NCBI GenBank assembly: GCA_025617745.1
Contig: CM046867.1
Span: forward strand, 31,860,705 to 31,924,704
Reading direction: 5' to 3'
DNA from: Heliocidaris erythrogramma
Lineage: Eukaryota > Echinodermata > Echinoidea > Camarodonta > Echinometridae
Length of the DNA stretch: 64,000 bases
The notes under the pieces are model-generated. The model was not told the origin of the DNA. It saw only the letters and a program-made list of their open reading frames with translations, and ran no database searches. This document shows positions 1 to 64,000 of this stretch, one piece after another. A program made the translations under genes and the position numbers. Each line of letters starts with the position of its first letter. Position 1 is the first letter of the stretch.

Positions 1-560
1 CTTCTGTAAGTGCCATTTTCACTTCTGATAAGTGCCCCTTTTCCTTCGTATAACTGCGACCCTTATTCTTTCTGATATATGCCATTTTCACCTTCTGATA
101 AGGGCCCCCTTTAACCTCAGACATTACTGCCCCTTTTGAAATCTGTGCCTTTGTTTTTCGTCTGATTATTGCCAATTTTCCGTTCTTATAGTACAATTTT
201 CCCTTCTTATAAGTGCCCTTTTTCATCTCTGATAAGTGACCCTTTTCTTCGTATGACTGTCCCTTCTTCTTTCTAATAAGTGCCCTTTTCACCTTCTGAT
301 AAGTGCCCCTTTTAAGCTTAGATAAGTGTCCCCTTTGAAATCCGTGTCCCTGTTTTCGTCTGATTGGTGCCCATTTTCCGTTCTAATAGATACTGTAAGT
401 GCAGTTTTTCCTTATGTAAGTGCCCTTTTCACCTGTGATAAATGCCTCTTTTTAAGTGCCCCTTTTACTTCTGACCAGTGCCCCTTTTTCTTTCTAATAG
501 TATTATTTACCCTTTTGATAAGTGCCCTTTTTGTTTTCTGATAAGTGCCCTACATATATA
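1..560 (+). repeat. degenerate minisatellite, core CTGATAAGTGCCCCTTTT
   Basis: About 20-25 imperfect units of 18-30 bp carry the core ctgataagtgcccctttt followed by cacctt or tcttcgt. The same unit occurs in the opposite orientation at 13850-14500 (gaaaaggggcacttatcag). The array belongs to the surrounding element and is not coding. Confidence 0.85.
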
Positions 561-1172
561 CCTATATATATTTGATATAATTATTGTACCTATATACTCG
601 GATGTCGCTTACAAACTGTGCCCTAAAGTCCACAAAAGAGCCATATACCTGGCTCCAAATAATCAAAGAGGCTTCGTAATAATAGATTCCCCTGGCGATG
701 TCAGCACAATGAGAGGCAGTGGAGCAGGGGTAGGAGGGGCACAACTCCCTAAATTATACAAGAATGAGCAGTGCCCCTATATTATAGCAGGAAGGGGGAC
801 AAGTTTTTAATTTTTTTCCAAAGCTCGCTCGCTACGCTTGCTCGCATTTACCATTGTCTTCTTATCATATTAGGAAATTCGCTGCTATTCAAAGTATCTT
901 CAATATTTTGCTCGCTCGCTTCGCTCGCTCGAATAATCAGACCATTTCACTCAATTGCAAAGTAGTTTATTATTTTTTTATCTAGAACCATGTTAGGACA
1001 TAAACAATAATGTGTCGAAAATGATCCTCGATATTGTATTAATCAAAATGTAGCTGTATACTAATGTCTCAAAGTGGCATTTTGCGCCTTGTTTTCACCC
1101 TTTGTAGGTGCCCCTTTTGGTTGGTGCCCCCCTCCCCCCCCCCCACTTTGAAAAACGCTCCGCCGCCCCTGA
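1..1172. mobile_element. hAT-like non-autonomous element, left part cut by window edge
   Basis: The stretch ends near 1172 in a G/C-rich terminus ending CGCCGCCCCTGA. It is the reverse complement of a fuller copy at 13138-14531, which begins CAGGGGCGGCGG, the style of a hAT-type terminus. Shared parts are the minisatellite (1-560 here), short CTCGCTCGCTTCGCTCG-type motifs near 822-846 and 910-932, a C run near 1130-1143 and the terminal 80 bp. No transposase is visible. Small open frames here are translations of the repeat. Confidence 0.6.
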
Positions 1173-1780
1173 CGGAAAGGTTGTCAGGTCTAGATTTTTC
1201 ATAAATATTCCACACAGAATAATAAATGTACGAATAGTATAACAAGTCTTGTACCAGTCCACCGCAACCTAAACGCCTCCATCTTCATTAATACGACGAC
1301 CATTCATAATCATTGCTACTTTCAATTATAGTTGATATTTTCACTTTCGAACTTAATTTGTATCAATAAAATTATACCCGTTTAAAAGAGGCAATCGAGG
1401 AAAGCATCCGTCATTAAAAAAAACAAAACTAAACACCCCACCCCTTACGTCTAAGGACACATGGGCAAGAATATTAAGGCTTTTGCCGGGGCAGTGTTAT
1501 CGTCTCCTTTTGCCTGGTTATAAACTTTCCAGCTAGGGAGCGAAACTTGGGGGACATTTTTTTTTTACTGCCCGACAGCCTTCGGTGGAGCCAGTTTTTA
1601 GAGTTTCAATTTAATTTTGTGATCAAAATGCAGATGAAAAAGTACAACATGGCCACATTGCTAACCATACAGAAATTCATGTCATGCCAAAATATATAAG
1701 GGGAGGGTGCTGCGAGGGGCTTCCCCGCCTGGGACGTGTATGCTGGCTGAAGCTGAAGTATTCTAAAGTTTTAAAGAATG

Positions 1781-2022
1781 AAGACGAAAATGTAATCAGT
1801 TGTCTCACGACGTGCAAACGAGGAAAGCTACCCGGGCTCCCCGGGCTCCCCGGACCCCCTCCGCTGCTATATAACACGCGCGCAGCGAAGTCTATGCTCA
1901 TTGCCTGACGAAGACTAGCAGTAGCGGTCGATACGTCGTAGCTTTCCTCGTTTGCACATCGTGAGACAACTGATTACCTTTTCGTCTTCATCTTTCACCA
2001 CGATGAACCTCTTCCTAACCAT
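1781..2022 (+). mobile_element. short Penelope-like retroposon with 12-bp TSD
   Basis: A 242-bp insertion in the dispersed repeat is flanked by TTTTAAAGAATG at 1769-1780 and 2023-2034. Other copies of the repeat have a single such site. Its ends are inverted repeats of about 55 bp (1781-1831 and 1939-1994) sharing cgaggaaagctac and cagttgtctcac. A hammerhead-like motif lies at 1900-1942. A 12-bp TSD suggests target-primed reverse transcription. Assignment to PLE rests on the motif and palindromic layout, because no protein is encoded. Confidence 0.65.
1900..1942 (+). ncRNA. hammerhead-like motif (degenerate type I)
   Basis: Order seen: ATTGC (stem I 5'), CTGACGA core 1905-1911, extra A 1912, stem II GACT/GGTC closing loop 1917-1925, GAT 1930-1932 where GAA is expected, palindromic stem III ACGT 1933-1936, C 1937 at the cleavage position, GTAGC 1938-1942 (stem I 3', with G-U pairs). 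The topology matches a type I hammerhead with a loopless stem III. The extra A and the GAA-to-GAT change probably make it inactive. Confidence 0.4.
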
Positions 2023-3480
2023 TTTTAAAGAATGCTCTGTGTCGTATTTTACCCCTCGGATAAAGGATTATCGACTGCATCTAATCCATCTAATGTCATT
2101 TATTGTTCAGAAGAGCTCAGTACTTTTTTTATTTCCGTATGAACAGAAACCTTCTCATTTTACGAGTGGTGCTCTTTGTCATTGGGTACCTTATGATAAA
2201 AATAGTGTTGATTAATAATAGATTTCACTTTCAAGCAATCTATTCGTCAACATAACATTTTTTTGATTACGTGTATCATGTACAAAAATAAATTGAAGCA
2301 CCTTTTATATATTTTATAGTCTCTAATGATACAATTAATCATAACAGGCTCAAGTAAATTGACGTGAAGAAAGAGAGTATTTGTCAAAAAGTGTGATAAA
2401 ACACTTTTGATTACGACAAAGTTGTCAGGTCTAGATTTTCTATGAATATTCCACACAGAATAATAAATGTACGAATAATATAACAATGCAGAAAAAGTCT
2501 GCAACAGTCCACCGCAACCTAAACACCTCCCTCTTCATTAATACGACGACCATTGATTAATTTTTGCTACTTTCAAATAAAATTGATGTTTTCACTTTCG
2601 AACTTAATATGTAGCAATACCCGTTTAAAAGAGGCAATCTAGAAAAGCATCTATCATTTATAACAAAAACACGCGACCCCTCACGTCTACGGACACATGC
2701 ATGGGCAGAATATTTAGGCTTTTGCTCGGGCAGGTTGTCGCCTCTTTTGTCCCGGTGGCAAACTTTCCAGCTAGGGATCTAAACTTGGTGCCATCTTTTT
2801 TTTTACTGCCGACAGCCCAATATTGAAGGGGGGCTGCGACGGGCTTTTCCGCCTCGAACATGTATGCTGCCATGACTGTGTTATGAATATATTTTATTTG
2901 AAGTATTTGATAGTTGCAAAGAATGCTCTCTGTCGTATTTAACCCCATTAACTTCACACTCATTGTATGAGCGGGTGAATAATTATTGACTGCACATAAT
3001 TATATCTCATCCATTTTATGACATTTATCATTCAATGATTATTTCTATTTCCTTTCAAACAGAAACGCTCTCATTTTCGAGTGTTGCTCTTTGTCATTAG
3101 GATACTACATAATTATGATAAAGACATGTACCAATACTTATGAAGATACAGACAAAGTCTGTCAACCACAGCATAAACCCCTCCCTTCACTTAACGACGA
3201 CAGTTGATATATTGCTATTTTCAATCTTAGCTGATATTTTCGTTTTCGACCTCCATACCCCGTTTAAAAGAGGCAGTCGCGCAAAAGCACCCGTCATTTG
3301 AGTTGGATGATACTTGCTATACACGGACATTCATTGAAGCTCTGTCGATCGTCCGCGTTATTTACAGACGACAAAAGGTAGGATACATCATATAAGTTGT
3401 TGGTTGTTGACGGATATATTGTAATACACACTGTATTTCCTACTTCTAACTTTACCGGTCAAATTCCTCACTTAGCGTTC

Positions 3481-3920
3481 AGTAAGCTCATAATCAGTTG
3501 TTTGCGATTTTTTGTGTTTTTTTTTTACTCTCCTGAATATCTAACATTTTTTAGTTACGAGGTTTTACCCCACCAAAGATATTCAAGTGACTTATCTCAG
3601 ACCTGGCTTATCTAGAGGGAGTGGGAGTGTGTGGTGTCACCCCCTCCCCCCCCCCCCCCCAACTCAAAATTTCGGCAAATGCGTCACCTTTGTCTGCAAA
3701 AAGAAGGAGGGGAAAAGGGAGAGAGAAGAGGGAAAAGAAAGGGAGAAAAGACAAAAAAGAGAAAAGAAAGGACAAAGAAAAGGGGGAAAGGGAGAAACTG
3801 GCTGGCTGGCAAAAATACTGGAAATTTAATATTCGGGCAAAAGTGTCCCCCTTCGGCAATGGGCAAAGAAAAGTTCCGATATTCGGGCAACTACCACTTT
3901 ATATTCGGTACGGCGAGATG
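3481..3920. other. low-complexity intergenic DNA
   Basis: It contains a pyrimidine-rich stretch, a C run at 3641-3660, and a strongly purine-biased tract at 3700-3800 (gaaaagggagaga type) that yields several overlapping spurious open frames. No gene is seen. Confidence 0.6.
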
Positions 3921-3950
3921 CTAGAATATCCACATGGCACGAAAAAGAGA

Positions 3951-3994
3951 CATGATAACGAAGCTTTTCGACCTGCACTCATCAGGTTATCACG
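3951..3994 (-). ncRNA. type I hammerhead ribozyme motif, PLE-associated
   Basis: Read on the minus strand from 3994: CGTGATAAC (stem I, 9 nt), CTGATGA (3985-3979), GTGCAGGTC (helix II position), GAA (3969-3967), AAGCTT (stem III, self-complementary, no loop), C3960 (predicted cleavage residue), GTTATCATG (3959-3951), which pairs with all nine stem I bases (one G-U). PLEs are known to carry type I hammerheads with tiny stem III near their ends, and this one lies just downstream of the minus-strand GIY-YIG fragment. Helix II is poorly paired beyond its closing G-C, so activity is uncertain. Confidence 0.72.
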
Positions 3995-4069
3995 CAGGTA
4001 TTTAACAAATTACTTGAAATCAACTATATTATACTCGGTGAACCCGGACGCAACCTAGACGCCGTAATT

Positions 4070-4402
4070 TCAGAACAATCGCAAAGCTTGGACGAACTCC
4101 TTTTGTCTGCACAGAAGAGGTTCATACGATTGAATGTAAGCAGCTTCCAGAAAGCATAAATACGCTGAGCTTCTGGCCCGGGACATAATTGAGAATTGAT
4201 CGTCGGCATAGCTTTGTGCGCAAGCTGGATTGTTCAGCAAGTGGAGACCAATCGCTGAATCGCATCTGGCTGTCTTTGGTCTGTTAGCGTGCATTTCAGA
4301 TTTGCAGGCACGGACGGGCTGCGTGCGCTGATTGGTTGTACGGTTCCGAATAGTCGAGGGGATGTGTTGTTTAATGCGATCAGCCAACCGCTGATCAGTC
4401 AA
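4070..4402 (-). pseudogene. Penelope-like GIY-YIG endonuclease, C-terminal fragment
   Basis: An open frame of 110 codons covers the later part of a PLE GIY-YIG endonuclease. Recognisable stretches are QRLADRIKQHIP, the SAIGLHLLNNP segment, a middle DDQFSI and a closing LEAAYIQSYEPLLCRQKEFV, in the order usual for PLE endonucleases. In an intact element the domain follows the reverse transcriptase and nicks the target DNA. Here the start of the domain is missing: the frame begins at the palindrome junction. It overlaps no host gene and is a dead fragment. Confidence 0.8.
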
Positions 4403-4431
4403 CTAGCAAGGATGTACTACCCACCCCCCAC

Positions 4432-4680
4432 TTGAGTAATGTTATTTACCACTTTCAGTGCCGGTGCGATGCCAGGTACGTGGGCCGTACTTCTCAGCGG
4501 TTGGCTGATCGCATTAAACAACACATCCCCTCGACTATTCGGAACCGTACAACCAATCAGCGCACGCAGCCCGTCCGTGCCTGCAAATCTGAAATGCACA
4601 CTAACAGACCAAAGACAGCCAGATGCGATTCAGCGATTGGTCTCCACTTGCTGAACAATCCAGACCAAAGACAGCCAAAG
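4432..4680 (+). pseudogene. Penelope-like GIY-YIG endonuclease, N-terminal fragment
   Basis: The frame opens with VIYHFQCRCDARYVGRT followed by QRLADRIKQHIP, the canonical start of a PLE GIY-YIG domain (the Y-x-F and YVGRT motifs replace GIY and YIG), and runs to the GLHLLNNP segment. It then leaves homology near 4664, and the remaining codons to 4767 are unrelated. It is nearly identical to the minus-strand fragment over the shared part (one visible difference is MHTN against MHAN), so the palindrome is young or gene-converted. Confidence 0.8.
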
Positions 4681-4984
4681 ATTTGTGGTACGTGGCGGGG
4701 CCCAGGAATGATTTTTTCCAAATCAGTTCTCAATATCTTCAAAATATGCGATCATTTTTGTTCCTAATTTTAGTGATACATAAAGATACATATTTTATGT
4801 ATCATCTGAATATTCATTTTAATTATAAATTTTAAATATTAAATGGTAAAATATTGTTACATAGGCCTAAACGAGATAAAAATGAATCGAAAGAAAATTT
4901 GGGCGTTCTCTTCATTATTAGGCCTTTTGATAATAGCATTTGAATTAACTAATTAATCTAATTAAGATGGAAATCAGGAACCGA

Positions 4985-5004
4985 GTTCTTCTTGTAATTT
5001 TCAG
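4985..5004 (+). promoter_or_regulatory. probable 3' splice site of a 5'UTR intron
   Basis: A pyrimidine-rich ttcttcttgtaattttcag ends at 5004, 15 nt before the TLR start codon. The partner gene keeps the same feature (gttattttcag, then 15 nt, then ATG). Conservation suggests a spliced leader exon further upstream. The donor was not found. Confidence 0.5.
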
Positions 5005-5019
5005 CTACTTCAAACCAAC

Positions 5020-7677
5020 ATGGCTCGACCAAGTTCATTCCAGCTATTACTTGTTCTGTATCTAACTCTCTTGGCTGCGACAAAAATGTCCCGAGGATAC
5101 CGTGTACGTCATCCCCACTTGACGGCTCCTAGATGTCCACATAGTCTCTTCAAAAACAATATATCCTGTGCTGGAATGGGACTCGAGGAGGTTCCGCAGG
5201 ACTTATTTCCAGGTGTTGAAGAACTAGATCTCTCAGCCAATTTCATATCATCTATTTCCAACTCATCCTTCCTCCCTTATCATTGTATAAAAAACCTATC
5301 CCTATTTGATAATGAAATAACAACAATAGCTACTGGAAGCTTTTATGCCATGCCAGAGTTGCAGTTTTTGGATTTAGGCCGTAATTACAAAGGCACTATA
5401 AAAATCACTTCTGAATTATTCAAGTTTTCTACAAAACTGTCTCACTTAAGCTTTCGAAGCACTCCTTTAGAATTTTTCCCAAATGACACATTGAAATGGC
5501 TCCCCAGATTAAAAGAACTAGATCTATTATATACTGAATTACCCTACATAAACATCAGCTCCTGTAGATCAAAAGCTCATACAATTAATATCTATCTAGA
5601 CACTCGTTATATTACAGCGATTACAAATAACACGTTCAAAATCAATTGTGAGCTAAACTGTCTCTATCTGGAAGCCTTAATAGACTCTATAGACTCGAAT
5701 GCTGTAGCGTCCTTACGTTCCATAACTCTGTTCTTCTTTGACTTAACTTGGCCAAAGTCGCTAAATCTGTGGGAACCGCTCCTCGTAGGAATTGCGAACT
5801 CTGAAATCCAGAAACTGTTTTTAACGACCACACGACTAAACCAGATAAATCAGCACTGTTTTGCACCCTTGTGGAAAAAACCGCTACAGGTTCTTGATCT
5901 TCATAATAACAAGGTAACCAACCTAGATGGAATGGGATTTCTATCTCTACCACTCCTTACTACCCTGGTTTTAAACTATTGTTCAATTCGTTATATAAAT
6001 CCAACATATTTTGCTAGAATGAAAGGATTGGAGGTTCTCAATTTGAATCACAATGATATTGAAGGAATTGGGGGCATCGATGGCCTTTGTAATGGTACTG
6101 AATGGGATGTCGACCTACAGGAATTGCATCTCGCATACAACCAACTGGTTTCCATTCTCAGATGCTTCAAAGGGTTGACGAATTTGAAGATTTTGGTATT
6201 AAAGGGAAATGCTAAATTGTTAAGTATAACTATTTTTGATTTCGATGGATTAATAAGCCTTAAGTCACTAGACGTGTCGGGATGTAATTTAGCTTCCTTG
6301 TCGATAAGTGATGTCCCTAACTTTGAAACGTTCATCTATAGTGACTGTGATCGGTCCACAGAAATGATTGACATGGGGCACGTTTTCGATAGCATAAAGT
6401 CTATTAAACATGTGTTTTTGAGAAACGCTGGTATGAATTCATTTTGGATTCCATCTTTGAATAGTACTGTTTCTCTGTTTCGTGGAATGAGAAATCTTAC
6501 GAACCTTGATATACAGAAAAATCCTTTGAAACTATTGCATTCGGGCCTATTCGCAGATCTGCTGATTCTAAAAGAATTGGATCTAAGCTATTGTCAACTC
6601 ATAAAGATTGAAGAGAAGGCGTTTGAAGGCCTTCAACGTCTACAGACCTTGTACTTACAGGGTAACCATTTACACGATCTTCCACGAGGAGTACTCCAGA
6701 ATACGGGGCTGTTGAGAACTATTCACATGGATGGCAATGAAATAATGTATCTTGAAAAAGATCTATTTAGGAATTCATCGAAACTTACAAATCTGACAGT
6801 CGCTGGGAACAAACTCACTGGATTTAACCGCAGTACCTTTGAGCCAATACTCAACACTCTCCGATTTATTGACATTTCGGACAATGACTTGGTCTGTACT
6901 TGCGATTTGAAATGGCTCCCTACATGGTTGTCTGGGTCCATCACACTCATGAACGAAAACGATACAAGGTGTTCAACTGCCTCATTGGAGGAGTTGCAAG
7001 AAAGACCACTGATGTTGTTTAATACTGCAGAATTATGTGGCCCTAATATATCTCTCTACTGTTCACTTTCTCTAGTAATCACATGCATTGTGGTGATAGT
7101 GATCTTTGCCTACCGCCATCGATGGTTCTTAAAATACAAACTATTCCTCCTGAAAATGGCTGTCATCGGTTATCGTGAAATCCAAGATGCTCGAGACATT
7201 GACGATTTTGAGTTTCATTTAAACGTCATGTTTGCTGAGGACGACGAAGAGTGGGTTAGGGATCGTCTACGTCCGGTCTTGGAGGAACTGCTGCCGGAAT
7301 ACCACAGGAACATCTACGGCGACAATTACCTTCCTTTAGGTATGCATTACTGTGATGCAGTCCACTACGTTGTGGAAATGAGCTACAAGACTATCATGTT
7401 GGTCAGTAGGGCTGCCATCCAGGATAACTGGTTCGTCATCAAATTTAGGACTGCGGCCGACCAGGTCAACGACACGCAATTAGAAAACGTGGTGGTCATC
7501 TTCCTAGAAGACATCCCAGACAACGAGTTACCGTTCTTGGTGAGGCTGTACCTGAGCGACCGTAAACCGTACCTCAGCTGGGACGACGATGAGGAGTTTC
7601 AAGAGTACTTCTGGCCAAAACTAACCAAGATGTTAACGATGAATTTGAGATGCAACAATGTTATCCCCCCTGAGTAG
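5020..7677 (+). CDS. Toll-like receptor, single coding exon (copy 1)
   Basis: The 885-codon protein is a type I membrane receptor of innate immunity. Seen: hydrophobic signal peptide about 1-22; a leucine-rich repeat ectodomain about 45-620 with many LxxLxLxxN units and N-glycosylation sites; a cysteine-rich C-terminal LRR cap about 620-672 (CTCDLKWLPTWL, two later Cys); a transmembrane helix about 678-699; a basic juxtamembrane stretch; and a TIR domain about 727-878. The TIR keeps the LPLG turn of the BB-loop region and the FW of box 3 (EYFWPKL), but box 1 is changed to LNVMFAEDD. TIR domains recruit adaptors such as MyD88 in the cytoplasm. The start is the first ATG and is followed at once by the signal peptide. 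The gene is tail to tail with its paralogue at 19949-22624. The ligand is unknown. Confidence 0.94.
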   Translation: MARPSSFQLLLVLYLTLLAATKMSRGYRVRHPHLTAPRCPHSLFKNNISCAGMGLEEVPQDLFPGVEELDLSANFISSISNSSFLPYHCIKNLSLFDNEITTIATGSFYAMPELQFLDLGRNYKGTIKITSELFKFSTKLSHLSFRSTPLEFFPNDTLKWLPRLKELDLLYTELPYINISSCRSKAHTINIYLDTRYITAITNNTFKINCELNCLYLEALIDSIDSNAVASLRSITLFFFDLTWPKSLNLWEPLLVGIANSEIQKLFLTTTRLNQINQHCFAPLWKKPLQVLDLHNNKVTNLDGMGFLSLPLLTTLVLNYCSIRYINPTYFARMKGLEVLNLNHNDIEGIGGIDGLCNGTEWDVDLQELHLAYNQLVSILRCFKGLTNLKILVLKGNAKLLSITIFDFDGLISLKSLDVSGCNLASLSISDVPNFETFIYSDCDRSTEMIDMGHVFDSIKSIKHVFLRNAGMNSFWIPSLNSTVSLFRGMRNLTNLDIQKNPLKLLHSGLFADLLILKELDLSYCQLIKIEEKAFEGLQRLQTLYLQGNHLHDLPRGVLQNTGLLRTIHMDGNEIMYLEKDLFRNSSKLTNLTVAGNKLTGFNRSTFEPILNTLRFIDISDNDLVCTCDLKWLPTWLSGSITLMNENDTRCSTASLEELQERPLMLFNTAELCGPNISLYCSLSLVITCIVVIVIFAYRHRWFLKYKLFLLKMAVIGYREIQDARDIDDFEFHLNVMFAEDDEEWVRDRLRPVLEELLPEYHRNIYGDNYLPLGMHYCDAVHYVVEMSYKTIMLVSRAAIQDNWFVIKFRTAADQVNDTQLENVVVIFLEDIPDNELPFLVRLYLSDRKPYLSWDDDEEFQEYFWPKLTKMLTMNLRCNNVIPPE

Positions 7678-8009
7678 CAACACTAAGCGCACTTGTCAAT
7701 GCGAATTTCCTTGTTTGACAATGGAGGATAACCAAGATAATATTTTAATATTCTGGCTGCGTCTATATAAGTCAATACTGTCTCTCTAGACAGATGCGTT
7801 TCGAAAGACATCATTTAACACCGTGTAGACATCAAGAAAAAGAATCAAGTGATTCGAACTGCTGTCGGAATTAATAGTATATTTGAAGAGATGGATCCAT
7901 GCCGCTTTTTTTCTATTTTTTAAAAACTATACCTTTGTCAAAAAGAAACCGGATTCCACAAAACCCACCTATCTCTGAAAAGATGTTCTCATAGAGGACA
8001 CACACTGTA
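7678..8009. other. TLR copy 1 3' flank
   Basis: Probably 3'UTR and flank, conserved with 19803-19948 and 18955-19050. GTGTAGAC at 7823-7830 is the unoccupied target of the element found at 19059-19794 in arm 2. About 70 bp (7850-7905) has no counterpart in arm 2. No clear polyadenylation signal was fixed. Confidence 0.55.
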
Positions 8010-8347
8010 CAGTGCGTCCCAGAAAAAAGAAACCGAGATTTATCGATGTTTAATCATAATCACAATTATAAATAATAAATGACGCATATTTGTAAAGCTT
8101 GGATCCTCTTCTTTCACTTGATGCCACTCATATGATTATCTCTTTGAAATTCAGATATCGTTGGCCAAACGACTTTTAGTTAGCCCTGTTTCATATTATC
8201 TTTATTCACTCATACGTGAAGTATGTATCATTTGAATGGCATCAAATGAAAGAAGAGGATCCAATCTTTATAAATATGTGTCATTTATTAATCACAATTG
8301 TGATTAAGACATGATTAAACTTCGACAAATCTCGGTTTCTTTCTTTA
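8010..8347. mobile_element. palindromic mariner-like MITE
   Basis: The arms are long inverted repeats of about 105 bp: CAGTGCGTCCCAGAAAAAAG then aaaccgagatt on the left, and aatctcggtttctttctt on the right. They also share ggatcctcttctttca and tgatgcca. The terminus CAGTGCGTCCC and a preceding TA (8008-8009) fit a Tc1/mariner-derived element. The right terminus is eroded. Arm 2 lacks it (near 18945-18952). Confidence 0.75.
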
Positions 8348-8696
8348 TATTCATGTACGTATGGATGCGAATTTCAGTCAGTAATGCCAAATTCTTCTAA
8401 ATTTCTTTATTAAATTAATGATATAAAGTAAGAAAATAATACCTATCTTATATCTGAAAGAATATGCTTGTATATATTTACAGTATTTTTGTTTCAGTTA
8501 GGGAAGTGTCTGTGGAGTTATGAATGATGTTCCTAATTATGGAACTGTGAGGCTGACGGTATAACTGTTTTTAGACTTTAGAATAATGGTTCTTTTTATT
8601 AATCATAGCCCAATAACTACATTTTAAGGGACTCATTCTGCGGTATATTATTAGTACTGATGCCAGATGTGTAACAATTTTGTGAATACATGTATC

Positions 8697-8789
8697 CACC
8701 CCCTCTCTCTCTTTCTTTTTCTCTCTCTCTCTCTCACCCACTCTCCCTTTCATCCATTCTCTCTTTGTTTCCTTCTATATGATTCTGCT

Positions 8790-8828
<39 letters not shown>

Positions 8829-8830
8829 GC
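8697..8830 (+). repeat. CT microsatellite
   Basis: Runs of (CT)n interrupted by short pyrimidine-rich words. The counterpart in arm 2 is the GA tract near 18450-18545. Open frames here are repeat artefacts. Confidence 0.85.
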
Positions 8831-9024
8831 TTCTTCCTTTTCCTCTATGTTCCATTTATATATTTTCTCTCCCAAACTATAAGTGATAGCGGTATGAATT
8901 AATCTTTGTATAACATGATATTGTAATTTCTATTGCATATAGTCTTGTTGTGCGAATGTGCACATTTATTGTATATGCAACATATATACTTAAAATGTGT
9001 TTGTAACCACTGGAATTGGAACAT

Positions 9025-9340
9025 AATTGCTACAGTTATTTATTTAACTCTTTCTGTTCCTGGCGATCCAGTGGCTGCATTGCTTTTATCTTTACTTCGT
9101 CAAATGTGTTTCTATTTTTGTAATGTTTTCTTTGCCAAATAAAATAATAATAATAGTAATAATAATAATAATAATATCAAATTCCATATTTCTTGTTGGG
9201 TATTTATGGGCATTATTGATCACGTTATGGTAAAAATAAGATATTTTGTCATCCACGGTGATGACATGATAAAATGTATTTGTATTTATTTATTTATTTA
9301 TTCAACCACGGAGAATAAAAACCTGCTTTCAGCTATAAAA
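9025..9340 (+). repeat. arm 1-specific insertion with AAT-rich tail
   Basis: Arm 2 passes directly from the ggaattggaa segment to the tcagcatgtttg segment, whereas arm 1 has about 300 bp more here. It includes tttgccaaataaaataataat followed by an AAT-type microsatellite (9140-9178) and a (TTTA)n stretch near 9285-9303. The microsatellite tail hints at a SINE-like or LINE-end insertion, but no TSD could be fixed. Confidence 0.4.
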
Positions 9341-9615
9341 AGCTGTTTTTCAGCATGTTTGTACAATAATGTAATTATTTTAGAAAATATTATTGCAGTA
9401 CAAAACTTGAGATTTAATATGTTCCATTATCCAGAAGCGAAGTATTTTATAATTATATATGATATAATGCATGTACATATATGTCACTACCATCCTATTA
9501 CAATATATAAAGGACAATTTGTGCGTATAGCGGAGGCATAGATTCCAAGTGCACATAAGATTATGTTGCTTTTAATCAATAATTGTGAATCAATAATTGT
9601 GAATTTATATCTAAA

Positions 9616-9710
9616 ATTCCACTTGTCTCTCTCTTTCTCTCTCCACCGAAAATCTTATAACTTTCTCTCTTTCTCTCTCCTCTTTTTCTATCTCTTTCCT
9701 TTTTTCTAGC
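9616..9710 (+). repeat. CT-rich microsatellite
   Basis: (CT)n and TTTCTCTC words, matched by the GA tract at 17820-17945 in arm 2. The flanking ttataactttctc is conserved as its complement. Confidence 0.8.
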
Positions 9711-9867
9711 AGTAATTTTACATTTTGCATGCACTTTCTCATTATGTACAGTCTATGAATTCATTTTTATTATCACTTGAAGATTTGTAATATCTACATT
9801 TCTGATTTTGAAATATAAATACTAAACTATAGTATCTCTATTTGGATCTGACACAATTCAGCGATTA

Positions 9868-9995
9868 TTAACCCCCCCCCCCCCAAAAAAAAAAAAAAGA
9901 AAAAAAAAAAAGAAAAGAAAGAAAGAAAAAAGTTTAAAAAAAAAATAGATAAATGAATAAATAAATAAAATAAAATAATAATAATAATAATATTT
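9868..9995. repeat. low-complexity C run, A run and AAT repeat
   Basis: A run of C (9871-9883) passes into an A-rich tract with GAAA words and ends in (AATA)/(AAT) repeats near 9960-9990. Not present in this form in arm 2. Confidence 0.75.
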
Positions 9996-10426
9996 CCTTC
10001 CAAGCCCAATGAGAAATATCACTAGTGTTTAATTGTTACGATTAAGAGACAAGCGTTTTACGTTTTAAACATATTGGCTCACTCAAAAAGCAAATGTAGT
10101 CATAATATTCACTGACACTTATATCTATTTCACTCCATGTTGTTATACGTGTACATTAATTTGGGAAAAACTGTCGAGTTACTAACATGTTATTAAAATT
10201 GTACATGTGACTACTTATTAGAAAAAAAGAAGAAAAATCTCGCCATGTTTTGTGTCATTCTATACACAAAAAGTGATTTGATAGTTTGCACCCATTATAA
10301 GTGCACTTTCTTTTGTTGACTACTGCTAAATGAAATGAAATGAAATCACCATCACAACTATTTCATATACCCCTTGGAGACAATGACGATAATAAACAAA
10401 GTCCTTATAATCAACTAAGATCCTAA

Positions 10427-10885
10427 CAGGGTGTTCAGACGCTAAAAATCTATACCAAAACGGTATAGCTATACTAGAACGGTATAGCTATACGATGAAA
10501 TTTTGCGTCTGAACGCTGACTAACGAAACGACGTATAGCGAAACGACGTATAGCGAAACGAGGGTCAGAGCATCGTTTCGAACTAGAACTCGATAAAGAA
10601 TCACTGTTCCATGTCCGTCTGAACGTATGGCGACCATAGAACGGTATAACTGGGCGGGTCTTAACGGGAGCGCGCGTGAAAGGTGGAAGAGGAAATCCAG
10701 GCAGGGGGGCTAGCGGATACCTCGTGATCATAACAACACGCGCAGTGGGAAACTGCGCATCTATACCACCTTTTTCACGACGGTCGCAATATGCGTCTGA
10801 ACGACCCGTTAGCTATACGATGATTCTTTATACGTCGTTTCTTTATCGAGTTTCGGTATAAACTGAATAGCGTCTGAACAGGGGG
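10427..10885. mobile_element. 459-bp Harbinger-like MITE with TAA TSD
   Basis: The 12-bp inverted termini TGTTCAGACGCT lie inside 17-bp ends. The flanking TAA (10424-10426 and 10886-10888) is single at the empty site in arm 2 (17245-17247). The interior repeats tatagc and cgtatagcgaaacgac motifs. A 3-bp TWA-type TSD is characteristic of PIF/Harbinger, so the superfamily is inferred from TSD length only. No transposase is present. Confidence 0.82.
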
Positions 10886-10970
10886 TAAATTGCATAATCT
10901 TTCTTTGTTTAGGGTACTGTAGTGAAGGTAATTTACACGTCTCACTCTAGCGGGGAAAATGAAACGTTAA

Positions 10971-13137
10971 AGACCTCAGCCTGACCGAATTTGGAAATAT
11001 ACACTTTATTCATCCACGGGGAGCTATATATTTTCTGAACAAATTGAAACCAACTTCATGAGATTCATGTAAAAATAACCACAAATGTAATAAAAATCGC
11101 CCACAAATGTAAAAATCGAATAAATAGAATAAAAGCATAAAATTTGCCATGTAGGCAGAGTTTTTTATGCCGAATAATTCTGGATATGGGGCAAAAAAAA
11201 TTCAGGCCCTGGGCCCCGATGTGACCATTTAAAAAAAAAGGTGGCCCTCTCAGGGTCTTTTCCCTTCAAAGTTAATGTAATCAAATCTAGTTTGATATAA
11301 TGAAATATCATGTAGTTTTTTCCCGGCCTCTAAAATCAGACGAATGCTTTAGGTGCCCATTTTTCAAATAAAGGGCAATCCTATATATTGTGATCAGTGA
11401 ACATGATGTCTTTGAAATCAACATGGCGCCAGAGGTGCCCATTATAACAGAAAAAAGGCCCATAAATGCCCAAATAATTTATTTACAACATAAGGTTTAT
11501 AGAAAATATTTCGTTTAAATTTTAAATGGTAGACATTAATTTGGAAATCAAGGTCACATAATAACCCCACTTGATTAATCACATGCACGGGCCCATTGAA
11601 GGGCCACCAAAGACAATTCTTTCCCTCACAAGAGGCTTGCCTAATTCAAAATGGCCCCCAAAGTGTTTGAATATGCATATTTGCATATAACTTTGAGTTT
11701 GGGCTTTTAAAGAATGACTATTGGCAAGGCAGTATATTTTAAAAGCAGAATACATCTAGTGTAGGGTCACTTCATTTCATGATGGCCGTCATATTCAAAA
11801 TGACCACTGGTCTGTTTCAAGATGTGGTTATTTGCATTAATTTTATGCTGTGTCTTGAAGCTTATATCTTATAGGTAGAAAGTTATGGATGTTGAAAACT
11901 TTTTTGCCTAAAATAGAAATAAATGCGTTTCCAATGCTGTATTTGGTTGAGACACAATGGGAAATGTATATCTTATAATGCTGAATAATTTAAATAGTGG
12001 GAAATTTCATTTCCAAGATTGCCATCAAATTGAAAAATACCGCATAAATTAATGTTGAAATGTAATGAGCATCTGATAATTTTTAATTTTAATTGGCATA
12101 AAGCATCAAAATGAGAAATGTTTAATATGCTTTAAAAATATTATACATTCAGACTCTCTTTCTTTAAAGGGACATCCAACCTTTATGACAAGTTGCTCTG
12201 AAAGAAAGCAGAAAAATCAGAGAAGTAGATTGTAAAAAGTTTGAACGAAATCGGAGAAGCAGTATGAAAGTTGTTCTCCCTATACAAATTTGAAATCTAT
12301 ACAAAATATTGAATTCTATATACATGTACATGGAGTTGCTTTCACGGTCTTATCAATATTTGCGTTTAGAGAATGTATTTATCTTTTTTATAATCTTATA
12401 TTGTTGACTGAAATTGATCTTTAGAAAATATTTGTACATTTTGGATTCTCATAAGTTTCAAAAGCATGTCATATTTATTATACGCTCTTTGTCGTTTAAG
12501 TTTGATATCTAAACCGAACCTATTAATTAAATTCTTACCCGATTTTCCTGATTGGTGGAGACTGATCTTCTTCTTTAAAAAAATTCTCTCATCGTTATGT
12601 TCCTGGTGGGGTTTTTTTACTCAAGACTTTATTTTTGTAATTTTTGTCTCACTAATATAGGCATCACAATTAAGCTTCTTCCTTAAATATACGGTTGAAA
12701 CTTTTATCGAATATTATTTTGTTTCAATTTTAGCATAATATGTAAATAATCTGATTTCATTTCCAATTTTACCTGCCCATGCATGGATATATAATTATAC
12801 TGTTTTCTAATTTTTCTTTAAGACTTCTCTAAATAACATTTATTTGAAAAAGAAGTGTATTCTGTTGCTTCTTCATGGTATTAATGTATAATTATTGTTC
12901 ATGAATGACTCTTCAATAAGAAGAGAAGCATGTTTTAAATGTTAGATTCAGTACTAAATTACACACTGTTATACCAAGTTATAAGCTTCCAGATACAACG
13001 TAAACTTTAAAATGGCAATAAATATTGGTCATCATTATATCTTGCTGCAAGGGATTTCTTAGACCATTAGAATTGTGAAAAAGTACTTTCAGAACTGACC
13101 AAAAACCTGAGGATTTAGCTTATATACCATTCAGGAC
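10971..13137. other. palindrome spacer, dispersed-repeat DNA, no gene seen
   Basis: It holds a solo fragment of the ACAAATG array family (about 11069-11120). A stretch at 11200-12070 with recurring aaaatggccgcc/aaaatgaccac-type words looks like an old dispersed repeat. A segment at 12165-12300 starting aagggacatccaacctttatgac looks like another repeat terminus. The frame at 12466-12660 has no recognisable features. Confidence 0.5.
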
Positions 13138-14531
13138 AGGGGCGGCGGAGCGTCTTTCAAAGTGGGGAAGGGGGCACCAGAAAAAAATGGCACTATTTTG
13201 GGGAAAAGGGGCACCTACAAGGGGTGCACAAAGCGAAAAAAAGACCATTTTGTGACATTGGATTTACCCTATACAGTCTAATTAATATAGTTATTATCAA
13301 GCTCACCGTCTTCCTTTTTATTGTGTTTCTGGTCATTACTTCATTTTCCTTAATTTAGCAGTTGTGTATAGGCCCTAATGATTCATGTCCGAGTGAGCAA
13401 AAATTTTCAGACTTTTTTTCTAATGCTGAATTCCTTATTTACTTAACAGGACAACAGCATATTCATTTTGGGGAATGTCGTATTGTCTATTAATTTGTAC
13501 ATTAACGCTGTCGTTTTCTTTAGGATTACGCCGCTATACTTTATGCAGTCTACTTGATTTCGTTATAGACTGTAAGAGCGAGCGAGCGTAGTCATGGGAA
13601 CATTTTTATAAAATATTGCCCTACTTGGTGTAAATTATTGGCACATTCGAGCGAGCGGAATGAGAAATCCTTTGCTGGGAGAGGGGGGGGGGGGGGGGGG
13701 GTGGGCATTGTACCAAGTTTTGCCTCCAGCTCCACTCCCTTACCTTGTAGTTGTAGTAATATGGGTACCTGTAAAGCTGTACCGATTCTTTGAAGCTAGA
13801 TATGGCTCTTTTTGTTAGAAACAAACAGTTGGAAATATAGGCAAAAGGGGACACTTATAAGAAGAGGAAAGGGCTCTTATCAAAGGTTGAAAAGGGCACT
13901 TATAAAAGGTGAAAGGGTGCACTTATGAGAAGAGGAAAAGGGCACATATTAGAAGTGAAAAGGGGCATCTACCAGAAATAAAAGTGCATTCTCAAAGGAG
14001 AAAAAGGCATATATTAGAAAAAGGGGGTAATATTTAGATTCGAAAAATGAGGGGCACCTATCAGAAGGAGAAAAGGATACTTATTAGAGAGACGAGGTGG
14101 AAATTATCAGATTTGAAAAGGGGCACTTATCATAAGTAAAGTGGGGGAACTTATCATAAGTAAAGAAGGGGCACTTATCAGAACGGAAAAATGAGCACTA
14201 ATTACAAGGGAAAAGGAGCACCTACCAGAAGTAAAAATTAACTTATCAAAGGAGAAAAGGGGATAAGAAAGAAAAGAGGGCAATATTTAGATTGGAAAAA
14301 GGGCACTTATCAGAAAGAGAAAAGGATACTTATTAGGAAGATAAAGTGGCAGTTATCTGATTTGAAAAGTGGCACTTTTTCATGAAGGGGAAAGGGCACT
14401 TATAGAAACGAAAAGGGGCACATTTAGTATTTTAAAACGGCACTTATCAGAGAAAAGGGGGCATTTTCCAGAAATAAGAAGGGCACTCTTTTGGTGTGCC
14501 CCCCCCCCCTTCCGGGTGCGCTGCCCCCTGA
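13138..14531. mobile_element. hAT-like non-autonomous element with minisatellite core
   Basis: The left end is CAGGGGCGGCGGAGCG and the right end is the complement of CAGGGGGCAGCGCACCC. The 8 bp outside the ends, attcagga and attcatcc, agree at five positions, compatible with a decayed 8-bp hAT TSD. The interior has CGAGCGAGCG motifs, a G run at 13685-13702, and the array gaaaaggggcacttatcag at 13850-14500. It is the inverted counterpart of 1-1172. Confidence 0.65.
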
Positions 14532-15458
14532 TTCATCCAACATATAAGATCGTGCCGAATGACGCAACATGATTGGTCCGCTCACCATGCAGGTCACACA
14601 AAGCGTCGTCTCCTACATCCGACGAAACGAAATTAGTGCATGGAAGCTTAAAAGTGCCACCGAGATGACGAGATAATTCCTCGTCTTCTCGACTTTTTTT
14701 GGTCCGAGAAGGCAAGAAGGAGAGATCCGGCTTCTCGTCTTCTCTTCTCCTCAAAGCCATAAATTTTCTTGTATTTCTCCCCCTTTTCTTTCTCTCTTGC
14801 GTTTTTTGCGCCCCCTTCAATTGTCCCCTCTGCCCCCCTGTAGATACGCCACTGCATAGTTAATGAAATATCAGTTAGCATTTATTTTTCATGGCTGAAA
14901 GTTTGTCGGGGGTGCCCCCCCCCCTTGCCCCTCAAAATACACTAGTGGTAAACTTCCAAAGCACATAGGCTTACGATCCTGATGTATTATTTCATACCTT
15001 AAATCGGAAATGAAACTTATGAATATAATATTGTCTTGTATCAAACGTTGGATAGGAAGTAGAAGCCTTTCCGTAATGACTTCCAACTAAAGATGGCGGT
15101 ATCTATTCCACCACCTGGTCTAGTGGCAAACCTCCGACCAGATTTTCAATTTTGGACAGGTTTAAAGATTATGTTTCCCCCTTATTCTTATTCTTATTTT
15201 TATTTTTTGTTGCTTTTAACGCTTTCCCAAATATAGAAGTAACTGTTAAAAACGTTATTATCGCCCTCATTATCATCATCATCATCATCATCATCATCAC
15301 CGTCATCATTGCATTCAACTTTGCTTCCAAACTCTCACCACGCCTAGCGTTGAAAAGTTGATATTTGTTTAAAAGGCGTTAGCCCCCCCCCCCCCCCGCC
15401 CTTTGTGAAAATGAGCCCGTATGATCAAGATCTTCTTATCTGTGATTTTCTTTTATTA
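14532..15458. other. spacer, no gene seen
   Basis: It contains tcccctctgcccccctgtagatacgccactgca-type repeat DNA near 14825, a C run near 14917-14926, an (ATC)n microsatellite at 15265-15300 and a C run at 15383-15397. Open frames are short and lack domain features. Confidence 0.5.
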
Positions 15459-16450
15459 TAGGTTTTCCCGGTCAATTTCGTAAGATCGTCAGTCAATTTC
15501 ATTTTGCGTGCATTCAATTTCAAGTATTTAGGTCGCGCACAGCCGATTTGTAATTCAAATTCATTTTCATATCATTCGAATTTGTATTTATGTCATTTGA
15601 ATCTAAGTTTTTGTCAATCAAATTCGCACTAAATGCACCTAGTTCGCAAAACGTTCATTCAATTTAGCAAAGAATGGCAAGGGAATTGCGCAATACTGTT
15701 ATTCCAGCATTCAATTTCATTTCGGATCATTCAACTTAACACGTTGAGCATTCAAATCAAATGTAGTTCCAGTAAATTTTGTCAGTTGATAATTATTTGG
15801 TATTTTCATTCTTTCCTTATGAGTTTTCTGCACACATGGGTGTGTTTTTCTATAATCAATAACATTCTTTTATTTTTCTTCTGATTTATTATTTTTATTT
15901 TATTTTCTTCTGATTTATCATCATTTTGAAATTTAGTTCTAGGGATTTTTGATCTTCATTTCTAACGTTTATAGTGCCTGCAGAATTGCAGATTTTCTTG
16001 ATTGATTTTTTTTTTTTCATAATCTTTTTTTTTTTCATTTATTTTCTTGATCGATTTTTTTCATGTCTAACTATATATATATATATAGCTGCAACAACTG
16101 TACATGACAAAACATGTTATTTTAAACATTACGACTTGAATAGCTGAGCAAAAACACACAAACGCTAAATACATGCTAAATTGAATGAACTCATTACGAA
16201 TTCGAATGCCCACGTGCGAATATGAATGCTCGAAAAGACGCTTCCAAGCGAGGTAGCGAATTTGAATGCTCTCCACGCATATTTGAATTTGAATGATGGA
16301 AACGTTAAATGTCTTGACCGAAGTGCGAATTTGAATGACCTCAAAATGAATTTGAATGATAAATTTCATGGCACAGATCTTTTTCGCGAATTTGAATGAC
16401 TCCCTTTTCAAATTGAATGACAAATCTGCGAAATTGACCGGGAAAACCTA
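15459..16450. mobile_element. 992-bp foldback element with ATTCAAATTC arrays
   Basis: The perfect inverted termini begin TAGGTTTTCCCGGTCAATTT and are flanked by TA on both sides. Both subterminal regions are crowded with one degenerate word: cattcaaattc on the left (to about 15760), its complement gaatttgaatg on the right (from about 16170). The centre (15780-16100) is T-rich. The design recalls Foldback-type elements. No transposase is visible. Confidence 0.75.
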
Positions 16451-16452
16451 TA

Positions 16453-17158
16453 TTTGTGGGAGGGGGATAAAGGTACAGCATTTTTGTGTCACGCCCTAAA
16501 AATTTGTCGGCAAATTTTCGTATCCCCCATATATAAGATGTTCTAGCAACGCCCCTGACCAAACCACTGGGGACAATTACAGTTGCAATCATAATGGTAA
16601 TCCAACCACAATTACGTTTGCGTCATAATATATGCGTGAAACATCACGCTGAGCTGTTAAAGATAAAAAAAATTGAGTTCTAGGCCCGGTTGCATAAAAC
16701 TTACCATTAATGGTAACTCCCATGGAAACCTTGATTTTGATTGGCTGTTGAGTGATGTTACCATGGTAGTTACCATTGATAGCAGAGTTACCATTAATGG
16801 TAATCTTTGTGCAACGGAGCCCTGGTCATGAGATATCATTGTGAAAGAAACTGTCTCAAAGCAAGTGGGAAATGTTTATTATAATTATAGTACATAAGAA
16901 TTGGTGTATGCTGTAAGGTTTTAAATCACCAAAACGAGAAGAAATTGACCCATTCCTGCTGAGAGTCACATACACTACACACAGAAATGTGTATATGGGA
17001 CTACATACATATGTTCGGTCCGAACATTTCAGCTGTTTCCCGTCATATTTGGAATATGAGGGGACGATTCTACTATGATATTCTTCCAAACTGACATAAA
17101 AGGAATGAGAAAACTCACAAATTATTTTTCACCTTTCCCAGAATTCAACCTTCCCTTC
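16453..17158. other. spacer with a small MITE, no gene seen
   Basis: Apart from the 140-bp MITE at 16683-16822, nothing gene-like is visible. The arm 2 homology starts at 17159. Confidence 0.5.
16683..16822. mobile_element. 140-bp MITE, GGCCCGGTTGCATAAAA termini
   Basis: The left end GGCCCGGTTGCATAAAACTT and the right end (complement of gggctccgttgcacaaag) form inverted termini followed by taccattaatggtaact in both arms. The TSD is unclear. Confidence 0.65.
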
Positions 17159-17819
17159 TTAACGTTTCATTTTTCCCGCTAGACGAGACGTGTAAATTAC
17201 CTTCAAATATATACAGTAACCAAAACATAGAAAGATTATGTAATTTAGGGTCTTAGGTGATTATAAGGACTTTGTTTATTATCGTCATTGTCTCCAAGAG
17301 GTACATGAATTATTTGTGGTGGTTATTTCATTTCATTTCATTTAGCAATATTCAACAAAAGAAAGTGCACCTATATGGGTATAGACTACCAAATTACTTT
17401 TTTGTGTAGAGGATGACACAAAGCACGTCGAGAAGTCTTTTTCGTTTCTTTTTTTCAATTAGTAGTCACGTGTACATTTTTAATAACATGTTAGTAACAC
17501 GTATAACAACATGGAGTTAAAATAGATATATAAGTTTCAGAGAGTATTATGAGTACAATTGCTTTTTGAGTGAGCCAATATATGATTAAAACGTAATACG
17601 CATGTAGCTTAATCGATATGCTATCGCTTAGTATTTATATTACAAAATCAGAAATATAGATATTACAAATCTTCAAGTGATAATAAACATGAATTACTTT
17701 GCATGATGAGAAAGTGCATGCAAAAATCTAAAATTACTGCTAGAAAATAGGAGAAGATACGACAGAGGAGCAGAGATGCAGAGGATGAGAGGAACAGAGA
17801 GATGGGGGACACATATACA

Positions 17820-17836
17820 CAAAGGAAGAGAGAGAA

Positions 17837-17895
<59 letters not shown>

Positions 17896-17945
17896 AAGAG
17901 AGAGAGAGAGTTATAAGATTTTGGGTGGAGAAAGAAAGAGAGAGA
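17820..17945 (-). repeat. GA microsatellite
   Basis: (GA)n with short interruptions, the arm 2 counterpart of 9616-9710 but longer. Spurious frames arise here. Confidence 0.85.
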
Positions 17946-18449
17946 CAAGTGGAATTTTAGATATAAATTCACAATAATTATTGATTAAAAGCAACATTTC
18001 TTATCTGTACTTCGAATCTATGCCTACGCACAAATTGTCTTTTATACATTGTAATATGATGGTAATGACATACATGTACATGCATTATATCATAATTATA
18101 AAATACTTCGCTTCTGGATAAATGGAACATATTAAATCTTAAATTTTGTAATGCAATAACATCTTCTAAAATGATTACATTTTCGTATAAACTTGCTGAA
18201 GGAAAGGGCTTTCAGTTCCAATTCCAGTGCTTGTAAACACATTTTAAGTATATAAGTTGTAAACTCATTATAAATTGCATATACAATAAGTGTGCACATT
18301 CGCACATCAAGAATATGCAACAGAAATTACAATATTACGTTATACAAAGATTAATTCATACCGCATCTCCCACTTAAAATGATTTACATATCACTTATAG
18401 TTCGGGAGAGAAAATAAATTAATGGAACATAGAGGAAAAGGGAAGAGGA

Positions 18450-18556
18450 AATGAGAGAGAGAGAGAAAGATAGTAGCAGAATAATATAGAAGGAAACGAA
18501 GAGAGAAAACGGGAAAAGAGAATGGTGAGAGAGAGAGAGAGAGGGGGGGGGGGGGA
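18450..18556 (-). repeat. GA microsatellite and G run
   Basis: (GA)n ending in a run of G (18543-18554), matching the CT tract at 8697-8830 in arm 1. Confidence 0.8.
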
Positions 18557-19058
18557 TGCATGTATTCACAAAATTGTTACACATTTCGCATCAGTACTAA
18601 TAATATGTAAATAGATTAATATACTGCAGTATGAGTCCCTTAAAACATATGCATGTATTTATTGGGCTATGATTAATTAGAGGAACCATTATTCACAAGT
18701 CTAAAGAGAGTTATACAATCAGCCTTACAATTCCATAATTATGAACATCATTCATAACTCCACAGACACTTCCCTAACTGTTATATCAAATACTGGAAAT
18801 ATATACAAGCATATTCTTTCAAATATGCGATAGGTATTATTTTCTTACTTTTTATATCATTAATTTTTAAGGAAATTTAGAACAATTTGGCATCAAACAC
18901 ATTAGTTCTTACTGACTGAACTTCGTGTCCATACGGACATACATACAGTATGATTGTGTCTTCTATGAGGACATCTTTCAAGAGACAGTTGGGTTTTGTG
19001 GAATCCGTTTCCTTTTTAACAAAGGTATAGTTTTTATTCTTTTTCTTGCTGTCTATAC

Positions 19059-19164
19059 GGCTTAGTCCGAAAGGGTGGGTAGCGTCGCGACGCGTCGGTT
19101 GACGCGAACGCCACCATTCGTCCCCCGGGTTTGCAGAAAGAGTGCGTTGGACTTTTTATAAATA

Positions 19165-19238
<74 letters not shown>

Positions 19239-19794
19239 GGGGCGGGGGGTAACATGTTTTATGGGGTCCACTTTTCAACCATAATTCTCTGACAAGCAAC
19301 AAAAAGGGTTATCAGTTCTAAAAGGGGGGGGGGGGGCACAAAGCATACTTTTCTTTCAAAAGGAGGGGGCACGGGCCGGGATCCGTAAATCCGCCACTGT
19401 CATCAATATTATGTTAGAAAAAGTCCAAACGCACCCTTTCGGCAAAACCGGGAGGGGATCCTGGATCCGCCCCTGATTACAGCCTTGCATTTCTGTGCCC
19501 CCCCCCCCTTTACAAAATTTTGGATCCGCCCTTGATAACAGCCCTGCATTTCTGTGCCCCCCTTTTACAAAATCCTGGATCCGCCCATGATGACAGCCCT
19601 GCATTTCTTTGCCCCTCAGCCCTTTTACAAAATCCTGGATCCGCCCCTGATAATAATGATAATAAAATCAATATTTAGAAAAAGTCAAAGAACCCTTTCG
19701 GCAAAACCGGGGGCTCTTTGGGCGAATGGTGGCGTTCCAGTTAACGCGACCCGACGCGACCCGACGCTCCCACCGCACCCTTTCGTACTAAGCC
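19059..19794. mobile_element. 736-bp TIR element with 8-bp TSD GTCTATAC
   Basis: The inverted ends are GGCTTAGTCCGAAAGGGTG and its near copy with TAC for TCC, followed by related gacgcgaacgccaccattcg segments. Perfect GTCTATAC copies lie at 19051-19058 and 19795-19802, and the empty site is in arm 1 (7823-7830). The interior holds a (TTA)n tract (19164-19236) and a roughly 62-bp tandem repeat (19455-19655). An 8-bp TSD is compatible with hAT and a few other superfamilies. It is related to 23517-24447. Confidence 0.82.
19455..19655 (-). repeat. tandem repeat, unit about 62 bp
   Basis: Three to four units read ttttacaaaatcctggatcc, then gcccctgat, then acagccctgcatttctgtgc, then a C run. The same word family, on the other strand GGCGGATCCAGGATTTTGTA, recurs near 24185-24235 and 36815-36845. 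Confidence 0.8.
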
Positions 19795-19948
19795 GTCTAT
19801 ACGGTGTTAAATGCTGTCTTTCGAAACGCATCTGTCCAAAAAGGACAGTACTGACCTATACAGACGCAGCCAGCATATTAAAACATTATCTTGGTTATCC
19901 TCCATTGTCAAACATGGAAATTCGCATCGACAATTGTGCTTATTGTTG

Positions 19949-22624
19949 CTACTCAGGGGGGATAACATTATTGCATCGCAAATTTATCGTCAACATCTTG
20001 GTTAGTTTTTGCCAGAAGGACTCTTGAAACCCCTCATCGTCGTTCCAGCTGAGGTATGGCTTACGGTCGCTCAGGTACAGCCTCACCAAGAACGGTAACT
20101 CGTTGTCTGGGATGTCTTCTAGGAAGATGACCACCACGTTCTCTAATTGTGTGTCGTTGACCTGGTCGGCCGCAGTCCTGAATTTAATGACAAACCAGTT
20201 GTCCTGGACAGCAGCCCTGCTGACCACGATGATGGTCTTGTAGCTCATCTCCACAACGTAGTGGACTGCATCACAGTAATGCATACCTAAAGGAAGGTCA
20301 TTGTCGCCGTAGATGTTCTTGTGGTATTCTGGCAGCAGTTCCTCCAAGACCGGACGTAGACGATCCCTAACCCACTCTGTGTCTTCCTCAGCAAACATGA
20401 CGTTTAAATGAAACTCAAAATCGTCAAAGTCTCGAGCGTCTTGGATCTCTTGATAGCCGATGACAGCCAGTTTTAGGAGGAATAGTTTGTATTTTAAGAA
20501 CCATCGATGGCGGTAGACAAAGATCACTATAACGACGATCCATGTGATTACAAGAGGAAGCGAACAGTAGAGAGCGATGTTAAGGCCACACAATGCTGCA
20601 GTATTAAATAACATCAGTGGTTTTTCTTGCAATTCCTCCAATGAGGCAGATGAACACTTGGTATCGTTTTCGTTCATGAGTGTGATGGAACCAGAAAGCC
20701 ATTCTGGGAGCCATTTCAAATCACAAGTACAGACCAACTCGTTGTCCGAAATGTCAATGAAGCGGAGAGTGTTGATTATCGGCTCAAAAGTACTGCGGTT
20801 GAATCCAGTAAGTTTGTTATAACGGAGTGTCAGATTTGTAAGTTGCGATGAATTCATAAATAGATCTTTTTCAAGATATATCAGTACATTGCCATACATG
20901 TCAATAGTCCTCAAAAGCCCCATATTCTGGAGTAATCCTCGTGGAAGCTCGTGTAAATAATTACCCTGTAAGTTCAATGTCTGTAGGCGCTGAAGGCCTT
21001 CAAACGCCTTCGCTTCAATCTTAATGAGTTCACAATAGCTTAAATCAAATTCTTTTAGAAACAACAGATCTGCGAACAGCCCCGCATGCAATAGTGTCAA
21101 TGGATTTTTCTTTACATCAAGTTTCGTAAGATTTCTCATTCCACGAAACAGAGAAATGGTACTATTTGAGGATGGAATCCAAAATGATTTCAGACGAGCG
21201 TCTCTCAAGAACACATGTTTAATAGACTTAATTCTAGAGAAAAATTCCCCCAGGGTATCCATTTGTGTTAACCAATTAGAGTCACTATAGATGAAAGTTT
21301 CAAGGTTAGGGAGATCACTTATCCACAAGGCAACAAAACGACATCCCGACACGTCCAAGGACTTAAGGTTTGATAACCCAGCGAAAGCTGTTATAGTTAT
21401 AAAAAGTAACTGATAATTTCCCTTTAATACCAAAATCTTCAAATTTGTCAACCCTGTGAAGCATTTGTCGTCAACGGAAAACAGTTCGTTGTAAGCGAGA
21501 TGCAATTCTTGTAGATTGACATCCCATGCACTATCGTTGCCATCGATCCTCCAAATGTTTTCAATCTTATTATCATTCAAATAAAGAATCTTCAATCCTT
21601 TCATTTTAGCAAAATCTGCTGGATTTATATAACGAATTGAACAATTGTTTAGAACAAGGGTAGAAATGAGTGGTAGAGATAAAAATCCCTCTCTGTACAA
21701 GTAGCTTAACTTACTATTACTAAGATCAAGAACCTGTAGCGTTTTGTTTTGTAAGGGTGCAAAATAGAGCGGATCTATTTGGCTTACTTGTGTGGTATGT
21801 AAAAACAGTTTCTGGATTTCAGAGTTTGCAATTCCTATGAAGACATTTTCCCACAGATTTGGCGACATAAACCTAGTTAACGGCCCGAAGAACAGAGCTA
21901 TGGAACGTAAGGACGCTACAACGTCCGAGTCTATCGATGCGATGTCCGAGAGGTCAAGATAGAGATTATTTAGCTCACAATTGATTCTGAATGTGTTGTT
22001 TGTAATCGCTCTAACATAAACAGTTTCTAGAGAGATATCCAATGTATGAGCTTTCGATCTACAGGAACTGATGTTTATGTAGGGTAAAAGCAGGGTATTG
22101 CGTAGATCTAGTACTTTTAACATGGGGAGCCATTTTAATGTGTCGTTCTCGAACAATCTTACAGTACTGCCTAAAAAGCTTAGGTAAGACAGTTTTGTAG
22201 AAAACTTGAATAATCCAGATGTGATATTTATGCTCCCAATATTATAGCTTAAATCCAAATACTCCAACTGTGGCATGGGATAAAAGCTTCCAGCAGCTAT
22301 TGTTGTTATTTCATTACCAGATAGGGACAGTTTCTTGATACGATGATAATGGAGGAAGGATGAATTGTAAATAGATTGGATGTGATTTTGTGAGAGGTAT
22401 AGTTCTTCGACGCCTGGAAATAAGTCCTGCGGAACATCCCTGAGTCCCATTCTAAAACAGATGATTTTGTTTTTGAAGAGACTATGTGGGCATCTAGGAG
22501 CAGTCAAGCGGGTATGACGTACACGATATCCTTGGGATCTTACGTGATGGAAAGACATTTCTGTCGCAGCCAAGACAGTTAGATACAGAACAAATAATAG
22601 CTGGAATGAACTTGGTCGAGCCAT
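19949..22624 (-). CDS. Toll-like receptor, single coding exon (copy 2)
   Basis: The 891-codon protein is a paralogue of the plus-strand TLR. It has a signal peptide about 1-22, an LRR ectodomain about 50-625, a cysteine-rich cap about 627-678 (CTCDLKWLPEWL), a transmembrane helix about 684-705 and a TIR domain about 733-884. The TIR is almost the same as copy 1 (roughly a dozen differences in 157 residues), while the LRR part differs far more, including a six-residue insertion after the signal peptide (SFHHVRSQ). Box 3 FW is kept (ESFWQKL) and box 1 is LNVMFAEED. No stop or frameshift is present, so both copies look functional. The start ATG and the splice-site-like cag 15 nt upstream match copy 1. 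Confidence 0.94.
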   Translation of the reverse strand: MARPSSFQLLFVLYLTVLAATEMSFHHVRSQGYRVRHTRLTAPRCPHSLFKNKIICFRMGLRDVPQDLFPGVEELYLSQNHIQSIYNSSFLHYHRIKKLSLSGNEITTIAAGSFYPMPQLEYLDLSYNIGSINITSGLFKFSTKLSYLSFLGSTVRLFENDTLKWLPMLKVLDLRNTLLLPYINISSCRSKAHTLDISLETVYVRAITNNTFRINCELNNLYLDLSDIASIDSDVVASLRSIALFFGPLTRFMSPNLWENVFIGIANSEIQKLFLHTTQVSQIDPLYFAPLQNKTLQVLDLSNSKLSYLYREGFLSLPLISTLVLNNCSIRYINPADFAKMKGLKILYLNDNKIENIWRIDGNDSAWDVNLQELHLAYNELFSVDDKCFTGLTNLKILVLKGNYQLLFITITAFAGLSNLKSLDVSGCRFVALWISDLPNLETFIYSDSNWLTQMDTLGEFFSRIKSIKHVFLRDARLKSFWIPSSNSTISLFRGMRNLTKLDVKKNPLTLLHAGLFADLLFLKEFDLSYCELIKIEAKAFEGLQRLQTLNLQGNYLHELPRGLLQNMGLLRTIDMYGNVLIYLEKDLFMNSSQLTNLTLRYNKLTGFNRSTFEPIINTLRFIDISDNELVCTCDLKWLPEWLSGSITLMNENDTKCSSASLEELQEKPLMLFNTAALCGLNIALYCSLPLVITWIVVIVIFVYRHRWFLKYKLFLLKLAVIGYQEIQDARDFDDFEFHLNVMFAEEDTEWVRDRLRPVLEELLPEYHKNIYGDNDLPLGMHYCDAVHYVVEMSYKTIIVVSRAAVQDNWFVIKFRTAADQVNDTQLENVVVIFLEDIPDNELPFLVRLYLSDRKPYLSWNDDEGFQESFWQKLTKMLTINLRCNNVIPPE

Positions 22625-22639
22625 GTTGGTTTGAAGGTG

Positions 22640-22660
22640 CTGAAAATAACAAGAAGAGCT
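22640..22660 (-). promoter_or_regulatory. probable 3' splice site of a 5'UTR intron
   Basis: On the minus strand, cttgttattttcag ends 15 nt before the ATG, as in copy 1. Conservation between diverged paralogues supports a real acceptor. Confidence 0.5.
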
Positions 22661-22840
22661 TGGTTGTAATTTCCAGCTGAATTGGATAAATTCAACTGCT
22701 ACTATCGAAAGGCCTAATAACGAAGGGAACGAACAAGACTAATGAATTTCTTTCGATTCGTTTGCATTTCTATTATGTAACAAATATATGATTTAATGTT
22801 TATGATTTCTTATCCAAATGAACATCCAGATGATAAATAA

Positions 22841-23044
22841 TGTATGTACAGTATTGGTCAAAATTATTAGAACACCTTTTGTTTGGTGTATTTCAACCCC
22901 TAAAATGAGGCCTATTTGTATTGAAAACCAAATCTTATAGGGGTAATAAAACAATTATACAAGGTAAAAGGTTATCACAATAATCACATACAAATAAACA
23001 AAACACGGACTGTATGGTATTAAAGCAAACAATAGTGTATTCAT
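22841..23044. other. short segment with a Tc1-like terminus
   Basis: Starting at about 22848, ACAGTATTGGTCAAAATTAT resembles the terminus of a Tc1/mariner-type element. The other end was not found. The rest is AT-rich and carries no gene. It marks the border between the two large inverted duplications. Confidence 0.35.
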
Positions 23045-23516
23045 ATTTAACATTTGCCACTTCTTTAAGAATTTCTCCATGGCGTTGTTTTTTTAACGTC
23101 ACCTGTTTTCCCAAAGAATAATGAAATTTGATTAGATACTCAAAATGACTAAATGAGGGGTTTGTTTTTTGTCTCGTGCATCATAAATAATCCTTTGAAC
23201 CAAAATAATGCAAAGGTTTAGAAATAAATCCACTCAATACCAAGTAATATGTCCTTATACTTCAAACATATATTCAAATTTGTATTCTCTTTATACCAAG
23301 TTTGACATTTTAACCAAATAAGCATGGTATGCTCACATTCTTCCATATGCTCCATTGTTTCTGACACTTTTTTTTTTACAGAATGTACATAAATCAGAGT
23401 CAACCAGTTTCATCTTATAATAGTCTATAATTTGTCAACAGATAATTCATATTATTCTTGTATTGAAATATTCTAGTTTTCATATCAAGAGTTGATATGA
23501 AAGGTAATAAATATAG

Positions 23517-24447
23517 GCTTGTTCAGAAAGGGTGGGTAGCGTTGCGTCGCGTTGACGCGGATGCCGCCATTCGTCGAAAGCCCCCCCCCCCCCAACCCGG
23601 TTTTGCCGAAAGGATGAGTTGGGAGCTGCGGGTCGCGTTGGGTCGCGTCGCGTTGACTGGAACGCCACCATTCGTCCAAAGCCCCCCCCCCCTCGGTTTT
23701 GCCGTTTGGACTTTTTTCTAATATAATATTAATGACAGTGGCGGATTTACGGATCCCGTCCCGTGCCCCCCCCCCTTGAAAGAAAAGTATGCATTTTGCC
23801 CCCCCCCCCTTTTAGAACTGATAAACTTTGTTTGTTTGTTGTTTTTTGTTGGGAGGAAATGTGGACCCCATAAAATTTCATAACCCCCCCCTCCACTGAG
23901 CGACTTTTGGAGGGCTGGCGAGACATAGATTCTCGCCATCCCCCTTCCCTCCCCTCCCCTGAGCTATTTAAAATACGGATCTCCCTCCAAAGTTGATAGC
24001 CCTGCGTGTGTGTGTGTGTAATTGGGTTTTTACAGACGTGTATCAATCAGATATGATTATTTACGTTATGTACATCCGAAAGACGTGACTCAGTCTCAGT
24101 CAGGGTCTGCTGAATCAGTTTATAACTTCCACTGTTAGCTGGATTACAGGCGCACGCCACAACGCCCAGTTTATTTCTGCATTTCTGCATTTCTGTGCCC
24201 CCCCCCTCTTTATAAAATCCTAGATCCGCCCCTAATAATCATAACAATATTTAGAAAAAGTCAACGCACCCTTTTGGCAAAACCGGGGGGGGGGGGGGGG
24301 GGCTTTGGACGAATGGTGGAGTTCCAGTCAACGCGACCTGACGCTTCCAACGCACCCTTTCGGCAAAACCGTGGGAGGGGGGGGGGGGCTTTGGACGAAT
24401 GGCGGTATTCGCCTCAACGCGACGCTACCCACCCTTTCGGAACAAGC
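23517..24447. mobile_element. 931-bp TIR element inserted in the LINE
   Basis: The inverted ends are GCTTGTTCAGAAAGGGTGGG and GCTTGTTCCGAAAGGGTGGG, and the homology runs on for about 90 bp (gccgccattcgtc, C run, ggttttgccgaaagg). The interior includes G/C runs, a (GT)n tract near 24005-24019 and the GGATCC-type tandem word. The copy of the LINE at 62530-62575 lacks it. About 25 bp of target seem lost here and no clean TSD is seen. Confidence 0.72.
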
Positions 24448-25742
24448 TATTAATATTTAATTCTCTGGCGAATTTGTTTTGAGAAGTTGGAGGAACTAAG
24501 ATCCTTTTAACAAGAATACGATAAAATTTCCTCGACGTCATATTTTCTAAAGACAATTCTGAATCAGTTTAGAAATGTATAAAATCTTTAGGTTTACATT
24601 TTGTTCTGTCAAAACCTTGTCTAAGTTTTTGTTTCCAAGTTTAATAGGTAGTCCATTCATTATACTTATCCATGCTAAAATACTTTAAGGGAACACCCCT
24701 TTCATTCCAGACAGTAAATGGGGTAATTGACCCATCAGTGTGAAAAAATCGGTAACTAAATTCATGCGATTTGTATATAAACATTTATAAAAACAATTTT
24801 ACAAGTAGCAAAAATATTGTGGTTATACCAAATTCACTAGTTAACAATTTCAACGTTATTGGGATGGATCAAATCAAAGTATATATTTAACACTTCTTTA
24901 TAAAACTTTGGTATATTTCTCCGCATATTAACTTCTTTAGAAAGAACATTGTAATAAAAAAAAGCAGGTCACCTCCATTATGGTTCAATGAACTCATCGA
25001 AAAAAATATTTCCACATGTCACTTGTTGTATTATATAAATTGATCCACTTCAAGTTAAATTTTGAGCTATAATATAACATCAATGTAATGTCGACCATTT
25101 TAAGACCTCCTTTTTCAAAATGCTAATTACAAAATGCTATGCTACTTTTTCCTTTTGATTAAACCATTTCCTCCATTCCAAAGTCAAAATTATCTTTCAA
25201 CACGCTGAATGACATATTCTGGTATATCTATAACTGCAGCTAAATAGATAAACTCTGATAAAGCAAATGCTTTAAGTATTTTCCAAATTTCTACATCTCC
25301 ACATATTTCGGATCGTTTTTACATGTCTTATTATGAATTAAATTTTCTTTTTCTCGGCTGTGGGTTTATCATAAGATAGATAAACTCCTAATGTTTTTAC
25401 TGACTCAATCGGCCACTGAATACCCAATGACATCTCATTATCAAACCTCTGTAACCCAAGCCACAAATCTTGGGGTTACTTTTTTTTTACATTGAGCTTC
25501 AGACCTGAAACTCTACTAAACTTATTTAATAATAAAAGAAGATTTTTTTTTGCGGATTCTATACCGTCCAAAATCACATGTTGTATCGTCCGCATATTGA
25601 ATTATCTTTACCCCAGCATTATTTAAAATATGGCTTTCATACTGGGGTTTCATGGACATGAACATGACATTGTCCCAATCGAATGCGTAAATATGAGCTA
25701 AGTGGATCACCCTGTCTCACTCCTCGTCCAATCGCAAAATAA

Positions 25743-26180
25743 TTATGACGATGTTCTTCCTTTATTCATATTACAGCTACTTACACTAATATAAAGAGAT
25801 TTCACGTAGTTAGTCAAATTTGATCCAAAATCCAGATGACACAGAGTGTTAAATAAATAATTCCACTCTAGCCAATCAAAAGTTTTTTCATAATCTAAAA
25901 ATAGTAAGATACCTGGTAAATTTTTAAGTTTGGTATAATCCATGATATTATTTAATATTGTTCTCACGGACTCCCCTATATATATTCCTGTGACAAAACC
26001 ACTTTGGTCAGGTTGAATTACCTTTGGAATAATGTTTTCTAGTCTCAATAATAGAGTTTTAGAACCGATTTTGTAGTCCACATTAAGTAGAGAAATGGGT
26101 CTCCAATTTTGCAGCTTACATTTATCTTTGCCCTTATATCCGATCAAAGTTATGACTACTTGTCTTTGAGAAGTTAACAT
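25743..26180 (-). pseudogene. LINE reverse transcriptase fragment (L1/Tx1-like)
   Basis: A 145-codon open piece of reverse transcriptase holds the early RT motifs: ITLIGYKGKDK, NWRPISLLN, LLRLENIIPKVIQPDQSGFV, and the first catalytic block LFLDYEKTFD with its aspartate. It ends by a stop before the YADD block, which continues in another frame at 25710-25522. It is a decayed remnant of the surrounding LINE, with no host function expected. Confidence 0.75.
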
Positions 26181-26369
26181 TTCTCCATTACTTAACCCTT
26201 ATATAAAACCTGACCAACAAATTCTCCTACGATATTCCAAAATGCTATTAACCACTCACATGAAAAGCCATCATTCCGAGAACACCTGCTAAATATCATT
26301 AAACTTGATTTTGATTTGTTTATCAATGATTTATTTGATATATCCGCCAGGGGCCGCCCCTGTTGGAGG

Positions 26370-28745
26370 ATGTTGGGTTGACAATGTGATGGATCTCGAG
26401 ACACAATTTCTCCAAGAAATTCTGTCTTCAGCTGTTCTAGTTAGCTGCTTAAAAAGCATTCCTGTCCACTACCTTATGTAAATGATACAGCAAGAATGCT
26501 ATACGCAAAGCTAAAAATGATACGAGTGTAGGTTTACTTCTGTTCGGTCTGATCTTAGAGCCACTTGGAAAAATAATGAGGTATTACGAAACTATTCAAA
26601 CAGAATGAAACCAACATCTCTTGAAATTGATGGAAAGTTAATTAAAGATACTTCCCAGATTACAGATACATTTAACAAATACTTTGTCAATGTTGGGAAG
26701 AATATAAGTGATTCCATCCCAACCCTTGATTTAGATCCAGGCTCTTACCTTTCAGGTAACAATCCAAACACTTTCTTTTTTATTGATCATTGTTTTGAAT
26801 GGATTTGATGTGAAGATATTACAAAGTTTCATTTGATCCTAGCTGCAATAACATACATATATTTAATTTGTCTTTCCATCAGGGTTGTTTTCATGATAAA
26901 CTGAAAGTAGCCATGGTCTTGCCAATATATAAAGTTGGAATAAGAATATTTGCAAGAACTATAGGCCTATCTTTGTTTTATCTGCGTTTATTAAAACCTT
27001 TGAGAACTCATTTAAAAAGAGATATTTTTTTTCATTGATAGATATTCTACACTGGATAACAAACAATTTGGTTTTCGTACTGTGCATTCAACATATATGG
27101 CCTTGCTTGATTTTTTTCCTTTTGAGGAAATTATATTATGGTATACGAGGCGTTGCTTTCTCATTTTAAACGAGTTGCTTGAGTGATCGAAAGCAATTTT
27201 TACAGATCGATAATGTAAAATTCACCACTCGGAACGTCTGTGTTGGTGTACAACAGGGTTCAATTTTTTAGACCCCTTATTATTTTTATTATGTATCAGT
27301 GATGTGCAATATGTTAGTAAATTTTCCCAATTATTTTTGCAGACGATACCAACTTGTTTACCACTGCCAAAAGCTGAAATGAGGGAAATATCAGACAGTG
27401 TACTACCCAAAAATGATAAATGGTTTGTTTATTTAGGCAATAAATGAATGATAAATTCAATTAAGACTAATCATATGATATTCAAAACCAAAAATAAAAA
27501 AATTAACGATTCAACTATGCATAAATACCTTTAAATGATCCCCCAAAAAAATAAAACGTCCGTGGACGAAAATATAAGTTGTTAAAAACACAATGAGGAC
27601 GTCTATTTTTAAATTACTCCTGTAATTGGTGGAGTCTTTTTAAATTAAGAAATTTTACACCGCTTGATGTTTAATTAATTTGTATAATTCTTTGTTACAG
27701 TGCTTTGTTACTATATTTCTTATTGTATAATAATCTGGGGCAATTGCTCTGATAGTTTAATTGATAAATTATTCATACTTCAAAAAAGAGCGGTTATCCC
27801 AGAACTCCCAGTATTTAAGGCACTATTGACCAAATACAATATATTTTTGACAAATTCATGATATATCTAAACTAGCAATTGCATCATTTATGTAAATATT
27901 TTTCCCACAAACTATACCTACCGTGTTTGATAACCTGTTCACTCTGAATTCAAGCTACCATATCTGTGATACAAGACACTAAATGTCTATTCATAAACCC
28001 TTTTTTGAAATATAAAATATCTAGACAGTCTGTTAATTCATGTGGCCCTAAAGTTTGGCGTACTATACCCTCAAATATTAAAGATTCCCCCTCACCTGCT
28101 CACTTGCGATATTTAAGAAAAAATCAAATATCTATTACTTAATTCCGGAAATGAATCTGCATAATACATCTTTAACCCCCATTTTAAAATATTTTTCATG
28201 ATCTTTTTTTTTTTTTTTTGGCATTTTCCATTTTGAATGTCCTTTTTTTAAAATAAATGTATATATATATATCGCCATCTATAAGGCGAATTCTCTTTGC
28301 ATAGGCCTATTGTTCCAATTCGCCTTTCCGCAGGCTCCGACTAGCCTTAAAGTCGAATTTCTTTTGTGACGGAATAAACCGCATTGTTACGATTCGCTCT
28401 TTCGTAGAATATAAGGGTATATCCTTAAAGAAAATTTAAGGCGAGTCGGAGCCTGCGGAAAGGCGAATTGGAACAATAGGCCTGTACAAAGAGAATTCGC
28501 CTTATAGACGGATCTAAAGATTTATATATTTATATATGTATATAATCCTTCTAACTTATTCTAGGAGCTAGCCTTTGACAGGCCTCAGGCTGCTGGCTCC
28601 CCCTGAACTCTAATTTTTGACGTCTTTTTTTTTAATGTAAGACTGTATATTTATATGTATTTGTTTTTCTTTCGCATTTGTATATATATATATTTGTTGT
28701 TTATTGTAATTTTTTTATGAATGGAAATAAAACTTGAACCTTGAA
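26370..28745 (+). mobile_element. CR1-like LINE remnant, 3' two-thirds
   Basis: On the plus strand, 26605-26808 carries the EN-RT linker (FNKYFVNVGKNI). 26920-27120 carries decayed RT text (FGFR, HSTYMALLDF) and the FADDTNLF block lies at about 27330-27355 in a shifted frame. The 3'UTR ends near 28745 with aataaaacttgaaccttg followed by A residues. The same LINE, longer at its 5' end, occurs at 54480-57500 (-). A foldback element (28278-28508) sits in the 3'UTR here. Confidence 0.75.
28278..28508. mobile_element. 231-bp foldback element
   Basis: About 72-bp inverted arms start TCTATAAGGCGAATTCTCTT and include ccaattcgcctttccgcag and ggctccgact. The loop is about 85 bp. It is absent from the matching place in arm B and lies beside AT-rich microsatellites, so the TSD is unclear. 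Confidence 0.75.
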
Positions 28746-29649
28746 AAAAAAATCAGAATTACAAACCCTATTTAATTCTAGGAATTATGAACCTTCCGAT
28801 AAACGAACCTTCGGAATAACAAATCTTCGAAATTATGGACTTTTGGAGTGATGCAACAAATATTCGGAGTTATGACCCCTATTTCATTTTATGAACCCCC
28901 TGGTATGGCAATTTTGTGTTTCGGAATCTTCGGAATGACTTATCTCCGGAAAATTCTTAACAAATCCTTAAAATGTATTAACTAACACAAATCATGAGAT
29001 ATAAGGAGTCATAATTATGCAAGGCACTTGAAAGCGAGCGTACATGATCATGAGTCTGAATGCTGATTGGATGAATTTGACCTGGGCAACATAAAGTTAG
29101 AATACAGTGTGTATTATATCAGTCAACAAAGCAAATAAGAATAACCAACAACTTACATGTAACCTACCTATGTCGTCTGTAAATAGAGAGGAAAAATCGG
29201 CAGAACTTCAATGGATCTCCGTGTATAATAGCAGGTATTAGTCAACTCAAATGACACGTTCTTTTCGCGATTGCCTCTTTTAAACGGTTTGATATTATCG
29301 ATACAAATTGATGTCGATAGTAAAATATCAGCTTTAATTGAAAATAGCAATATATTATTGGTCATCGTTGAGGAGAGGGAGGCGTTTAGGTTGCGGTGGA
29401 CTGTTACAGACTTTGTCTGTACCTCGTCATAATTGTTTGTACATTTGTCATTCCGTGTGAAATATTAATAACAAATCTAGATCTGCCAACCTGTAATCAA
29501 AAGTGTTTTAAATTACATTTTGTATCATGTCTTACCAACTCTCATAAATCACTTAGACGTAGTTGAGATAATAGAACAGTAATTATCATGTTTGCTTTTC
29601 CACCCAAAATAAACCACAATAGTTTCCTTTTCAATCAACATTCAGTATG

Positions 29650-30170
29650 CTTCAGATTCAGATTCAGATTAAAAACCATTTATTTTTCTTCTCATAATTA
29701 AATAAATACAAAATGAAATGTACATTGACAAAAAACATGGTGGAAGGAGGCGAGGGTCCCAGGAAGCGAGGGTCCCAGGAAGCGCGTGGCTTGTTTTGGG
29801 GTCGCATTAACAATACATAATATCATACAACAATTATAATATAAACAAACACATCTGAAAGAAAAAGGAAAAAGAAATCTTCAATAAGATTGTGTGCTAC
29901 TGACTATATTATACGACGTACTTAAAGAACGAGTAAATAAATGGAGTGAAGGGAATGTTTTAATGGAGTCATTTAAGTTGTACCAGAATCTGGGACCAGA
30001 AAAACGAATATTCTGTTGAACGCAACTGTTCTATGACTAGGAATATGGATGTCTCTCACAAATCACAGATCTTGTTGGATGATTATGAAAATTACAATTA
30101 AAATCAAACAGATTACAAAATTGTTCGGGGAGATATTTGTAAATGCACAAAAAAACTATTGTTGCATGGG
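29650..30170 (-). mobile_element. CR1-like LINE 3' end with (GAATCT)n tail
   Basis: Read on the minus strand, RT C-terminal coding (GPRxWyNLNDSIKT near 29950-30000) is followed by a 3'UTR and ends in aaatggtttttaatctgaat and repeats of gaatct at 29650-29672. Related copies: 53180-53440 (+) and 49310-49600 (+). Short-repeat tails are normal for CR1-group elements. Confidence 0.7.
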
Positions 30171-30330
30171 CCGCAGAATCGGGGGGGGGGGGGGGTGGGT
30201 GGGCTGCAGCCCCCTAACTTTTTTGAGTATACACGTTTCATAAAATCTCGGAAAAAAGGTTCAAAAATTGTCATTAATGAGTGAAATTAAATCCCCCACC
30301 ACTTTCAAAAAAGCTCTGCGGCCTCTGTGT
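30171..30330. repeat. G-run repeat with gggctgcagccccc
   Basis: The G run at 30181-30195 is followed by ggctgcagcccccta and gagtatacacgtttcat. The same words occur at 58692-58735, and part near 53030-53090. Confidence 0.5.
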
Positions 30331-31036
30331 TGGTAACAAACAATATTTTAAAATTTTAACATTTCTTCAACATGGGAGGAACACATAGGGTAAATATACA
30401 GCTTGTCAAATTCTTTCTTTCTTTATTATCACTTCAATTTAAAAAAAGATAAAGAAATCATAATGGAAATCAGGATGATCAAGGAATAGTCCGCCCATCC
30501 TTGTCTTTCAGTGTCTTTACTTTAGCTGTTATGATTAAGTGTATCGTAACAAATCGTAGACCATAAATCTATAAAAGTTGTTTCAATTTCTTTGGTATGT
30601 TCATGTACGTAAAAAGAAAATTAATGATGAGCAGATTGCTGGAAAGTGTTATCATATTTTACATCATAAGTATGGTACCCCACTGACAAAGAGCACCACT
30701 CGAAAATAAGAAGTTTTCTGTTTAAAAAAAGTTCTCTAAACAATAAATTTCTTAGGATGGATCAGATCTCATTTATCCGAACATAGTTTACGATGTTTTG
30801 TGCATGACGTTGAGGGGTAAAGTATGATAAAGAGCATTCTATAAAACTTTAGAATACTCCAAATAAATAAAAAGGTCTCATATCAGTCGTGGGATCATAC
30901 ACGTTCGAGGCGGGGAAAGACCACCGCACGACCCCCCCCCCCCCCCCCTCAATATTCGGGCAAGTGGCATCAAGTCATGTTTGGTTAGCGCAGTGAAACA
31001 AAATTACATTGAAACTCTAAAATTGGCTCCACCGAT

Positions 31037-31368
31037 AAGAAATAAGAAAGTTAGGAATTTTTAAAGTTGTAATCAATCAAACACAAATATTGGCAACTCC
31101 GTGACGTATCTTGCGAGCTCCTCTCCCATTTGCACTGTACTAAAGTCATAAATTTCCATTTTATCTAAAGAAAATATTCAATCATACATGCACAGTAGAT
31201 ATAATCATTGCATATGAATAAAAATACCTATATTAACCAAATCTACTCATTTAAAATGAACATTTATGATTTTTCTTTCTGTACACAGAAGTGGGAGAGG
31301 ACTCTATAAAATACGTCACGGAGTTACCAATTTGTGTTTGATTGATTCCATCAACTTTCTTATTTCTC
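31037..31368. mobile_element. 332-bp foldback element
   Basis: The arms of about 95 bp (31037-31135 and 31285-31368) are inverted copies: aagaaataagaaagtt, caatcaaacacaaat, aactccgtgacgta and ctctcccattt on the left, complements on the right. It sits at the inner edge of arm A and interrupts the repeat block. Confidence 0.75.
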
Positions 31369-32485
31369 ATTGGATTTTGCTCAAACTGTCACTAATCTGT
31401 TTCTCTCATTTTAAAGCTTTTATTCAAATCAAATAGATATCATGACCAGGGTAGACATCCCATTTTACATCTCCATATTACATGTATGTCAAAGGGGGGA
31501 AAATAATTTACCTAAAATTATACGGGTGCATGTAGTCAGAGCTCTTCCGCAATAGACCGCTTCGGTAATGTATGCAAATTTTATACATACCTTTCAAACA
31601 AAGATTGTTCTTGACAACCTGGAAGCTTGCCAGACATAGCAGCAAATAATGTATGCAAACTGGATTCCAAGCACTGAGGCTCATTTATAAAAAGCAGGTT
31701 AATGGAATAGCTCGTCATTAGGTGCTCAGAGAATTATATGCATAAATTTGTATACATTCCAGAAGCGGTCTGTTATTCTTTGTTTTATAGCAGTATTTAT
31801 AACTAGAGGGTCGTTGAGTCAGCGGAACGTGGATAACAAGGTACGTGGTTCGAATCTCTGTCACCGCACGAACATACTTTTGAAAGACATTAATCTATAA
31901 GTGTATATAGATTGCCAATTTCGACTCGTGTTTGAGCGCAGTATAGTGGTAGCACGATTGAAGTGGGGTAATAATACTTTGTATAGTAGTTGTAATGTAT
32001 CATTCTTATCAATATAAAAAACATAAGTCATAACACTGTAGAGTAGTATGCCTATGTGACATTCTAATATTGATTACTATATGGAGCTTGAAAGATGTGA
32101 TTTCAAAACTGAAAATGACAAAGATAAAACAGTGATGATAATATTTGTTTTGATGTATTATATAAATATAAATATATATGTGATGTAATATATGTATTCG
32201 TAATACTGATAATGATTATAGTAGCTGTTTCTTATATAACGCCTTACCAGTTACATTGTCTATATGTATGTATGTGAAAGATTGTATCTCCTACTAATAA
32301 CAACATACATGTAAATATAAGTTTCATTTGGCTTCTTCTTCTATTTCTTCTGATTTTCCTTTCACTGTAGAGCATGTGTACCTTCGATACACTTAGTAAT
32401 CTATACATTCTATTCATCTTCCCTTCCTTCAGTACATCACAAAGATGCATAAACAATAGGCAGCGGTATCCGAGGTTGTCTTAGG
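31369..32485. other. intergenic DNA with a MITE and a tRNA-like stretch
   Basis: Contents are the MITE at 31551-31777, a possible tRNA-derived SINE fragment at 31795-31875 with a B-box-like GGTTCGAATCT, and otherwise AT-rich DNA. No coding region is seen. Confidence 0.5.
31551..31777. mobile_element. 227-bp MITE, AATAGACCGCTTC termini
   Basis: AATAGACCGCTTCGGTAATG at the left and the complement of aataacagaccgcttctgga at the right form inverted termini, continuing into atgtatgcaaatttt-type sequence on both sides. Confidence 0.65.
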
Positions 32486-32489
32486 GGTT

Positions 32490-32990
32490 TCATTTTTTTA
32501 AAATGAATTCTGGTAGATTCTGCTCAACAATAAATTATTTCATCAACCATTTTGGCTTTTGTTATAGCATTACGGGAAATCAATTATATCTTTTTATGAT
32601 ATTGAAATATGAGATTCGATTAATGATGAAATTATTGTTGTTTCTTTCTACCTAGGGAGTAAAACGTGCATCAGCAGCTCAAATCATAGGCCTAAACCAT
32701 ATGACCATACATGATGCCATATATAGGGAGCGCTTTGTTTTTCATTCTTAAGTTGTACATAAAATTGGGGTTGTGCTTGGGGGATAGTCTTTATTTATAA
32801 TTCTGGTAGATTCCGCTCAACGATAATTTCATCAACCCTTTTTGGCTTTTGTTCTCGGAGTAGGAGAAATCGATTTCCCTTTTTCACGATATTTAGAGTA
32901 TTATGAGAATAGATCAGTATAGGAAGTATTATTGTTTGTTTTTATACTGACGGAGTATAATAAAGCAGCAGCCCAAATCATTAGTTGCTA
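32490..32990 (+). repeat. diverged direct duplication, unit about 290 bp
   Basis: Words in the same order in both copies: attctggtagattc, gctcaac, atttcatcaacc, ttttggcttttgtt, gggaaatc/ggagaaatc, attattgttg/attattgttt, cagcagc, caaatcat. Copies are about 32500-32700 and 32795-32985. No coding potential is recognised. Confidence 0.65.
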
Positions 32991-33547
32991 TGGTAATCGT
33001 TAAACACACTTTTGATCAGAGCTCGGAGTGGATGAATCGCATTTGGGAATTTTGGTTTCATAGCTGCAGCAGCTTCAATTTTCTTGTTTTCGGAAAATAT
33101 CTTGTGAATTCATAGTTTTAAAGATTAAACTGAAAAATGACGCCAAAGGTAAACCTCCATAAATTATTTCGGTTAATTCTTGGAAATTCGGTTAATTCTG
33201 GAAAATGTTAATTTTTCAAATATATTTGGCATTATCAGTATGCTAGATCTCTATTTTCAATTTTTAATTTCTTAAAGGTAAGCCCGAACTCGGCCTGTAC
33301 ATTAATATTTTGTCGTAGCTTTTCATGATGTTTTGAAAGTGCTAAATCCATTATATGAGTTTTTCAAATTGGAAATGAATTATATGAATTTAATTCTATT
33401 GATTTAATTGAATTATATCAATATAATTAACAGTTTGTAATTATACTGAATTCCTACATAAGCATGCAGTTTTGTACAATACATGTATATGTTATGCTTA
33501 TTTTTGCAATACAATTCGTGCTGCATTTTATTTTCAGTGAACAGAAT
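32991..33547. other. 5' region of the propeller gene
   Basis: AT-rich sequence with no mobile element recognised. It would contain the promoter and 5'UTR, but no TATA box or initiator could be assigned with confidence. Confidence 0.3.
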
Positions 33548-33608
33548 ATGTTACAATTTTGTCTTTCACAGGGCTTCATCCTGGCAATATTCATCATTAC
33601 AAGCCTGG
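33548..33608 (+). CDS. propeller gene exon 1: signal peptide
   Basis: ATG, then a hydrophobic stretch (LSQGFILAIFIITSL), then donor ggtgagt. The hydrophobic leader right after the first ATG, ending near the exon border, is the usual layout of a secretory first exon. Ends in phase 1. Confidence 0.7.
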
Positions 33609-35863
33609 GTGAGTTACAGAAAAGTATCCCTGTAAGGGATTTTTTCCTTCAATTTGTTAATGCAGCCTTTGTGGTTGTGAATGGTTTATCGTATCGCTGA
33701 ATTAGACAAAAAACTCAAGAATGTGTAGTTTCTTCAAACAATATGCAAATGATATGAAAAATTGCCAAAGCTCTTCAGGCGCTGATTCATGGGCCTCATT
33801 GGTTCATTTGACTCAGCACTTGTTTTTAGCACCCATTTCTTCTGCACCACAAAAAAACTTTTCTTCAAATAATAATAGCACTTTAGGTGCTAAATTTAGC
33901 ACGGCATGTGCAACTCCTTGTGCAGCACCTGTTTTTTAGCACTTCACTTTCTTGAGTGCAGTGACTGCTAAATAAAGCAAGTATACGCTGGATCTACGGC
34001 TTTAGGTCCTATCCGAGGGACTTCATAAATGTGAATTAATGTTCTCTCTCACAGTTCTCTGATAGCTACAGTACTTGTTTTGATGCATGTAAGTAAATAA
34101 AAATCCGATTTTCATCTTGCCCCCGCCTCCACTTTCAAAATCTTGATGTCAACACGGAACATTCCATCCTTCTCTTTCCTTGTTTACCCAGCCGTTAGTG
34201 TTTCTGGAGGCTCATACACAAGATGCGATTCCTCCTCTAATTACTGTCCCGACGACATCCTCCCAACCGTTCTACTTCTTGAAGAGAATAAAGCTTATTG
34301 CAAGTACACAGGTATGTAGGGGAGTGATGGAAAAGTGGATGCTCCGGCGACAATTGTTCCGGGCTATAATATTTCGTCGAAAATATAGTTAGGGTTATGA
34401 TTGCAGTTGGGTTATAGGTTAGGTTTAGGGTTAGTGTTAGGGATAGGTATAATGCTGGGTCCAGGATTGGAGTTAGGGATGCGGTTAATGCAGGTTATTG
34501 ACCGTGGAGAAATTGTCGCCGGAGCATTATGTGGAAAAGAGATGTCACAACGGAAAGGTACACTGTAAAAAACTAAAGTGCTACTTTTAGGGGCATGTAT
34601 AGTGACTGCACCTGAAATGCTGTTTATAGCACTTGTAGTGTGCTAATTTACCAGCAAAAAAAAAATGACCGTGGCGAGCCTCGAACCAGGTTCCGCTGAT
34701 TGAGAGGCGCTGACGTTACCGATGGACTAACGAATGCTTCTTGCAATCTAGTTTAGTCATGGGAGTCAAGTAGATAACATGAACTATGTGGTGTCGTAAA
34801 TTCACTATGTAACAATATGATCTGCTCTAAATCGTACGATGTGAGTTAGTCTAGCGGTAATGCCAGCAATTCTCGATCAGCGGACCCTGGTTCGAGGCTC
34901 GCCAAAATCATTTTTTTATTGAATGTTTAGCAGTTTAAGGAGCCGGTCCAGCTCCCGTGAAAGTGCTGAAATAACACTCTGAGTGCATTCAATAGCACTC
35001 TGAGTGCAGTCCCTATGCATGCCCTCAAAAAGTGCTATATACAGCACTTAAGTTTTTACAGTGTATATTTCACCCCCATTTATTTATTTGAAAATTGTCC
35101 ATATCCCAAAAGTTGTATGGAAATATGTATATATTTGTATGAAAAAATAACGAAAAATGAGAGTTGAGGGACAGAAAGAAAAGTATTCGATAGCTGAGTC
35201 AAATGAAAGAATCTCAAAGTGATTTAAAGGATGCTGAAAAGTCGTAACGAAAAGGGAGTTGCAACACCCCTCATATAGACGAGAGAGAAACCATTCCTTA
35301 TGTACACAAAAGATGAACTCTAGTTAGTTTGTTTGTTTTGCTTTTTAGAGATTTTTCTAAATCAGTCCCCTCTATTTAACAGACTATTTTATTCGCGCCT
35401 GTCTACAACATCAATTTCATATGACCTGGGACGTCTAACATAAAGTTTTAGATTGATTTTCCATTGAATCCCATTGACTACAATGTACAATCAGTCGTAA
35501 AAATCAATCGTAAGATCAATTTCAAGCTTTATGTTACAAAGCCCTGTGTTTATTTCATCAATAAAATGTAGAATGCAATCAAGGATCATGCCCATCTGAT
35601 GAGGATTGCATCGAGACCAAATATGGATTCAAATGTGTCGCAAGGGCTAGCTCCTCTACCGATGACCCATTGTCTATCACGCACATTGTCCCAACGAGCA
35701 CGGCAACAACGACAACAACGACGACGAGTCCTCCAACTACAGAAGACGTGTCCGCCGCTCCTACGACACGTGAGAATGTTTGCAATGTGTTTCTTTCTCT
35801 GTATTAAAGTTGCGTAGCTACGGGGGCACAATCGAATGGGGAAAAAGAGAAAACGAGAAAGAA

Positions 35864-35895
<32 letters not shown>

Positions 35896-36128
35896 AGAGA
35901 GGGAGATGGGGGAGGGGGGTGAAGACGGGAACTTGAAACGAATATGAAAGGATCCATCCCACATCCGCCCGCAACACTGGGAGCCTTATTAATTCGCATT
36001 TCATCTATACCGATTAAGATTGCCTCCCCCCCCCCCCCCCCGTGATGCCAGTGCCTCCTATATAGTTTTGCTTTTTCGTTATTTCTTACTCCTTTGTCTC
36101 TCTGTCTCTCTTTCTCTCTCTCTTCCCA

Positions 36129-36177
<49 letters not shown>

Positions 36178-36178
36178 T

Positions 36179-36213
<35 letters not shown>

Positions 36214-39200
36214 GTCCCACCCCCCCCCAGTATACGATATTCCCCTTTTTTCTCAGTTTATTTACTGGAGAATCCTGTAGTCTGATATCGGGAAGAGCAA
36301 ATTGTCTTGGGGAGCCAAGTAGCCGAAATAAGTATTCGCCCGGACTAGGATATCTACACTGTAGTATTTGCAGAGTTCGAGGCCCTTTGTCGAGATGGGC
36401 TTTACGAAAATATCCTTCTTTGACTTGACATAGAGATCATAGTATAGAACAAGGGCGTTGGTCGATCTTCAGGATGGGGAAGGGGGCGCATTATTGTAAT
36501 CAAATTTTAATTCGCCCCGAACGAGGTAAATTAATTGGATAGTTCGAAAACCTGGGGTAATATATAATACTTACAAGGTCATTGCGAAGAGCTTTATTGA
36601 TACCTATGAGGCTACCCTGAACAAATAAGACCGTATTATTATCATCCATCTGTTATTTTAATTCTTCTATTTTATGTGGCAGAAGACAATCATAACTCTA
36701 GCAACAACCCTTACAACCTTCGTCGTCTTCACAATTCTCACTTCCTCATCCTCCTGGTAACCGAAACACTCAACACGACCCAAACGTTAAAGAAGAATCA
36801 ATACGCTAGACTAGGGGCAGATCCAGGATTTTGTAAAAGGGAGGGGGTGGCACATCTCCGAAAATTTTGTTCGGTCCAGATTTCCTCCAAAATAGAAAAT
36901 GAAAAAAAAAAAAAAGGTTATCACACGTATTGGGCTCTCTTTGTCGTTTAAAAAAGAAAAGGAAAGAAAAGAAAAGAAAAACCAGCACTGCACAAGACAA
37001 ACAATATTTCTTCGGACATATAGTTAGGCGATGTCTTTCAACATGCTCAATATGATGCCGGTTTGACTTCTGCAAACCAATTACCCCAAACCTTTTATCA
37101 TCTTATTTCTGTAACAGGAAACGATCGTAACAACAACCGTGACAACCTACCATCGTGCCGTTTGTATTCGGCACGCACCTCCCCATCCCCTCCACCCCCT
37201 GTCCTCCTGGTCGCCGACACACTCAACAACAAGATCCACGTCCTGGGTGACTCCTCTTTTCAGTCGAGCAAGGATCTGGACGTCGGGTCCACAGAACCTA
37301 GGGGCATCGCGTACAATCCGCAGGATATGATGGTCTTCTACGGTTCTCGGCATGACCAACGAGTCTTCTGGCGGACCTTGAACGGCTCTCATACCGGGGT
37401 GGTGCCCAACTTTATATGTAAGAAGCTGCCGTTGAATCTATGTTGGAGCATCGTGATACAGTGGTTCATTCACATGACTCTCAATCAAAACACTGATGGT
37501 TCGAATTCATGTCCGGTGCGTAACTATGTCCTCGGACAAGGCATTCTGTCTACAGCATAGTTGTCTTTCTCGACCCACGTGTTGATTGGGAACCTGGCAG
37601 GATTTATTCCTTGAAATGCCCTGTGCCCTGATAAAGAATACCGTAGCTAAAGCTAGGGTAATGATATCCAAACCTCTTTAGAAGCGGCAAGTCCCTGTGC
37701 TGCAAGTAGTATATAGTGTTTTGTGGGAAATGGTTTCAAACAGGGGCCATATACCGGCGCCATCCTATACTGGATACACCATTGCATGGCGCCTAAAATA
37801 ATGCATCAATCCGTGAAAGATTTGTTCTATGTAGATCTATATAACCATATACTAGATAAAATAAAACATGATTATGTTATCGCATAAGCAATTTACAGAA
37901 TAATCTTGGTGTTGTTGTTGTTGTTTTAAAGTAGAACCGACTATTTCTAAATCCAAGACGTTCGCCTGCAACTATCCAATCATCTTAGGAAACAGTAGAT
38001 TAAAACGAATCGCTTGATATTTTGCTTTTTAACTTTGTTTCAGGTTCTGATCCAGTTTCTATCGCATTTGATGAGGAAGGGAGAAGGATGTTTGCATCCT
38101 GTCAGGATTCTTACATACAGAGTGTAAACTTGAACGGCAGCCATCCTTACCAGATCACACTGCGCAGAGTTTACAATGTTATCATGGCTAATGACATTAT
38201 CATACCGTAAGTCATTCATTGATGGGTTTGTTGATTTATTCATAGTTTTATTGGTTGATCCGGGGGAGAATCCATACAAGATTTTGTAAGGGGCAATAAA
38301 GGTGGTGGCACAGTACCTATGTTCCCGAAGTCCCCACTTCATCCCGATATTCCCGGTATGTACCCATTTTCCCGATATTCCCCTTCTCCCACTAATTCCT
38401 AACCCTGGGTCAGTCGTGACCCTGACACCAGTTGTGACTTGCGGAGGAGTATCGGATCGTCCTCCTCGTATTCACTGATGTACTCACGACATAATCGTCT
38501 TACGTGAAGTTTCAATTTGTACTTGACAAAGTACGAACAATTACATATTTCCGAGTGCTTATTTTACTCCAAAATTTCATTCATTTTTTTCTTTAGCCCG
38601 TATGATGAGAAACGAAAGCTGTTGCTGGCCTCGACAGGGAATGGATTTATCTATCGTATGGAGTTAGATGGAAGTGACAAACAGGAGGTACTAGCTCATG
38701 ACAAACAAATTGTACTCACTGTCACCTGGGACCAGCAATGTAAGATTTGATTCGACTTGATTAATGTTTATTTTGTTACACATCATCTACAATAATCTAT
38801 ATTTACCACTCTCAACCCAGTTGTAGTAAATGGATACCTGGTAGGAAGTAATTTTGTTTAATGCGTTCAGTGCCCTAGGGCATCATTGCTAAAGCCAGTG
38901 TAATAATATAGCATTTCTTTGTGGGCGCCTTGAGCATCCCCTGGCTGGGATTGGTGATGTGCGCAGTAAGTGTAGCTATATTGTTACAACATACGTTCAT
39001 CAAATTCGGAAACCTTTATCTTTTCTCAGTATGAAATACCAGCTCTGTTTTATTGAGAGGCATGGGCGCAAATCCAAACAGGAATTCTATTCAAGTGGGG
39101 GGGGGGGGGGGGGGGCACACCTGGATGCAACAATGGGGTGTCCCCCCCCCCCCCACTTGAATAGAATTCCATGCCACGTCACCAATGTGAGGATTGGCGC

Positions 39201-39778
39201 CCATGTGGAGAGGCGATTGTAGTGATGCCATCTTTTCTAGTTACCGTGGTGATGGTGTGAAAGACAACCTTGCTTTCTGAACCTTTTAAGCAATGTAATC
39301 TTGATGATTATGATGATGAATGATGAAGACGTTTAAAAAAAAAGTCTGTTTGTCTGTTTATTTGTGTTTGCCTCTCTGTAATCTCAGGCCAGCGTATTTT
39401 CTTTGCGTCTGTGGATACGGAAAGCACCATTCAAGTGGTGGACATTACCGGAGAGAATCGTCGAATCTTAATCACCAAGGCAGATCTCCAACCTGAGGGA
39501 CTGGCCTACCATGATGGCTACGTCTACTGGACTAACATAGTTTCGAAAGCACGGGACTACGGAATGGGAATTGGAAAGATATCGGCCGAGGCCAACAACA
39601 CCCAAGATTTTGACTTCTACCCTCAGTCCTGGGAGGGTAATGAGATCATTGCTCGTGGTGGTAAGTAAATCTTTAATAATTCTTTAAAATGGCAAGAGAC
39701 GTAGTGTCAAAGTGGAGGGGGCATTGGGCGATTAATTTGCCCCTATCCCCCACCGAATGATGAAAAAGGACGAATAAT

Positions 39779-39810
<32 letters not shown>

Positions 39811-40505
39811 ATAAGGAAAAATGAAAATGAGAAGATAAATCTCTCTACTAAAGAAGGGATTAACCCACCCAGACCCGCTCACATTTCGTTCACCCCTAAG
39901 GAGGTCATGATTGGACTTCCTTATCCTACTACAGAACCACTTCTAAACGAATGGCAATTAAAAAGGAAGAGAAAGAGATAGACAGAGAGAGAGAGATAGA
40001 GAGAGAGAAGGGCGTGAGAAAAAAGGAATTTTAAATATATACATGTAGATACAGAGAGAAAGAAAACAAAAAGAATGTGAAAAGAATATTATAGACCCCT
40101 CCCGGGCCCTTGTCTGATTGCTCTGCTCAATCATTGTATACCCTGGACCTGGATCCAGTAGCCAAAAGCAGAGAAGAAAAGTTAGACACATTTTCAGGTG
40201 CCTTTGGAGGTTAAAATTGCTGCTCCCCCACCCCTTCCCTTCGAATTCGCCAGTGACTTGATTGCTCACATGCTTCGCTATTATTACCACTATTTCGCAA
40301 TGATCCGCCGAAGTTGAACATGATTATAAACTACTTTTTGTTAATCTGTATGACGTAAATGAGTCGGCAAGAGTGTGTTTTCCTATTACATCACAACATT
40401 CTATTACTATTTCATCATTATATCATTATGTTAATATCCTTTGTATCCTTATTTTATCAATATCATATCATTTTCACAGACCTTGCGATGGATGATTTTC
40501 AGTGA
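33548..40505 (+). CDS. secreted beta-propeller protein with LDLR class B-like repeats (8 exons)
   Basis: Coding exons: 33548-33608, 34192-34311, 35584-35769, 37118-37417, 38044-38206, 38597-38739, 39388-39660 and 40480-40505 (1272 nt, 423 residues). All introns are GT-AG and phase 1, except that between exons 5 and 6 (phase 2); the frame stays open across every junction. Domains: signal peptide 1-20; six-cysteine module about 26-78; Ser/Thr-rich linker about 85-122 with runs of Thr, probably O-glycosylated; Pro-rich stretch about 140-150; then about five YWTD-type strands (VFWRT, MFASC, LLLAS, IFFAS, VYWTN), each followed by a DG or NGS-like turn, as in LDL-receptor class B propellers. It has no transmembrane segment, so secretion is likely. 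The partner is unknown. Five blades are visible where six are usual; part of exon 4 could supply another. The exon model comes from splice signals and phase only. Confidence 0.8.
33810..33965 (+). repeat. AGCAC/GTGCT-rich repeat in intron 1
   Basis: tcagcacttg, tagcaccc, ggtgctaaatttagcac and tagcactt recur. The same hexamer words fill the element at 34561-35063, so this is probably a relative or fragment. Confidence 0.5.
34192..34311 (+). CDS. propeller gene exon 2: cysteine module, first part
   Basis: Acceptor ttgtttacccag, donor gtatgt. It encodes three cysteines (TRC, NYC, YCK) in a short hydrophilic segment with DILPTVLLLEENKAY between the second and third. Phase 1 at both ends, so this exon and the next could be shuffled as a unit. 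Confidence 0.72.
34561..35063. mobile_element. 503-bp TIR element in intron 2 with tRNA-like arms
   Basis: The ends CACTGTAAAAAACTAAAGTG and the complement of cacttaagtttttacagtg are inverted and flanked by TA on both sides. Inside, each arm holds an inverted copy of a tRNA-like segment (about 34668-34740 and 34848-34910) with a GGTTCGAGGCTCGCCA 3' part resembling a B box. AGTGCT words lie next to the ends. No coding sequence is seen. Confidence 0.7.
35584..35769 (+). CDS. propeller gene exon 3: cysteine module end and Thr-rich linker
   Basis: It encodes SCPSDEDCIETKYGFKC, giving three more cysteines, then a linker with a run of seven Thr and SPP motifs. Donor gtgaga. The acceptor gcaatcaag has a weak pyrimidine tract, so this border is less certain than the others. 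Confidence 0.7.
35840..35935 (-). repeat. GA microsatellite in intron 3
   Basis: (GA)n with G-rich interruptions. No gene. Confidence 0.8.
36026..36240 (+). repeat. C run and CT microsatellite in intron 3
   Basis: C run at 36027-36042, then (CT)n at 36090-36215 and another C run. The Ser/Leu-rich open frames here are translations of the microsatellite. Confidence 0.85.
36683..36800 (+). pseudogene. decayed duplicate of propeller exon 4 start
   Basis: After an acceptor-like ttttatgtggcag, the sequence encodes DNHNSSNNPYNLRRL and FLILLVTETLNTTQTLKK, which parallels NDRNNNRDNLPSCRL and VLLVADTLNNKIHVL of exon 4. The DNA also aligns (ctcatcctcctggtaaccga against gtcctcctggtcgccgac). It then runs into a GGCAGATCCAGGATTTTGTA repeat, so the rest of the exon is lost. 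Using it would derail the frame. Confidence 0.65.
36810..37015 (+). repeat. GGATCCAGG-type repeat in intron 3
   Basis: ggcagatccaggattttgta is followed by a purine-rich tract, an A run and ggctctctttgtcg. It is a member of the word family seen at 19455-19655 and 24185-24235. Confidence 0.6.
37118..37417 (+). CDS. propeller gene exon 4: Pro-rich stretch and first blades
   Basis: Acceptor ttatttctgtaacag, donor gtaaga. It encodes an Asn-rich start, SPSPPPP, then VLLVADTLNNKIHVLGD, PRGIAYNPQDMMVFYG and RVFWRTLNGSHTGVV. These are the strand pattern and NGS turn of YWTD-type repeats. A broken relative of the start of this exon lies at 36683-36800. Confidence 0.8.
37418..38043. other. propeller gene intron 4
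   Basis: No repeat of note apart from (GTT)n at about 37910-37926. A catgactctcaatcaaaacact-type non-coding stretch follows the donor and the exon frame meets a stop at 37558. Confidence 0.5.
38044..38206 (+). CDS. propeller gene exon 5: blade
   Basis: Acceptor actttgtttcag, donor gtaagt. It encodes DPVSIAFDEEGRRMFASCQD and SVNLNGSHPYQITL, a full YWTD-type repeat with an N-glycosylation site. Ends in phase 2. Confidence 0.82.
38597..38739 (+). CDS. propeller gene exon 6: blade
   Basis: Acceptor ttttttctttag, donor gtaaga. It encodes PYDEKRKLLLASTGNGFIY, RMELDGSDKQEVL and VTWDQQ, again one repeat. It begins with the third base of a Pro codon, matching the phase 2 end of exon 5. Confidence 0.82.
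39060..39208. repeat. hairpin of G run and C run in intron 6
   Basis: The outer arms catgggcgcaaatcc and ggattggcgcccatg, and the inner arms ggaattctattcaagt plus a G run of about 19 (39097-39115) and a C run of about 14 plus acttgaatagaattcc, form a nested inverted repeat with a 23-bp loop. Confidence 0.75.
39388..39660 (+). CDS. propeller gene exon 7: two blades with YWTN
   Basis: Acceptor ctctgtaatctcag, donor gtaagt. It encodes QRIFFASVDTESTIQVVDI and LAYHDGYVYWTNIVSK, the latter nearest to a classical YWTD. Ends EIIARG plus one base. Confidence 0.82.
40480..40505 (+). CDS. propeller gene exon 8: last eight codons and stop
   Basis: Acceptor catatcattttcacag, then DLAMDDFQ and TGA. The phase fits exon 7. 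Short terminal exons are easily misplaced, so this is less certain. Confidence 0.6.
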
Positions 40506-41560
40506 ATAACTGTAAAAGGAACATTCGGAACTGATTGAGGACATGATGCTATTTCATGATTTGAATCATTATTATTCGTTTCATTCATTATTCATCATCA
40601 TGATCACAGTGATCATTGTCTCATGTTTCATCGTGGTAATTGCCGTGGACGTGCAGGCACGGTTTGTGTCGATTGCAGTTAAAACTTTCACGAAAATTGT
40701 GTCACGTACTCTGACGACATTTATCATGGTTATTGGTGTAGTGAGAGCTACAAGCTAATGAATCCAATCGCAAATTCATTTCTTCATGCAAAACTTTGTA
40801 GCAAATTGGGTGGCATGTACTTCAAGTACAGACCACCTTTTATTTTTTTCCGAAGTTTCTCTATTTATTTTTTTTTCTTCTCTCTTTTTTGTACGCACAA
40901 TATCTCAAAACGGCTTTTTCAAATGTACATGTATTTAAATTTGGTACAATGGTAGATATAGTTATCAACTCGTCACCTTAAGCTTTTTCAATTTAGTCAT
41001 TTGATCGTGACGTCATCTAGGCGCCATTTTGTAAAAAAAATTGCTATATCTCAGCAGTAGAAAGTCATAACATAAACATTTTCCTTCTTCTTCTTCTTCT
41101 TCTTCTTCTTCTTCTTCTTCTTTTTCTCCTTCTTATTCTTCTTCTTTATGTTGTGTTTCTTCCTCCGATAGCCGATAATATCAAAGATCAGAGGTAATAG
41201 CACAAAGAATTGAAATCTTGCATAGGTTGTGTACAGATAATTCTGAATTCATTTGAATCAAATCAAGCAGAACAGCCATGACAGAGAGAGAGGCACGGAT
41301 AAAGTGAATCTCATGTGTAATGAAGACAAAGACAGAGAAGAATATTTCTCTCGTCCCACGTTCGTAAGGCATCAAGGATGAAAAGAACAGGCTGTACAAA
41401 GGTATCCACAAGTAGAGGATTGCAGTATGACCGTAGTATATGAAGATAAGTTTGTAAGGGCAGGACAAGTGGCAAGAAAATGAATGGTGCTTTCAACGTA
41501 TAATCACAGAGTTGGCACTTTCTAGATGGATTTTGGAAAGCCTTTCTTGGGTTGGATATC
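40506..41560. other. 3' flank of the propeller gene, no second gene seen
   Basis: Likely 3'UTR at first. It contains a hydrophobic 71-codon frame (40543-40758) judged spurious, a (CTT)n microsatellite at 41084-41148 and otherwise unremarkable DNA. A GA microsatellite pair (39778-39803 and 39965-40010) lies in the preceding intron. Confidence 0.45.
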
Positions 41561-42093
41561 ATTTGGCATAAGAGCTGCTTTTTGATGACAGCTTGCCAGA
41601 CTTGAGAAGAAGTAATTTATTTGGGATATAGGTCAGGAGGGTGGAATATTCGAGCACAGTTCCAGAAAGACAAAGTAGATGTTCGGATGATTGCTCCGAT
41701 AAGCTTTTTTTTTTTCCTATAAAAACTAGTAAAAGTTTTTTTTTTTCATGAAAGCAGTCGATTCCCCAAACTGGCATTACTATTCCTGGCAACTGGCACT
41801 AAAGTCGTAGTGCTCGTTCTCAACTCTTGGAAAACTCGTACAATACTCGAATTAACTCTAAAGTGGTGAAGACAAGCTGCACCGAGTTGGTCAAATTTTG
41901 CGGAGCTCTTCATGTAACTCGGGAGAACTCTTGCCAACTCGGCACAAATGTCCGGACCAGAATGTCTTACAGATTTGTGTGTTATTGATAATTTGGGATT
42001 TGTAAGATATAAATTTCCAGATATGCGAGTAGGGTAGGAATGAACAGAACTGTTAAACCTAACCATGTTATCAATTATGGTGGAAGTTGATTA

Positions 42094-42522
42094 TTAATGT
42101 ACTTGAATAGTATTCAAGTCGAAAATTTTTAGCGTTTTAAGTTTATGGAAAAAGGGGTCAGCGTGAGTTAAGAAATGCGATCCGGTACAAATACGTATAG
42201 CTCTCTTTTGTAGTTTTAAAAAAAAATTGATTTTTGTCGAACCACAATTAGCCCATAAAATGTTACAATATGTTATATACGGGAGAACTAGCGTAATATA
42301 TAATAAGAATAAGGTTGCATGGGGCAGAAGAAACTTTAGCTTGGAAATTATCCCAATGCTTTTAGAAATGCACATTATTAAGTGGTGTAGATGGTCATTC
42401 CAAATCAAAGTTTCATCTATAGTTACTCCCAAAAACTTGGACTTAGTTTTCTTTCTTACTGGCACATCATCGATTTTAATATATATTGGTGTGTCTCCAT
42501 TATGAGAATGATTAAAATACAT
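42094..42522 (-). pseudogene. LINE RT C-terminal fragment (older LINE, downstream half)
   Basis: The 142 codons include the KFLGVTIDETLIWNDHL motif, the block that follows the catalytic centre in LINE reverse transcriptases, then LPYITYCNILWANC and LQKRAIRICTG, typical of CR1/Jockey-group thumb regions. The end of the same protein continues in another frame at 42066-41746. It is a remnant with no expected host function. Confidence 0.8.
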
Positions 42523-43043
42523 GAAATGAGTCTTTTTTTATATATTTAAGAGAAAGTTTATTGCACTTAAACCAGTTCGATACTTTGTTAATTTCATAAT
42601 TCAATGTATTGGTTAAAGAATTAAGGTGAGAACAAAAGATATTTGTGTCGTCGGCAAATAAGACAAAAGAAAGAACGGAGGATGTATTAATAATATCATT
42701 GAAGAAGAAATAGTAGTGGGCCTAAGATGGAACCTTGAGGGACACCGCATTGAACTATTTATTTATTTATTATTCATGTCTTCTTTAAAAACAGGGTAGT
42801 CTCATTCAGTTAAAAAACTGCTTTACAAGAGAGCCCTGTTAAAAAACATTCAAATGCATACATACAAAAAAACATACAATTAAATCAAAATCAATACATA
42901 CATGTACAATGATATAAACAAGAAATACATACGATTATACAATTTATATTAAACACAAAAAAAATTGTAGAATGCGACCGAGAGAGATTGGCAGTAAAGG
43001 TGATGACGATTGCAACCAAGTCAATCAACAATATATATAATAT

Positions 43044-46000
43044 TTATAACATAGCAGAGAACTTAATACAACTTATTTTGAAAGTACGAATTGACGGACT
43101 AAGCTGTACTGAAATGGGAAGTTTATTAAATAAAAAGCTTCCAGTAAAAGAAAAGGAACGCTTTTTGTAATCACTTTTTGGATGAGGTATTGATAGTGTG
43201 TTATTTTCTGAGTATCGCGTACAATAGGTGGTAAAATAGGGAGTGATTAAGCGTTCCAGATACATAGGTACCATGTTGTTCAGGATTTTAAATACAAGTA
43301 AGCAGTATTGGTATTTGATTCTTTGTTCAACGGATTGCCAGTTCAAAGTGGTTGTTAAGTAACACTGAGAGGTAAAAGAATCAACGTTAAGTACTAAGCG
43401 TGCATATCTATTTTGTAATCTTTGGATTTTAGCCAAGTTTGTTTTGGAACAGCTTCCCCATGCAGTACAACAGTAGTCAATATGTGGTAATATCAAAGCA
43501 TAATAAAGATTAATTAAAATCCTCTTAGGTATTAAGTGCTTAACACGACGAATGCAACCTATTGATCGTGATATTTTACCATGAATATGAGCAATGTGAT
43601 CGTTCCATAACAACTGAGAATCAAAAATTAAACCTAAATATTTTATTTTATCTACACATTCTAAATCTGTGTTGTAAAATTTTATCACAGGTTGTTTATT
43701 TTTAATTTTCTTTTTTGGGCCAAAAAGCATCACATGGGTTTTACTTGGGTGTAAATACATGTCATTATTTTCCAACCAATTTATGATTAATTTAAAATCT
43801 TCCTGGAGATTTTTCTGAACTTGCAAAACGTCAACCCCATGACTGAAAACGGCAGTATCATCAGCATAAAGTGAGATTTTAGTATTGGGATGAAATTGTA
43901 AATTACATACATCATTTATAAACAGACAAAATAACAAGGGACCCAATATAGATCCCTGGGGGACCCCAGATTTGATAATTACGAGATCGCTAGTGCATTG
44001 GTTAATAGAAACACACTGTTTTCTGCCAATTAAATAATTAATGAACCAACTATGTTCATTGTTTCTTATACCATAATATAATAATTTTTTAAGTATCCTG
44101 TCATGTGAAATAACATCAAAAGCTTTTTTTAAGTCCAGAAATATACTACCTGTAATTTGTTTGGTATTCATATTATCTAACAAGTAATCAACAATATCCG
44201 TTACACAAGTTGCAGTAGAGTGCGATGGTCTAAAACCCGACTGTTGATAAGAAAGCATTCTATTTTGGTTGATATATGTATATAATTGCTTATGTACTGC
44301 TTTTTCTAGTATCTTAGATAGGACGGGGAGTACCGATATTGGTCGGAAGTTATTTACTTCGTAGCTACCCCCTTTATGGATAGGTGTTATTCTAGCTATC
44401 TTGAAATCCATCGGAATATGTGAGGTTTTGAGTGAGCAATTAAAGAGGTATGTGATAGGTTCTGAGATAAATTCAGCTGCAAGTTTTAACAGTTTAGGAT
44501 GTAGTCCATCGATTCCGGCTGCTTTCTTGCAGTCAATACAAAGTATTTCGTTTTTAACAAACTCGACAGTTATTTCATTAAATCTAAATTCTTTGTTTGA
44601 CTTAAACAGTGTATTCATAGAGTTAACATCGGAATTATGATTGATATTACGAATCGGGGTACTGTCCCTTAGACGTTCACTTACATTCTGGAAAACTTCA
44701 TTAAGTGTATTTACAATATTTGTATTGTCTGTAATTACATCACCATTTATAACCAGTTTGTAATCAGTGTCGATACGTTTATTTGGAATGAGGTTTTTTA
44801 AAATTTTCCAGTTTTTATTAACATCATTTCCACACTGTAAAAATTCATTTTTAAAATATTCTTTCTTAAGCCTTTTGTTCAGATTATTTGCTTTATTCCT
44901 ATAACATTTAAACTTGTCCCAGTCCAAAATCGATCTAGATGACTTGAATTTCTTTTTATAAAAATCACGTTCACGGGCCACTATGATGTATTCCTCTGTG
45001 ATCCATGGAACTCCGTTAGATTTTCTTCTTACGGATATAAATGGTGCATGTTTATCACTAACAGATGAAAATTTTGATTTAAGACAATCCCACATGCATT
45101 GTACATTGCAATCATTTGAATAAAATTCACTCCAATCAAGTTGACTTAAATCTTGTTTAAATTTCACCTCATCGAATGTACGGAAAGATCTAATCTTACT
45201 AATCTTAGGTAAAGAGGACTGACATTTACATTTTATCACTGTAAATACCAATGAATGATCACTGAAGCCGATACATTGTACACCGGACTGAACCGTAGAT
45301 ATTGCACGAGAGGTAAGTATTAAGTCTATCAATGAACTGCTATATGGTGTAATTCTAGTTGGCTCTTTAATAAGCTGCTCCATCTGTGTATAGGAACATA
45401 ATTCATTAATCTTCTTTGACAGGATATTTTTTGTGATCATGTTGCAATTAAAATCCCCAAGAATTATGATATTATTAGAAATAGACATCACTCTATCAAT
45501 CGCTTCTTCAAGACAATTAAAAAATGATGTACTTGAATTAGGCTTTCGATAGACTGTACCTATAAACAAAGAGCTACTGTTGACTCGTTTAATTTCGAGC
45601 CACAGCAACTCTAGGTCTGTAACTTCTAGGTCATTTCTTCTTACATAAGTATATTTATCTCTAACATAGCATCCAACGCCACCTCCACCACAGCCCTGTC
45701 TATCTAATCTTTCAAATCTGTAGCCAGGTATGGTGATCATGAAATTTGATATATCATTGTTTAACCATGTTTCAGAAGTACTCAGTATATCATATGAGTT
45801 ATTTGAAAGAAATTCTTGCAAATCTATAATTTTATTTTTCAGACTTCTTATATTTAAATGGGCAATCTTAATTCCGTTTCCTCCTGGAAATTCCGAGAAA
45901 ATACTTTTAGTTTTAATTAATTCATTTTGGACTAAAGTTACCTGGGAATTAATAAATTGGTTACCGTGCAAAACATCAACATCAAATAATTTTACATCAT

Positions 46001-46181
46001 GGAAAGGTAATTCTTTACACAAGCATGCATTACAAACCCAGTCAGCATCAGAATGGAAAAAATCTAAATTAAGAGATGAACAAGAAAAATGCGTCCATCG
46101 TCTACACTTAACACATAAAACAGCATTGTGATTATTTGTTACTGATTTAGAGCAATTTATACAAGGATAAAATTTACCCAT
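43044..46181 (-). CDS. LINE ORF2: PHD finger, endonuclease, reverse transcriptase
   Basis: The 1045-residue polyprotein begins with a PHD-type zinc finger (C7, C10, C23, C26, H31, C34, C50, C53, exactly C4HC3). An APE-like endonuclease follows at about 104-330 (HLNIRSL, SETWL, GDFNCNM, SDHSLVF). The reverse transcriptase covers about 600-880 (RPISVLPVLSKILEK, QSGFRPSHST, LDLKKAFDVISHD, GVPQGSILGPLLF, YADDTAVF with both aspartates near 770, KYLGLIFD), then the C-terminal part with FNKLPISVQ. It acts in target-primed reverse transcription. It starts 51 bp after ORF1. No inactivating change is visible. It is an autonomous retrotransposon gene, not a host gene. Confidence 0.93.
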   Translation of the reverse strand: MGKFYPCINCSKSVTNNHNAVLCVKCRRWTHFSCSSLNLDFFHSDADWVCNACLCKELPFHDVKLFDVDVLHGNQFINSQVTLVQNELIKTKSIFSEFPGGNGIKIAHLNIRSLKNKIIDLQEFLSNNSYDILSTSETWLNNDISNFMITIPGYRFERLDRQGCGGGGVGCYVRDKYTYVRRNDLEVTDLELLWLEIKRVNSSSLFIGTVYRKPNSSTSFFNCLEEAIDRVMSISNNIIILGDFNCNMITKNILSKKINELCSYTQMEQLIKEPTRITPYSSSLIDLILTSRAISTVQSGVQCIGFSDHSLVFTVIKCKCQSSLPKISKIRSFRTFDEVKFKQDLSQLDWSEFYSNDCNVQCMWDCLKSKFSSVSDKHAPFISVRRKSNGVPWITEEYIIVARERDFYKKKFKSSRSILDWDKFKCYRNKANNLNKRLKKEYFKNEFLQCGNDVNKNWKILKNLIPNKRIDTDYKLVINGDVITDNTNIVNTLNEVFQNVSERLRDSTPIRNINHNSDVNSMNTLFKSNKEFRFNEITVEFVKNEILCIDCKKAAGIDGLHPKLLKLAAEFISEPITYLFNCSLKTSHIPMDFKIARITPIHKGGSYEVNNFRPISVLPVLSKILEKAVHKQLYTYINQNRMLSYQQSGFRPSHSTATCVTDIVDYLLDNMNTKQITGSIFLDLKKAFDVISHDRILKKLLYYGIRNNEHSWFINYLIGRKQCVSINQCTSDLVIIKSGVPQGSILGPLLFCLFINDVCNLQFHPNTKISLYADDTAVFSHGVDVLQVQKNLQEDFKLIINWLENNDMYLHPSKTHVMLFGPKKKIKNKQPVIKFYNTDLECVDKIKYLGLIFDSQLLWNDHIAHIHGKISRSIGCIRRVKHLIPKRILINLYYALILPHIDYCCTAWGSCSKTNLAKIQRLQNRYARLVLNVDSFTSQCYLTTTLNWQSVEQRIKYQYCLLVFKILNNMVPMYLERLITPYFTTYCTRYSENNTLSIPHPKSDYKKRSFSFTGSFLFNKLPISVQLSPSIRTFKISCIKFSAML

Positions 46182-46232
46182 TGGGTGTGCCTTAAAAAGT
46201 CATTAATGATCAAAATTCATAATATACAATAT

Positions 46233-47141
46233 TCAATAATAGGCATCTAGTTTTTCAAGATCATTTTCTCTTACAATACGCACTTTCTTTCCGTCTTTGG
46301 TTAGGGCAGTGATCTTGCCATCGGTCGTCCAAGTTTTGGATACATTGTCATGTGTCCTTGCCTTAAAGAAAAGGTAAGATCTGTGCGCTGTCAAGTCCTC
46401 GTGTATGTATATTTTGGAGCCTCGAAGTTTCAAGCGGCCTCGATATACACTGTCCCTTACATTGTATCTACTGAATTTGACGATGATCACCTCTGGATTA
46501 TCATTCAAGGCAGGCTCAAGCATCTCTGAAGTTTCATCGCTCGCAGCAGTAGCTCTCCTTGGCATTTTGTGTAAGCGATCAATGTCAGTTGGCACAATAG
46601 TCATGTCCATCTTCTCATTCACGAGGTTGATGATGGCCTGCTCAGTTGTCTCGTTAGGCGCTACCTTCACTCCGTGGAATCTCAGACAGCTCCTCCTACT
46701 ATACTGTTCCTGTTCCTCAATGTTAGCTTCGATCTTTTTTATATTTAGTTGCAATTTCTTCATTTTTTTGTCAATAGATTGTAATTCCCATGCTTTATTT
46801 TCAAGCTCAATTTGGAGTCCGGCGTGTAGTTCCTTTGCAACTTTGTCATACACAGCGTTGTATACCGCTTCAACAATCACTTTGACGACCTGGGGTGACC
46901 TCAGAGCATTCAATATCTCGTCACTGATTACCTCTTTTATCTCGGAGGGAGAATTTACATTTGAATGGGCTTCTTCCCGACTTGACACAGTCCAGTGATC
47001 AGCGTCTTCAGTGGCCTCCTCATCCGAGTTTGCTTGCGGGACACTCTCGGGTGGGTCACTTCCAAGTACCTCGATCATAGCTTCTTCATTCTGTTTCAGT
47101 TTTAGCCGTTTTCCTTTCCTCGTTTTCTTCGCGTTGGACAT
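46233..47141 (-). CDS. LINE ORF1: RNA-binding chaperone-like protein
   Basis: The 302-residue protein has a basic N-terminus (KKTRKGKRLKLK), an acidic stretch about 25-60, a coiled coil about 105-150 (LENKAWELQSIDKKMKKLQL), then an RRM-like fold announced by EQYSRRSCLRFHGV (about 147-160) and a C-terminal domain with KIYIHEDLTAHRSYLFFKAR. This is the L1-type ORF1 architecture also used by many CR1-group LINEs. It binds the element RNA. The start is the ATG before the basic stretch. It is upstream of ORF2 in the same orientation. Confidence 0.88.
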   Translation of the reverse strand: MSNAKKTRKGKRLKLKQNEEAMIEVLGSDPPESVPQANSDEEATEDADHWTVSSREEAHSNVNSPSEIKEVISDEILNALRSPQVVKVIVEAVYNAVYDKVAKELHAGLQIELENKAWELQSIDKKMKKLQLNIKKIEANIEEQEQYSRRSCLRFHGVKVAPNETTEQAIINLVNEKMDMTIVPTDIDRLHKMPRRATAASDETSEMLEPALNDNPEVIIVKFSRYNVRDSVYRGRLKLRGSKIYIHEDLTAHRSYLFFKARTHDNVSKTWTTDGKITALTKDGKKVRIVRENDLEKLDAYY

Positions 47142-47921
47142 GATTAAAATGAAGTAAAATTACCTCGCTCCAAAAGAATAATGTTCCGGGGGTGTTGGTG
47201 AGTTCAATATATAGGGGTTAATGGTGATTTACATCACAAACACGATCCAAAAACCTTCGAAAAACATACCTGAGGCAATTCCAGTAGCCGTATCGCTACT
47301 ATAATATATGTATGTGTGAAAAGGGGATCAGAATCATATCAATTGAATGTAACATATTGTCTTCTGTTTGATAAATAATCTTTAAACCATAAGAGTGGTT
47401 GACCTCGAATTCCATATTGACTGAGTTTGGAAAATAGGATAGCGTGACTGAACGTATCGAATGTTTTACTTAAGTCACATAATATACCAACAACATGTTC
47501 TTTGTTAGCTATGGCACTTGAAATTTTGTCGTAAATTTTGAATTAATGCTAGGTCAGTTGAGTAATTTTTCCTGAAACCATATTGATTTGAATTGAGTAT
47601 ATTGTGTTTATTGATAAATGTATGTAACCTATTATAAACGATGTTTTAAAGACTTTTGATATACGTGGAAGTAAGGAAATGGAACGATAATTATTTATTT
47701 CGTGCGGATCATCTTTTTGAAAATTGGGTTGACTTTAGCTATTTTGAATAGATCAGGGAAAACACCTTGTGATAACGAGTGATTAAATATGTGAGTTAAA
47801 GGCTTCGCAAGTGGGTGGATTATTTCTTTTAGAAGAGACATACTTATTTTATCGAAACCATGAGATTTTGAGCTGTTAAGAGATTGGGTAATATTAACAA
47901 TTTCGCTGGGATTTGTTGGGT

Positions 47922-48314
47922 TTAAAAAGAGAGACTCACGATTTTGTTCGGAAAGATCTGTAAAGTGAGCGTTAGGGCTATAAATTTTGCTGGCGAGTTC
48001 AGGTCCGATATTCGTGAAAAATGAATTAAATGAATTTGCAAAATACTAGGATCATATATGTAAATACCATTTAGTGTGATATTATCCATGGGTGGGGGAT
48101 CTGTCTTTTCTCCCATAACCTCTTTAATGATTTTCCAAGTTGCATTAGTGTTTGAACTGGCCTTTTTAATTCTATTAGAAAAATGTAATTTACGGCATGT
48201 TCGGATTAATTTTGTTAATTTATTGCGATAAGTTTTATATATCTTTAGGTTGGTGTCAGTTGGATTGCGTAAATGTAATTTATAGAGGCGGTTGCCTGTT
48301 TGTATTGACTTCAA
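47922..48314 (-). pseudogene. LINE EN-RT linker fragment (older LINE, upstream half)
   Basis: Codons read YKTYRNKLTKLIRTCRKLHF, NATWKIIKEVMGEK and ITLNGIYIYDPS, the usual linker between endonuclease and reverse transcriptase in CR1-group LINEs. The next motif, with KPISL-type text, continues downstream with frameshifts. It belongs to the split outer element. Confidence 0.7.
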
Positions 48315-48597
48315 TAAACCTTTCGTTATCCAAGGATTCCTGGGTTTACTTCGCTTTTTTAATTTTGCCTAGAGGGATATTCTTTTCATAATAATATTTA
48401 ATTTGTTATTAAAAAGTTTGTATGCGATATTGTCATCATTTACATTGTAGACATCTGCCCATCCCTCTTAAAGTAAATCCTGTTTAAACAATTCTATATT
48501 ACGTTTGGATTCTTTGCGATATAAAAGTTCATCAAATGATTTAGGGCAACATAGTTTGCATTCACAAGTTAAAAATATGGGTAGGTGATCGGAAACT

Positions 48598-48798
48598 TCA
48601 GACCACAATATCCCCCGATGGTTTTGTTATTATATACGTTGGAAAAATATTGTCAATCTGAGTTGAAGAATGTGAATTTATTCTGGTGGGTTTATTAATA
48701 ATCGAAATGAAGCCATATGAATACATTAACTGCATAAAATTGGTTGAATTACTGTTATCAGATGAGGGGAGGAAGTTGATGTTAAAGTCACCAAGCAT
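48598..48798 (-). pseudogene. LINE endonuclease fragment
   Basis: MLGDFNINF (catalytic Asp and Asn of the APE-like endonuclease) and IINKPTRINSHSSTQIDNIF are visible. Upstream text in another frame (about 49220-48830) supplies SETWL and LIYRPSDSNFELF. Stops separate the pieces. Confidence 0.72.
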
Positions 48799-49309
48799 AA
48801 AAATATGTTTGTTTTCATCGCCTATTTATTTTATAAAGATATAATTCCATTTCATCACGGAATAATTCAAAATTAGAGTCAGAGGGTCTATAAATTAAAC
48901 CTATAATGACATTCTTGAGATTTGAGTTGTCAATTTCAATAAATAATTATTCTGCTTGTGTTAGTTTAACATCGGAACAGCTACTAAGTTTGAGTTTTAA
49001 GTTTTGAGCAGTATAAAACGCAACACCGCCCCCTCTTTTTCTTTGCGGTCTGCCCTAATCAACTTATAATTAGGCAAATTTAACATATCTGGAGAATTCT
49101 GATGTAACCATGTTTCACTTATTCCAATGACGGAAAATGCAAAGTTATTTAAGGGGTGTAAAAGGTTGTCAAAATATTCGAAATTTCTGTGCAGACATCT
49201 GGAGTTTATATGTAAAAGTGAAATATTATTTTGGATTATGAGAAAATGTATCGTTAAATATTATTCTAGGGGATGTAATATTTGCTATCGTGTATATCGT
49301 TAAGAAGAA

Positions 49310-49600
49310 TATCCTGTTTGTTACAAACATATTTGTTACAAACAGTATGTTTTTATGTATAAGTGCATTTACAAATACCTCCCCAAAGAGTTTTGTAATC
49401 TGTTTGATATTGTGATTTTCATAATTATCCAACAAGATCTGTGAGCTGTGAGAGACATCCATGTTCATAGTCATAGAAAAGTTGTGTTTCAATAAAATAT
49501 TTGTTTTTCTGGTCCCAGACTCTGGAACAACTTAAATGACTCCATTAAAACATGCCCTTCACTCTAAAAAATGTCTAGTCATCTTTTAACTAGATCGCCT
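49310..49600 (+). mobile_element. CR1-like LINE C-terminal fragment, plus strand
   Basis: FSGPRLWNNLNDSIKTCPS is readable at about 49510-49565, a typical C-terminal motif. It matches the minus strand of 29945-30165. It is placed head-on against the older minus-strand LINE. Confidence 0.65.
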
Positions 49601-49629
49601 GGTCACATTTTCTTAATCAGATTCTTACA

Positions 49630-50304
49630 GAAGCGTTAAAGTGCCATTCGACTTGACGACTATATCTCGACAAGTCGACTTAATATCCATATTTGGTCGA
49701 CATGTAAAGATATTTATCTAACCATGTCGACATATTAACTTTTATAAGTCGACATGGCGAAATAAATTATCTTGCCAAGTCGACATCACAAAAATCATGT
49801 CGCCATGGCGACATAAATTATCTAACCAAGTCGACTTAAAAAACATTATCTCGCCATGACGACATGTATTTTTTGGAAGTCGACTTGGCAAGTTAATCTA
49901 TGTCTCCATGACGACATATTTTTGGGGAAGTCGACTTGTCAAGATAATTTATGTCGCCATGACGACATGTATTTTTAAGAAGTCGACTTGGTAAGATATT
50001 TATGTCGCCATGACGACATATAATTTTGGGGATGTCGACTTGGCAAGATTATATATATTTCGCCATGACGACATATTTTTGGGGTATGTCGACTTGGCAT
50101 GATAATTCACGTCACCATGATGACATAGTTTTTTTGTTAAGTCGACTTGGCATAATTCATGTGGCCATGTCGACTTATAAAAGTTAATAAGTCGACATGG
50201 TTAGATAAATATCTTTACATGTCGACCAAATATGGATATTAAGTCGACTTGTCGAGATAAAATATCTCGACAAGTCGTCAAGTCGAATGGCACTTTAACG
50301 CTTC
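49630..50304. mobile_element. 675-bp palindromic element built of GTCGAC units
   Basis: The inverted ends GAAGCGTTAAAGTGCCATTC run on into gacttgacgac. The arms share tccatatttggtcgacatgt and taaagatatttatctaacca. The centre holds about six units of some 50 bp with AAGTCGACTTGGCAAGATAA and GTCGCCATGACGAC. Nearly the whole element can fold on itself. No coding sequence. TSD not clear. Confidence 0.82.
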
Positions 50305-50889
50305 GGAACCGTAGATTCTCGTAATTTTTGACTAGGATTCTGTTCATTTTGACTGGGATTCTACTCCTTTCAAACTCAAAGCTTGGTAGTTTTAACTAGA
50401 AATAATCTAGCTAAAGCTTCTTTGATATGTGATTGGTCAAGCTCCGATAATAGGGAACGCGCATCCGCGGACCAGATGTGTCAAAATATGGAGTTGGGGG
50501 GGGGGGGGGGAGGTCGGATCGAGTGGCCATTCATCTTAAAGGGAGCGACAAGTCGCGATCTATGGGCGCTTTTACGGTTGGCTGCTCCTTTCTCTGGATC
50601 AAAGTTCAAAGCAACTTCAATTTATCGTGCGCAGCTAATAAAAGTTCGCACATTGACCCAAATTTGAGTAAACAAGATCGGGCGTTCTTTATTCCAGTAT
50701 TTGAATCTCATTGGTCGGTTGCGTATGGAGGGATTCGAATTAACAATCGCGCGAGGAATCCGGCAATAACATTCCTTCGGTAGCGCACGATTGGACCTGA
50801 TTGTATCCGAATTTCCCCGAGTCAGGCCAACTGGTCAGGCCCATGGATTACGACTTGCCACTCCCTTTAAGCTATTATCTGTATCATAA
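50305..50889. other. intergenic DNA with a MITE
   Basis: It contains a G run at 50497-50510 and a possible MITE at 50534-50871 with inverted ends CTTAAAGGGAGCGACAAGTC and cttaaagggagtggcaagtc. The open frames through it have no domain features. Confidence 0.5.
50534..50871. mobile_element. 338-bp MITE, CTTAAAGGGAG termini
   Basis: The inverted ends of about 21 bp agree except at two or three positions. The interior is not repetitive and the TSD is unclear. Confidence 0.6.
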
Positions 50890-51053
50890 ATTTTCCAGTA
50901 AGCGATCGAAGCGAGGGAGCTAAACTCGAGGGACTTTTCTTCAATGCTGACAGCCATTGGTAGAGCCAGTTTTAGAGTTTCAATGTTATTTTGTTTCACC
51001 ACGCTAACCAAACAGGAGTTCATGTCACTTGCCTAAATATTGAGGAGAGGGGG

Positions 51054-52412
51054 TGTAGAGCCCACAAATTTAAGAATAGCCACAAATGTCAGAATAGCCA
51101 CAAATGTCACAATAGCCACAAATGTAAAAACATTGCACCCGCGAATGTCAAAATAACCACAATTGTCATAACATGCCAACCACAAGTGTAAGTGTAGCTG
51201 TTATGATGAAGTGTATCGCAAAAAGTCGTAGACCATAAATCTATAAAAGTTGTTTCAAGTAAAAAGAAAATTAATGATGATGAGCAAACTGGAAAATGTT
51301 ATCATATTTTACATCATAAGTATGGTATTCGACTGACAAAGAGCACCACTCGAAAATAAGAAGATTTCTGTTTTAAAAAAAAACTCTAAAAAAATAAATG
51401 TCTTAGGATGGATCAGATCTCATTTATACGAACATAGTTTACGACGTTTTGTGCATGACGTTGAGGGGTAAAGTATGATAGAGAGCATTCTATAAAACTT
51501 AATACTCCATATAAATAAAAGAGTCTCATATCAGTCGTGAGAGCATACACGTTCGAGGCGGGGAAGGACCACCGCACGAACCCCCCCCCCCCCCCCCCCC
51601 CCCCGTAGACTCCACAAATTCAAACATCTACCACAAATGTAATAACCACGAGTGTAAACCCACACCACAGTCACAGTCACAAAAATTGTCAGTAAAGAAA
51701 ATGACGAACAATGCGGGCGAGTTTGAGGAACACGTGCGTCATTTTTGTAACGCACAAATGATGATTGTGGCACAAAACTGATGCACATGTCACATGACCT
51801 ACCACCAAGAAGAAATCTTTCACAAATCTTATTTTTTTAATGTACAAAATTGCTCTCAAGTACACGGAGGAGTGATACAATTAAATGCAATATTCAAATT
51901 TGACGTTATCCTTTACACCCCCCCCCCCCCCCCCCCCCCCGCCGCTGTAAACGAAAAGGGAAACCACCAGTAAACCACTAATTTAATAAATTTTTACATT
52001 TGAAGTTGACATGTTTTTACATTTGTGGTAAAGGGTCCTAAGTTATTTTAGGGATTTTAATGTTTAGGAAACTTCACACACACGCACACACACACACACC
52101 CATCTCATAATAACTGATCTTACATAGGTGCATTATGCAAACAATACATTTTTACATTTGCGGTTGACATGTTATGACTTTTGAGGTAAAGATGGAAATT
52201 TTTACATTTGTGGGCGGAATGTTTTGACATTATTTTGTGGTTAAACAGATTTTTACTTATGTGGGTAAATCTTTTTTACGTTTGTGGATATTTTTACACC
52301 TATGGTTGACATGTTTTTAGGTTGAGGTTGAGGTTATTTTGACATTTGCGGGTGCGATGTTTTTACACTCGTGGTTATTACATTTGTGGTAAATGTTTAA
52401 ATTTGTGGGCTC
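51054..52412. mobile_element. ACAAATG-array TIR element, nested copy
   Basis: It begins TGTAGAGCCCACAAAT and ends with the inverted form ATTTGTGGGCTC. Both ends carry arrays of CCACAAATGTAAAAAT-like words (51061-51190; 51960-52412). The interior includes a minus-strand fragment of the dispersed repeat block (51190-51590), another short array (51600-51660), a (CA)n stretch at 52078-52100 and long C runs (51580-51604, 51919-51941). It splits the repeat block at a G run. Confidence 0.7.
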
Positions 52413-53179
52413 GGGGGGGGGGGGGGGGGGTCGGGCAGTGGTCTTTCCCCGCCTCGAACGTGTGTGCTCCCACGACTGCTATGTGACTCTTTTATTTCTT
52501 TGGAGTATTCTAAAGTTTATAGAATGCTCTTTATCATACTTTACCCCTAAACGTAATGCACGAAACGTCGTAAACTATGTTCGTATAAATGAGATCTGAT
52601 CCATCCTAAGACATTAAATTTCATTGTTTAGAGAGCTGTTTTCTAAGAGAAACCTTATTTTCGAGTGGTGCCCTTTGTCAGTGGGGTACCATACTTATGA
52701 TGTAAAATATGATAACACTTTCCACAATCTGCTCATCGTCATTATTTATGTACATGAACGTACCAAAGAAAAGTGAAACAACTTTGATAGACTTATAATC
52801 TACCCTTTTGTTTTTTACGATACACTTAATCATAACAGCTAAAGTAAAGACACTGAAAGACAAGGGTGGGCGGACTCGAAACAATTTTCACTTTGTTATT
52901 CCTTGATCATTATGATTGTCATCAATTCTTTGATTCCTTTTTATTGAAGTGACAAAGGTGAACATATCACCCTGAGGTCCCTACCGTGGTAAAATTTGAA
53001 GATATTGTTTGTTACCAACACAGGGGCCGCAGAACTTTTTGAAAGTGGGGGGGGGGGGGGGGGGGCTGATTTGGTTTCACTCATTAATGACTCCACATAA
53101 TTATTTACTCGTTCCGAAAAAAAAAATACGTCGTATAATATAGTCAGTAGCGCATGATTTTATTGAAGATTTCTTTTTC

Positions 53180-53440
53180 TTTATCTATTTCTTTTCTTTT
53201 TTTTTTTTCTTTTAGATTTGTTTGTGTATATGGTATAATTGTTGTATAATATCATGTATACAAAAATATGTATTGTTAAGGCGACCCCAAAACAAGCCAC
53301 GTGCTTCCTTGGACCCTCGCCTCCCTCCACCATGTTTTTTGTGTGAATGTACATTTCATTTTGTATTTATTTGATTATGAGAAGAAAAATAAATGGTTTT
53401 TAATCCGAATTTCAATCTTAATCTGAAGCATACTGAATGT
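53180..53440 (+). mobile_element. CR1-like LINE 3' tail
   Basis: It ends aaaaataaatggtttttaat followed by ccgaatttcaatcttaatct, a decayed (GAATCT/TAATCT) tail, and shares the ggaccctcgcctccctccac segment with the minus strand of 29740-29770. Confidence 0.65.
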
Positions 53441-53998
53441 TCCTTGAAAAGAAACTAATTTGGTTTATTTGGGGTGAAAAAGTAAACATGATAATGCTTT
53501 TCAGTTTCATTTGTGAATGTTTTTTTTGGGTTAATTTATAAACATATAAACTTCAGTCTTCAGGAGTATGTTTCTGTTCTATTATCTACGTCTAAGTGAG
53601 TTATGAGAGTTGGCAAGATATCATACAAATGTAACTTAAACACTTTTGATTGCAGGTTGTCAGATCTACATTTGTCATAAATATTTCACACGGAATAAAT
53701 ATTATATGTATGAACAATGATGACAAAACAAAGTCTGTAACAGTCCACGGCAACCTAAACGCCTCCCTCTCCTCAACGACGACCAATAATATATTGTTAT
53801 TTTCAATTATAGCTGATATTTTCACTTTCGATCTCAATTTGTATCAGTAATATTAAACCGTTTAAAAGAGGCAATCGCGAAAAGAACGTGTCATTTATGT
53901 TGGCTGATACCTGCTATTATACACGGAGATCCATTGAAGTTCTGCCGATTTTACTCTCTATTTACAGACGACATAGGTAGGTTACATGTAAGTTGTTG

Positions 53999-54066
53999 CA
54001 CTGTAAAAAATAACTGTAGATTAACAGGTTTTTTGACTTGTAAAATTACAGTTATTTTTTACAGTG
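53999..54066. mobile_element. 68-bp palindromic MITE, CACTGTAAAAAATAACTGTA
   Basis: The ends are 20-bp inverted repeats. TG occurs on each side (53997-53998, 54067-54068). Copies of the repeat at about 29142-29152 and 3393-3410 lack it and keep a single gttgttggtt, which proves the insertion. Confidence 0.82.
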
Positions 54067-55239
54067 TGGTTATTCTTATTTGCTTTGTTGACTGATATAA
54101 TACACACTGTATTCTAACTTTATGTTACCCAGGTCAAATTCATCCAATCAGCATTTAGACTCCTGATCATGTACGCTCGCTTTCAAGTGACTTGCATAAT
54201 CATGACTCCTTATATCTCATGATTTGTGTTAGTTAATGCATTTTAAGGATTTGTTAAGAATTTTCCGGAGATTAGTAATTCCAAAGATTCTTAATTCCGA
54301 AACACAAAATTGCCATACCAGGGGGTTCATACAATGAAATGGGAGTTATAACTCCGAACATTTGTTGCATCACTCCGAAGGTTCATAATTTCGAAGATTT
54401 GTTATTCCGAAGGTTCGTTTATCGGAAGGTTCATAATTCCTAGAATCAAATACAAGAAAAAATACCCCCCCCCCGCCAAAAAAAAAAAAAAAAAAAAAGA
54501 CATCAAATTTTAGAGTGCATGAGAGCCAGCAGTAGCCGGAGGCCTATCAGAGGCTAGCTTCTGGATTAAGTTAAATGATAATCTATATATATGTCAGAGT
54601 TACGGACTATAAATGAAATACCGGAAGACAAGTGAAATAAGGAACTCAAATATATATTAAACGTTATTCATCGAAGTAAAACAGATACAATATTACTGCA
54701 ATTGACACTCTCAAGTATTGCCCATACAAGTTACAAGGATGAACTTTGATCAAAATTCAAGAATTTGTCCCACGACCGAATATATAAAACAATGACTTAA
54801 ATTTGTCACTTAAATCGATAATTTGCCACAAAGAGCCCAAATTATTTCAAATTCAACATACCAGTAAATTTACTCTCTAGTTTTGTCATTCAAACTAAAT
54901 AATGAAACCAATGAAATCGATCACGAAGATCACTAACTCGTCATAAGGACTCTTATCTCGTTCCACATGTCAGTTATAGCACTTCAATAGATCACAAAGA
55001 TCCCTTACACGTTTTGTCACTAAGACCGAATATGGAAATGAACTAAATTGATCACTAAGATCAATAATTTGTCACCAAGAGAGTAATATGAATAGACATT
55101 TGGTGTCTTGTATCACAGATAGCTTGAATTCAGAGTAAACAGGTTATCAAACACAAGAAGTATAGTTTGTGGGGAAAAATATTTACATAAATAATGGAAT
55201 TCGTAGTTTAGATATATCATGAATTTGGAGTCAAAAGGG

Positions 55240-55278
55240 GCCTGAGCTTTCGATCCTAGCAGAATCTTCGTCAGAGGC
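55240..55278 (-). ncRNA. hammerhead-like motif, left-arm copy
   Basis: Mirror image of 55314-55352: on the minus strand GCCT, CTGACGA, extra A, GATTC-loop-GGATC, GAA, AGCT, C, AGGC. Transcripts of either strand would therefore contain one motif in sense. Confidence 0.45.
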
Positions 55279-55313
55279 AAAAAGCCTTTGAAAAAAGCCA
55301 AAAAAGTCGTTTT

Positions 55314-55352
55314 GCCTCTGACGAAGATTCTGCTAGGATCGAAAGCTCAGGC
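55314..55352 (+). ncRNA. hammerhead-like motif (type I topology, extra A)
   Basis: GCCT (stem I 5'), CTGACGA 55318-55324, A 55325, stem II GATTC/GGATC with loop TGCTA, GAA 55341-55343, stem III AGCT 55344-55347 (self-complementary), C 55348, AGGC 55349-55352 pairing with GCCT. All core elements of a hammerhead are in order. The unusual point is one extra A between CTGACGA and stem II. Confidence 0.5.
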
Positions 55353-55961
55353 CCCTTTTGACTCCATTTTACTCCATTGGCTCGCTATTATTGGATAAGC
55401 AGTTTTCAGCAGCTTGTTTTCGATATATCATGAATTTGTCAAAATATTGTATTTCGTCAGTGGTGCCTTACTGGGAGTTCTGTGATGAGAACTTGTAATG
55501 ATGCGAATCGCTCTTTTTTGAAGTATGAATAATTTGTCAATTAAACTATCAGAGCAACTGCCCTAGATTATGGTACAATAAGAAATATATGACAGTATCA
55601 AAGTTTTATACAACTTGATTAAAACATTGAGTGTAAAATGTCTTAATCTGGAAAAAAACCCACAAATGGCAGGTGCGACTTAACAGATGTCCTCATTGTG
55701 TTTTGAACAACTTATGTTTTCGTCCACAAGGACTACAAGGAATTTTGTAACAGAAGTTTTATTTATTTCTTGATCATTAAAGGTATATATGCTAAGGTGA
55801 ATCGTTCAGTTTTCTATTTTTGGTTAGAATATCATATGATTAGTCTTACTTAAATCAATTTTGGTAGTTCACTGTCTAATATTTTCGTCATTTCAGTCGA
55901 ACTTTTGTAGTGGTAACAACTTCGTATCGTCTACAAAAGTTATTGCACATCATGTTTTCGA

Positions 55962-56219
55962 TCACTCAAGTAACTCTTTAAAAATGTTAAAGCAATGCGT
56001 CGGTAATAATAATTTTCTCAAAAGGAAAAATTCAAGCAAGGCCATATATGTTGAATGCCCTGTACGAAAACCAAATTGTTTGTTATCCAGTATAGAATAT
56101 CTATCAATGAGAAAAAAACCCAATATCCTTTTATAAATGAGTTTCTCAAAGGTTTTACTAAACAGAGATAAAACAGAGATAGGTCTATATTTCTTGTTCC
56201 CAGTTTTATATACTGGCAT
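55962..56219 (-). pseudogene. LINE reverse transcriptase fragment (CR1-like)
   Basis: The 85 codons hold NKKYRPISVLSLFSKTFEKL, YKRILGFF, NKQFGFRTGHSTYMALL, the first RT motifs of CR1-group LINEs. The catalytic blocks further on are lost through frameshifts. The equivalent text in arm A lies at about 26930-27120. Confidence 0.78.
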
Positions 56220-57500
56220 GACCTTGGCTATATACTGTCAGTTTATCAGGAAAACAACCTTGTTGGAAAGACAAATTAAATATATACATGTACGTTAATG
56301 GAGGTAGGATCAAATGAAACTTTTCAATATCTTCACATCAAATCCATCATATCCAGGGCTCTTTCCTCCCTTCAAATTCAAAACAATGTTTAATATTTCA
56401 GATTGACTACATGAGTTAAAAAGAAAGTGTTTGGATAGTTACCTGAAAGGTAAAAACATGGATCTAACTCAAGGGTTGGGATGCATGAAATCACTTATAT
56501 TCTTCCCAACATTGACAAAGTATTTGTTAAATGTATCTGTATAATCTGGGAAGTATCTTTAATTAAATTCCCATTAATTTCAAGAGATATTGGTTTCATT
56601 CTGTTTGAATAGTTTCGTAATACCTCATTTATTGTTTTCCAAGTGGCTCTATAAGATCAGAGCAAACAGAAGTAAACCTACACTCGTAATAATCATTTTT
56701 AGCTCTACGTATATAGTATTGTTGCGGCATCATTTACATAAAGCAGTGGACAGGAATGCTTTTTAAGCAGCTAACTAGAACAGCTGAAGGCAGAAAGTTT
56801 TTGAAGAATCTGTGTCTCGGGCATGTGTCGGGGTCCATCACAACAGCCTTCAAGCTATGGGACATAGATAAATAGATATAATTCTGGCTTTCTTGTATAC
56901 CTTTTTGAAAATATTGGTTTGGTCTTTGAACAAACCTATTATATATCTTGTTTTTCTTTCTACACAATCTTGTCAACTGTCCTTTAAAACCAAGGATTTT
57001 TCCTCGAATCGTTGATTATACGGAAAATGATCATTAGGAAAAGTTTATCAAAAACTGTATCATATAAAACATTAACATTCATACAGTTATTAAATATAAT
57101 ATCATCCCAAGAAACATCACAAAGAATCATGTAAAATGAATTGATATTTTATTATCATTTAGTGACAGTACACACTTTTCTCTTTTGGCATTTTTATGAA
57201 TATTAAACTTTGAAAACACAAAACCCGGTAAATGATCACTGGCATCTCAAATCAATATACCAGGGAATATCACATCACTGAGGTAATTTACAAAAATATT
57301 ATCCATTGGAGATGACAGCTGTGTGATCCTGGTAGGTTTATCACTGAGATGAGAAAATGAATAAGAATTCATGCATTGTTCAAATTCAACTGATATATCA
57401 TTAGTATTTTTTTAAAGCAAATCAATATTAAGATCCATAAAAAACTCCTTTTCTTTTCAGTTGATATTTTGAATAAAATTGGTTACAGGTCGTTAAAAAA

Positions 57501-57887
57501 TTATCGAACTAGAAGTCCTCGAGGTCAATAGAAAATTCTTGAACTGGACGTCCTCAAGGTGGATAAAAAAAATCCCACTATCACTTTTCATTTACAAAAA
57601 ATCCCTATTTCTTCATGACTACTAGACCAAATCGGACGGCATCTTCACTGACTGGTAGTGAAATAGTTTTATAATCCAGTATGGCTTTTCATATTGTAAA
57701 ACGATTTCTTTCGTTATCGATACCCAAATGCCGGTTGTATTTTTAATTTTAATTTATTTTATTTTTATTTATTTATTTATTATTATTATTTTTTTATTTA
57801 TTTATTTTTATTTATTTTTTAATTTTTTTTTAATTTTTATTTATTTATTTATTTTATTATTATTTTTTTTTTTTGGGGGGGGGGGGG
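57501..57887. other. AT-rich low-complexity DNA
   Basis: A short local duplication (57508-57562, with tcctcgaggt and tcctcaaggt) is followed by a TTTA/TTATT microsatellite (57725-57874) and a G run (57875-57887). No gene. Confidence 0.6.
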
Positions 57888-58939
57888 TGTAGAGCCCACA
57901 AATGTAAAAATAACCACAAATGTAAAAACATTGCACCCGCAAATGTGAAAATAACCACAAATGTCATAACATGTCAACCACAACTGTAAAAATAACCACA
58001 AATGTAATAAATATCGCCCACAAATGTAACAATCTGTTTAACCACAAATGTAAAAATATTTCGCCTACAAATGTAAAAATTTCCATTTTTACCACAAATG
58101 TCATAACATGTTGACCGCACATGTAAAAACTCATTGCTTGCATAATGTACCCATGTAAGATAAGTTATTATGAGATGTATGTGTATGTGCGCGTGCATGC
58201 GTGTGTGAGAGGTTATCCTTACAATTAAAATCCCTCAAATATTGAAACACCCTTTACCACAAGTGTCAAAACATGTCAACCGCAAATGTAAAACTCTGTA
58301 AAACTAGTCGTTTACTAGTGGTTTCCCTTTTATAATCAGTTTACAGAGACGGGGGTCGAGGAGCTGATCATAAACTTCAATGGCAAGAAAAATTCAGATA
58401 ATCCATCGATCTCTATGTAGGACAGCAACTAATACGATTCTAGAGTTGTATCCCCCGAAAGTAGCCAGTCCATATTATTAACAGAATCAGACGTCTAGAG
58501 CGAACTCGAAAATATTTTTAAAAAATAAATTTATTGCCCGCTATTTAACACGCAAAATCCCATTGACTTTCGAAACCGCGCGATAAACAATTTATCGGCC
58601 GGCAATTATGTTAGCTTGGCAAAACCGGGCAATAAAATGTAAAAATTGCATTGCTCAGATGTCTGATATGGTTAATAATAATACTGGTGATGGGGCTGCA
58701 GCCCCTTCACTTTTTGAGTAGACACGTTTCATATAATTTTGTTTAATGATTATGCACAATATATATATATTTTTAAAAGAGATCATATTTTAAACATATA
58801 TATACATTGTAATAATGTTTGGGCGCTCGCTTCGCTCGCTCGCAAAATGTTGAAAAGTGTAGTTGATAGGCGTCAGTCCCCACTTCCTGCATTGTGGTAC
58901 ATGTAGTTATATTGATGATAATAATGAATAGAAACAGAA

Positions 58940-59369
58940 TGGCACAATGAGAGAGATGGAATAATGAACATAAAGAGTACTATAAGGAAAGACGGAAGTG
59001 AAGATGAATCGATGAATAACAACACAATAGGGAAGATTGAAAGTTAATGGATGGAATGATAAATACATAGGCCTAACGTAAAGATAGATAAAGAGAGAGA
59101 GAGAGAGAGAGAGAAATGGTAGAAGAATAAAGAAAACCATGGCGAAAGATGGAAGAGAAGATTATAAACAAACCCCCCCCCCCCCCGCTCCCAAAACAAA
59201 AACAAGAAAGAAGAAGAAGAAGAAAAATAACATAACGAAATTAGAGATGAAAAGCAGATTGAAGAGGTGATAGAAGGAATGAAAGAATAACACAACTAAA
59301 TATGGAAAAATGAAAGGATTAAAGAAAGGAATAACATAACGAAAGATAGAGAAATGATAGACGGATAAA

Positions 59370-59419
<50 letters not shown>

Positions 59420-59420
59420 A
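58940..59420. repeat. GA, GAA and TA microsatellites
   Basis: (GA)n at 59092-59114, a C run at 59174-59186, (AAG)n at 59208-59226 and (TA)n at 59373-59415. All open frames in this interval are artefacts of them. Confidence 0.8.
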
Positions 59421-59449
59421 AATTCACCAAACATATTAATTGATTAATA

Positions 59450-60530
59450 GATTAACGATAGATTAGACCAAATGGTAATAGATTAATCAATTTATTCACT
59501 AGATAATCAATTAAGCACATGTTATTAATTCATGACATGCTCCATCAGGTCACCTTTTCTCCTCTTTTTTGTACCCCCCCCCCAAAAAAAAAAAAAATTA
59601 ACATACAATTACTGCAAAAAAAGTTCGAAAATTTCGGCCAGTGCGCCGAACCGAGGGGTGACTGTTTAGTCAAAGCCACCTAGAGTAGTATTGTGGAGGG
59701 AAACAAGAAATTAGCCCAGTTGGTCATTAGACGAAACGATGATTAGACCAAATGGTAATTAGACCAAATGAAAATTATACCAAATTAATGGTTATTAGAC
59801 TAAATAAGTGTTGACTAAATGATTATAGACTAACTGAGGTTTAAACCATTTGTTGATTAGACGAAATGGAAATTAGACCAATTGATCATGGACCAAATGG
59901 TTATTAGATCAAATGGTTTTAGACCAAATGGCCATTAAACGAATTGACTATAGAGTATAGACCATTAATGGTAATTAGACGAAGTGAAAATTAGACCAAA
60001 TGGTAAATGGACGAAATGATGATTAGACCAATTTGTTATTAGACCAACTGATATGAGATGGAATGATGTTAGAACAATTGGCTATTAGACCAACTGGCTG
60101 TAGACCAAGTGGCAATAAACCTATATAACTATGACAGGCTACAGTTTGTCTGAAGTATTAGACCAATGGATATTAGACTAAGTGAACATTAGACCAAACT
60201 GTTATTAGACAAACTGAGAATTGGACCAAACGATTGGCAAAAAATGGTAATTAGACGTGATGATTAGACGACGTGGGTGTTAGACCAACTGGGTTTAGAC
60301 AAAATGGCTATTAGACGAAAAGATGATTTCTTTTGTTTATTAGAGTATTAGACCAATTGCCTTTAGCCGAAATAGATTGGACCAAGTGAACATTAGACGA
60401 AATGATTATTAGACCAAATGGCTATTAGACGAAATGTAGATTAGACGAATTGGTGATGGACGAATAGACCGAATGATATTGGACCATTTGGTTTTTAGAC
60501 CAATTGGCATTAGACCAAGTGGCAATTTTA
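59450..60530 (+). repeat. degenerate array of TTAGACCAAATGGTNA (15-17 bp)
   Basis: More than 40 words of the type attagaccaaatgg, attagacgaaatga and tagaccaactgg follow one another, densest from 59725 to 60530. Two alternating variants, ACC and ACG, are frequent. It lies inside the ACAAATG element, next to its right arm. Not coding. Confidence 0.8.
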
Positions 60531-60832
60531 CCATAATAACTTACAGCGGTGCAATATTTGCAAGCAATGAGTTTTTACAATTGCGGTCGGCGTGTTATGA
60601 CATTTGTGGTAAAAATGGAAATTTTTACATTTGTAGGCGAACTGTTTTTACATTTGTGGTTAAACAGATTTTTACATTTGTGGGCGATTTTTATTACATT
60701 TGTGGTTATGTTTACACTTGTGGTTGACATGTTATGACATTTGTGGTTATTTTGACATTTGCGGGTGCAATGTTTTTACATTTGTGGTAATTTTTACATT
60801 TGTGGTTGATTTTTACATTTGTGGGCTCTGCA

Positions 60833-61030
60833 GGGGCATATACTGCATATCTGTATATGTAAACAAACCATGGTTCAGTAGTAGAATATTAAGAAATATC
60901 TAAAGGAAAGAAATGCAGTGTGCAGTCAATCTCACATAATTGCTCAGAAATTATTTTGATACTTTGGTGTCATTTGATAGAAGAGACCCTAAGCTATCGA
61001 CAGGTATGAAAATTTCCTAAACACACTTTG
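60833..61030. other. short unique segment
   Basis: Nothing recognisable. It links the ACAAATG element to the truncated 5' end of the L1/Tx1-like LINE. Confidence 0.4.
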
Positions 61031-63015
61031 AAACATTCATTAGGGGAGTCAATGAGAACAATATTAGATATGGATTATACCAAACCTAAAAATTTACCAG
61101 GTATCTTACTATTTTTAGATTACGAAAAAGCTTTAGATTCGCTAGAGTTGAATTTTTATTGAACACTCTGTGTCATCTGAATTTTATTAACTACGTAAAC
61201 TCTCTTTATACTAGTATAAGTAGTTGTATAATGAATAAAGGAAGAACATCGTGATACTTTCCGATTGGACGAGGAGTGAGACCGGGTGATCCCTGTTTAC
61301 GCATTTTAACGATTGGAACATTGCCATGTTCATGGTTATGATAACCCCAGTATAAAAGTCATACCTTCAAATAATACTGGGGTAAAGATAATTCAATATG
61401 CGGAGGATACAACATGTGTTTGTGGACGGTATATCCGCAAAAAAATCTTCTTTTATTATTAGATAAGTTTAGTGGAGTTTCATTTCTGAAGCTCAGCGTA
61501 AAAAAAAAAACAAACAAGATTTTTGGCTGGGTTACAGAGGTTTAATAACGAGATGTCATTGGGTATAAAGTGGCCGACGGAGTCGGTAAAAACATTAGGA
61601 GTTTGTCTATCTTATGATAAACCCACAGCCGAGAAAAAAAAAATTTAATTCACAATAAGACATGTAAAAACGATCTTGAATATGTGGAGATGTAGAAATT
61701 TGACACTGTCTGGAAAAATACATGTACTTCCGATTAAAACATTTACTTTATCAGAGTTTATTTATTTAGCTGCATTTATAGATATACCAGAATATGTCAT
61801 TCAGAGTTTTGAAAGATCATTTTTGACTTTCGAAAGGAGGAAATTGTTTAATCAAAAGGAAAAACTGGCATAGCATTTTGTAACTATCATTGTGAAGAGG
61901 GAGGCATGAAAATGGTCGACATTACATTGATGTTATATTGCAGCTAAAAATTCAAAGTGGATCAATTTATATAATACAACAAGTGACATGTGGAAATATT
62001 TTTTTTGATGACTTCATTGAACGATTTGGAGGTAACCTGCTTTTTTTTCTTGTTTTATAAAGAAGTATTAAAAATATGCTTTGATTTTATTAATCCCGGT
62101 AATGTTGAAATTGGTAACTAGTGCATTTGGTATAACCACAATATTTTTGCTACTTGTAATCCATGTTTTTATAAATGTTTATATATAAAGGGCATGAATT
62201 TAGTTAGCGAATTATTTCACAATGATGGGTCAATTATTCAATTTACAGTCTGGGTTGAAAGGGGTGTTCCCTCAAAGTTTTATTTTTTGCATGGAGAAGT
62301 ATAATTAATGCAATACCTATATAAATTGGAAACAAAAACTTAGACAAGGTTTTGATAGACCAAAATGTAAACCTAAAGATTTTATACATTTTGAAACTGA
62401 TTCAGAATTACCTTAGAAAATATGACATTGAGGAAATGTTATCGTATTCTTGTTAAAAGGATCTTAGTTCCTCCAACTGCTCATAAGAAATTTGCCAAAG
62501 AATTAAATATCGCAGACAGTGAATGGAAGAGTATATATTTATTACATTTTATATCAACTCTTGATATGAAAACTAGAATATTTCAGTACAACAATATGAA
62601 TTGTCTGTTGACAAATTATAGACTATATAAGATGAAACTGGTTGACTCTGATTTATGTCCATTCTGTAAAAAAAGAAAAAAGTGTCATAAACAATGGAGC
62701 ATATTTTCTGGAAAAGTGAGCATACCAGTATTATTTGGTTAAAATGTCAAAGTTGGTATAAAGAGAATACAAATTTGAATATGTGTTTGAAGTATAAGGA
62801 CATATTACTTGCTATTGAGTGGATTTATTTCTAAACCTTTGCATTATTTTAGTTAAAAGGGTTATGTATGATGCACGAGACCAAAAAAATACCCCCTCAT
62901 TTAATCATTTTGAGTATCTAATCAAATTTCATTATTCTTTGGGAAAACAGGTGACGTTAAAGAAAACAACGCCATGGAGAAATTTTGAAAGAAGTGGCAG
63001 ATGCTAAATATACTA
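61031..63015 (+). mobile_element. L1/Tx1-like LINE remnant, plus-strand copy
   Basis: It starts in RT text (GESMRTILDMDYTKPKNLPG, LFLDYEKALDSLE), passes QYAEDTT at about 61400 where the catalytic YADD reads YAED, and ends with the C-terminal region (62422-62742: KRILVPPTAHKKFAKELN, LCPFC) and 3'UTR near 63015. Same LINE as 23045-26345. Frameshifts and stops are frequent. Confidence 0.78.
62422..62742 (+). pseudogene. LINE ORF2 C-terminal fragment (L1/Tx1-like)
   Basis: The 106 codons include WKSIYLLHFISTLDMKTRIF, TNYRLYKMKLVDSDLCPFC and a decayed histidine/cysteine region. In L1-like ORF2 proteins a CPFC...ETxEHxF...C...W segment follows; the rest is frameshifted here. The arm A copy still shows ETMEH...WLKCQTW. 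Confidence 0.7.
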
Positions 63016-64000
63016 AAAGAGTGACATATTTATTTTGTAAACCAATTTTTTAGGCATCTTACTCCCAGCGTTAAAGTAGAACGTTGATGATTTTAAATAT
63101 TGGCTTAATACTTATTATTGCATAGATGGCATAAATTAAACAAGGTTATCCAAATTCAACGCTTGGAAACATTTGAAGCAATGATTATTATCAATTATAA
63201 AACGGTAAAATACAGCCCCCGATATAGCAGCTGAAGAGCTCCTCGAACGCTGCTGAGATATGTGACGACACACCCTGGACCAGTCCTGGCTAAGCAGACG
63301 ATGTCCCATAACATCTTACACATTTTTCAGAGCCTATTTTGTCATCTCCTCTTCACTTATTTCTCTTCCTTCACTAGCGTCAGTCTTAATGTTAGTCTGT
63401 TGCCTCACTCTTAACTTCGTGTATGGTATTATTTTGATGAAAAATGCAGCGTTAAAAAAATAAAGGAATCAGTCACTTGTAAACAAAATAAGACGCCATT
63501 GTATTTTCAGCTGTTTGCACCGGGGCATGTTCGGCGTTTCAAGAGGGAACGAATACCATCCTGCTATTATTCGGAGGGCTTTTCAATTTGAAAGTGGGGT
63601 TTATTTCATTGATCATTGACCCTTCTCCTATGTATTTACAATCAAACGGTTTTAGCTATCAGAATCAGTTTCACTTTCCCTTTATAATGGTGTGAAATAA
63701 GGTCATGTTTAAATACACCAAACTCTTTATAATTTGATAAATAATTGCATTGCAATTACGTTCATTCATTATAGGACGTCGTCTGCTTAAGCAGGATCGA
63801 TCCCGAGTGTGACGACATCAAAACATCGCTATATTTCTGGCGAATCCTCGGATATTCCAGATGCTGAGAAGAGCTTTTATTTGTGTTGTTTTTATAATCA
63901 CCAGATACGCAGTTGACATAAAACTTATAAGATTGCCATCTGTAAGCTTCCCAGTTTCTAGTGATACATTAATTGCCATATTTGTGATTTTCTTTGAATA
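63016..64000. other. distal intergenic DNA, no gene recognised
   Basis: The only structure noted is a loose inverted similarity between about 63260-63312 (gctaagcagacgatgtccca) and 63770-63825 (ggacgtcgtctgcttaagca), perhaps ends of a MITE of about 560 bp. No supported exon. Confidence 0.35.

Follow-up and report, generated by a model that had tools for sequence, protein, structure and literature searches.

A palindromic insertion with facing hammerhead motifs in Heliocidaris erythrogramma is the footprint of a Penelope-like element insertion

In the genome of Heliocidaris erythrogramma, a 194-bp insertion (positions 55228 to 55421 of the window, i.e., the whole 64-kb stretch of DNA that was analyzed) carries on each of its strands a motif resembling the hammerhead ribozyme. 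A preliminary description had proposed a minimal element in which ribozyme-like units face each other, which raises the question of whether such a free-standing element exists or whether the insertion is the trace of a different one.

The insertion and its hammerhead motif

The insertion is bounded on either side by a perfect 17-bp target-site duplication, GATATATCATGAATTTG, whose sole further exact copy within the 64-kb window is a single one on the minus strand (Table 1). This copy has homologous flanks on both sides and lacks the insertion; it is the empty site in a diverged inverted paralogue. Thus, the duplication and the empty site first described are confirmed, and retroposition with target-site duplication is supported. 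The source of the empty site is a large, diverged inverted duplication, in which positions 26397 to 30948 correspond to 52414 to 56819 with about 74 to 94% identity in pieces. Within the insertion, a 55-bp arm is followed by a 27-bp center, the complementary arm, one base, and a 56-bp tail; the arms are complementary without mismatch, as previously reported, but over 55 bp rather than 57 bp. Elsewhere in the window, long open frames at 4966 to 7677 (+) and 19949 to 22738 (-) look by eye like those of Toll-like receptors, with leucine-rich repeats, a hydrophobic stretch, and a TIR-like end, and an apparent LINE-type retrotransposon (43044 to 46199 and 46233 to 47159, -), also recognized by eye, shows an endonuclease/RT-like frame and a smaller frame upstream.

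Table 1. Parts of the insertion and its empty site (positions in the window)
Feature	Position	Strand	Remarks
Target-site duplication, left copy, 17 bp	55211..55227		Identical to 55422-55438
Inverted arm, 3' part of the pseudo-LTR, without tail	55228..55282	-	Outer end (G)GAGTC, common to most palindromes; putative RT start site 1
Hammerhead core, predicted cleavage 55244/55243	55244..55274	-	Pattern scan and covariance model (E 0.00032)
Central junction, variable	55283..55309		Sequence differs from copy to copy; putative joining point of two cDNA copies
Direct arm, sense, same pseudo-LTR segment	55310..55364	+	Perfect 55-bp complement of the left arm
Hammerhead core, predicted cleavage 55348/55349	55318..55348	+	Pattern scan and covariance model (E 0.00032)
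PLE tail, 56 bp	55366..55421	+	In 9/24 single-arm rows and on one arm of 31/32 palindromes; outer end (55421), putative RT start site 2
Target-site duplication, right copy, 17 bp	55422..55438		Exact match to the left copy
Empty site, inverted paralogue	27851..27867	-	Single exact 17-mer, homologous flanks on both sides

The core of a hammerhead consists of CUGANGA and GAA around stem II. In the insertion, the corresponding sequence (CTGACGA-A-GATTC-TGCTA-GGATC-GAA-AGCT-C) is found once on each strand, in support of the motif pair that had been described. It is possible to hypothesize that this likeness is due to chance and that the arm is merely sequence of the Penelope-like element (PLE) presented below, and a few results agree with such a reading. 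In particular, a loose pattern matched four times in the window, compared to 3.86 expected, which is the chance level. A separate scan of the window for CTGANGA, zero to two extra bases, a stem II of 4 to 6 pairs, a loop of 3 to 30, and GAA returned four places, of which the two outside the insertion require loops of at least 16. No hammerhead was matched in Rfam at the gathering score, and none on positions 55150 to 55500 at E values up to 10. On this same segment, 14 sub-gathering Rfam matches in that E-value range, the highest-ranking being miRNA families, were rejected because the long hairpin of the insertion drives them. A search of phage records found nothing relevant. Furthermore, the minimum-energy fold predicted for one arm, which shows stem II as well as stem I (GCCU/AGGC), is not unusually stable (z 0.89). 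In other variants, stem I beside the core looks weak by eye.

Against chance stand the pairing pattern and the abundance of the motif. A covariance model built from 18 other motif sequences of the genome with the insertion's own family excluded, found both strands of the insertion at an E value of 0.00032 in 64 kb, the E values of this tool being rough. The 18 sequences were hand-picked from the listings, with a variant having one mismatched stem pair also excluded, and all 54 of their stem II cells are standard, pair 1 being fixed by the search pattern. Since the mismatched-pair variant was absent from the 18, the covariation test was repeated on all rows of the open-pattern listing. Pairs 2 and 3 turned out to be standard in 58 of 64 cases over the 32 distinct, unselected stems among the 100 matches listed, with six stems breaking a pair, compared to a mean of 32.6 after permutation, and the value of 58 was reached in none of 20,000 permutations; thus, stem II covaries. 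Moreover, the helix III tetramer is self-complementary (AGCT, AATT, ACGT, or ATAT) in 93 of the 100 matches listed, while 25% would be expected at random with the first and last bases fixed by the pattern; this would fit the pairing of one sense copy with another in helix III. The pattern with the tetramer partly open and with the extra A that precedes stem II occurs 5226 times in the genome, compared to 121 in the reversed control. Given these results, a chance resemblance is scarcely credible, and, as far as can be judged from its sequence, the motif is genuinely, at the level of structure, a minimal type I hammerhead of the kind found in PLEs.

The genome-wide searches covered 1.06 Gb in 26 contigs. 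A DNA search gave 999 first-look candidates, and 1264 cores with up to three mismatches were counted (638 and 626 on the two strands; control, 0), so that the motif does occur in many near-identical copies. Its architecture is also found across the genome in other sequences: the pattern with a GG..CC stem and AGCT matched 881 times (control, 0) and that with ACGT 464 times (control, 2), GAA-bearing motifs being abundant. The open pattern without the extra A, one fixed base shorter than the pattern with it, gave 479 matches, compared to 240 in the control. In this genome, motifs with the extra A thus outnumber those without it, so the A is not a mark of the insertion's family, and the suggestion of a special subfamily variant is not supported. 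Among the listed motifs lying less than 1 kb apart, 25 cases are head-to-head, 1 is on the same strand, and 0 are tail-to-tail, as counted on 290 of the 300 listed rows (1 of 100 omitted for the pattern with AGCT and GG..CC, and 9 of 100 for that with ACGT). One repeated motif that lacks the extra A, CTGAGGAG..GCACGAAACCTA, is likewise often found in close head-to-head pairs (e.g., C1:42359403- and 42359443+); it possibly represents a further PLE variant, whose tetramer is nonpalindromic. In the window itself, positions 1905 to 1937 (+), i.e., the 1.9-kb motif to which the insertion had been compared, hold a hammerhead motif of the ACGT group (E 0.0029, its family being within the model), in which GAT replaces GAA; since this breaks the core requirement, the motif is probably inactive.

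The Penelope-like element behind the arms

Upstream of the arm we found a pseudo-LTR region, followed by ORF pieces. In particular, a single frame of locus L071 contains GIY-YIG (E 0.00027) together with RVT_1 (E 1.2e-7), and a hammerhead core lies downstream of it on the same strand. At L044, GIY-YIG lies upstream of the arm and exceeds the Pfam cut-off (E 2.3e-5, 25 bits), and at L072, RVT_1 (E 5.1e-11) is found in 855 aa, with no core within the fetched 3.4 kb. GIY-YIG falls slightly below the cut-off in both long frames (21.6 bits in L071, compared to 22.6). Short RT pieces gave no RVT_1 in Pfam, which the longer frames did give, and the RT fragment had 151 matches in the 150 candidates scored out of 3006. 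Because RT and GIY-YIG frames and a pseudo-LTR lie upstream, the arm represents the 3' terminus of a PLE, and it belongs to the pseudo-LTR of an abundant one. Three features of a canonical EN+ PLE were found, namely, RT and GIY-YIG in one ORF of arm-bearing copies, a pseudo-LTR with an optional tail and two alternative 3' ends, and a target-site duplication. In a second PLE RT group (about 50% identical), each of the five fetched loci has one motif downstream, always with one extra A and AGCT, although the scan left both the A and the bases of helix III free; one locus of this group, L097, has an additional weaker match without the extra A.

One end of each kind in the short palindromes

Single-arm copies of this PLE end in two alternative ways, with 15 of 24 rows stopping at GACTCC and 9 of 24 carrying the 56-bp tail. 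The tail frequency derives from the 30 best-scoring loci, a nonrandom sample, from which L039 was dropped for its incomplete arm and five inverted-arm rows were set aside; L033/L034 and L056/L057 look like one insertion each, copied.

A search not conditioned on tails (control, 1 and 1) identified 32 short palindromes of the insertion's family, out of 36 forward matches of which three were unrelated sequence and one was a second match of the same place. The search required exact 9-mers on both arms and centers of up to about 70 bp, so that decayed palindromes are missed. L014, L015, L017 to L019, and L024 to L027, which are missing from the 32, were retrieved with a different query that carries a tail itself, and they were left out of the count. 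Exactly one arm is tailed in 30 of the 32 palindromes, as scored by script, and a remnant of the tail end kept in L088 raises to 31 those with one tailed and one untailed arm, while in L091 one end is unreadable; none of the 32 has two tails, and none of the readable ones lacks a tail. After the removal of L091 and two apparent segmental copies (L007/L008 and L085/L086 each being treated as copies of one insertion), all 29 palindromes have one end of each kind. If the ends were independent, at a tail frequency of 9/24 they would differ in 47% of the cases, and 29 out of 29 would have a chance of about 3e-10, which is still about 2e-9 at a tail frequency of one half, the most favorable value. 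The rule also holds for the longer-center copies L037 and L046/L048. For other PLE variants, six double insertions were fetched; one is nested, and the remaining five pair a short end with a long one. Such double insertions of other variants (L107 to L112) lie beside or inside (TA)n runs.

The longest flanking word shared by the two sides is 13 to 17 bp long in 21 of the 32 palindromes and at least 9 bp long in 28, whereas no shared word of at least 9 bp was found in four of the 32; that of L006 sits in a TA repeat. The tail of L028 lacks its outer end. At L036 (C4:6904459 region), both sides show the tail end and the flanking DNA is exactly inverted over 39 bp, so that the locus resembles either a product of fold-back or an insertion that landed in a natural inverted repeat.

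A small autonomous palindromic element, retrozyme-like or MITE-like, that multiplies by itself would explain why the family includes 32 short palindromes with a hammerhead on each strand. Such an element is nevertheless at odds with the centers, for which 28 distinct strings occur among the 32 palindromes, the repeated ones belonging to one apparent segmental copy or being only 13 to 14 bp long. Since the centers differ, most palindromes have separate origins, and nothing points to the amplification of a palindromic master; moreover, the 32 palindromes correspond to about 5% of the 1264 cores. The transcript is also unfavorable to this reading, as it is predicted to fold into a single 55-bp hairpin (-121.8 kcal/mol, z -18.86) in which neither core is exposed, so that facing ribozymes are unlikely to work together; judging from this predicted fold, the hammerhead within the palindrome is probably silent. 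As a part of the PLE RNA, instead, the hammerhead would act between tandem sense copies through the self-complementary helix III. We therefore regard an autonomous element as very unlikely, and the minimal element initially proposed does not stand, the arm being a PLE 3' end; the insertion is the footprint of a PLE insertion and not a new ribozyme element. Facing hammerheads are thus explained without ribozyme function, which removes a false lead.

Insertion mechanism and comparison with known systems

The mode of PLE insertion and the reason for inverted pseudo-LTRs and an optional tail are left open in the PLE literature covered. Dozens of minimal insertions in this genome allow both ends and the junction to be read at once. 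Because each palindrome has one end of each kind, its outer boundaries would be two start points and its variable part the center. Two-strand priming, with one cDNA from each site, is the simplest account of the palindromes, and we consider it likely that PLE RNA is copied from both nicked target strands, with one cDNA per start site, and that the copies are joined mid-way. The PLE enzyme would nick both strands of an AT-rich target; the 3' end of the bottom strand would prime cDNA at the distal start site (the tail end) and that of the top strand at the proximal one (GACTCC), perhaps with one RNA as the shared template. The two cDNAs would extend toward the RNA 5' end, where their 3' ends would be joined, often with short filler or template jumps, to yield a head-to-head inverted repeat surrounded by a duplication of mostly 13 to 17 bp. 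In vitro, RT of a lizard PLE starts at two adjacent internal sites with the tail between them, and both target strands are cleaved and extended, according to the portion of PMC11167929 considered here; the two genomic ends found here agree with this description.

The centers give some indication of how the copies may be joined. Repeated pieces of the arms are found in the centers of L006, L021, and L028, and such filler suggests template jumps during joining; in L092 (C18:34637117), about 22 bp of the center recur, as seen by eye, about 100 bp away in the left flank, and this sequence suggests a template jump onto target DNA. The arms end within 1 nt of each other in L004, L007, L013, and L022, i.e., four of the five palindromes that reach at least 16 nt past the anchor (a set that omits L008, a copy of L007), and L004 and L013 have the same sequence variant on both arms; matching arm ends and shared variants hint at a single RNA. 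Junctions are symmetric within 3 nt in 15 of 29 palindromes, compared to a permuted mean of 10.6, a value reached in 713 of 20,000 permutations. The symmetry of the cDNA ends is thus mildly above chance and for one shared RNA suggestive only, and since A/T runs inflate the reaches and the centers were preselected at about 70 bp or less, this test does not discriminate between the rivals. A bidirectional target-primed reverse transcription of one RNA, in which two RT subunits would each take one target strand and one start site and the cDNAs would become linked, at the RNA 5' end, through template jumping from end to end, is advanced tentatively, with slightly more doubt than confidence. If it is true, a single reaction would give rise to the central palindromes of PLEs as well as to their inverted pseudo-LTR and optional tail.

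Self-priming, to which inverted PLE pseudo-LTRs were ascribed in 2013, on an antisense template, offers a different origin for the inverted copies. It was argued for in the part of PMC3846280 considered here, accounts for head-to-head palindromes with tiny loops, and agrees with the four long-reach palindromes out of five whose arm ends lie within 1 nt; the 39-bp inverted flank of L036 is a better fit to fold-back, and this locus may be a case of self-priming. However, self-priming gives no reason why the second arm should stop, in nearly every palindrome, at the proximal start point, which is also the end of 15 of the 24 single-arm rows, and it has difficulty with the long asymmetric junctions of L046/L048, L110, and L112. 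For these reasons, we deem it unlikely as the general source of the inverted copies. The one-of-each-end rule yields a sharp, testable prediction and fits two-strand priming.

PLE hammerheads, inverted pseudo-LTRs, and tails were known beforehand, and the useful addition is the quantitative rule on the ends. In the literature covered, no connection between the two start sites and inverted copies was found, a weak form of evidence as subscription journals are mostly absent from it.

In the portions of the sources consulted, a close counterpart is Pen2a_Av of Adineta vaga (PMC3846280), which, as here, has an ORF with RT and GIY-YIG, a target-site duplication, an inverted pseudo-LTR at the 5' side, palindromes at the inverted junctions, and a tail that is optional on one inverted pseudo-LTR. 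Different from Pen2a_Av, the body is missing here and two facing pseudo-LTR ends remain, the target-site duplication is mostly 13 to 17 bp rather than 8 to 10 bp, and the tail is 56 bp rather than 31 bp. Poseidon PAc of Anolis carolinensis (PMC11167929) likewise has a hammerhead in the pseudo-LTR region and two RT start sites bounding the tail, as proposed here, with both strands cut and extended; in the portion of that source covered, inverted copies are not discussed, and the sole "inverted" refers to an inverted dT. Animal non-LTR retrozymes, as far as described in the part of PMC7229834 considered, share a type I hammerhead in a short nonautonomous retroelement, but they consist of direct tandem repeats, have hammerheads of the canonical form, and give circular RNAs, whereas the insertion is head-to-head with a minimal motif, and no direct tandem repeats flanked by hammerheads were found in it. 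Finally, minimal type I hammerheads were already described in PLEs and Terminons (PMC7761336 and PMC6155905, in the parts covered); they similarly lack a closed helix III and are believed to cleave when tandem copies form dimers, whereas in our insertion, a sense copy faces its own antisense, and dimer action should be hindered.
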